DNA from: a virus
Virus record (IMG/VR): IMGVR_UViG_3300044987_002388
Span: 1 to 34,758 of that record
Strand: one strand, 5' to 3'
Length of the DNA stretch: 34,758 nt
Position 1 is the first letter of the stretch; each line of letters opens with the position of its first letter. A model generated the notes under the pieces. The model ran no database searches and was not told the DNA's origin. It was given only the letters and a program-made list of their open reading frames with translations. Of this stretch, positions 1 through 34,758 are shown piece after piece. The position numbers and the translations under genes were made by a program.

Positions 1-21
1 GGCCGGGACGCTGTGTTGTAT

Positions 22-41
22 TGTCTCGCCGAAAATGAGAA
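22..41 (+). repeat. Left terminal inverted repeat (outermost transposase site)
   Basis: This 20-bp sequence starting TGTCTCG matches the reverse complement of 34715-34734 at 18 of 20 positions (differences at positions 8 and 13). It starts with the TG expected at Mu-family ends, and its inner part carries the TGAGAA core seen again at other sites at both ends. It is probably the L1 site at which the transposase nicks the DNA. Confidence 0.75.
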
Positions 42-42
42 G

Positions 43-67
43 AATTCTCGCCTTGTTGATAATTTTC
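43..67 (+). repeat. Left internal end-binding site (L2-like)
   Basis: This 25-bp sequence (AATTCTCGCC at its left, AATTTTC at its right) recurs in inverted orientation at 34573-34597 with one mismatch. It lies one base inside the left terminal repeat. Such paired internal repeats are typical of transposase-binding arrays of Mu-family ends, and that role is inferred. Confidence 0.7.
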
Positions 68-105
68 AACGTTTAGCGTTCAATTATGTAAGCCGGCGAG
101 CCTGA

Positions 106-588
106 TTAAGCCAACCCTCGGCAGTTGCTGCAACCCGTCTTTCTAGTGCTTTGCAATGGCGATGCAAAGGTCAATAATTCAGTGCATGGGCTGATCACAA
201 CCGTCTGCGTATAGAACCCTTCGAATGTTCCAGCCAGGCCATCACAGTACGATCCTTCTCCGGTGGTTACGCCATATGTTATATGCGTATAATCGTTCAG
301 CTTGTAATCCACGGTAAACGCCCAGAAGCCATAGGTGCCAACCTCGCGGTTCCATGAAACCCAGTGTCTCTGCCACGGATACTCTGCGGTCTCATCAATC
401 TCCCAAACAAGGTCGGCTCTATCGTCTCCAGGCACCAGGATAAGGTCAGCTTCAACAGCCAACACCATGCCCTCGTCGTAAACGGCGATATGCAGGCAGG
501 TGGGTGGCGTGCAGGTGGTACAGCATGAATGGCAAATCTTCCCCCCGCTCACCTGGATCTTACCAGAAAACACGGCCACCGGGCTCAA
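106..588 (-). CDS. Cys-rich protein, last gene of the late operon
   Basis: 160 aa, family not recognised. The N-terminal 30 residues contain a Cys cluster (CHSCCTTCTPPTC) and the C-terminus has another pair (CSNC). The middle is rich in Trp, Tyr and Thr and looks like beta-structure. The ATG overlaps the stop of the tail-hub gene (ATGA), so translation is probably coupled, and the stop lies only about 85 bp from the left end of the element. As the distal gene after the hub it may be a tail-tip or baseplate component. The clustered cysteines could bind metal or form disulfides. Function is unknown. Confidence 0.7.
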   Translation of the reverse strand: MSPVAVFSGKIQVSGGKICHSCCTTCTPPTCLHIAVYDEGMVLAVEADLILVPGDDRADLVWEIDETAEYPWQRHWVSWNREVGTYGFWAFTVDYKLNDYTHITYGVTTGEGSYCDGLAGTFEGFYTQTVVISPCTELLTFASPLQSTRKTGCSNCRGLA

Positions 589-2363
589 GGCGACACCTCG
601 CTGCAGTCAATCGTGTCCCATCCATCCACAACCGTCCATTCTGAGTTCCCCTCGGACCAGACGACAAACCCCTTGCGCTTGGTTACCTGAAGCTCGTAGG
701 TCTCAGGATCGAATTTAATCCCGGTGAGGATGTATTGCTCCGTGCCCAGAAGCGCCAAGCCGGCCGAGGGAGACTTCCTCACCCCGTGAGATCCGCTCCA
801 AATTTGAGGCATATCACTGGCGTCATCGATGTCCGGGTTGAGCCGCCCCGCGGTGCTCGCTGGGACATTGCGGCGTCGATTCCGCCGCAGCTGATCGGCT
901 AAGTCGCCGAGGGTGAGCTGGCGAGGGGGCCCCACTCGTATAGATGTGATGCCGGCGTCAATATCATGCGTCACCGCCACAACCCTCGCCGCCATGGTTG
1001 CCCACTCCGCGCGAGCGCCGGACACGTTGACTGCCATCCCGGGGATAATCCCGGGCTGGATCTCCGCTCCCATGATGGTGATGCCGCCGTCCCACCAAAG
1101 CCTGCTGCCGGCCGCGAAAAGGGCAGATGCCAGCCCGGCAGGGTAATACTCGCCCCCCCCAAGAGCGGAGGTCATGCGACTATATGACCTCCGGCTGGCG
1201 TCGGTGGTCGTAACCTTCACTGTGTAGATCCGGTCAGTCACATGCACGGATGTCCCGTCGACATATAAATCATATGTAGCTTTGACGGTGAATGTGGTTT
1301 CCCCGGCATGGAGGCTGTAAGACGCTCCCGCAACGCCAGCCAGCATCCAATCCTGAATGGTGCCCTCAACAAGCTCGTTATCCCCGAACTTGTCTGCCAC
1401 GGCTGGATCGGACAACACAAGGTTTACAATTCGAGCATCCGCCAGATCCGCGCAGTGCGCTTTCCACCAATCAATGTTGCCATCTTCCGGAAGCGGCTCT
1501 ACCTTGACATACTGCGTCTGCTGCATCCGGGAAAGGGATCCGCCCCGGATATTCATGGTGTGCTTCACGCCGCCGATCGCCTCCGGATTTCCGGCTTGTT
1601 CGCGGACGATAGAAAGCACGGCCTTCCCGTTTACTGTGGCAGTAATCTGGTAGTCCACTCTAACTCCTGGAACAAGCAGATCCGTGCGTGGTGCCGGGTC
1701 AATAAGCTGCACTCTATATGTAGACGACGCAGTGTCGATGGTGACGGTGGATGTTGGAGTGGAGGTGAGATGCAAGCGACCGGTCGCGTGATCGAAGCCG
1801 GACACTAAATCAGGCATCCACCGGCATGCGCGGAGGACCATTTCCGCACAGGTCAAGTCGAGGGCCTCCTCTTCGGGAAACAACGGTCCGGCCGAGATCG
1901 TGCCAGCTTGGACGAGCGCCGCCCGGGCGGTTGCAAAATCGATCGCCTCTTTGATCACGGCGCCACATGACATTAAGGCATCCCCTTGAGCCGTTCGGCC
2001 CAAGACCACGCTGGATACCAGCACGTCCTGCCTGGCCCCATTCATGTATCGGCGATGCAGCTGCTCAAAGGTGTGCTTCTCCAGCCACCACCAGCCTCCC
2101 GATGCGTTCACAATGTGCCGTTCAGACATGGTTGAGGCGGCCACGGGCGTTGCCCGCACTGAGCCGTAAAATATTCTAGTGGATCCCAAAAGAATTTCGA
2201 TCGTGGATCCATCCGAAAACAGCTTGCCAGCCTCGATAGATCTGGGGATGCTGAACTGCAGCGTGTCGGCTGCGAAGGAGTTCTGGGTGATCTTCATTCC
2301 CTCGGCGCTAATCTCGTCGGCGAAATAAGACGCAGCCCCCACTTTAATCGTGATCCGTGCCAT
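585..2363 (-). CDS. Tail hub/baseplate protein
   Basis: 592 aa. The first 75 residues read like the entry domain of tail-hub proteins (gp27/gp44-like): a stretch ending in DTLQFSIPRS, then a charged loop and a beta-strand ending in FYGSV. The gene follows the tape measure directly, which is the usual place of the hub that closes the distal end of the tail tube. The C-terminal quarter (after about 490) has an Arg-rich segment (RRNRRR) and then a different, beta-rich tail that may contact the next protein. It overlaps the downstream Cys-rich gene by 4 bp and follows the tape-measure stop without a gap. The hub role is inferred from the N-terminal pattern plus position. An alternative is a minor tail protein of the same complex. 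Confidence 0.65.
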   Translation of the reverse strand: MARITIKVGAASYFADEISAEGMKITQNSFAADTLQFSIPRSIEAGKLFSDGSTIEILLGSTRIFYGSVRATPVAASTMSERHIVNASGGWWWLEKHTFEQLHRRYMNGARQDVLVSSVVLGRTAQGDALMSCGAVIKEAIDFATARAALVQAGTISAGPLFPEEEALDLTCAEMVLRACRWMPDLVSGFDHATGRLHLTSTPTSTVTIDTASSTYRVQLIDPAPRTDLLVPGVRVDYQITATVNGKAVLSIVREQAGNPEAIGGVKHTMNIRGGSLSRMQQTQYVKVEPLPEDGNIDWWKAHCADLADARIVNLVLSDPAVADKFGDNELVEGTIQDWMLAGVAGASYSLHAGETTFTVKATYDLYVDGTSVHVTDRIYTVKVTTTDASRRSYSRMTSALGGGEYYPAGLASALFAAGSRLWWDGGITIMGAEIQPGIIPGMAVNVSGARAEWATMAARVVAVTHDIDAGITSIRVGPPRQLTLGDLADQLRRNRRRNVPASTAGRLNPDIDDASDMPQIWSGSHGVRKSPSAGLALLGTEQYILTGIKFDPETYELQVTKRKGFVVWSEGNSEWTVVDGWDTIDCSEVSP

Positions 2364-3965
2364 CTATTCCCCCGCTTTGTTGGCCTTTTCCCGAGCCTTC
2401 AAATCACCAATTTCGTTGGCGATGCCGTCCAGCTGGTCAACCAGGTCGTAGAAGGACTTTTTGTCCGCCTTGATCTTCACCCCAAGCTGGTTCAACAGCT
2501 GAGCCAGACGCTCGGCAACGGCCGCGTCGTCAGCCCCCCCGACCACCAGCTCCTGTGCCCGCTGGACGAGCTGCGCCGCCCGCGCGGCCTGATCTTGCCC
2601 CCCGCCCGGAACAATCTGCCCGGCGTTGTCCCGCCGGCCAGGGAATTCCATCACGCCCCTGTTGTTTAAGGTGTCCTTTGCGTTGGATGCAATATATGAC
2701 GGGTCCTGCTGGCGCAAAGGAAGATCGATGGCTTCATATTTGGTGTTTATTGCATCTTTTTTTAAAGGGCCTGCCTCAAGCGTAGCTCGATCTATTTTCA
2801 TCCTTCGTTGTGCTGCATCCCATTGCTGTTGAAGGACAGGGACTTGTTCGTTAGCAACCCGAGATGCGTCAACTGCTTTATTTATTGGATTCACAGCGGA
2901 ATCAAGACGATCTCCGTTTTCTTTTCTTAATCTTGTCTCTTCTGATTGCCTAAAAATAAGCCCCATAGCAGGGTTCATAAATGGATCTTCTTTGAGGCGC
3001 TGCTTTGTGTTCTCCTCAGCAGTGTCGCTCGCCTTCCTGTTGAATTTATTAGCTTTTTTGTATTGATCTATATCAGCCGCAGAAACAGATTGCCCGCGTT
3101 CGATTTTTCTTTGTAAATCACCAGCATCTTCTTCATCAATGATTCCGCTTTTTACCAGACCAGCTATAACTGATTGAGCGTCCGAAACGGCAGATGCTTT
3201 AGCTTCATTCAGTCTTGGAATTTTCCCAGAAGCTGTATAAATAACATCTTGTTGAGTTAAAATGCTTTGCGCGGCGTTTTTTTCTTCTGCATCAACCGCA
3301 TCAACTTCACGGCGACGGGCTAATGAATTCCTTTGTTGTTGGGCTTCATTTTTAGATAGCTCGCCACGCATTTCTTTTAAATCGATCTTTGCCATCTCAA
3401 CATCTTCTGCCGCCGTCTTCACAAGCAAAATAGATTCGGCAGTGTTTTTTGCCTGATCTTGAAGCTTTCCAAGCGCTTCAAAATATTCAGAAAGAGCTTT
3501 GCGTCCTTTTTCGAAATTCAAATCAAGTTGGTCTTGAACCCGCGCCCAGTTTAACGCTTTGGCTGTTTTGTCCGCTTCCTCCATTGCAGCCTTGTGTTCA
3601 CGCCATTTGCTGATAAGCGTCGTAACAATTGCAATCACAGCGCCAAGCACTGCTAGAGTCGCTGCAATAGTGCCAGCAAACGCTTTCCAGGCACCGCCTA
3701 ACTTATCCAACTGCTGAGCCGCTTCACGGAAGGATCCGCGCAAAACCAAGGTGGTCGCGTTTAGCGCGATTTTGGTCTTGGAAAGCTCCTTCGTGGAGGT
3801 CCCCAAGGCGTCAGCTTTTTGCTTGAGCTGATCGGTGGCGGCCGCCTCGGTTTTCATGCCGCCGGCCGACGCCGTCGACATCGACTGGATGTCCTGTTTT
3901 GCGGCGGCTGCGCCGCGCCCGTCGTAACGGGTTTTAATGTCTACAATGGTCTGCTTATCACCCAT
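2364..3965 (-). CDS. Tail tape measure protein
   Basis: 533 aa. Long Ala/Gln/Lys/Glu-rich helices, mostly coiled coil, surround one strongly hydrophobic segment at about residues 95-118 (AATLAVLGAVIAIVTTLI), the usual organisation of tape measure proteins. At about 1.5 angstrom per residue it would set a tail of very roughly 80 nm. The central two thirds (about 2680-3560) are conspicuously AT-rich compared with both ends of the gene and all neighbours, which suggests exchange of the rod segment by recombination. The gene sits immediately before the hub and after the lipoprotein block. No chaperone frameshift pair was seen upstream, where it would be expected in many siphoviruses. Confidence 0.75.
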   Translation of the reverse strand: MGDKQTIVDIKTRYDGRGAAAAKQDIQSMSTASAGGMKTEAAATDQLKQKADALGTSTKELSKTKIALNATTLVLRGSFREAAQQLDKLGGAWKAFAGTIAATLAVLGAVIAIVTTLISKWREHKAAMEEADKTAKALNWARVQDQLDLNFEKGRKALSEYFEALGKLQDQAKNTAESILLVKTAAEDVEMAKIDLKEMRGELSKNEAQQQRNSLARRREVDAVDAEEKNAAQSILTQQDVIYTASGKIPRLNEAKASAVSDAQSVIAGLVKSGIIDEEDAGDLQRKIERGQSVSAADIDQYKKANKFNRKASDTAEENTKQRLKEDPFMNPAMGLIFRQSEETRLRKENGDRLDSAVNPINKAVDASRVANEQVPVLQQQWDAAQRRMKIDRATLEAGPLKKDAINTKYEAIDLPLRQQDPSYIASNAKDTLNNRGVMEFPGRRDNAGQIVPGGGQDQAARAAQLVQRAQELVVGGADDAAVAERLAQLLNQLGVKIKADKKSFYDLVDQLDGIANEIGDLKAREKANKAGE

Positions 3966-3977
3966 GGAAATTCCCCC

Positions 3978-5297
3978 TTAAAGCTCGATGATTTTATGCA
4001 GCAGCGTGCCGCCCGCAATGTAGGCCATGTGCAGGCGGTTTGCATTGCGCTGGTCCAAGCAAACAGAAGGGTTGCTTCCCGCGCAGATCCGAACGGGCGT
4101 TGCCTGGCCGGCCAGCGCCATTTCAACGTCCAGCCGATAGATAGAGCCGCCCTTCACAAAGACCGCCTGGACGCCCCGTTTTGTGGCAATTAATCGAGGC
4201 GGGCAGCGGTCCTCCTGGGTGGCCTGTCCGAGATCGGCAAGCCGGTCCAGGGGGAACCTTGGAACGCCTTTGTCAAACACCTGCAGCCGGAGCCGATTGT
4301 CCAGCACGCTCTGGCAGTAAACGGATCCATTCAGGCCGATTACAACATCCGGATAGCACAGGTCGTCGCCATACCATTTCCCGTAGGCTTCATAGGCCGC
4401 CCAGGTTTGCCTTTTGCCGCCCGATGGATTGCCAATCGCCACAGCGGAGGCCTGGTCCTCGTATCCGTTATGAACCGAGGCCCAGGCTCCGCCGGAAGAT
4501 GAGATGTAAAAAGCGAATTTCTCCCCGGTCATGCCGGCCGGAAACGTGGCTTGTTTTGTGATCCGTCCGGATCGGTCAATCACCCCGTATACCCCGTTTT
4601 TCGTCAGCATTACAGCCGCCCCCGGAAACTCGGGGGACAAGCAAATCCGTGCGGCTCCCGTGGTGAGGCCGAGGAACCTCCAGGAGCCAGCGCCGGAGGG
4701 CGTCCGGATCCAGACGGCCGGGCCATGCAGTTCGCCCCATTCCTTGGGCCCGCAGCGCATCGAGACCCAGCACCAGCCATCGGCATCAACAACGATATCC
4801 GGCAGATAGACGCGGGAAGAGTTGACCAGGCCGCCGCGCTCCGATTTGGCGACTTGTCCGCCGCCCCACTTTCCGGCCTTGTCCTGCGCATAAACCCAAA
4901 TGGACTGCATGCCGGGGCCCTCGGCAGCCACGTAAAGCCAACCGTCGGATCCGCAGGCGATTGCAGGCCGGGCGAACACTCCGGAGGCAATAGCCGCGGC
5001 TGCCGGCGCGGGGGCGGACTCCACGACAATGGGTTGACCGATTGGATCGCCCGGTTGCTCGATCGCGGGCGCACTGTTTGTGGTTGCCGCTGCCGTCTCG
5101 TTTGTGGCGATCGTGGCAATAACATCGACCATGTCGGCCACTTTGGCCTGGTCGAAGGCGCAGCCAGAAGCAGCGAGGAAAAGGAGGGACGCCGCGATGT
5201 TGGCGGCGCCCAGGGCGAGCGCCTTGAGGTGGGATCCCGATAATTGCCACTCAGCAATCCAGGAGTAATTGATGTTGCGGCGTCCCGGATTATTCAT
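3978..5297 (-). CDS. Predicted lipoprotein with beta-propeller-like body
   Basis: 439 aa. The ATG is preceded by a strong AAGGAGGT seven bases upstream. A basic N-terminus leads to a hydrophobic stretch (about 29-45) ending in a lipobox-like LAASGC, so Cys46 could be lipidated after signal peptidase II cleavage. The remainder is composed of repeated short beta units with recurring DGW, WV and GG motifs (for example SDGWLYVA, DADGWCWVS, LNGSVYC), resembling BNR/sialidase-type or NHL-type propeller blades. No catalytic residues are assignable. The position between a tail-fibre-like gene and the tape measure implies late expression. It could be a surface or receptor-binding component, or a periplasmic or outer-membrane protein acting on the infected cell. 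The propeller fold is an inference. Confidence 0.6.
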   Translation of the reverse strand: MNNPGRRNINYSWIAEWQLSGSHLKALALGAANIAASLLFLAASGCAFDQAKVADMVDVIATIATNETAAATTNSAPAIEQPGDPIGQPIVVESAPAPAAAAIASGVFARPAIACGSDGWLYVAAEGPGMQSIWVYAQDKAGKWGGGQVAKSERGGLVNSSRVYLPDIVVDADGWCWVSMRCGPKEWGELHGPAVWIRTPSGAGSWRFLGLTTGAARICLSPEFPGAAVMLTKNGVYGVIDRSGRITKQATFPAGMTGEKFAFYISSSGGAWASVHNGYEDQASAVAIGNPSGGKRQTWAAYEAYGKWYGDDLCYPDVVIGLNGSVYCQSVLDNRLRLQVFDKGVPRFPLDRLADLGQATQEDRCPPRLIATKRGVQAVFVKGGSIYRLDVEMALAGQATPVRICAGSNPSVCLDQRNANRLHMAYIAGGTLLHKIIEL

Positions 5298-5312
5298 ACA
5301 GCACCTCCTTTG

Positions 5313-5495
5313 TTAAAGTGATGTCGACTCGCCGGCCCCGTTAGAGAGGTTGGTGGAGACGGTGACCGTTTCAATAGTCGTGTCGGAGTTGACATTGACG
5401 TTAACTGCTGGGTTGAACTCCGCTGTTTCGAGTTCGCACCCCAAAAGTAAGGCGGCGGCGGCTAGAAAAACTGCGCAGACGATGATCCGGAACAT
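5313..5495 (-). CDS. Small lipoprotein
   Basis: 60 aa. The start is chosen at 5495 because AAGGAG lies seven bases upstream. The reading frame is open further upstream but without a ribosome site. Hydrophobic residues 4-18 end in LLLGC, a canonical lipobox with Cys20, so the mature product is only about 41 residues of Val/Asn/Thr-rich sequence. Size and type recall small phage lipoproteins that block receptors or DNA injection (T5 Llp, TP-J34 Ltp), but there is no recognisable sequence similarity. It sits between the fibre-like gene and the larger lipoprotein. An entry-exclusion or host outer-membrane role is speculative. Confidence 0.6.
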   Translation of the reverse strand: MFRIIVCAVFLAAAALLLGCELETAEFNPAVNVNVNSDTTIETVTVSTNLSNGAGESTSL

Positions 5496-5667
5496 GGCAG
5501 ACTCCTTTGTTACAAATAACCGGCCAGCAGGTGAGTCCACGCGTAAGATCACTGAAACCGCGCTTTCTCCGCCAAAGAACGAACCCCCTCTGCACACTTA
5601 TGCAGGGGGACAGTGGTTTTTGCTGGCCGGCTAAAATTCTCCGCGATCAACTTGCGGGTTGGGCTGC
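5496..5667. repeat. Intergenic region with nested inverted repeats
   Basis: No convincing gene is present in this 172-bp gap between the fibre-like gene and the small lipoprotein. A perfect 10-bp inverted repeat, CCGGCCAGCA at 5520-5529 and its complement at 5621-5630, encloses a second hairpin with arms CCCCC/TGCA (5584-5594) and TGCA/GGGGG (5601-5609). On the transcribed (-) strand the inner hairpin is followed by a weak T-rich stretch. It could lower expression of the downstream lipoproteins or protect mRNA ends. Confidence 0.5.
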
Positions 5668-7761
5668 TCATGGCCGCCATCCCGCGGCGTAGGCCGCTAT
5701 TTCGAGTTCATTGGCCCGCCTAATAAAGACGCTCCTGATGTACACCGTGCCCTCGTTGGTCGATCTGGTTATGTCAACGCCGAATCCGCCGTGGGCGCGA
5801 ACGTACCCCAAAGGAGGATAAAAAATCCATCTCGTTTGATAGCCCGCCGTCGCCGAAGCGGGAGCCGCCTCCACAACCGTATAATCCAAAGAAGCGTCAG
5901 AAAACCCGTATGAATGCGTTTTGGGGGACAAGGTCAATAGCACGGCTTTCGCGGCGGCGGACGAAAAGGCAAAGCCATATTTTACGAGGTAGCTCCGCGA
6001 GGCGTCCGGAACAAGCCCATGGACATATCCGTTGGTCCCTGCCGCTGACATGGGATTAGACAATGGGCCATAAGTGGTATATACATGGTTGCCAGCCCCC
6101 GACCCGATTGCGGCACTGGAGCATACCATTACGGGGTGAACCATAGGAAACGTCTGAGTCGCCCGAATCTTTAAGCCGTCCGTTGTTGACATGGCGAATT
6201 TGTATGTCCCCGTAACTGTCAGATCCAGTTCCGTGTCCCAGATCAAGCCGTTCTGCCACAGGCTCGTCAGCGCATTCGTCGATTGATAATTGACCCACAC
6301 TTCCCAGGATGCACTTTGGCCGGTCAGGGTTAGGCCACCCATGGCCTGGGTGATAACAGTGGGAACCGCAAGCGAGACGAGGTAAATGGAGTTCGTGGCT
6401 GTGATCACGATATTGGATGTGGCGGTCGTGATGTTTTTGTAAATTGTCTGGCCATTCGTGAGCGCCGCCATTTGGCTGATCACATAATTCGTAGTCGCAT
6501 AGCTGTTTGTTGCCGGAGGCTGCAGCGCCGTATCCGCCAGGATCCCCTGGGCGGCCGACGCAAAGGCCGCGGGGTTGGTGAGGACGGCATGGCCCTGCAC
6601 TTGGACGGGCACGCCGAAATTGACGCGGGCGGCGGCTTGGACCCCGTTCGAGACCGCAACCCGCCAGAACGCCACATCGCCGGCCAGGACGTTGCTGGCG
6701 GTCAGGGACATGTACCCGGCCGATGCGGAGTTGGTCGACAGGGTGACTGCGTCGACCCACGTGCCGGTCACGTAATTGGTGGACGTCTGCAGGCGGAAGT
6801 CGCCAACGATCCCGTTGGTGCTGTACTCCAATGTGCTCACGCTGCCGCTTGGAGCCTCCGACACGATCCACGGATAGGGATCCATGGACTCCACGTCCAT
6901 TACCGGCTTCGTGGTGTCCGACTCGTGGGCCAGAGATAGGTAGCCATTGGGATTCTGCGTCCAGCGGAATCGCTCGTGCAGGTTTATACCATCCTCCCAC
7001 GTCAGACCATCCTGAAGCGCCAGCGTACTCAGGGCCGGGTGGCTGGCGTAAGAGGCCACGGCGGACTGCACATTGGACGCATACCAGCCCAGGGTGATCG
7101 GGCGATAGTCCGACTCGTTTGTGAGCGAGCCGCCCTCCACCCATCCGGGATGCGCGACGAGCGTGACCGCGGCCCGGAGATCCTGTGTGACGCCCAGGGC
7201 CGCCGGGTTGGCATAGGCCATGACTGTAAATTTGTCGATCGTGTAATAGTGCGTGGCGCCGGGGCCCGGTGGCGGGGTCTGCTGGGTGACAATTATTTCT
7301 GCCGACAGGCCATCAGCCGATATGACTGACGCATGCCCGGCGTGGGAAACGGCGGCCTGTGGCAATACAGACTGGATTTTGTAATCGGCCGAGGCGAGCG
7401 TGAGGGTGATGGTGGATGCCAGCGTCGAATCAAACACGGCTGTCGGGGGAAACGCTTCGATCACACCGTTTGTCCAGTACGCGGGGGAGGAAACAGATAC
7501 GCCATAATCCCGCTCGGCCAGCTCAGTGACCGGGCTGATCTGCAGCGCGGTCCGCGAGTCATACAACACCCGCCCGCCAGGCGTGACTCCGTCACCGAAC
7601 CGGACCTGGACCGGGCTGCCATCCGATTCGACTCCCACCGCCATCTCGCCATCCGTCAACGCGGGGGTTTCGTTCGGGCTAACTTTGGGGATGTAGGCCC
7701 GCTGACAAAAGGCGGAGGAGGCGATCAACGCCAAAAATATAAAGAGTCGGATTTTGCTCAT
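5668..7761 (-). CDS. Tail-fibre-like protein with signal peptide
   Basis: 697 aa. Residues 1-20 are a signal-peptide-like segment (basic MSKIR, then a hydrophobic core). Directly behind it lies a motif common at the start of phage fibres and tropism determinants: P-L/A-L-x-D-GE-x-AVG, about 15 residues, then FGDGVTPGG and a beta-strand (about residues 30-68). In known fibres this module mediates attachment to the baseplate. The rest is Thr/Ser/Asn-rich beta-structure with repeated TNxY and STN patterns. The extreme C-terminus forms a compact beta domain that might bind ligand. It starts three bases after the stop of the protease-domain gene. A signal peptide ahead of a fibre anchor module is unusual. 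The fibre role is inferred from the motif and the genomic position. Confidence 0.6.
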   Translation of the reverse strand: MSKIRLFIFLALIASSAFCQRAYIPKVSPNETPALTDGEMAVGVESDGSPVQVRFGDGVTPGGRVLYDSRTALQISPVTELAERDYGVSVSSPAYWTNGVIEAFPPTAVFDSTLASTITLTLASADYKIQSVLPQAAVSHAGHASVISADGLSAEIIVTQQTPPPGPGATHYYTIDKFTVMAYANPAALGVTQDLRAAVTLVAHPGWVEGGSLTNESDYRPITLGWYASNVQSAVASYASHPALSTLALQDGLTWEDGINLHERFRWTQNPNGYLSLAHESDTTKPVMDVESMDPYPWIVSEAPSGSVSTLEYSTNGIVGDFRLQTSTNYVTGTWVDAVTLSTNSASAGYMSLTASNVLAGDVAFWRVAVSNGVQAAARVNFGVPVQVQGHAVLTNPAAFASAAQGILADTALQPPATNSYATTNYVISQMAALTNGQTIYKNITTATSNIVITATNSIYLVSLAVPTVITQAMGGLTLTGQSASWEVWVNYQSTNALTSLWQNGLIWDTELDLTVTGTYKFAMSTTDGLKIRATQTFPMVHPVMVCSSAAIGSGAGNHVYTTYGPLSNPMSAAGTNGYVHGLVPDASRSYLVKYGFAFSSAAAKAVLLTLSPKTHSYGFSDASLDYTVVEAAPASATAGYQTRWIFYPPLGYVRAHGGFGVDITRSTNEGTVYIRSVFIRRANELEIAAYAAGWRP

Positions 7762-7764
7762 AAA

Positions 7765-9483
7765 TTAAAACTCCGTGTAGTTGGAAACATCGACGAATGA
7801 CAGAGTGTTCGTGTCGCCCCAGCCCGTAATGCCCGCCTGAATCTCCGTCTTGAAGCTGTGCAAGTTCGGGCCGGCAGTCGGGAACCACAGCGCGAACAGG
7901 AGAACGATGTCGCTCCCGGTGCTGAAGATGACCGGTTGCGAACTATCGCCCGGCACGGGGTAATGCCGGAAGAGGTCGCGCCACACAGGCTGCTCCGCGG
8001 CCTTCCACCAGGCCAGCGTCGCATAGGCTCCGGCGCTCCATGTTTCCGATTTGCCAACAACAAGCTGCATCTCCGGGTATCCACCGTGCACCTCCCCGCA
8101 GGCCAGCGGCAGTTCGTTAATACCGAGCGGGAGGGCCTCCTGCGGCGACGCTAAAAACTTGGCGGGTGGGACCGGTATATCCGCGTCCAGCTTGACCATC
8201 AGGATATCGGTTGCGACGTTTTTCTCAGCCGCGACGACCGCGCTCCACACTCCGTTTGTGGCGTCCACGAATTTCAGGGTGTCCCCCACAACAGGGCGGT
8301 ATCCGCCGTGGTTCGCGGCGATGGCATGCCTAGGCGTGACCAGCACGGCCCCGATCAGACCGCCCCGGCTGCTCCAGGCTGCCGCGCATGCGGGCGCTGG
8401 CTGAAGCCACAGGTTGGTGGATCTGACAAAGGTGTTCGACGGAACATTCCAAGTGCTGAACACCTGCATCGTTGCTCCGGTGACGGAGACGGCCACATTC
8501 GAAATGACAGCGGCACGCAGCGATCCTGGGATGCCGCCCCAGTATCGATCGACCACGTATCCCTCGGTCCGCAAAGTCAGTAGGTTGGTCCGCCCGAAAT
8601 CGGCCGTGGTCACGGCAGCGGTCACGGCGCCATCTGCGAGGTGGGTCAGATATCCGGACGCCGTGACGCTGGCCAAGTTCGTCGGCCACACGGCGAAGGA
8701 CAGAGCCGAGAAGGTGTGCTGCTCCGTGATTTGCGCGATCCGGTGATGCTTCACGTTGTTGAACCCCACACGCGCCACCAGTTGGTCGAGGTTCGTTCTG
8801 TACGTCGTGGTGTCCGGGGCGTTCGATGGAGCGTCCACCCAGGAAACATTGAACCAGTCGGGGTTGCGCCAGGAGCCGGCCACAACTGTTCCGGATGTGG
8901 AGGCGACCGCAATCTGCACGGCGATCGCCGCCGCATTGGATGCGGCCGTGGCCTGTGCGCGTGCCACAAGGTCCGTCGAGACCGCCTGACTCCAGGCCGC
9001 ACGGATCCAGCCATCCACCATATTGCTGGTTACGAGCTGCACATAAGGCGGAGGCGACCCGGTTGTGACGCCAAATCCAGCGGCCACCTCCAGCGTGCCG
9101 AACCCTCGCATGTTGGCCTTGCTCACGCCAGCGATGAGGATGCGATAGTCATACTGCCCGGCTGCCACGACATTGCTGGCCGGCCAGGAGATCCGGATCC
9201 TCCCGTTGGTGGCGTTGGCCACCACGCCTGGGAGCTCAAAGGGCACATTGGTAGATCCGGCCGGGCGAAAGAGAAACGCGACCCGTGTGGCGTTAGTAAG
9301 AGAAAGCGGCCTCTCCTGTATCTTGTAGCGAGCGACCCACTCGATGGATTCGCCCGATGTCAACTGCAGGCCATAGGGAGAGGGCTTTTGGCACTCAATT
9401 TCCCAGGCGACCTGGGAAGACAGATCGGCGACGGCCGCGCCCGCGGCAATCAGCACACACAACCAGACAAACCCCTTGCGCAT
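7765..9483 (-). CDS. Signal-peptide protein: BppU-like N-domain and chymotrypsin-like protease domain
   Basis: 572 aa. A Sec signal (about 1-19, cleavage likely after AVA) is followed by an Ig-like domain (about 45-135) resembling the N-terminal domain of baseplate upper proteins (BppU_N), with an AGQYDYRI strand near 108-115. A helical Ala-rich linker (about 165-200) leads to a C-terminal region with the S1 chymotrypsin signature. His392 sits in a hydrophobic TPRHAIAANH context (family: TAAHC), Asp426 in TDILMVKL (family: D-I-A-L-x-x-L) and Ser514 in GDSSQPVI (family: GDSGGPV), in order and at plausible spacing. It may be an active secreted or virion-borne serine protease. Gly-Gly after the Ser is replaced by Ser-Gln, so activity is not certain. 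A good ribosome site (GGAGGG) precedes the ATG. Confidence 0.65.
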   Translation of the reverse strand: MRKGFVWLCVLIAAGAAVADLSSQVAWEIECQKPSPYGLQLTSGESIEWVARYKIQERPLSLTNATRVAFLFRPAGSTNVPFELPGVVANATNGRIRISWPASNVVAAGQYDYRILIAGVSKANMRGFGTLEVAAGFGVTTGSPPPYVQLVTSNMVDGWIRAAWSQAVSTDLVARAQATAASNAAAIAVQIAVASTSGTVVAGSWRNPDWFNVSWVDAPSNAPDTTTYRTNLDQLVARVGFNNVKHHRIAQITEQHTFSALSFAVWPTNLASVTASGYLTHLADGAVTAAVTTADFGRTNLLTLRTEGYVVDRYWGGIPGSLRAAVISNVAVSVTGATMQVFSTWNVPSNTFVRSTNLWLQPAPACAAAWSSRGGLIGAVLVTPRHAIAANHGGYRPVVGDTLKFVDATNGVWSAVVAAEKNVATDILMVKLDADIPVPPAKFLASPQEALPLGINELPLACGEVHGGYPEMQLVVGKSETWSAGAYATLAWWKAAEQPVWRDLFRHYPVPGDSSQPVIFSTGSDIVLLFALWFPTAGPNLHSFKTEIQAGITGWGDTNTLSFVDVSNYTEF

Positions 9484-9495
9484 GTGATAACCCTC

Positions 9496-10212
9496 CTACT
9501 TGATGGTGATGCAGTTGACGGTGCCTGTGGTGAGCACCAGGCCGCCGGATCCGTTCGTGTCAGCCGTTTTGATGAAGGTCAGGTTTGTGATTGCCAGGGC
9601 ATTGGTCCAGAGCTGGCCTCCGATGTACAGCCCGACGGTCCCGTCGGCAATCCGCTGGTTCCCCCACTTCAGCACGCCCGGTTCCCAGTTTGTTCCGGCC
9701 CCGATCTGCGCGGCCGGCAGCCCGGTGGCCTCCGCCCATGTGAGCTCTCCTGTAGCACCGTTGTAGGGCCACAAAAAGTACTGAAAGGTACTATCGATCC
9801 AGCAGTACCCGTTTGTGCTGCCGATGTTCGTTGAAAGGACATACCCGAGATAGTTGTCATACCAGAAGTACCAGGAGTTGCTTGACTGATATTCAAAGTA
9901 GTTGGCCGTCTCGAAATAATTCCCAATCACGTTGACTGGCGTGCTCACGCCTGTTACCGATATGAAATTGGTCGTGGCCTTCAACACGGCCCCGGTAGAC
10001 CCGATCTTCCAGGCGGACTCATAGCCGTTCATCCGGTTCGACGTGACGGCCGAGGCCTGGTTCACCGTCGTGGTGGTCGCGATCCCGTTGGCCGGAATGA
10101 AGTTCGTCGGGTAGCGAATAGCGCCCGTGTTTGTATTTACCATCACCGTGGCCTGGCCAAAGGCCGTTGCAGCGGCAATGCATAGGGCAAGAAAAGCAAT
10201 TGTCTGTTTCAT
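9496..10212 (-). CDS. Secreted Asn/Thr-rich protein in the tail region
   Basis: 238 aa with the start at 10212, because GGGAG lies six bases before this ATG while another in-frame ATG at 10218 directly abuts it. Residues 1-19 form a Sec signal with cleavage likely after AFG. The mature part is rich in Asn, Thr, Tyr and Trp, with short beta-repeats around residues 75-130 (repeated YF/WYF motifs). A C-terminal section contains LYIGGQLWTN, resembling the tail-spike or fibre ends of other phages. Family not recognised. It lies between the BppU-like protein and the protease-domain protein, so a tail-fibre, spike or fibre-partner role is likely but unproven. Confidence 0.55.
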   Translation of the reverse strand: MKQTIAFLALCIAAATAFGQATVMVNTNTGAIRYPTNFIPANGIATTTTVNQASAVTSNRMNGYESAWKIGSTGAVLKATTNFISVTGVSTPVNVIGNYFETANYFEYQSSNSWYFWYDNYLGYVLSTNIGSTNGYCWIDSTFQYFLWPYNGATGELTWAEATGLPAAQIGAGTNWEPGVLKWGNQRIADGTVGLYIGGQLWTNALAITNLTFIKTADTNGSGGLVLTTGTVNCITIK

Positions 10213-10224
10213 GAACATCTCCCG

Positions 10225-10842
10225 TTAAATGGTTACGAGCGCAGCGCCGAGCGTGATGCGTTCCTGACCGGCCGCGCCGTCCACGATCATTTCGTGCCAG
10301 CTGCCGGTCGTCCGGTTCTTGAAGTAGATAGACCCATTGCGGAGCCTCACCACTTGCGCCACAGCGTCCGGAGTCAGATCCGGACCGGACTTCATGAGGT
10401 ACACCTTGGCGAGCCCAAGCACGACTTCAGCGCTGGTGGTCACGACGGTTCCGTAAACGACCAGGATGAAGAGCTGCTTGTCCTCGCTGGCGTCATCAAT
10501 CACCAGGTCCATCTCGGCCGCTGTCAGCTCAAAGGTGACGTGAGCCTTATCGGCCGCTTTCGTGAGCCACTCCACTTCCGTTATGTTGGCCGCCGGCAAC
10601 GTGCCGGACTTTTCAACGACCGGGGCCCCATCCAGGTCGGTATACAACCTGAGCGTGAGCGCTGTGTACTGATCCTTCACCGTGTCGATGAACACGTTAT
10701 TGACATAGACGCCGCATTCAAAGCGAGTCGTCTTGCCTCTCCAGGTGAGAGGATCGAGGCCGGTGATTGCGTCGGCCTGGCCGCCCGGCACGCATGGATC
10801 GAGTTTAACGCGAACGCGGTGAAAGAGATGGGTCGTACTCAT
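10225..10842 (-). CDS. Baseplate upper-protein-like (BppU_N-type) protein
   Basis: 205 aa without a signal peptide. The middle region (about 55-165) reads like a BppU-type Ig fold: LRLYTDLDG, a variable loop, then HVTFELTAAEMDLV and a YGTVV strand. The C-terminus has LRNGSIYFKNRTTGSW followed by an ITL-type ending, a small beta-hairpin typical of fibre-attachment proteins. The ATG overlaps the previous stop (TAATG). It precedes the secreted tail proteins and probably links them to the baseplate. An alternative is a minor tail protein of the same complex. Confidence 0.5.
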   Translation of the reverse strand: MSTTHLFHRVRVKLDPCVPGGQADAITGLDPLTWRGKTTRFECGVYVNNVFIDTVKDQYTALTLRLYTDLDGAPVVEKSGTLPAANITEVEWLTKAADKAHVTFELTAAEMDLVIDDASEDKQLFILVVYGTVVTTSAEVVLGLAKVYLMKSGPDLTPDAVAQVVRLRNGSIYFKNRTTGSWHEMIVDGAAGQERITLGAALVTI

Positions 10843-11282
10843 TAGGGCATGGCTCCCGTTACGAATTGGTAATTGATCGTGACGCTCACGCCAATGAATC
10901 TGGGCACCGATATGGGGCCCATAACAAGCGGCGTGATTGTTTTGTCATAGCCAGCCCCTTGGAGCGTAAGGCTCATTTTTTTCGTGGGCTGGTCGGCGGC
11001 GACTGCTGCATCCAGCGCATCGAGCGCCGCGCCGTGGGCCAGCGCCCATGCGATTGCAGCCCCATGGCTCGCGCATTCGCGCGTCACTTCAAACGCGATC
11101 GTGTAAGAGGCATTCGCCCTGGACAGCGGCAACACGCCCTTTGCGCGTATGCCGGGCGCCAGTTCTGCTGCGGATTGTCTGGCCATGGAAAACCCGTTCG
11201 GGCCGCGCGACCTGTCGATCCCCGCTCCTTCCCCATCGCACAGGACCAAGTCCTTCAAGCCTCCTCTAAGCACGATCCGCAT
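10842..11282 (-). CDS. Putative minor tail protein
   Basis: 146 aa, family not recognised. The first 40 residues contain a basic GRx/SRGPNGF section. The C-terminal half is beta-rich and ends in SVTINYQFVTGAMP. Its start overlaps the stop of the large upstream tail gene by one base (TAATG), and its own stop overlaps the next start in the same way, so it belongs to a tightly coupled tail cistron. By location after the putative tube protein it could be a tail assembly or tube-associated protein. There is nothing to support a more precise call. Confidence 0.5.
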   Translation of the reverse strand: MRIVLRGGLKDLVLCDGEGAGIDRSRGPNGFSMARQSAAELAPGIRAKGVLPLSRANASYTIAFEVTRECASHGAAIAWALAHGAALDALDAAVAADQPTKKMSLTLQGAGYDKTITPLVMGPISVPRFIGVSVTINYQFVTGAMP

Positions 11283-12208
11283 TAAGCCCCCGTTCCCATG
11301 GTGAACAGGGCATCCATAGCGCCGGTGGTGAATGAGCGGGTCGTGCTGAACGCTGTTTCGCCTGGCCGGATGGTGGTGGTCCCGAAATTGACCGAACCTT
11401 CGGCCGGGCTGCAGTTTTTCAGCGTGAAGGCCACGCCTGTGCCGCTGACAACCAGGTCGTTTTTCAACGCCGAGCGGCGCACGCCGCGGCCGGATCCGGA
11501 GCCTTGCAGCTTCAGCACGTCAATGATGTTTGCCGCCGTGGCGTTCAAGGCTTTGAACCTGGCAACGGCCGAGATCCCGCCGAACGTCATCCCGATGGTG
11601 CCGACTTCATCGCACGAAAGCGGCGTGAGCTGCATGGCGAAGTCAATGGTGAGTCCGACTTCCGATGTGATCGCGCTCCAAGGGGCGGATGCTCCCCATA
11701 CCATGGTATAGACCTGGGAAAGGATGTCGGCCGGGCTGAAACTGGTATCGCCGAACGCCGCCGTCTCCGCCTTGATGATGCTGTCGGCCGTTGACCAGGC
11801 CGTGTTGTCCGCCCGGATGCCGGAAATGGTAACAGGCCCGTAAAGCTGCTGGCCGACGGCAAAGCGCAGCTGGGGCAACTGGGTGATGGCCGCCGCCTTT
11901 AGCGTCAGCTTGTCGCCGCTCAGCGCATGGATCACACATGTGGCGTCAGATCCAAAGATGTCGGAGCCGATCGCTCGGGACGCATTCACCAGGAGAGCCG
12001 TCCGGTACGACCAAACACCGACAGGCGTGAAACTAACGCTCGCGATCGCGTCCATCGGGATCTCGTCGACCGCGCCAAAAAATGAGGTCGCGATCTGCTG
12101 TGTGGTGAGCCCGGGCGACAGAGCAATATCGCCCTCGGTATACATGGAAACTGATCCGAAGGTCACGATTGCCGGGCCGCGGATAACTGAAGCGCGTGCG
12201 ATTGTCAT
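11282..12208 (-). CDS. Putative major tail (tube) protein
   Basis: 308 aa, almost entirely predicted beta-structure with alternating Thr/Ser/Val, Gly turns and no long helices. The N-terminus (RGPAIVTFGSVSMYTEGDI) resembles tube proteins of Verrucomicrobia-type phages in general layout only. It follows the tail-terminator candidate and comes before the small tail proteins, the usual slot for the tube protein. Start and stop overlap the neighbours, consistent with coupled translation. The tube assignment is by position and composition. Confidence 0.5.
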   Translation of the reverse strand: MTIARASVIRGPAIVTFGSVSMYTEGDIALSPGLTTQQIATSFFGAVDEIPMDAIASVSFTPVGVWSYRTALLVNASRAIGSDIFGSDATCVIHALSGDKLTLKAAAITQLPQLRFAVGQQLYGPVTISGIRADNTAWSTADSIIKAETAAFGDTSFSPADILSQVYTMVWGASAPWSAITSEVGLTIDFAMQLTPLSCDEVGTIGMTFGGISAVARFKALNATAANIIDVLKLQGSGSGRGVRRSALKNDLVVSGTGVAFTLKNCSPAEGSVNFGTTTIRPGETAFSTTRSFTTGAMDALFTMGTGA

Positions 12209-12717
12209 ATGTTCTCCTCCTCATCTGGTGTTACTGGGGCGACTGCGAAACAAACTCCGGTCTTGCAAACCACTTCGTAGATCAGCACGCCCTGCAGCCG
12301 CTGATCCACAACCTCGGAGATCTGCGTGGGAATGAGCGCAATGCCAAACCCTTCCGGGCATTTTCCGTTCAGGGTCTGCACGACCTGCTCGGCCGCATAC
12401 TGGGCCGTGATCCGAGTCCCGGTTTCCGCTCGGTTGATCAACACGTTTTCGACGATTCGGATCCGGATGGTGGCGTCCTGGAAATAGAGCACGGCGCCGT
12501 CGTTTCCGGAAAAGCTCGGGCTCCGAATGATGCAGCAGATCCCGGGCTGAGCCTGGGCAACGGTCTCATTAATCCTGGCAACCAGATCGAGTTGATTCTC
12601 GCACAGCACTGGGATGCGCCGATCAAGTCGGCTGTTCTCATCCTGCAGAAGGCCGGCAATGCCCGCCTGGTGCTCGCCGATCAACCCGGGGAGTTCGAGT
12701 TTAAAGTTATCGCTCAT
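12205..12717 (-). CDS. Putative tail terminator / neck protein
   Basis: 170 aa. The N-terminal 60 residues are helical (LPGLIGEHQAGIAGLLQDENSRL). The C-terminal half is beta-rich with a GTRITAQYAAEQVVQTL helix and strand pattern that is reminiscent of tail terminator proteins, which have a helix packing on a sheet. Neighbouring gene starts overlap by 4 bp (ATGA). The slot between the G-like completion protein and the putative tube protein fits a neck or terminator role. Identification is by order, not by a strong motif. Confidence 0.45.
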   Translation of the reverse strand: MSDNFKLELPGLIGEHQAGIAGLLQDENSRLDRRIPVLCENQLDLVARINETVAQAQPGICCIIRSPSFSGNDGAVLYFQDATIRIRIVENVLINRAETGTRITAQYAAEQVVQTLNGKCPEGFGIALIPTQISEVVDQRLQGVLIYEVVCKTGVCFAVAPVTPDEEENI

Positions 12718-13367
12718 GCCGCACCTTCCTTGCCTTGCAACGCCATGCTTAATATTTCATCAACACCGGACAGGGCGGCCGACTGCAGGTTGTCATCGCT
12801 CGGCAACATATCGGGGTTGCCCTCGTGGTGCACCGGGCCGGCCGTCAGCCAATACCACACCTGCGCCTGGAGATCTTTGCTTGCGAAGATCTTTTTCGGG
12901 GATCCTTCAACGAGCGCCAATCCGATTGCCCTCACAACTCCGCCTTTCCCGCTCAGCAGCAGCGTGAGCGGAGGCGTGCGACCTTCTCCAGGGCTTCCGG
13001 CTGCATAAGCCTCGGCGCGGGCCGGGATCGCCAGATTCTTGCCGCGCTTCGGGCTCACGTCGCCGCCGATCAGGCGATGGAAAAACTCCGGAGAGGCCGT
13101 GATCTTGGCACCTTCCGCCGTCACGCTCGATTCATCTAGCTGGATGTCGTCTGACAATCCCTGGACGAAATGACTTCTCGGCCAGTTCATCTTGTTCGGA
13201 TGATCCGCGTCATACTCGCGGAGGTGATCCTGCATTTCCCTGGCAACGCCCTGGGCAGCGCTCAAAGACAGCGATCGCAAAAATTCAGGCTCACCACCGG
13301 CCAGCATGATCAAAGCGTCAAGCTGCTCGGGCGGAACAAAGACTTGGATTATCACGGGAGTGCTCAC
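12714..13367 (-). CDS. Tail completion / virion morphogenesis protein (Mu gpG-like position)
   Basis: 217 aa. A helical N-terminus (VPPEQLDALIMLAGG, then SAAQGVAREMQDHLREYDADHPNKMNWPRSHF) is followed by a beta-rich central region containing RGKNLAIPARAEAY, a pattern typical of head-tail completion proteins of the HK97-gp10/gpG type. The start overlaps the upstream gene by ATGA. Its place after the MuF-like protein agrees with Mu, where gpF is followed by gpG. The function is inferred from order and general pattern. Confidence 0.5.
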   Translation of the reverse strand: MSTPVIIQVFVPPEQLDALIMLAGGEPEFLRSLSLSAAQGVAREMQDHLREYDADHPNKMNWPRSHFVQGLSDDIQLDESSVTAEGAKITASPEFFHRLIGGDVSPKRGKNLAIPARAEAYAAGSPGEGRTPPLTLLLSGKGGVVRAIGLALVEGSPKKIFASKDLQAQVWYWLTAGPVHHEGNPDMLPSDDNLQSAALSGVDEILSMALQGKEGAA

Positions 13368-14242
13368 GAGGCCCTCCTGGCAATAAACCGAATGACGCCG
13401 TCCACGATGTCCGCATTCCCGCCGAAGAGGCCCTGCAGGGCTTCTGCAATGCCGCTGTCTTCGGGGGCTCTGGCCTCAAGCCCGTCATTCAAATCATCAA
13501 CTTCGGCGCCCGGCACTTGCAGTGTCGCGCCGCGCTCCAGAATGCCAAGCTCGATCACCTCAGAGCGCTTGAGCATGCGATCCCCCATGCCGCTGCCAAA
13601 CTTGTACGGCGGGTAGGGCAGCCCGAAATCAGAGATGGCCGTCCAGATGCTGGAGGTCTTCAGCGCGGCCAGTCGCCCGCTGGAGGACTCGGTCGCCGTC
13701 TCCGGATCCGGAATGGCGGCCCGGGCCTCATCCCAGATGGCCGACCAGTCGCGAGGCTCCTTGCGGCTGTCGATCCGGACCAACTCCTTGGCCGGCCAGG
13801 CGTTCAGGAACAGAGGGTTGTCGGCATCCAGCTTTCGCCTGGTGAAGCCCTTGGCGTGGCCGGTCTGCACATCAAAGATCATGCCCAGGCGCTTGGCGCT
13901 CGTAATGTCGCGCACGTCGCCAGCGCCGCCCTGGCTGAGCTTGTATCCATTTTCGCTCAGGAACTTGCGCTGATCGCGGATAAAGCCCGAGCGATCAACA
14001 AACGCCTCGCCACCCTGGTACGTCTTTTTCACGCGCTCCAAATTCGCAACCAGATCCGCCTTTTCGCGTTGCAGCAGATCGGTCCAGGCAACCCGCGATG
14101 AGAAGAAGCTGCGCTCGCGGATCTGCTGGGGAACATCCTTCCATTGCCTGGACCGCAGAGTGGAGCCGACGATCGTCTTGGTTTTAAGACGGTCTGCGGC
14201 GGTCTGCAGGGGCAGCGGGATGATAGATGTTTTAATGGTCAT
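13364..14242 (-). CDS. MuF-like head morphogenesis / minor capsid protein
   Basis: 292 aa. The stretch at about residues 110-175 (TSAKRLGMIFDVQTGHAKG, then NAWPAKELVRI and EPRDW) matches in style the core of phage head morphogenesis domains (Mu gpF / SPP1 gp7), in which a basic helix precedes a partially conserved Pro-Ala and Arg-Asp-Trp segment. The C-terminal 60 residues form a separate acidic region. Unlike Mu, where gpF follows the portal, this gene is located after the DUF1320-like connector, with a papain-like gene in the canonical position. Minor capsid protein is therefore likely but not certain. Confidence 0.5.
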   Translation of the reverse strand: MTIKTSIIPLPLQTAADRLKTKTIVGSTLRSRQWKDVPQQIRERSFFSSRVAWTDLLQREKADLVANLERVKKTYQGGEAFVDRSGFIRDQRKFLSENGYKLSQGGAGDVRDITSAKRLGMIFDVQTGHAKGFTRRKLDADNPLFLNAWPAKELVRIDSRKEPRDWSAIWDEARAAIPDPETATESSSGRLAALKTSSIWTAISDFGLPYPPYKFGSGMGDRMLKRSEVIELGILERGATLQVPGAEVDDLNDGLEARAPEDSGIAEALQGLFGGNADIVDGVIRFIARRAS

Positions 14243-14246
14243 AAAA

Positions 14247-14702
14247 TCAGATGCCGCTCATTTTGTTGCGGCTGTTCGCGGCGGATCCCGTCGGGATAAT
14301 CTTGATGGATCCCGTTGAGCTGTCCGCGTCCATAGTTTCGGGATCATCGGCCTTGGTGATCGGGAACTCATCCTTGCCGGCAATGTCCAGGTCCCGGTAG
14401 ATCCGGGAGATCCGGCTCACCTGGTCCTGGGAGAGGGCCAGCCCTGGAAGACGCCCCGAGAGCGTCTCCAGGACCAGCATGCAAACGTGTTCGATCAGTT
14501 CAGGGGGAACGGAGAGGGCGGTCGCGGAAAGCCTCACCCGGCCGCCGATCCGGGCCCGGACATAATTCGCCTTGTCGCGAATCGTGTCGGCCGCCGGATC
14601 CGACTGGCCGGAGGCAAGCGCTGCGCTCCGAAGAGCGCTCACCTGGGCCCCGACCATGAATCGGTTCAGATCTGCCGGAAGAATGACTGTCCACGCCGCC
14701 AT
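14247..14702 (-). CDS. DUF1320 (Mu gp36)-like head-tail connector
   Basis: 151 aa. Typical gp36-like features are an all-helical N-terminal 90 residues, including a helix with repeated Ala/Arg/Leu at about residues 22-55, then VPPELIEHVCMLVLETL, and a flexible Asp/Ser-rich end. In Mu this protein follows the capsid and forms the head-tail connector. Here the secreted 138-aa protein is inserted between capsid and connector. It begins 11 bp after the previous stop and precedes the MuF-like gene by 4 bp. Identification is by gene order plus helical layout. Confidence 0.5.
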   Translation of the reverse strand: MAAWTVILPADLNRFMVGAQVSALRSAALASGQSDPAADTIRDKANYVRARIGGRVRLSATALSVPPELIEHVCMLVLETLSGRLPGLALSQDQVSRISRIYRDLDIAGKDEFPITKADDPETMDADSSTGSIKIIPTGSAANSRNKMSGI

Positions 14703-14712
14703 GTCGAACCCC

Positions 14713-15129
14713 CTATTGTTCCAGGCCCTGCAGCTTGATTACACCGCTGATGTTCGTTACCCCGATACCGACAACGATCGTGTCGCCTCGAAGGAAATAA
14801 AAATCATTGGTGATAAACTGTACCGTGTTTGAGTCCGTGCCCATGGCGTAGGACCAGTAGGCCGGGCCGGTAGCAGAGCGCTTGAGCGTCACAGTCGCGT
14901 TGGTCGCCGCGAGCCTGATATCCAGGAGCAGCGGCTTGAACGAGCTGAACGCCGGGTTCTGGATCCCGGAGGTGTAGTTCGTGCTGGCGCTGGAGGCGGT
15001 CAGCCCGATCGTGAAGGATTGCTCCACGGGGGTTTGCGCCATCGCCAGGGGCTGGATCAGCAACAGGATCAACAGGACAGACAGGACCTTTGCGAGGTCA
15101 GTGGACAGGAACTCGATCAACTTCTTCAT
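14713..15129 (-). CDS. Secreted protein inserted between capsid and connector genes
   Basis: 138 aa. Residues 1-31 form a long but clear Sec signal: basic start, then a Leu/Ile-rich core (LSVLLILLLIQPLAMA) with cleavage likely after AMA. The mature 107 residues are beta-rich (TIGLTASSAS, TVTLKRSA) with a repeated TNAT/VTNIS style. A GGAG-type ribosome site precedes the ATG. It separates the capsid gene from the connector and lies just after a strong hairpin, so its dosage probably differs from that of the capsid. It may be a head decoration protein or an exported protein with a host-surface role. No family recognised. Confidence 0.55.
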   Translation of the reverse strand: MKKLIEFLSTDLAKVLSVLLILLLIQPLAMAQTPVEQSFTIGLTASSASTNYTSGIQNPAFSSFKPLLLDIRLAATNATVTLKRSATGPAYWSYAMGTDSNTVQFITNDFYFLRGDTIVVGIGVTNISGVIKLQGLEQ

Positions 15130-15164
15130 CTTGAACTCCTTGGTTCGATTTTCGGTTTTTAATC

Positions 15165-15194
15165 GCGCCCCGGCTGGTGGAACAGCCGGGGCGC
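15165..15194 (-). terminator. Perfect 12-bp hairpin after the capsid gene
   Basis: GCGCCCCGGCTG at 15165-15176 pairs exactly with 15183-15194 around a 6-base loop. There is no T tract downstream on the transcribed strand, so this is not a classical intrinsic terminator. It lies about 37 bp after the capsid stop and could reduce transcription into the next gene or shield the 3' end of the capsid mRNA. Confidence 0.55.
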
Positions 15195-15230
15195 ATCACT
15201 CAACAGACCCGACACGGGACTTGTTTTCGT

Positions 15231-16238
15231 CTACTTGATCTTGATGGCCTTCACGCCCAGGGTGCTGGGGAACACGATGTTCGAGTAGTGGGCGACCGTG
15301 ATGTCCACGAACGCCGTGTGCTCTTCGCGGTAGACCCAGAACTTGCCGCCGGAGGCGACGCCCTTGCCTTCGTTCCCGCCGAACGGCGTGAAGAAGCGCT
15401 TGCAGTTGGACGGATCCGTCCGGCTCTGACCCATGGGGGCCATGTAGGTGATGACATAATCATCACCGGCGAGCTGGGTCTTCGCGCCGTCTTTCTTGAC
15501 GGTGTAGACGGCGTCGCATTCGAGCACGCGGTCCACGCGGAACTTGCGGGCAAGCTCCTCGGGGCTCTTGCCGGCCGCCACGCCAGCGGCGGGCGTGTTC
15601 TGCGCTTCATACGCATCAGCGCGATCATCGAACGCGCTGCCGGTGTAGACAACCACATCGGAGCGCATGCCGCGCAGATCCTGGCCGGCGCGCAACAGGG
15701 CGCGCACATCACCGTCGGGATTGGCCTGTGAGTTCCAGGTCTTCTCGGCGATGACGCCGGAGGCCGTGATCAGCCCAGCGAGCCCGCGCCGGAACTCGTT
15801 CCGGATCAGGCGGTTCATCAGATACTGGACGGTGTTCTCTTCCTCGCCCGGCACCATGAGCTCACGATCCAGGCGAATCGTGAGGCCCTTGTTGATGGTG
15901 CGGATGGTTTCCGGAGAGGCTCCGTATTCCAGCACCTTGTACTCGGCGCCGATGCCGCGCACGTCGTCGCTTTCGCTCAGGAACGCTTCCGAGTTGTCAT
16001 ACTTGGAATACTCGAACCGGCGCGGGGCGGCCACGGGCGGGAACATCGCGTCAAGCAGCTCGGCCAGCTTGGGCGGGGTCCAGGCGCTCGCGAACGTGGT
16101 CAGCGGCTGACTCAGATTCGCGGCGTCGAAACGGTTTTCATTCGCCATATAGACCTGGCGGATGAGATTCTGCTGGCCGCAGTCAGACGGCGTGTCCAGG
16201 ACAAACTGGACGGTTTGGGCGATCGACTTACTTTTCAC
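15231..16238 (-). CDS. Major capsid protein
   Basis: 335 aa with the start at the GTG at 16238. AGGAGG lies four bases upstream, whereas an ATG further upstream at 16265 has no ribosome site. N-terminal and central regions have the helix/strand mix of HK97-like capsids, with an acidic loop (VPGEEEN), RDRE-like charged stretches and repeated FVDITV-type strands near the end. The gene follows the gpI-type protease and the small cement-like protein and precedes a hairpin, matching the head cassette of Mu-type phages. The C-terminal residues (STLGVKAIKIK) form a terminal strand. Assignment as capsid rests on position and overall composition; the HK97 fold is not proven here. Confidence 0.65.
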   Translation of the reverse strand: MKSKSIAQTVQFVLDTPSDCGQQNLIRQVYMANENRFDAANLSQPLTTFASAWTPPKLAELLDAMFPPVAAPRRFEYSKYDNSEAFLSESDDVRGIGAEYKVLEYGASPETIRTINKGLTIRLDRELMVPGEEENTVQYLMNRLIRNEFRRGLAGLITASGVIAEKTWNSQANPDGDVRALLRAGQDLRGMRSDVVVYTGSAFDDRADAYEAQNTPAAGVAAGKSPEELARKFRVDRVLECDAVYTVKKDGAKTQLAGDDYVITYMAPMGQSRTDPSNCKRFFTPFGGNEGKGVASGGKFWVYREEHTAFVDITVAHYSNIVFPSTLGVKAIKIK

Positions 16239-16309
16239 GGGACCTCCTCGGTTTTGATTGTGCATCGTGGCGCGGTGCTTCGGTTGTGCGGGTTGTCCGC
16301 AATGATGGT

Positions 16310-16681
16310 CTACGAGTACTTGCAGGGCGCGGGCATGTGCGAGCCCAGCTCGAACAGCTCATCCGCTCCGGCGGCCGTCAAGGCCACACCGATCGTGAGC
16401 ACGGTTCCAGTGGCCGGATCCACGATCGCCTTTCCGGCGGCGGTCTGCGCAATCACGGCGCCCACGGTCACCGCCGCTCCGGCCAGCACGGTCTTGGAGA
16501 CCTCGCCGCCGAACAGATCAATGACCAGGTTGTCTCCCGCGACCACGGCGTCGCGAACCACACCGACGCCCACAACGGTCGCCGAGGCGGCGGCGCCGGC
16601 GGCGGTGACGATCGTGCCCTTGGCCAAGATGCCGGGGGACGTGATCGTGATTGAGCCCTTGTAACTTCCAACTGCGTTCAT
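16310..16681 (-). CDS. Capsid cement/decoration protein (DUF2190-like)
   Basis: 123 aa, Ala/Val/Gly/Thr-rich with short repeats such as GxxVTVGAVIAQTAAGKA and VVAGDNLVI. This composition and the position between the protease and the capsid are typical of DUF2190-like cement proteins or small head decoration proteins. The ATG is preceded by AAGGAG, eight bases upstream. The N-terminus (MNAVGSYKGSITI) resembles the start of a beta-barrel. Family membership is probable, not proven. Confidence 0.55.
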   Translation of the reverse strand: MNAVGSYKGSITITSPGILAKGTIVTAAGAAASATVVGVGVVRDAVVAGDNLVIDLFGGEVSKTVLAGAAVTVGAVIAQTAAGKAIVDPATGTVLTIGVALTAAGADELFELGSHMPAPCKYS

Positions 16682-16726
16682 TCTGTCTTCTCCTTGTTAG
16701 GATTGATGTTTGCGGGCCATCCCGCC

Positions 16727-17923
16727 CTATTTCGACTTTGCCGATTCATCAAAGAGATCCGGACGTTTAGCCTTGGCCGTCTGCCAGGCTTTGCCGAAGT
16801 CGCCCTTGTGCGACGGCAGCAGTTCGTTCACCAGGGCGAGCTGCTCGGACGAGCGGCCCGTCTGGATGTTGCCAGGTTTCCGAATGTTTTCGTTCGGATC
16901 CGTCTTCACGGCCTTCTTCAGGCTCACGAGATCCAGCGCCGCATTGGCGAACCCGGCAACCAGCTTGCCCTTCCAGGTTTCGCGATCGGCCAGGAAGATG
17001 AGGCCTGTGCGAATTGCGCCGTCCAGGAGCCCGTCGACCGCTCCATCGAACTTCGCGTTGGCCATCTGAATGCTCTCGGTGAGAGTCTTCTCTCCCCCGG
17101 TCACCTTGATCTCCAGCGCGTTGATCTTTTCGTTGGCCATAACGGACGCCTTCTTTCCGGCGGCTCCGATCATGCCGCTGATGAGATCCTTGGAGCTGGG
17201 CTTATCGCCGAGCTTTTTGCGGTCCTCATCATCCGGCGGCCAGCACTCGTTGACGGCGGCCATCAACTCCGTGCGCTCCGCAATCATCGCCTCGATCGCC
17301 GCGGCGATCGCATCCTCGCTTGCCGTCGGGTCCATGCCCAGCGCCTTGGCGAGCCGTTCCAGGAACGTCATACCGTCTCCTTCCTCGGTGCCGGCGGCCT
17401 CGTCTCCGGCGGGTTCTTCGTTGACCAACGGGATCAGGCCAGGCCAGTTGGGGTTGTTCGTGAGTCCGATACTGCGGATCCCGACAATGTCCACGACGGG
17501 CACACCGTCAATTTTCTCGTTCGACATGACGCCGATAAAATTCGGCGACAAAAACTTGAAGTGCTTGTTCTCCAAAAGCTCCGCACCGGCCGGGGGCCAA
17601 TCGAACCGGAACTCAAGCGCATCCTCGGAAACGGTGGCGTCATTGGCCCAGCCGTAGGCGCGAAGGTCTTTATCCCGCTCCTTGAAGGCGGCGTGGTCGG
17701 GATGCCCGATGTAGACCGGAAGCCCAGGGAACTGCTCGCCCTGGGCGGACTTGGCCTCCTTGAGCTCATTGGCGATGGCTTCCGCGTTTTCCCGGCTAAG
17801 CCGTTGGATCACGGGTTTGCCGTCAGCCGTCTTGTTTGCGACCATCCCGAAGGGGATGCGGTAAGGCGTGCCGGAAATGAACTCATTTGCCAGCCCGATC
17901 AGTAGTTTTTTTGCCTTCTTCAC
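16727..17923 (-). CDS. Phage protease / scaffold (Mu gpI-like)
   Basis: 398 aa with the GTG at 17923 chosen as start, because GAGG lies six bases upstream. An in-frame TTG at 17929 would leave no spacer. The N-terminal half shows the gpI pattern: PVYIGHPDH, then AYGW, an EFRFDWPPAGAELL strand-helix and FLSPNF at about 130-140. This is the Mu-type serine protease region. The C-terminal part is helical and acidic (coiled-coil scaffold) and ends in basic residues. In Mu, the protease and an internal scaffold are made from this gene. It follows a papain-like gene and precedes the cement and capsid genes, and acts inside the assembling head. Confidence 0.75.
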   Translation of the reverse strand: MKKAKKLLIGLANEFISGTPYRIPFGMVANKTADGKPVIQRLSRENAEAIANELKEAKSAQGEQFPGLPVYIGHPDHAAFKERDKDLRAYGWANDATVSEDALEFRFDWPPAGAELLENKHFKFLSPNFIGVMSNEKIDGVPVVDIVGIRSIGLTNNPNWPGLIPLVNEEPAGDEAAGTEEGDGMTFLERLAKALGMDPTASEDAIAAAIEAMIAERTELMAAVNECWPPDDEDRKKLGDKPSSKDLISGMIGAAGKKASVMANEKINALEIKVTGGEKTLTESIQMANAKFDGAVDGLLDGAIRTGLIFLADRETWKGKLVAGFANAALDLVSLKKAVKTDPNENIRKPGNIQTGRSSEQLALVNELLPSHKGDFGKAWQTAKAKRPDLFDESAKSK

Positions 17924-18000
17924 GTTCAACCTCGCTTTGTTTGACCCCGTTCAACCTGCGTGCCGTTGCAAAACGCCGGATTGCTGTTGCAATTCGACTG

Positions 18001-18732
18001 TCAGCCCCCTGCAGGACTCAAGACATGGGCTGCCTGCCCGACGCCTTGCAGCGCCTCCTGGACGGCCGCGCCGATTCCAAGAACGGGTCCGCTCTCGTCA
18101 GGCGGCCACGGTTGCGGTTCGGCGGACGGTTTATCCGCCCGACCCCGCCGCGTATGCGCCCCGAGCCCGGCCAGTTCCTCGCACAGCCGGTGCCAGGCGC
18201 TGTTCGGATTCACGGCGTCAAACTTATCCCGGCGGCGATCGCGCAAATCAATGATCCCCTGAAGCACCCACGCGGCGTATTCGCTGCACACGGTCTTGTC
18301 TTCCGATCGCACGATCGCACGGCCGTAGCGCTCGAACATTGCCATGGCCAAAAGCTGGATCTTAAAGTACGACTGCCGGCCGACGGCGGACCGAGCCATT
18401 TTCAATGCTGGCGCCGGATCCTGCCCTGGAATTAAGGAGCGAGGCAAATCCACCAGTGCGCAGCGGTGGTTTTTCAAATCCTCCTCCATCCAGGCATGCA
18501 GCCTGGCAATGGGCCAGGGGCCGGTAACGCCGCGGTTCAGAAGCGCTTCAAAGTAGCATTCCTCTCCATCCATGAACCGGAATCCGACAAAGGCGTGGGA
18601 CCACGGTCCGTCTGTGACCACCTGGGTGGCGCGGCTGAACAAGCTTGAGTCGTCGGCTGTGAAGCCAACGAAGATGTCGCACGGCTCACAGGTGATTTCA
18701 AACAGCGGCCATTTCTCTTTGCGCTTTGACAT
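18001..18732 (-). CDS. Permuted papain-like (YiiX/NlpC-P60-like) enzyme
   Basis: 243 aa with the start at 18732, where AAGGAG lies upstream and the TAATATG arrangement couples it to the portal stop. The pattern matches circularly permuted NlpC/P60 (YiiX-type) enzymes: CDIFVGF, then WSHAFVGF with His46, a YFEALLNRGV strand-loop, and a later CSEYAAWVL with Cys149. The Cys comes after the His, the permuted order. Members act on peptides or lipids; a peptidoglycan amidase would suit entry or lysis. The slot between portal and protease normally holds gpF in Mu. The C-terminal 50 residues are Pro/Gly-rich and probably linker. Substrate unknown. Confidence 0.65.
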   Translation of the reverse strand: MSKRKEKWPLFEITCEPCDIFVGFTADDSSLFSRATQVVTDGPWSHAFVGFRFMDGEECYFEALLNRGVTGPWPIARLHAWMEEDLKNHRCALVDLPRSLIPGQDPAPALKMARSAVGRQSYFKIQLLAMAMFERYGRAIVRSEDKTVCSEYAAWVLQGIIDLRDRRRDKFDAVNPNSAWHRLCEELAGLGAHTRRGRADKPSAEPQPWPPDESGPVLGIGAAVQEALQGVGQAAHVLSPAGG

Positions 18733-18733
18733 A

Positions 18734-20308
18734 TTATGCGGTCTCCTTTTCTTCCAGCGTTCTCGCCCCATCCTGAATAGCGATGCTCATCGCGGTCTCC
18801 ATGGCTTTGTCCACTTTGCCAAGGTCGGCCTCTCCTACCAGGCCCGCGATGCGGTTGATGTAGTCCTGGAGAATCTGCAGCCCGGCCTCAACCGTCGGGG
18901 CCGCTTCCATCTCGGCCAGCATCTTCTCGCGATTCCCGGCCAGGATCTTCCGCGCTTCGCTGTCCAGCGCGGCGGCGGCCAGGTCGACCTGGTCTCCAAT
19001 CAGGCGGACCGCGTCAGGGCTGAGCGCCGAGTCCGGCGTCTCGTTGGCAAACGGAGCAGGGCGTTGCGACGGATTGATCGGGGCCGGCTGAGTGGATCCG
19101 AGAGGCCGAAGAATCTCCTCGCCGTCCTCTGGCAGTTCGCGCTCGTAACGCCGGGCCATGTCCTGGGCGGTGAAGGGGAACCCTTGCTGCGCGAGGAACC
19201 CGTCAACCTGGAGCATGCCGGCCTGATCCGGCTTGGCGCCGGTCTTCACGCTCACCCACGCCAGAGGCTGTTCTGCGAACTGCTGTTCGATCAGGGGGCC
19301 GACGATGTATTCGTTGATCGCATCGGAGCACATTTCGGCATCGTCCTGCTCCAGTGTGTCTTTCTCCTCGCCCTGGATCATCACACCGGACTGATCCTTG
19401 CCGGCCTCGCTGCTGAGGTTGCCGCCGCGCCAGAGCACGTCGATTGACATGTTCATCAGTTTCACCATCTCGGGCCAGGGGAGCGTTCCCTTGAGCGCCA
19501 TTTCGATCGGGTTTATGGTAACGCCATCGGCTGTCACCATCTTGAGGTCGATGCCGAAGTTACCGACGGCCTCTTCCAGGGACTTCCAGTCGGGGCTGTC
19601 TTTCTGGGCCGATGTCTTGGCGTGGATTCCTGGCCCCACGCGGCCGCAGTAGATCACCCAGTCCATCATGGACATGCGCTTGAACAGATAAGCGATCGCC
19701 GTCGCGACGTGGATCCCGCGCCCGCACGTGACCATCCAGGCACCCGGCTCCAGATCCCGGCCGTACAGTTGGAAGTCCGTTTCCAGGAAGCGCAGCTGGC
19801 CGGTGGTGTGCTCGAACCAGTACAGCGGCATGTGCATGAACGTGGCGGTGATGCCTTCTCTGGATGGCTGCCAGGCAATGTCGTGCACGCTCCAGGAGAA
19901 CCCGACGGCCTCGCACTGCTGGCGCACGAGCGTGCGAAATCCTCCGCGCTCGTCACGCTTGATCGCATTCGTTGCGGTCAGATTATCCAAACAAAACCGA
20001 ATGGCATCGGCATGCTGCTCCGCCCGGGCCTCATCCTCGTGCCCTTCGGAGATCACCACATCATAGCCGTAGCGGCTGATGCTCTTGTAGCGCTTTTCGG
20101 AAACGCTCAGCACGCGGTCGTCGCGGGTCTCGATGGCCTTGAAAAGAAGGGACGGCTCCCGAAGGTAGCCGCGTTCCCAGCCGTCGATGTACCGGCTCAG
20201 CGTCTCGGGGCTGAGCTGCGGGATCGGGTTCGGGGCCATCATGATGGAGTTCGCCGCACGAGCGGAAGACGCCGCCGCCCGGCCGTTGTTTTTTGCAATC
20301 CGTTTCAT
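18734..20308 (-). CDS. Portal protein (DUF935, Mu gp29-like)
   Basis: 524 aa, start at 20308 where ATG overlaps the terminase stop (TGATG). An upstream in-frame start would overlap the terminase by about 70 bp. Recognisable are the SRYIDGWERGY segment, a long helical region with EAVGNFGIDLKMVTADG and then the DUF935-typical WPEMVKLMNMSIDVLWRGGNLSSEAG. The C-terminal third is helical (clip/crown). Portals form the dodecameric DNA gate at one capsid vertex. It directly follows the large terminase and precedes the papain-like gene. Confidence 0.8.
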   Translation of the reverse strand: MKRIAKNNGRAAASSARAANSIMMAPNPIPQLSPETLSRYIDGWERGYLREPSLLFKAIETRDDRVLSVSEKRYKSISRYGYDVVISEGHEDEARAEQHADAIRFCLDNLTATNAIKRDERGGFRTLVRQQCEAVGFSWSVHDIAWQPSREGITATFMHMPLYWFEHTTGQLRFLETDFQLYGRDLEPGAWMVTCGRGIHVATAIAYLFKRMSMMDWVIYCGRVGPGIHAKTSAQKDSPDWKSLEEAVGNFGIDLKMVTADGVTINPIEMALKGTLPWPEMVKLMNMSIDVLWRGGNLSSEAGKDQSGVMIQGEEKDTLEQDDAEMCSDAINEYIVGPLIEQQFAEQPLAWVSVKTGAKPDQAGMLQVDGFLAQQGFPFTAQDMARRYERELPEDGEEILRPLGSTQPAPINPSQRPAPFANETPDSALSPDAVRLIGDQVDLAAAALDSEARKILAGNREKMLAEMEAAPTVEAGLQILQDYINRIAGLVGEADLGKVDKAMETAMSIAIQDGARTLEEKETA

Positions 20309-21726
20309 CAGATCAGCACCCTCCCGCTGGTTTGAGTCCGTTGCGGCCCGCCGCGCAGCCGGCGGCCGACTCCGCACTGCAGGCCGCCCTTGGCAGCCGC
20401 CCGGATCATGAGGGCCAGCGCTGTGGCGCGGTCCGCATGCCCGTCATCCGAATGCGGGGCCGCATAGTTAACGTTTCCGCTTTTCCCGGTCTGCCGGTAT
20501 ATGCTGTGCAAATCCTCTCGGATAGTGCGCTGCTGGGGCACGCGAAGGCCGCGGCTCTCGAAACACATCCGCATTTTCGGAAAGATCTCCTGCTTCAAAG
20601 CCGAGGTGAAGGTGCACAACTGGATCTTGCCGAACTTGTCGGCCTCCGGATCCCACTCGCCGAACTCCTTCACCAGATAGTCGCCGAGGCCGACGCCGGG
20701 GCCCGTATAGTCCACGCTTACGCGCTGCACGCGCTTAATACGCGGAATGAGCGCGTCGATCTGGTCGGGCGTAGAGGTCTTGCGCATCTCCAGGACTTCC
20801 CGTGTGTGCAGCACGTCGCCAAGCTTCTCGGCTGTCCAGGCAACCGACAAATCGCGCTTGCGGCCGAAGTCAATGCCCATGAAGAGGGGATTCGTGTGCG
20901 CCACTTCCCAGAACGAAGGCTCGATGATGCACGTCGCCTCCGGGCTCTCGCACAGCGCGATCAGTTCATAGGCCAGCAGGATGGCACTGGAGTCAATGAA
21001 CTCGCACATGTACTCCTGGGCGAACCCGTCTGGATCGTCCAGGCCGGCGCGGATCTCGTCGATGTTGACGGGCAACCCCGCCTTGACGGCGTCCTCGATC
21101 GTGATCTTGCAGCATGAATACAAGGCGTTCGCAACCTGGTAGTTTTTCTGCCAGATGTCCGCCGCCTTGTTCCCCATGCCGTTGGGCGTGGTGATGATCC
21201 GGAGCTTTTTCTCGCCGCCGCGCAAGGGGTTCGTGAGCGAGGGGTAAATGGCTCGCCAGATCGCATCGGGATTCTCGTGGAAGGCGAACTCGGTCAAAAC
21301 CAGGTTGGTGGAGAGCCCGCGGCATGTGGCCGGGTTGGCCGGGAGGGCCCGCAGCCGGGATCCGTTCGGGAACAGGATCTCCGCGCTCTTGAGCAGCGCC
21401 TCGCCGTGCTCGCGATCCTCCACAATGTCCGCAATGGCGAACTTATAGGATTCGGCCCAGATCTTGGCTTGCAGCACCGACTCCAGCGCCTGGCGTTCGC
21501 CCGTCGCCAGCACGGTCCACTGAGTGGGGCTCGTGCGGAGCTGCTGGATGTCGCCCTCGGCTGAGATGTCGAAGTTGCAGTCCTCCACGGCCTCGGCCGC
21601 GCAGCTGAAATCCTTGCCGGTCTGGCGGCTCCACAGCCCGTATTTGAAACGGGCCTTGTTCCGAACCCAGTTGAGCTGGTACGGAAGAAGCGCATCGCGA
21701 GGAACTTGCTGGAGTGTTTTTGCCAT
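20308..21726 (-). CDS. Terminase large subunit (Mu gp28-like)
   Basis: 472 aa. Walker A is SRQTGKDF at about residues 33-40. A Walker B-like LVLTEFAF lies at about 137-144, with Thr-Glu where Asp-Glu is usual. The C-terminal nuclease region holds GIDFGRKRDLSVAW and VSVDYTGPGVGLGD, two of the expected acidic sites. Gp28-type terminases package the phage by headful with host flanks, which fits the transposable lifestyle. It starts immediately after the DUF3486 stop and overlaps the portal by the TGATG junction. Confidence 0.85.
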   Translation of the reverse strand: MAKTLQQVPRDALLPYQLNWVRNKARFKYGLWSRQTGKDFSCAAEAVEDCNFDISAEGDIQQLRTSPTQWTVLATGERQALESVLQAKIWAESYKFAIADIVEDREHGEALLKSAEILFPNGSRLRALPANPATCRGLSTNLVLTEFAFHENPDAIWRAIYPSLTNPLRGGEKKLRIITTPNGMGNKAADIWQKNYQVANALYSCCKITIEDAVKAGLPVNIDEIRAGLDDPDGFAQEYMCEFIDSSAILLAYELIALCESPEATCIIEPSFWEVAHTNPLFMGIDFGRKRDLSVAWTAEKLGDVLHTREVLEMRKTSTPDQIDALIPRIKRVQRVSVDYTGPGVGLGDYLVKEFGEWDPEADKFGKIQLCTFTSALKQEIFPKMRMCFESRGLRVPQQRTIREDLHSIYRQTGKSGNVNYAAPHSDDGHADRATALALMIRAAAKGGLQCGVGRRLRGGPQRTQTSGRVLI

Positions 21727-22266
21727 TTACCTGGTTCCGAAGATCTCTCTGAACTTGCGGTCCTTCTCTTCCGGCGTGAGATCCGACTTGTTTACCGCGT
21801 CGGCCGCATCGGCCTGGGCGGCCCGCTTCTCCAGCAGCTCAACCTTGCGGGTCATGAGCGCCGTGCGCTTCTCGTCTTCCTGGCGCGACATGAAGCCAGT
21901 GAGCGCCGAGACGAACTCCGTGACCATCTTGGGATCCCGGCTGGCGATCGCATCCAGGGCGAGAGCGGAGAGGCCGGCCCGGACGGTCTCGTCCAGGTTC
22001 CCGCTTTTCTTCAGCAGATCGCTGATCTGGTCCTTGTCGGCAACGGCCTTCTCGATGCGCCATTGGGTTTCACGGCCCTTGGCGTAGCGATAGAACCGGG
22101 ACATGGCGGAGATGGACGGGGTCGGGATGCCATACTTGGCGGCGATCAGATCGGCGGCCAGGACAAGCCCGTGTTCCAGGACAATGGCAAAGGCGCCCTG
22201 GACCTCGTTGTCCTTCAGGCGGTTCCACCAGGCATCCATCCGGACTTTGCGGACCGCTTTCTTCAT
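21727..22266 (-). CDS. Terminase small subunit (DUF3486, Mu gp27-like)
   Basis: 179 aa. DUF3486 hallmarks are a basic N-terminus leading into a long helix, TPSISAMSRFYRYAKG (putative recognition helix, about 49-64), then regular helices (DLLKKSGNLDETVRAGLSALALDAIASRDP). The C-terminal tail is charged. Small subunits recognise the pac site and regulate the large subunit. The start overlaps the previous gene by ATGA, and the gene precedes the gp28-like terminase, as in Mu. Confidence 0.8.
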   Translation of the reverse strand: MKKAVRKVRMDAWWNRLKDNEVQGAFAIVLEHGLVLAADLIAAKYGIPTPSISAMSRFYRYAKGRETQWRIEKAVADKDQISDLLKKSGNLDETVRAGLSALALDAIASRDPKMVTEFVSALTGFMSRQEDEKRTALMTRKVELLEKRAAQADAADAVNKSDLTPEEKDRKFREIFGTR

Positions 22267-22514
22267 GCCATCTCCAGGAGCGCAGCCTTGCCGGCCGGGG
22301 TGATGAAGTAGCGTTTCTCGCTGATCAGCCCCTGCTTGCCTTCGATCAGCTTGCGGTCAACGGCCTCCGTCATGTGCTCGCGAATCTGGTCACCAGTGGG
22401 CTTGTGAGCGGCCGCAAGGGCAACCTCGTCCATCAGGATACTCTCGCGGATCCCGGATTCTCCGATGAAGCTGAGCACCTTCAGCAGCGTTCGCATAAGA
22501 CTCAGTTCAATCAT
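22263..22514 (-). CDS. Small winged-helix-like protein upstream of terminase
   Basis: 83 aa, start at the ATG at 22514 with GGAGG five bases upstream. An in-frame GTG at 22520 would coincide with the ribosome site. Helical with a short wing (LIEGKQGLISEKRYFITPAGKAALLEM), a layout of a winged helix with an ITPAGKA ending. In Mu-like phages a small protein of similar kind (gp26 position) lies in this slot, perhaps packaging- or regulation-related. It overlaps the terminase start by 4 bp. Function not proven. Confidence 0.55.
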   Translation of the reverse strand: MIELSLMRTLLKVLSFIGESGIRESILMDEVALAAAHKPTGDQIREHMTEAVDRKLIEGKQGLISEKRYFITPAGKAALLEMA

Positions 22515-23007
22515 GGCCACCTCCCTTGATCACACTCATCGCCCCGCACACTTCAGAAACTCTGGTCACGAGGACGTCGATTCGTTTGTGCGCGTTGCGG
22601 GCCCGCTCTTCGTCCGCCTTAACGACATCCTGGATCTGCCGGGTGATCACCCCGAGGCCGGCCATGACCTCGTTCCTCACGCTCACCATGTCTTCCTTGA
22701 CCTCCCGCCGGATGGTGTCTTTGATCGTGTCGTGCTGTGCGATGTCCGCCGCGATCTGCGACTGCAGCCTATCCGTGGCAGCGGAGAGCTCCACCTTGGT
22801 GGCGAGCTTGGCGATGTCTTCTCCAATAGGCGGCTGCCGCGACGGGAACATGGCCTTGAAGAGCATGATGCCGAGATACAGGGCGCCCATGATCGTGACG
22901 CCCCCGTACAACACGGTCATCACCTGGTTGGGTGCCGCGCTCATCTGCGCGAGGATTGCCGGTCCCGTTGCGACAGCCGACGTTGTGAAAGCATCTAAAA
23001 TTGTCAT
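22507..23007 (-). CDS. Membrane/coiled-coil protein (DUF2730, Mu gp25-like)
   Basis: 166 aa. A transmembrane segment at about 30-52 (TVLYGGVTIMGALYLGIML) is followed by a coiled coil (about 60-150: KVELSAATDRLQSQ, then VRNEVMAGLGVITRQ). This is the layout of DUF2730-type proteins located before terminase in Mu-like phages. Holin-like or spanin-like function has been suggested for membrane proteins in this place but cannot be shown here. It is the first gene of the late operon and follows a terminator-like leader hairpin. A GGGAGA ribosome site precedes the ATG. Confidence 0.6.
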   Translation of the reverse strand: MTILDAFTTSAVATGPAILAQMSAAPNQVMTVLYGGVTIMGALYLGIMLFKAMFPSRQPPIGEDIAKLATKVELSAATDRLQSQIAADIAQHDTIKDTIRREVKEDMVSVRNEVMAGLGVITRQIQDVVKADEERARNAHKRIDVLVTRVSEVCGAMSVIKGGGHD

Positions 23008-23017
23008 TGTTCTCCCG

Positions 23018-23081
23018 AAATAAAAGGGGGGCCCGCTGGGGAACGGTCGCGCCAGTCCGGTGGGTGGGACACCGGCCCCCC
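23018..23081 (-). terminator. Terminator-like leader hairpin before the late operon
   Basis: On the (-) strand GGGGGGCC (23081-23074) pairs with GGCCCCCC (23033-23026) and is followed by TTTTATTT. An inner hairpin (CCGGTG/CACCGG, 23057-23075) occupies the loop. It is placed just upstream of the first late gene, whose ribosome site follows within about 10 bases. It could be a terminator of leftward transcripts or an attenuator that must be read through. Confidence 0.6.
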
Positions 23082-23224
23082 TGCAGAGGAAGGATTAAAA
23101 CCTCCGCAGCGCATGCGCGTCTATGGGTGTAGTTGCAAACAACGCGGGCAAGTTAACCCATCAGGAGAAAGCGATCACGCGAGTGGGGGAAAAATGGGAG
23201 GGAATCAAAAAAGGGGAAGGGGCC

Positions 23225-23260
23225 AAATAAAAAAGCCGGAGCGATGTGATTCGCCCCGGC
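23225..23260 (-). terminator. Intrinsic terminator of the repressor/zinc-ribbon operon
   Basis: On the (-) strand GCCGGGGCGA (23260-23251), a 6-base loop, then TCGCTCCGGC (23244-23235) with one mismatch, then TTTTTTATTT. It lies about 190 bp past the stop of the zinc-ribbon gene and should stop leftward lysogenic transcripts before the late region. Confidence 0.75.
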
Positions 23261-23397
23261 CAACATCAGCACCGCGCCTGGTGCTTTAGAAGGACCCATG
23301 AAAGCACAGGATCAATTAGAGCGCAAGAGGAAAATTAAGGGCGCTTTTCGGGCGCGTGAAGATTGAAAAGTGCATTTTTACTGGGGTTTTCAATTTC

Positions 23398-23420
23398 AAA
23401 TATGCCAAATTGGCATATTT
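23398..23420. repeat. Perfect 11-bp inverted repeat with one-base centre
   Basis: AAATATGCCAA, one A, then its exact complement. It is immediately followed by a second TGCCA/TGGCA pair (about 23419-23432), and the outer flanks TTTCAAAT/ATTTGAAA also pair in the larger region (23384-23440). It sits just past the zinc-ribbon gene. No U tract is adjacent, so an operator or a regulatory RNA structure is at least as likely as a terminator. Confidence 0.6.
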
Positions 23421-23451
23421 GCCAGTGTTGGCACATTTGAAAAGCTTGTAT

Positions 23452-24039
23452 TTATGCGACGCTGACGGGCTTAAAGACATGAGTGCATTCAGGGCATCGG
23501 CAGTTCCCGGAAGCAACTTTAGGCAAGGCAAATTTAGATTTGCAGCGCGGGCATTCTTGCTCGACTGTTTTTTTTATTTCTTTTGCGGCCGCGACTGCGG
23601 TGACTTCTATGTTGATTGTGTTATCGCACTCTCCGCACGTGTAAACGCCTGGGGCCATATTTGCAAAATCATATTTAGCGCCACAATGTGGACAACCTTT
23701 ATTATCCACTGGTTGAGGCTCTAGCTGTTTTTGTGCGACCGCCTGGTTGTCTGCAAAATCAAACTTTTTATCGCATTGCAAGCATTTGTATTTTCCTTCT
23801 GGTAGATCAGTAAAATCTAACACCGTTTTGCATTTTGCGCAGGCTACTAAAACTGGGACTCGGGTCGGCCGGCAATAAATGGATCTACAGCTTTTGTTCA
23901 TCATAATTACAATCCAGCCAATTGGCCCCATAAAAAAACCGCAGAAAAAACCGCCAAGCGCATCATTCCGGCGTGATCCTAAAAAAGCACCGACGATTGA
24001 ACTGTAGGCCAATATCCAAAAAAACTGTGTGGCTGTCAT
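23452..24039 (-). CDS. Membrane-anchored triple zinc-ribbon protein (possible lysogenic passenger)
   Basis: 195 aa with the ATG at 24039 as start (TGGAG six bases upstream; a slightly longer frame opens at 24051). Two hydrophobic segments (about 5-22 and 27-47, with a GxFxGPIGWIVIM motif) are followed by three CxxC...CxxC zinc ribbons: Cys67/70 with 86/89, 116/119 with 135/138, and 163/166 with 182/185, separated by Gln/Pro-rich linkers. The gene is AT-rich compared with its neighbours and starts just after the repressor stop, on the same strand. It is probably co-transcribed with the repressor in the lysogen, which suggests lysogenic conversion, exclusion or envelope signalling. No family recognised beyond the ribbons. 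Confidence 0.65.
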   Translation of the reverse strand: MTATQFFWILAYSSIVGAFLGSRRNDALGGFFCGFFMGPIGWIVIMMNKSCRSIYCRPTRVPVLVACAKCKTVLDFTDLPEGKYKCLQCDKKFDFADNQAVAQKQLEPQPVDNKGCPHCGAKYDFANMAPGVYTCGECDNTINIEVTAVAAAKEIKKTVEQECPRCKSKFALPKVASGNCRCPECTHVFKPVSVA

Positions 24040-24051
24040 AATAGTCTCCAT

Positions 24052-24768
24052 TTATGGCAGATCGGCGATCACCCGTCTAACGCGCAAGCACCAATCCACC
24101 TCTTCTGCTTGGATGTTGTATTCTTCCCCGTAGGTGGGGTTGTCGCTGGTCAGCATGATGTGGTTGTTGACCCGACGATAGCGTTTCACGCACACCGTGT
24201 CATCCCATTTGATGCAGACGATGCATTTGTTGGTCGGCTCCAGATGAATGTCGCACAGCACAATCACCCCCTCCACGAGCGTGGGTTCCATGCTGCGGCC
24301 TTCCACCTTAAAGGCGGCGTAGTCCCTGCCGTCATCCATGACAACAACCTTCGGTAAAGAGTAGATGTCGTCAGGAATAACATCTCCATGATGGGGCTTG
24401 TATCCGAGAGCCTGAGCCATTCCGAAGACCGGAACAAGCTTTACCCCGATCGGGATTGCGTTTGATTTTTCAACTTTTTCTTTGTTGGCCTCAAAACGAG
24501 CTGGTGCTGCATTGTGGTTAATTAAGCGAGTCTGCGAAGCTGTTAACTCGGTGAATCTTTTGGGCCCTTTGCCGTGCTCAAGCCATTCGATGTTAACTGA
24601 AAAACGCCTTGCAATCGCCTCTATTTTAAGCCTGTCGAGATTGGTGCGAACACCGCTTTCAAGCTGTGAAATATAGGCTTTAGACACATTTATCACATTC
24701 CCAAACTCCACGCCGGTCATGCCGGCCTCGGAGCGGATTTCTTTTATGCGTTCACCTATCGTGTTCAT
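24052..24768 (-). CDS. CI/LexA-type repressor
   Basis: 238 aa. The N-terminal 60 residues are a lambda-CI-type helix-turn-helix (GMTGVEFGNVINVSKAYISQ). The C-terminus is an S24 peptidase-like domain with VEGRSMEPTL (Ser159) and VKRYRR (Lys195), the catalytic dyad of LexA/CI self-cleavage. At the expected cleavage segment (about 116-122, GMAQALG) the usual Ala-Gly pair is absent, so RecA-promoted self-cleavage may be altered or lost. No clear ribosome site precedes the ATG, which lies a few bases from the operator cluster; a nearly leaderless transcript and autorepression are likely. The leftward gene is divergent from the early operon and maintains lysogeny. Confidence 0.85.
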   Translation of the reverse strand: MNTIGERIKEIRSEAGMTGVEFGNVINVSKAYISQLESGVRTNLDRLKIEAIARRFSVNIEWLEHGKGPKRFTELTASQTRLINHNAAPARFEANKEKVEKSNAIPIGVKLVPVFGMAQALGYKPHHGDVIPDDIYSLPKVVVMDDGRDYAAFKVEGRSMEPTLVEGVIVLCDIHLEPTNKCIVCIKWDDTVCVKRYRRVNNHIMLTSDNPTYGEEYNIQAEEVDWCLRVRRVIADLP

Positions 24769-24770
24769 TC

Positions 24771-24812
24771 AGCTAACTTTTTTGTTTACAAAGCTAACCA
24801 CATGAGTTAACT
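24771..24812. promoter_or_regulatory. Operator triplet between repressor and early genes
   Basis: Three copies of the motif AGYTAAC lie in the divergent intergenic region: AGCTAAC at 24771 and 24792 (21 bp, two helical turns, apart) and the palindromic AGTTAACT at 24805. They overlap the predicted early promoter, so repressor binding would silence early transcription and probably also affect its own gene. Additional GTTAAC hexamers occur at 23152, 24542 and 24592. Confidence 0.6.
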
Positions 24813-24813
24813 T
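24785..24813 (+). promoter_or_regulatory. Predicted rightward early promoter
   Basis: TTTACA (-35, 24785-24790), 17 bp, then TAACTT (-10, 24808-24813). The elements interleave with the operators, and the downstream gene is 49 bp away. The match to sigma70 consensus is moderate. Confidence 0.5.
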
Positions 24814-24861
24814 GGCTTCATGTTACGCGAAACAAGGAATATTCGAAAGGAGAAAAAAAGG

Positions 24862-25080
24862 ATGGCACACGGCCAAAAGGCGAATCAGCGCACGAAGTAC
24901 CACGGGATTGGAAAGGCTGCTGACATTCTCGGGTGCAGCCGGGTTCACCTGTGGCTGGTCTTGGAACGGCCCGAAGATCGGCCGAGCGTGAGCTTGAAAA
25001 GGCGGTGGCGCGATTTCATCCGGTCTTACAAGTGGACCGGAAAAGACTGGGTGATGAAGGAGAGCGCGGGAGGCATTTAA
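24862..25080 (+). CDS. Small helix-turn-helix protein (Ner/Nlp-like position)
   Basis: 72 aa. The ATG at 24862 follows AAGGAG nine bases upstream; an upstream in-frame ATG at 24820 lacks a ribosome site. The sequence is helical with GKAADILGCSRVHLWLVLER as a helix-turn-helix core, then SLKRRWRDFIRS. It is the first early gene, the slot of Mu Ner, and could negatively regulate both repressor and early promoters. Family membership is approximate. Its stop overlaps the next start (TAATG). Confidence 0.6.
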   Translation: MAHGQKANQRTKYHGIGKAADILGCSRVHLWLVLERPEDRPSVSLKRRWRDFIRSYKWTGKDWVMKESAGGI

Positions 25081-25580
25081 TGGTGGAGTCCTGGCAACTG
25101 AATATGTTCGGCCCCCCTGAGTCGGCCGATAGCTACCCGAACGGCAAACGGGCCGATGACATGCCCGTGCCGTGTGAACGGGAAGTGCTCTGGCCTTCGC
25201 GCCTGGTTGCCGGGCTGCATTCGGATCCCGTTCGGGCGGCGGCTCTGCTGGATCGCCTTTATGGTGATGTGCCTAAACGGACCCGGCTGCGCGTGGCTGA
25301 AGTCTGCCGGAGGCTGCGGTGCGACAGCAATGTTGTTTATCGGCTGATCGACCAAGGCGAATTGAGCGCCGTGGATGCGAGCGCCGGGATCAAGGGCGTG
25401 AACCCGCACTTCCTGGTGTACCGCACAAGCCTGGTGCTGTTTCTGTTCCGGCGCGAGTTCTGGGCTGTCTCGGTGCCCACTCGCACGGATCTGGATCCCG
25501 AAGACCTTGTTCGCGTGGAACGTTTTGTGACTCAGCTGAGGAAGGAAACCATGGAACGAAAACTGAAAGGAGAAGGATGA
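25080..25580 (+). CDS. Helix-turn-helix protein of the excisionase/MerR-like type
   Basis: 166 aa. The start ATG overlaps the stop of the previous gene. After an N-terminal linker, residues about 85-120 contain RLRVAEVCRRLRCDSNVVYRLIDQGEL, a winged or MerR-like helix-turn-helix as in excisionase-type proteins, then HFLVYRTSLVLFLFRR. It belongs to the coupled early cassette and may be a regulator or a transposition cofactor. The C-terminus is basic. Not assignable to a named family. Confidence 0.55.
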   Translation: MVESWQLNMFGPPESADSYPNGKRADDMPVPCEREVLWPSRLVAGLHSDPVRAAALLDRLYGDVPKRTRLRVAEVCRRLRCDSNVVYRLIDQGELSAVDASAGIKGVNPHFLVYRTSLVLFLFRREFWAVSVPTRTDLDPEDLVRVERFVTQLRKETMERKLKGEG

Positions 25581-25801
25581 ACATGAGTTTGCCCGCCATA
25601 GCGACAGGTGACTGCATCCAGGTGAACAGCGTCAGTGGGCTGCACATCGCCGAGGCGCGCGGACAGAGCTACATCAGCCACTCGGATCCGAGGTGGGCGG
25701 CGGAGGGACTGCTAAACAAAATGGGAGGCGACAATCTGCAAGTGGTGGAGTTGCCGGCACAGGAGTCTGGAATCACAACATGGAAAGTGGTGGAGGCCTG
25801 A
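25577..25801 (+). CDS. Small early protein, unknown function
   Basis: 74 aa (MNMSLPAIATGD start; a second ATG at 25583 is equally possible). AAGGAG is 4-10 bases upstream. It overlaps the preceding stop as ATGA. It is beta-rich with YISHSDPRW and LLNKMGGDNLQVVELP, with no recognised domain. As part of the early operon, it may help host takeover. Confidence 0.6.
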   Translation: MNMSLPAIATGDCIQVNSVSGLHIAEARGQSYISHSDPRWAAEGLLNKMGGDNLQVVELPAQESGITTWKVVEA

Positions 25802-25993
25802 ATGACATCGTCGATGCTGAACGCAATTCTGGGTGTGGAGCGGATACGACGCACGCCTGTGCGCCGTTCGATGCTGGTTGATTTGCGCGATGCGCTGGAG
25901 CGCCGCGCCGCAAGAATGTTTCGGCACAACCGCCGGGCCCGTGCTTTTCAAGATCTGGGAATCAAGGATCGTTTCAACGGAATGGAAGGTTAA
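25802..25993 (+). CDS. Small basic protein, unknown function
   Basis: 63 aa. The ATG directly follows the previous stop. Arg-rich: VERIRRTPVRRSM, then LRDALERRAARMFRHNRRARAFQDLG, all helical. A nucleic-acid-binding role is plausible from composition only. It precedes the DUF3102-like gene by 3 bp. Confidence 0.55.
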   Translation: MTSSMLNAILGVERIRRTPVRRSMLVDLRDALERRAARMFRHNRRARAFQDLGIKDRFNGMEG

Positions 25994-25996
25994 TCA

Positions 25997-26683
25997 ATGC
26001 AAAAGGACCTCACACGTCGGCCACTGAACCCCTACGCCGCACAGGTTGCAAACCGGACAATCGGAGAACGGGTTGACTTTTTAAACGGCGCTCTGGACAG
26101 CCTGGAACAGGTCCAGAACCAATATGCCGCGGGATGCATCCTGATCGGCATGGAGTTGCTGGCGCTCAAGAACGATCTCGGGCACGGTCAGTTTAAAACG
26201 ACCTTCGCTGAAAAGATTGAACGGCCTCGCTTTGCATATCGCACGGCGTCTCGGTTCATGAAGGTTGCGGAGATTATCCGCGTGAAGCTGGCGTCCGGAT
26301 CAAGCATGAAGCTTGGCGAGGCGCTCTCTATGGCCTTGGCGCCGTCGGCCATGGCCGAGGCCGAACGCAAGGAATTGCTCAGGCGCGTGGGAGACGCCAC
26401 CCAGGGCAAGACGATGCAGCAGCTCATGCTGGACTTCGCGCCCCAGGCGAACCGCCCGGCGCTGCCGGAGCATACCGAGGACGAGCTGGACCGCAAGACA
26501 ACGGCCTATTGGCGGATGCACTACAACCAGGCGCTGAGCGATCTGTGCGACCGGCTCTCCAAGATCGTGACAGCCAAGAAGTTCCTGGGCGCTCTCTCCG
26601 ATGACGAGCTGCGCCAGCACCGCCAGGTGCTGGAAGCGATCCTCAGCCACTTCCCGGCTGCCAAGGTCAAGAAAGGTCACTAG
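25997..26683 (+). CDS. DUF3102-like protein
   Basis: 228 aa. The region about 30-75 carries the DUF3102-like pattern: EQVQNQYAAGCILIGMELLALKNDL, then HGQFKTTFAEKI and ASRFMKVAEII. DUF3102 proteins occur with phage and plasmid replication or partition genes and may bind DNA. The C-terminal 80 residues form helices (LDRKTTAYWRMHYNQALSDLCDRL). It lies directly before the transposase, separated by 10 bp that contain the ribosome site of A. Function is not established. Confidence 0.6.
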   Translation: MQKDLTRRPLNPYAAQVANRTIGERVDFLNGALDSLEQVQNQYAAGCILIGMELLALKNDLGHGQFKTTFAEKIERPRFAYRTASRFMKVAEIIRVKLASGSSMKLGEALSMALAPSAMAEAERKELLRRVGDATQGKTMQQLMLDFAPQANRPALPEHTEDELDRKTTAYWRMHYNQALSDLCDRLSKIVTAKKFLGALSDDELRQHRQVLEAILSHFPAAKVKKGH

Positions 26684-26693
26684 GAGCACTGTT

Positions 26694-28739
26694 ATGTCCC
26701 CCGATTCCATAGCCCAACGTTTCAAGAACAGCCACCTGGCGGATCCCGAGTTTGCTCAGCTCGACTGGGATCTGCGCGAGTTGGTGAATCACCGGATCGA
26801 CGCAGTCCGCACGGCATGCGGATCGGCGGAGGCCGTGGGGGCGGCCGTGCGCGAGTTCGGGCGCCTTTGCGGGTTGCCCGAAGGCACCGCCCGGCGCGTG
26901 TGGGACCGGATTGTGAAGGAAGGATGGCGCGGGGCCCTGGACGGCCGGAAGCTCCGCGCCGTCCAGAACGTAGCCTCCCGCAAGGCGTTCATGGACTTCT
27001 GGTTCGAGCTGGTTGAGAAGCACAACCGGTCGGTCCGGTCCGCCTGGCAAGATCTGCTGACGCTGTGGAAGGCCGGCCACATCATTCCTGGCTACCAGGA
27101 TTGCGGAGGGCACCCGGCGGCCGGAGCCGACGGGATCCCGGAGGGCTGGAGCTACAAGACGCTGATCAAACACAAGCCGGCTAAGACCACGCTCACCCTG
27201 GCGCGGCTCGGGCGCAAGGCGTTCTCGGCCCAGACCACGAACCTCTGGACCACCCGGGAGGGAATGCGCTGCGGCCAGATCTATCAGTTCGACGATGTGT
27301 TCCACGACTTCAGTGTGTTCTTTGGCAAGCAGCTGGTCCGGCCCTTGGAACTGGGGTGCATTGACCTGGCCAGCACCAAGCGGGTGCTTTGGGGCCTGTG
27401 CCCGCAGATCAAGACCGAGAGCGGGAAGATGGGCATTAAGGAAAATTACATGACCTGGCTGGTGATCGGGCTCCTCACTGAGATCGGCTTTCAGGAGGAC
27501 GGCTGCAGCCTGATCGTGGAACACGGCACAGCCGCTATTCGCGAGCCCTTTGAAAAGGCGTTGCACGACATCACCAAGGGCAAGATCACCGTGGAGCGCT
27601 CCGGCATCCAGAACAAGCCTGCGCTGCTGGGCTACTGGGCCGGTGAGGGCGGCGGCAATCCCCGCATGAAGGCCGCCCTGGAATCGCTCCACGGCTATTA
27701 TCATAACCGCATGGGGCTGCTTCCGGCGCAGAGCGGCAGCAACAGCCGCCTGGATCAGCCGGAGGCGCACAAGGCCGTCCAGAAGTATGCTGCCGTGCTC
27801 GCCAAGGAGCTGGATCAGTGCGCTCCGGCCGTGGTGGACGAGATCTTCTCCAAGCTTCAGCTGCCCTCGCTGACGTTCGAGCAGCTCGGAAAGGCGCTGT
27901 ATCAGTTCTACCAGGTAATCGACTCCCGTCATGAGCACAACCTGGAGGGCTGGGAGAAGCAGGGCTGGATCAAGAACCGCTGGCGCCTTTCAGAGAACGA
28001 CGGCTGGCACGATGAAGAGGATCTGGCCGGCCTGGATGAATGCCAGATCGAAGTGTGGCGGAATATGATCCAGCGCAAACCAGAACTGTGCCGTCCGATG
28101 CGCATGAGCCCAAACGAAGTGTGGGCCCGGCGCCAGGGCATGCGCCGCCTTCCCCAGCACACTATTCCGATCCTGGCCGGGCCCCAGCTCGGGCGCGAGA
28201 TCATTATTCGCGAGAGCGGCATCGAGTACCAGGACCGCGAGATCGATCCGGACGGCCTCCGATTCAGCGGCCTGGCCGAGGATCCCTTCGGGCACCAGGT
28301 GCTGCTCAAGAAGGGCGAGAAGTACACCGCCTTCCTGAATCCCTTCCGGCCCGAGCGGCTGCTGATCTGCGACATGTACGGCCGCTATGTTGGATCATCG
28401 GCCCGGATCGAACGCGCCTCCCGGATCGACCACCAGCAGGTGCTGGCCGCGATCGGGAAGTCCGCTCACGAGCAGACCGTGCAGATGCAGGAGTACCGCG
28501 ACCGCCACGTGGGCGATGTGGCCGCTCACCAGGACATGCTGGAGCACAACCGCATGGTGCTCCAGGGCGCCAAGATTTTGCGCAAGGCCAGCGACCGGCC
28601 GGGCCGCGCCGAACTCAGCGACATTTTTGGACCGAAACAGCAACCGAAGGAGGACCCGGCAACAGACGAGAGCTCAGACGACCAGGGGGATGGCATGTCT
28701 CAGATTTATGGGGATAAAAACGACAGCGAGAGGGAATAG
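26694..28739 (+). CDS. DDE transposase A (MuA-like)
   Basis: 681 aa, ATG preceded by AGGAG seven bases upstream. An N-terminal DNA-binding region (about 20-125, helical, Arg-rich) is followed by the catalytic core and a C-terminal Mu-C-like beta-barrel (about 490-600) with a disordered acidic end. Catalytic candidates: Asp200 or Asp201 in QFDDVFHDF, Glu276 in IVEHGTAAI, where most DDE enzymes have D-N-G, and Glu330 in PRMKAALES. Spacings of about 76 and 54 residues are close to MuA (67 and 56). It carries out strand transfer with B as activator and binds the end repeats. The Glu at the second position is unusual but might be typical of this subfamily. Confidence 0.85.
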   Translation: MSPDSIAQRFKNSHLADPEFAQLDWDLRELVNHRIDAVRTACGSAEAVGAAVREFGRLCGLPEGTARRVWDRIVKEGWRGALDGRKLRAVQNVASRKAFMDFWFELVEKHNRSVRSAWQDLLTLWKAGHIIPGYQDCGGHPAAGADGIPEGWSYKTLIKHKPAKTTLTLARLGRKAFSAQTTNLWTTREGMRCGQIYQFDDVFHDFSVFFGKQLVRPLELGCIDLASTKRVLWGLCPQIKTESGKMGIKENYMTWLVIGLLTEIGFQEDGCSLIVEHGTAAIREPFEKALHDITKGKITVERSGIQNKPALLGYWAGEGGGNPRMKAALESLHGYYHNRMGLLPAQSGSNSRLDQPEAHKAVQKYAAVLAKELDQCAPAVVDEIFSKLQLPSLTFEQLGKALYQFYQVIDSRHEHNLEGWEKQGWIKNRWRLSENDGWHDEEDLAGLDECQIEVWRNMIQRKPELCRPMRMSPNEVWARRQGMRRLPQHTIPILAGPQLGREIIIRESGIEYQDREIDPDGLRFSGLAEDPFGHQVLLKKGEKYTAFLNPFRPERLLICDMYGRYVGSSARIERASRIDHQQVLAAIGKSAHEQTVQMQEYRDRHVGDVAAHQDMLEHNRMVLQGAKILRKASDRPGRAELSDIFGPKQQPKEDPATDESSDDQGDGMSQIYGDKNDSERE

Positions 28740-28742
28740 ATC

Positions 28743-29852
28743 ATGACTGAAGAAAAAGGACAATACGCCGTGAACACAATTGACGACGGGACCGAACAGC
28801 CGGTGAACATTGACGCGCGGAGCAATTCGGTTCTGAATATGGGAGCCGACAAGGTCCGCCCGATCCTCCAGCACCAGGTGGATTCCGGAGAGATCACCGA
28901 AGAGCAGTTCGACATGGTGTGGTGGCTCTTCGCCTATACAAAAGAGAACGGCCTTTCGTTGCCAGAGATCAGCAAGCAGCTGAACTATGACTCGACCACG
29001 ACGCTCTACCGGGTCTTCAGCGGCCGCTACGGCGCAAAGCTGGACAACGTCGTTCGCGAGATCGCCCGGTTCCGCAAGATCACCGAAGAACGCGGTCGCG
29101 TCTCGGATGTGCCGTTCGTCGAAACCTCCATTGCACGCAAGGTGAAAGAGGTTTGCAACGCCGCCTGGATCACCCAGTCCGTGGCCATGATCTGGGGCGA
29201 GCCCCAAACGGGAAAAACGCTCGCCCTGGAGGAGTTCGCCCGGGCCAACAACCACGGCGCCACAAAATACATTCGTCTTCCGGCCTCGGCTGGCGTTCAG
29301 CTTGTGGCCAGGGTCATTGCCAAGGCCTGCTACGTCAGCCCGGACAGTTCCTTTGAGCACTTGCGCGATCGGATTCTCAAGAGCATCAGCCGGAACAACC
29401 TGATCATCATCGACGAGGCGCACGAGGCGTTCCTGTGCTACCAGAAGGGCAGCGCCATCAAGGTGTTCGAGTTCCTTCGCGAGATCTATGACCGCACGCA
29501 CTGCGGCATGGTTCTGGTGGGCACGAACGTGCTGCGCGATGAGATTGTCCAGGGAAAGCTATCGCTCATGCTCCGGCAGTTCGACCGCCGCGGCATTATC
29601 AAGGTGCAGCTTCCCGACACCATCCCGATGCGCGACTGTGACCGGATCGCCAAGGAATGGCTCAAACTCGCGCCGCCTGAAGGCGAGGCCCGGGAACTTG
29701 TCCAGGACCTTGTCCGCAAGACCGGCTGCAATGCCTATGTCCACTTTTTGAAGGCCGCCGCCATGCTGGCAGCGCGGGAAAAAGTCACTGTCAACTGGGG
29801 CCACTTCACGAAGGCCTATTCTATCATCAGAAACTTGTCGGAGGGGAAATGA
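28743..29852 (+). CDS. Transposition ATPase B (MuB-like)
   Basis: 369 aa. The N-terminal part (about 55-105) is a helix-turn-helix-like segment (LSLPEISKQLNYDSTTTLYRV). The AAA+ core has Walker A GEPQTGKT at about 152-159 and Walker B LIIIDEAH at about 220-227. The C-terminal helical region ends in FTKAYSIIRNL. MuB-type proteins bind non-target DNA, stimulate A and confer target immunity. It starts three bases after the A stop and overlaps the next small gene by ATGA. Confidence 0.85.
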   Translation: MTEEKGQYAVNTIDDGTEQPVNIDARSNSVLNMGADKVRPILQHQVDSGEITEEQFDMVWWLFAYTKENGLSLPEISKQLNYDSTTTLYRVFSGRYGAKLDNVVREIARFRKITEERGRVSDVPFVETSIARKVKEVCNAAWITQSVAMIWGEPQTGKTLALEEFARANNHGATKYIRLPASAGVQLVARVIAKACYVSPDSSFEHLRDRILKSISRNNLIIIDEAHEAFLCYQKGSAIKVFEFLREIYDRTHCGMVLVGTNVLRDEIVQGKLSLMLRQFDRRGIIKVQLPDTIPMRDCDRIAKEWLKLAPPEGEARELVQDLVRKTGCNAYVHFLKAAAMLAAREKVTVNWGHFTKAYSIIRNLSEGK

Positions 29853-30058
29853 GGGTTCGTCCAGGTAATAGGTATATCACGGTTACTGGCAAAGATGCCA
29901 CCGGCGCAAGCCGGGCGCAAACGGTCGAGGTGTATGTAATCGAGCAACGTGTTGATCGAAACTGGCAAGAACGCATCCGGGATAACGGATTGACGTTCTA
30001 CACCAACATTCGCGATCGCGATTCCGAACTTAAAAAACTGGGAGCTCAACGTGACTGA
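29849..30058 (+). CDS. Small beta-rich protein after B
   Basis: 69 aa. The start overlaps the stop of B, with GGAGGGG upstream. The N-terminus is beta-rich (NRYITVTGKDATG, TVEVYVIE) and the C-terminus helical and charged. Its stop overlaps the GTG of the next gene by 8 bp, so translation is coupled. No family recognised. Confidence 0.5.
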   Translation: MRVRPGNRYITVTGKDATGASRAQTVEVYVIEQRVDRNWQERIRDNGLTFYTNIRDRDSELKKLGAQRD

Positions 30059-30446
30059 TAACTCAGACGCTCTTTTTCAGACGGTCGTTCGGACTCTTTC
30101 CCTGTGCGCCGGCCGGGCCCGCGCAAAGACCCTGCAGCAGATCGGAGACGAGGCCGCCCGGTACCTGGACATGCCGGACGGCGCGGACGGCCGCCGGCGG
30201 ATGGTGGAGCGCGTGATAGAAGATCACCTGGATCTGATCCCCTGGCCGATCGTCAGCGGCGACGAGGGGCTCTGGATCCCCGAGGATCACCAGGAGTTGA
30301 ACCGGTACCTGGACAGCCTCAAAAAGCGCTGCTTGAAGATGTTCAAGCGCCGCAAAATCGTGCGGCGAAAAGCGATCCTGGCCGGATTCACGTACAAGCC
30401 CGGCGGGTTCACCGGGTTTGCCCACAAAGATGGCGAATTGTTTTAA
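30051..30446 (+). CDS. Early protein with helical, WPIVSGDEG motif
   Basis: 131 aa starting at GTG 30051, coupled to the previous gene. Helical N-terminal half (RARAKTLQQIGDEAARYLDMP, VERVIEDHLDL), then the motif WPIVSGDEGLWIPEDHQELNRYL and a Lys/Arg-rich helix (KRRKIVRRKAIL). It resembles small phage winged-helix-like hypothetical proteins of the early region; a DNA-binding or replication-related role is possible. Function unknown. Confidence 0.55.
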   Translation: MTDNSDALFQTVVRTLSLCAGRARAKTLQQIGDEAARYLDMPDGADGRRRMVERVIEDHLDLIPWPIVSGDEGLWIPEDHQELNRYLDSLKKRCLKMFKRRKIVRRKAILAGFTYKPGGFTGFAHKDGELF

Positions 30447-30464
30447 GAAAGGAATGCGCAAATT

Positions 30465-31064
30465 ATGAAGAACGAGATCACCGAAGGTCACAAGAAAAAC
30501 GCGGCCGGTCACCTGGTGCCGATCGACCAAATCAAGCCCCTGGACATCCTCCGCGACGAGCTGGTCCAGGAGCTTCACAAATCGGCCATGGAACTCAAGA
30601 AATTGTGCGAGGTTTTTAGAGCCTCGGCGCTCAAGAAAATCGACGGCCTTGTCGAGCTGGCTGCCCAGGAGCACGGCGTCTCCCTGGGCGGCCCCGTCGG
30701 CAACCTGTCGCTCCAGTCTTTTGACGGCCAGATCAAGATCCTGCGGGCCGTTGAAAAGTACATCTCTTTCGACGAGCAGCTCCACGTCGCCAAGGCGCTG
30801 ATCGACGAGTGCATCAAGGAGTGGACGACGGGCGCTCGCTCTGAAATTCTGGCCTTAATCGACGGCGCTTTCCGGGTCGATTCCAAGGGCAAGTTGAGCG
30901 TCGATCGGATCCTCGGTCTGCGCCGCCTGAATATCGAAGACCCACGGTGGAGAAAAGCCATGGAAGCGATCTCGGAAAGCATCCGGATCGACTCCTCGAA
31001 AGTGTATCTGCGCTTCTACCTAAAAAGCGGCAGCGAATACGTTCAGCAGGAGGTTCGGCTGTGA
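30465..31064 (+). CDS. DUF3164 protein
   Basis: 199 aa, AAGGAATG-type upstream context. DUF3164 features are HLVPIDQIKPLDILRDELVQEL near the start, LSLQSFDGQIKILRAVEKYISFDE in the middle, LIDECIKEW, then LRRLNIEDPRWRKAM and SKVYLRFYLKS at the end. These proteins are characteristic of Mu-like transposable phages, and their biochemical role is unknown. The stop overlaps the following GTG (GTGA). Confidence 0.85.
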   Translation: MKNEITEGHKKNAAGHLVPIDQIKPLDILRDELVQELHKSAMELKKLCEVFRASALKKIDGLVELAAQEHGVSLGGPVGNLSLQSFDGQIKILRAVEKYISFDEQLHVAKALIDECIKEWTTGARSEILALIDGAFRVDSKGKLSVDRILGLRRLNIEDPRWRKAMEAISESIRIDSSKVYLRFYLKSGSEYVQQEVRL

Positions 31065-31186
31065 CACTGGAAGGCGCTGCAATTTTCGGCTTCATGGGCG
31101 GCTGCATGGCATGCGGTCTTGTTCACTGGATCGTCTGCAAAGCGTTTCCGATTAACCCAACAAAGGACATCACCAATGCAAACTGA
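31061..31186 (+). CDS. Small single-pass membrane protein
   Basis: 41 aa, GTG start overlapping the DUF3164 stop. One hydrophobic helix (about 5-28: GAAIFGFMGGCMACGLVHWIV) with three Cys, then a polar tail. Co-translational coupling and position make expression likely. Whether it acts in the membrane as a small exclusion or regulatory protein is unknown. Confidence 0.5.
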   Translation: MTLEGAAIFGFMGGCMACGLVHWIVCKAFPINPTKDITNAN

Positions 31187-32006
31187 AACCCGTTCTCCGG
31201 AAGCGATTCAGACGGCAAAAGACGAGCGCTCTTTTCAGTGCATTCTCCGGCCACTGGTCGACAAGGCCTGGAAGAATCACTGCGCCAGGTTCCAGATCAC
31301 CGAGCAGCATGCTATCGAGAAGGAATCCTGGTACCGGGATGTGCTCTTTTCAGTCGTCGGAATGCGGACCAGCAAGGGCCTCGAACCCGAGCAGCGCCGC
31401 GCCCTGGTTCGCCACTTCAATATGCTGGCCAACTTGGAAAATCCGGTGGTCAAGTTTGAGGCCCTCAAGATCATCGGCTGGTCGGTGAAACAGTGCGACA
31501 TGTTCACCATGCTGGCCCGGAAAGCGTGGAGCCGCGAGCGCATGCGCGGCGTGACCCTCGGCTTCGATGAATGGTGGCCCGATCAGTTCGAAAAGTCTTG
31601 CGACATCACGCCGCCCCACGGCCCCAGCAACACAGCCGGATTCGACATGGTGATGGCCTGGTTCGCCGCGATCGCCAATGACGATTACTGGATGCGCCGG
31701 ACCGCCCAAGGCCCCGAGGGCCGAATGCGTTTTCAGATCCGCCGCTTCATGCTTGATCTGGCTTTCCTGGAACAGCATCCGGTCGACTGGAATTATGTCA
31801 TCGGGATCTGGAACCAGACTCAGATGCTGCCCGAGCTGGAAGACGCCACGGCCAACCAGCTGGCCAAGGTGCTCGCCATGCTCGATACCCACATCCGCCG
31901 GCTGTGCGAGCGCCGCGGGATCCGGCCGGTGGAGCTGCCGACACGAAGCTCCGCCCATAATGCCGATAACGTCAAACAGACCGAAGAAGCACCGCTGCCG
32001 TTTTAA
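31176..32006 (+). CDS. GemA-like (DUF1018) early protein with extended C-terminus
   Basis: 276 aa with the ATG at 31176; AAAGGA lies about nine bases upstream. Around residues 30-65 the segment WYRDVLFSVVGMRTSKGLEPEQRRALVRHF resembles GemA/gp16 proteins of Mu-like phages (Y-R-x-L-L-x-x-x-x-G-x-x-S-x-x-L-x-x-x-E-R-R). The C-terminal 180 residues are a separate, Trp- and Arg-rich helical domain (WSRERMRGVTLGFDEWW, RRFMLDLAFLEQHPVDW) that is not typical of GemA. GemA is a regulator that alters host gene expression. The fusion-like length is noteworthy, and the assignment is tentative. Confidence 0.5.
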   Translation: MQTETRSPEAIQTAKDERSFQCILRPLVDKAWKNHCARFQITEQHAIEKESWYRDVLFSVVGMRTSKGLEPEQRRALVRHFNMLANLENPVVKFEALKIIGWSVKQCDMFTMLARKAWSRERMRGVTLGFDEWWPDQFEKSCDITPPHGPSNTAGFDMVMAWFAAIANDDYWMRRTAQGPEGRMRFQIRRFMLDLAFLEQHPVDWNYVIGIWNQTQMLPELEDATANQLAKVLAMLDTHIRRLCERRGIRPVELPTRSSAHNADNVKQTEEAPLPF

Positions 32007-32018
32007 GGAGAAAATGCT

Positions 32019-32210
32019 ATGGGTGAGTTCAAACTGTGTGGTCCCGACAATATGTGTGAGTTCCTACATCAGCGCGTCCTGCTTGGCCGGGGAGTTGCCT
32101 ACAAAATGAACGCCAAGGATAACGGGCTGATGATCAACTTTTGCCCGTTCTGCGGGAAGCGTCCTGGTATCGGATGTGAAGGACCCAAAAAGAAAAGCGA
32201 GGCGATATGA
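32019..32210 (+). CDS. Small Cys protein (zinc-ribbon-like)
   Basis: 63 aa. AAGGAG upstream. Cys residues at C-x5-C (residues 7-13) and CPFCGKRPGIGC near the end suggest metal binding. The ending is basic. It overlaps the next gene by ATGA. Function unknown. Confidence 0.55.
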   Translation: MGEFKLCGPDNMCEFLHQRVLLGRGVAYKMNAKDNGLMINFCPFCGKRPGIGCEGPKKKSEAI

Positions 32211-32452
32211 ACAACGCCCTCCCGTTCAATCTCTGCCTGATCACCGTCCGTGAATCATGCGGGACTTATCTGGCGAGACTTGCTGGTCAAACAGCGAGCT
32301 GCACTATGGGCCGTCAGGAGGCCGCCATGGCTGTTCTTCGGAAGCACGATCATGAATGCCTTTATGAAGTAGAACTGCGCTCTGACTCTCCTTCTATCAC
32401 TCTGTACTCAATCGTTCTGAAGGGTGGCAAAATCGGACGGAGGGAGACGTGA
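32207..32452 (+). CDS. Small early protein, unknown function
   Basis: 81 aa, overlaps the previous stop (ATGA) and the following GTG start. Central motif GTYLARLAGQTASCTMGRQEAAMAVLRKH looks like a mixed alpha/beta domain. No recognised family. Confidence 0.55.
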   Translation: MNNALPFNLCLITVRESCGTYLARLAGQTASCTMGRQEAAMAVLRKHDHECLYEVELRSDSPSITLYSIVLKGGKIGRRET

Positions 32453-32961
32453 AAAAGTGCCCTACCTGTGGCGAGTGGGAAGAGGATGGAAACGACGAAT
32501 GCACCAACTGCGGTTCTGATCTCGATATCAGCGACCTGTTGCCTACTCAAAAGCAGATTGTGCGCGTTCTTTCCGTTCGCCAGCCCTGGGCGTGGTTGAT
32601 CGTCAACGGCTGGAAAAACATCGAGAACCGAGACCGATCCACCAGCATCCGCGGCCGGATCCTGATCCACGCGGCAAAGGCCACCGAGTATCGGGCTTGC
32701 AGCGTCTTTCTGAATGGCTTCTCCTGGGGTCCTGAGCTGCTCAAACAGATCCCGCCGATGTCCGACATGCAGCATGGCGGAATAGTCGGAGAAGCCACCA
32801 TCCTGGACTGCGTTGACCACCACGAATCTGAATGGTTCACGGGCCGCTACGGCTTTGTCCTGGCAGACCAGAAACCGCTCCCGTTCGTGCCTCTGAAAGG
32901 CCGGCTCGGGTTCTTCACCTGGGACGGCACTATCACCGAAAACAGCATCAAGGTTGCATAG
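32449..32961 (+). CDS. Zinc ribbon fused to an ASCH domain
   Basis: 170 aa, GTG start overlapping the previous stop. The N-terminus has CPTC and CTNC (about residues 4-7 and 18-21), a zinc ribbon. From about 38 the ASCH signature appears: LSVRQPWAWLIVNGWKNIENR, then RGRILIHAA and a terminal GRLGFFTW. ASCH domains bind RNA or nucleosides, and are common in phages as single domains. The fused zinc ribbon suggests a specialised nucleic-acid target. It might interfere with host translation or RNA modification, and substrate is unknown. Confidence 0.7.
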   Translation: MKKCPTCGEWEEDGNDECTNCGSDLDISDLLPTQKQIVRVLSVRQPWAWLIVNGWKNIENRDRSTSIRGRILIHAAKATEYRACSVFLNGFSWGPELLKQIPPMSDMQHGGIVGEATILDCVDHHESEWFTGRYGFVLADQKPLPFVPLKGRLGFFTWDGTITENSIKVA

Positions 32962-32963
32962 GC

Positions 32964-33245
32964 ATGAGCGCTGACGCCAATACCGATCTATTCGGGCAGC
33001 CGATCACAAAGCCAGTCAAAAGCGCCCCCGATTATGCTCATCCGGCCAAGCCCGGTACCGGGCCGGCCGGAGAGACGTGTGGAACATGCGCTCACTGCTG
33101 CAGGACACGCTGCCGGCGCAACTACTACAAGTGTCTCCTGATCAAGAAAAACTGGACGCACGGCCCCGGCTCCGATCTGCGCCTTAAAGATCCGGCCTGC
33201 ATGTTTTTCAAGAAAAGAGGTGATGGTCATGCACTTGATTATTAG
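32964..33245 (+). CDS. Cys-rich phage protein with DLFGQP start
   Basis: 93 aa. The N-terminus has DLFGQPI, a short motif common in phage small proteins (resembling clamp-binding QLxLF motifs in part). The core has Cys39, 42, 45, 46, 50 and 57 and then a later PAC, with KCLL and W-x-x-G between, matching a widespread family of phage zinc-binding hypothetical proteins. The start lies two bases after the ASCH gene stop. A clamp or nucleic-acid role is not demonstrated. Confidence 0.6.
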   Translation: MSADANTDLFGQPITKPVKSAPDYAHPAKPGTGPAGETCGTCAHCCRTRCRRNYYKCLLIKKNWTHGPGSDLRLKDPACMFFKKRGDGHALDY

Positions 33246-33275
33246 AATAAAAAAGTTAATCATTTCGCCTTTCGC

Positions 33276-33304
33276 TTGCATGGCTCAAGCACTTGAGTTA
33301 TAGT
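33276..33304 (+). promoter_or_regulatory. Sigma70-type promoter with operator between -35 and -10
   Basis: TTGCAT (33276-33281), 17-bp spacer, TATAGT (33299-33304): the best sigma70-like promoter in the window. A perfect inverted repeat CTCAAG-CA-CTTGAG (33284-33297) fills the spacer, where a bound regulator would block or tune the polymerase. It drives the small-protein cassette starting at 33341. Confidence 0.65.
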
Positions 33305-33340
33305 GTGGACAAGATGAAGCACGGAACAACAGGAGCGGCC

Positions 33341-33730
33341 ATGAAAAAGATAATCGAGTGGACAACGCGAAGCGGATCAGCGGCAGTCGTGACGGCAGAG
33401 CTAATTTTGGAAAAGTCGATCAACGCGGACGGCGATACAGTTAAGGCCGCATGCTGCGAGATGTCGATCACGGCCACGGTGGACGGCAAATACGCCGGGA
33501 CCTATGACAAGCTGCTTAAGCCATTTGGCCACAAAGGCATGACGGTTGTCGCCCGCGCCGGTAATCTCGCAATCGGGCAAGACAACGTTGACCGCATCGA
33601 GGCGGCAATCGCAGAGATCAAGCAGCATCCGGCTTGGATTGCCAAGCAAGCTAAGATCACGGCCAATGCCGCGGAAGTCAACCAATACGAGGCGGACCGG
33701 GCGCGCCTCGAAAAAATGATGGGCGAATAA
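33341..33730 (+). CDS. First protein of the right-end cassette
   Basis: 129 aa from the ATG at 33341, with AGGAG five bases upstream; in-frame starts further upstream lack a ribosome site. The N-terminal half is beta-rich (KIIEWTTRSGSAAVVTAEL, AACCEMSITATVDGKYAGTYDKLL). The C-terminal half is helical (VDRIEAAIAEIKQHPAWIAK). The start MKKIIEWT resembles MSKIEWTA of the next gene. It follows a promoter with an operator, so is probably expressed independently of the early operon. No family recognised. Confidence 0.6.
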   Translation: MKKIIEWTTRSGSAAVVTAELILEKSINADGDTVKAACCEMSITATVDGKYAGTYDKLLKPFGHKGMTVVARAGNLAIGQDNVDRIEAAIAEIKQHPAWIAKQAKITANAAEVNQYEADRARLEKMMGE

Positions 33731-33746
33731 CAACAGGAGAGCGGAC

Positions 33747-33971
33747 ATGAGCAAGATCGAGTGGACAGCAAGCAACAACAGCACGTATCTACAGGGGACG
33801 CGCGAGGCAAAGACCATCATCGGGGCCGTTAGAGCCGCAATCAAGTACGCCAACGGGGAGCTGGCGGGAGAGGGCAAAATCACGATATATGAGGCCGGCC
33901 AGCCGGTCCGCGAATACCAAGCCGGCCTCACCGCTGGAACACCCAAAATGAAATGGATCCGGACTGCTTAA
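33747..33971 (+). CDS. Second protein of the right-end cassette
   Basis: 74 aa, AGGAGAG seven bases upstream. After IEWTASNNSTYL it has REAKTIIGAVRAAIKYANGEL (helix) and ITIYEAGQPVREYQ (strands), a compact alpha/beta fold. Similar proteins are seen as hypothetical small phage proteins. Function unknown; co-expressed with the previous gene. Confidence 0.55.
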   Translation: MSKIEWTASNNSTYLQGTREAKTIIGAVRAAIKYANGELAGEGKITIYEAGQPVREYQAGLTAGTPKMKWIRTA

Positions 33972-34022
33972 CCCCCAAACCACGAGCCCGGCGGGTAAAC
34001 CGGGCATGAGGAGATGAAGGCC

Positions 34023-34196
34023 ATGAACACAAACCGAAAACAGACCGCAACCGAACGACTGAACGCGCTGAAAAAAGCCGCACCAGAAATGAGAGCGCAG
34101 ACATGCGACTCATGGCTGGAAGTCGCAACGGGCGGAGAGGTCCGAAAGCACTGGAAAAAATGGATGGGATCGTTTCCAAAATGGGCCGCGAAATAA
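34023..34196 (+). CDS. Small basic helical protein of the right-end cassette
   Basis: 57 aa with GAGGAG upstream of the ATG at 34023 (an in-frame ATG at 34014 is also possible). Helical: TATERLNALKKAAPEMRAQ, then RKHWKKWMGSFPKW, rich in Trp and Lys. It overlaps the following reading frame, which is shifted by -1 relative to it. Function unknown. Confidence 0.45.
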   Translation: MNTNRKQTATERLNALKKAAPEMRAQTCDSWLEVATGGEVRKHWKKWMGSFPKWAAK

Positions 34197-34300
34197 TGCG
34201 CGCCTCAACCAAAAACGATAAAGCTCTGGCCGGCATCATCGCCGGCCAGGTCCGCGCGTATCGAAAAGGCAAGCGCGGCGATAGAATCCCTTTTGAATAA
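34160..34300 (+). CDS. Short basic reading frame overlapping the previous gene
   Basis: 46 aa from the ATG at 34160 (the frame is open from 34103). It contains GREIMRASTKNDKALAGIIAGQVRAYRKGKRGDRIPF. There is no good ribosome site, but it lies in the -1 frame relative to the overlapping gene at a run of six A bases, so it could be made by frameshifting. It could also be a decayed gene. Confidence 0.35.
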   Translation: MDGIVSKMGREIMRASTKNDKALAGIIAGQVRAYRKGKRGDRIPFE

Positions 34301-34327
34301 CCTCGAAAAAAATAATTAAAGGCTGAA

Positions 34328-34495
34328 ATGAAAGATCCAAACGCGGTTGCACTGGGAAGAAAAGGCGGCGAAGCCGGGACGGGCAAAGCCAAAGCCCGCG
34401 ATCCCGAGAAAATGCGTTTAGCCGGGCTTAAAGGTGCGGAAGCGCGCTGGGGGAAAAAAGCAAAAACAATCCCCCAGGGGAAAAGTCATAATTGA
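34328..34495 (+). CDS. Small RKGG-type basic protein
   Basis: 55 aa. ALGRKGGEAGTGKAKARDPEKMRLAGLKGAEARW matches a common pattern of small phage and plasmid proteins (LGRKGG, then A-x-A-R-W). The start is preceded only by a weak AAAGGCTG. It is the last gene before the terminator and the end of the element. Probably nucleic-acid-binding, function unknown. Confidence 0.55.
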   Translation: MKDPNAVALGRKGGEAGTGKAKARDPEKMRLAGLKGAEARWGKKAKTIPQGKSHN

Positions 34496-34517
34496 AAGCC
34501 GTTTGTTTTTCTTTTGC

Positions 34518-34550
34518 AAGGCCTGCACAATCCAAGTGCAGGCCTTTTTT
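34518..34550 (+). terminator. Intrinsic terminator of the rightward transcripts
   Basis: GGCCTGCAC (34520-34528), a 7-base loop, then GTGCAGGCC (34536-34544) and TTTTTT. A perfect 9-bp stem that ends all rightward transcription before the right-end sites. Confidence 0.9.
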
Positions 34551-34572
34551 ATGCGGTTTTAATTCCCGCTTC

Positions 34573-34597
34573 GAAAATTCTCAACAAGGCGAGAATT
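34573..34597 (-). repeat. Right internal end-binding site, partner of 43-67
   Basis: Reverse complement of the left internal site with 24 of 25 matches. It lies about 138 bp from the right end, unlike the left site, which is one base inside the terminal repeat, as in the asymmetric site layout of Mu ends. Confidence 0.7.
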
Positions 34598-34617
34598 GTG
34601 TCAGTTTGCCCTCGGAA

Positions 34618-34624
34618 ATTATCA
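34618..34624 (-). repeat. Right-end transposase-like core (weaker copy)
   Basis: TGATAAT on the (-) strand, in the context CTGATAATTTCCG, similar to the cores at 34577-34583, 34696-34702 and 34714-34720. Confidence 0.45.
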
Positions 34625-34695
34625 GATAGTAATTCCCGCGTTCTTTCGGCGGCCCCATAAGAAAAACCCCTGCAAACACTCGCCTTTTGCCGCTA

Positions 34696-34702
34696 ATTCT
34701 CA
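34696..34702 (-). repeat. Right-end transposase-like core next to the terminal site
   Basis: TGAGAAT on the (-) strand in GTGAGAATTAGC, 18 bp from the same core of the terminal repeat (34714-34720). Probably the second transposase site of the right end. Confidence 0.5.
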
Positions 34703-34714
34703 CATATTCCCGCA

Positions 34715-34734
34715 TTCTCATCTTCGCCGAGACA
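34715..34734 (-). repeat. Right terminal inverted repeat (outermost transposase site)
   Basis: On the (-) strand it begins TGTCTCGG and matches 22-41 at 18 of 20 positions. On the (+) strand it ends GAGACA, giving the CA expected at the right end of Mu-type elements. Confidence 0.75.
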
Positions 34735-34758
34735 GATCAATGGTCAGCGACCGCTTGT

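Follow-up and report, generated by a model that had tools for sequence, protein, structure and literature searches.

Signal peptides in the structural operon of a Mu-like phage

The stretch of DNA analysed here (34,758 nt, in the following the window) is a Mu-like transposable phage. A Pfam search of the window detected a Mu portal protein (Portal_Mu, PF06074, E 1e-43), a Mu protease/scaffold protein (PF10123, E 2e-17) and a TniB/MuB-type ATPase (PF05621, E 1e-6); a T4-type terminase is also present, and the genes of the portal and the large terminase occupy 18734-21726 on the minus strand. At the left end, a Mu-like end repeat (TGTCTCGCCGAAAATGAGAA, 22-41, plus strand) has its inverted partner at the right end (34715-34734, minus strand). 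Both repeats match one degenerate 20-mer exactly and in inverted orientation, for which 0 matches are expected by chance. At both ends of the window, about 21-24 bases of other DNA lie outside the end repeat. The outer edges, compared by eye, read TGTAT versus GATCA and show no 5-bp duplication, the exact ends being approximate. A 5-bp target duplication belongs to the integrated prophage only and would not be seen in packaged virion DNA. The terminase is 31-35% identical to those of the nearest isolated phages, which are B3-type and other Mu-like phages, and the head, packaging and transposition genes as well as the gene order correspond to those of phages such as Pseudomonas phage B3 and Rhodovulum phage vB_RhkS_P1. 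Judging from the tail genes, the phage is most probably a siphophage with a non-contractile tail.

Several proteins of the head and tail region, all encoded on the minus strand, possess no signal peptide. These are the major head protein (15231-16265) and a tail hub-like protein (585-2363, 592 aa), which sequence comparison also recovered in related phages, and the probable tape measure protein (2364-3965, 533 aa), which was assigned by position and length. An adaptor-like protein of 205 aa (10225-10842), which lies beside the putatively exported set described below, is likewise free of a signal.

Six open reading frames of the same minus-strand run (14713-15129, 9496-10212, 7765-9483, 5668-7761, 5313-5495 and 3978-5297) had been reported in the first-pass annotation to begin with signal peptides, two of them with a lipobox-like cysteine. 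All six were recovered at these positions, together with the head and tail genes and mostly with a spacing of 3-15 bp; wider gaps occur between 14713 and the major head gene (101 bp) and between 5313 and 5668 (172 bp). The ribosome binding sites are strong for five of the six and weaker for 5668. Each protein starts with a Sec-type signal, and five of these are of textbook type. Four show the layout of signal peptidase I substrates with n-, h- and c-region and an AXA-type cut site, namely 14713 (MKKLIEFLSTDLAKVLSVLLILLLIQPLAMA/Q, the slash marking the predicted cut), 9496 (MKQTIAFLALCIAAATA/FGQ), 7765 (MRKGFVWLCVLIAAGAAVA/D) and 5668 (MSKIRLFIFLALIASSA/FCQ), and the fifth, 5313 (MFRIIVCAVFLAAAALLLG/C), has a clean lipobox (LLLG/C). 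The second lipobox was borne out only in part: 3978 (MNNPGRRNINYSWIAEWQLSGSHLKALALGAANIAASLLFLAASG/C) carries a plausible but atypical lipoprotein signal with an unusually long n-region and a weaker lipobox (ASG/C).

Signals were scored with a home-made heuristic predictor, which recovers 10 of 12 textbook signal peptides of E. coli. Five of the six proteins scored from 6.7 up to 7.6, and the highest score of any other gene in the window was 5.1. The predictor misses 3978 because of its long n-region, a leader of 24 residues ahead of the hydrophobic stretch. A depletion of positive charge behind the cut site was not seen beyond the overall composition: 84 lysine and arginine residues were observed at positions +1 to +14 of the mature parts, and about 77-80 are expected from composition, with a slightly negative net charge.

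The first of the exported candidates (14713-15129, 138 aa; signal in residues 1-31, about 15037-15129) is encoded directly after the major head gene, a position referred to as slot A. This protein is modelled, with low confidence, as a beta-sandwich, and its only fold matches are weak ones to jelly rolls. The cement protein of the Helicobacter phage KHP40 was considered as a precedent and was rejected: in phage KHP30, no signal peptide was found on any gene adjoining the major head gene, and the fold match (Z 8.1) lies within the noise of the tool.

The proteins encoded at 9496-10212, 7765-9483 and 5668-7761 belong to the fibre slot, slot B, or have the size of fibres. In the first (238 aa), the type I signal (about 10156-10212) is followed by a module VMVNTNtGaixyPxxFxxxNG, which recurs behind a signal peptide in two related phages (L202, 7478-9451, and L131, 7105-10041). 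The fibre-size protein at 5668-7761 (697 aa) has a type I signal (about 7705-7761) and then a GDGVTPGG module (about 7552-7695). The N-terminus of a protein of another relative (L207, 11598-13076) resembles it, with a signal peptide and GDGITPGG. We read this module as similar to N-terminal motifs of fibres; database searches with 5668-7761 gave no informative matches, and no library, Pfam and PHROGs included, confirmed the fibre likeness of GDGVTPGG.

The two lipoprotein candidates may form a different class of spanin-like or surface proteins. The small one (5313-5495, 60 aa, signal 5439-5495) is possibly an outer-membrane spanin or another surface protein, and its match to a spanin family (PHROG 812, E 0.42) is at chance level. 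The larger one (3978-5297, 439 aa; signal of 45 aa, about 5163-5297) gave weak propeller-like Pfam matches only, none of them informative.

A BppU-like domain behind the signal of 7765-9483

Fibre or baseplate modules had also been proposed for these proteins. With Pfam and PHROGs, no clear match to any fibre family was obtained for the proteins of the window, and the proposal is supported for the protein at 7765-9483 (572 aa, minus strand), where fold comparison points to a baseplate domain. Behind the signal peptide (9427-9483), residues 20-141 (9061-9426) form a BppU-N-like domain, which matched chain AL of the 1.8 MDa viral genome injection device (4v96_AL, Z 11.0), the baseplate of phage 80alpha (6v8i_AJ, Z 10.7) and the N-terminal domain of ORF48 of phage TP901-1 (3uh8, Z 9.3 over 104 residues, 3.0 A). 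Matches among the predicted viral structures of the BFVD include BppU_N proteins with E of about 1e-6. The model has a mean pLDDT of 39 and is usable over the N-terminal domain only, where local values are about 50-75. The BppU model of Pfam did not match 7765-9483 at E up to 1, and the PHROGs search returned only PHROG 1084, which is of unknown function (E 0.005). Since the fold match is not accompanied by a match to a curated sequence model, 7765-9483 is called BppU-like in fold and not a member of the family. A homology of the adaptor-like protein 10225-10842 to this domain, which had been suggested by eye, was rejected by profile comparison (probability 0.1%).

Beside the N-terminal fold, the protein shares with BppU (ORF48) of the lactococcal phage TP901-1 a predicted long helix after the domain (about 42 residues, 8899-9024), a feature also of fibres, and, by analogy, the expected role, which would be to link receptor-binding parts with the tip of the tail. 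Synthesis and assembly of BppU take place in the cytoplasm, and it is not known to have a signal peptide. In 7765-9483, in contrast, a Sec signal stands ahead of the domain, the phage is Mu-like and its hosts are diderm.

The C-terminal part of the protein (7804-8415) contains His, Asp and Ser motifs in chymotrypsin-like order (AANH, DILMVKL and GDSSQP) and is therefore described as a trypsin-like motif domain. A homologue in a related phage (L160) aligns with this part (E 2e-8) and has the motifs ADH, DLTVARL and GDSGSP. Neither a Pfam match nor a sequence match in the PDB was found for the protease-like part, over which the structure model is of low confidence.

Signal peptides at the same places in related phages

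The tail tube, fibre and head proteins of the window have no close relatives among viral contigs and isolated phages, and therefore the terminase was used as bait. Its relatives came from viral contigs as well as genome bins of Kiritimatiellae, other Verrucomicrobia and Lentisphaeraceae, and more distant ones from Proteobacteria. The best explanation is that the phage belongs to a clade infecting Kiritimatiellae and other Verrucomicrobiota.

In Mu-like relatives from Kiritimatiellae, other Verrucomicrobia and viral contigs, signal peptides occur at the same two places as in the window. Slot A encodes a protein of about 125-175 aa between the major head gene and a gp36-type gene, with a signal in the window and at least 11 other phages (L002, L130, L137, L141, L160, L162, L197, L199, L200, L202 and L207); in L198 the start is signal-like with a score below the cut-off. 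The divergent members are weakly similar in sequence, three of them (L197, L199 and L200) are clear homologues, and that of L002 looks prepilin-like. Slot B lies mostly in the interval between tail tube and tape measure genes and comprises from one up to five signal-bearing genes per phage, with proteins of up to 1223 aa. Some of these are recognizable fibres. The protein of L202 at 7478-9451 combines a signal with a Tail Collar domain (PF07484, E 2e-19) and tail fibre PHROG matches down to E 2e-28, and a BppU-N protein of L207, also with a signal, has collagen repeats and a tail fibre PHROG match (E 1e-22). In L137, BspA-type leucine-rich repeats, and in L130 a Melibiase_C domain, are located behind the signal. 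The N-terminus in L202 contains a hydrophobic run of 20 residues, and the h-regions of several other members look like translated short repeats. In the closest relative by terminase (L094), all adaptor proteins in the stretch covered are free of signals, among them one with a domain homologous to 10225-10842.

Over the structural regions of 20 related contigs, signals were found on 37 of 170 non-core genes (counting genes of at least 100 aa) compared to 2 of 147 core genes (Fisher p ~5e-9), and the two core-gene matches are probably start miscalls. Contigs with poor ORF calls or with sequence extending beyond the phage, e.g. L139, L144, L152, L153, L156 and L159, were not counted on. Unlike in the phage of the window, signal-like N-termini in six isolated proteobacterial Mu-like phages (186 lysis and structural genes) are found mostly on lysis genes, i.e. 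on holin, spanin and small lipoproteins; among the exceptions are two from Sinorhizobium phage StopSmel. Signals as a general trait of tail-collar proteins were rejected, as they occur in 2 of 24 such proteins in a sample of the phylum and in 0 of 14 in Pseudomonadota. Since collar proteins are mostly signal-free, the signals are a feature of the phage group of the window rather than of fibres or of the phylum as a whole.

A search across 388 genomes from the phylum recovered the BppU-N-like domain in 20, mostly within Mu-like structural operons and in most cases followed by further signal-peptide genes. Of its 24 loci, 18 have a signal directly ahead of the domain, five are without a signal and one is fused to the preceding gene. 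In the phylogenetic tree, the five signal-less loci form a single clade (support 100/99) nested beside signal-bearing relatives (the tree label 'no signal' of L185 rests on a very short stretch, and the locus survey finds a signal there). This nesting indicates an ancient signal that has disappeared on at least one occasion. As one clade dropped the signal, export is not essential to the domain.

Possible fates of the signal-bearing proteins

Three explanations had been offered for the signals: maturation of the tail outside the inner membrane, surface display or exclusion functions, and a release other than by simple lysis. Nothing was found in support of the last. Of the three, tail maturation beyond the inner membrane has the strongest support, namely the BppU-type domain behind the signal of 7765-9483, the retention of the signal at this locus in relatives and the signals on their clear fibres. 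We therefore consider it about an even bet (probability roughly 0.5), as read from sequences and structure models, that tail fibres are exported by Sec and join the tail outside the cytoplasm, most likely during lysis. The wider proposal, that a clade of tailed phages uses the Sec route for fibres, baseplate arms and possibly a head decoration protein and completes the virion outside the cytoplasm, is more tentative and stands slightly below even odds.

In the proposed course of events, the structural operon, judging from its position, would be transcribed late. Head, tube, tape measure and hub, which have no signals, would be made and assembled in the cytoplasm. The proteins of the fibre slot, and with them the small slot A protein, would be exported through SecYEG and cleaved in the periplasm, as their signals suggest, and would fold and oligomerise there. 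Once lysis breaches the inner membrane, the N-terminal attachment modules, of which the BppU-type fold is the indication, could dock on the tail tip. Docking at lysis would mean that the particle acquires its adhesins outside the cytoplasm. Counted against this are the signal-free protein 10225-10842, the signal-free adaptors of L094, the BppU-N clade without signal and the lack of charge depletion behind the cut sites.

The main alternative, which is less likely, is that the exported proteins never join the virion and are instead displayed in the periplasm or at the surface of the infected or lysogenic cell, where they mask the receptor, exclude other phages or alter the host surface; the fibre-type modules would then have been retained merely as receptor-binding parts, comparable to Llp of phage T5 and Lom of phage lambda. 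The signal peptides with the two lipobox candidates suit such a role, a serine-protease-like domain would suit a secreted enzyme, and the phage also has a signal-free adaptor-like protein. An exported protein without a place in the virion is known among tail genes from lambda, where the gene of the signal-peptide protein Lom is flanked by those of the tail spike and the tail fibre (PMC12309495). The phage of the window shares signal peptides on phage proteins with Lom and Bor of lambda and Llp of T5, but differs in having several such proteins per genome, which are of fibre type. A tail-attachment fold such as BppU-N has no evident use at the cell surface, and this domain keeps its location where the signal was lost. 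Likewise speaking against display are the fixed places of these genes, up to five per phage, in the structural operon and the signals on Tail Collar and collagen fibres of relatives. To our knowledge, Lom, Bor and Llp are not virion parts and possess no tail-attachment domain. Surface display or exclusion is a candidate role most of all for 5313 and 3978, and a mixture is possible, in which fibres take the route of export and docking and the two lipoproteins act at the surface.

It is improbable that the N-termini remain uncleaved and are no export signals at all, but represent a plug, a trimerisation helix, a membrane-touching segment of the fibre base or false positives. Some of them are indeed long, like the hydrophobic run in L202 and the 45-residue segment of 3978; the prepilin-like slot A protein of L002, the repeat-like h-regions and the unchanged charge past the cut would also fit. 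However, five of the six have a positive n-region, an h-region of 8-15 residues and an AXA-type or lipobox cut site, and a membrane-touching plug would need no cleavage site. The same feature also recurs ahead of modules that are unrelated to each other, and core proteins lack it. Very improbable is a mixed origin, in which fibre genes were built from host secreted-adhesin genes and the signals are a functionless remnant, as the leucine-rich repeats of L137, the Melibiase_C domain of L130 and the minority of signal-bearing collar-domain proteins in the phylum might suggest, because divergent BppU-N loci have retained the signal, the clade-wide loss being nested among them, and remnants would decay.

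The accepted view is that tailed phages produce and attach their fibres within the cytoplasm. Our literature search on the export of phage proteins, which covered few subscription papers, brought up work on filamentous phage display, lysis proteins and surveys, and no description of a tailed phage with fibres exported by Sec. The adsorption protein pIII of the filamentous phage M13 is made as a Sec preprotein like the candidates of the window; M13 particles, however, are put together in the membrane and leave the cell by secretion, without lysing it, whereas the window has the head and tail genes of an ordinary tailed phage. In a survey of phage retroelement proteins, missing signal peptides served as an argument for an origin from phages (PMC6199706). 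We rate the present case as one of ordinary tailed-phage modules with an unusual route, and the absent report is not proof of novelty.

If tail fibres are indeed completed outside the cytoplasm, the order of assembly, the folding of the fibres (in an oxidising periplasm and with the chaperones found there) and the time point at which particles gain infectivity would depart from the textbook scheme. Fibres could then bind receptors before the particles are free, and export would account for the way in which the cytoplasm is spared a protease-like fibre. The signal would also be a simple sequence mark by which fibres of Verrucomicrobiota phages, which are missed by standard libraries, may be found.

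Signal-like starts and repeat-like sequences

Several of the hydrophobic cores of the signal peptides in related phage loci (L140, 4324-9959; L147, 9683-13108; L135, 8780-9739) resemble translated short repeats. The cores in this set include AIFAICHLPSAI, found in two adjacent genes, LLFAVSC and LLLITCYLLL. The signals look as if they were derived from dispersed DNA repeats. In the clade of loci whose baseplate-type BppU-N genes lack a signal peptide (L149, L170, L171 and L173), similar leaders (APQG... and the like) replace it at the gene start. These leaders are possibly a mobile repeat that was inserted at gene starts.

In the isolated Sinorhizobium phage StopSmel, two proteins of the head and tail modules (18791-19282 and 28754-31549) possess signal-like N-termini. 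The small protein following the major head gene in locus L002 (15896-16324) has a prepilin-like N-terminus (GFALVELFLIVVVVALL) and not a plain signal peptide. In L192 (same gene as L148, 4869-7091), one open frame spans the gp36-type gene and the BppU-N gene, and a signal peptide-like stretch (ILAALAIFAGVFSAQA) lies internally at the join of both parts.

Further proteins and the ends of the window

The tail module of the window ends with a gene for a Cys-rich protein (106-588), which is possibly a metal-binding tail tip; L132 and L134 have such a protein too. Its motifs are CHSCCTTC, CSCGCG and, in relatives, CNCKCA..CNCAG. A protein of 256 amino acids, encoded between the portal and protease genes (18001-18771), appears papain/NlpC-like by eye and has a homologue in the same place in L002 (33%).

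The window has Mu-like ends with short outer flanks (1-41 and 34715-34758). Its outer edges, TGTAT and GATCA, revealed no 5-bp target duplication by eye; such ends would agree better with virion DNA after packaging than with an integrated prophage.

Protease-like and other domains of fibre-slot proteins

Putatively exported fibre-slot proteins of the window and of L160 share a C-terminal serine protease-like domain (7804-8415 in the window, 11574-12245 in L160) with His, Asp and Ser motifs in order; sequence searches of Pfam and PDB did not recognize it. Among other signal-bearing fibre-slot proteins, one of L137 (10483-13782) contains BspA-type leucine-rich repeats and one of L130 (9211-12882) a Melibiase_C domain. 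These domains suggest an exchange with host surface proteins.
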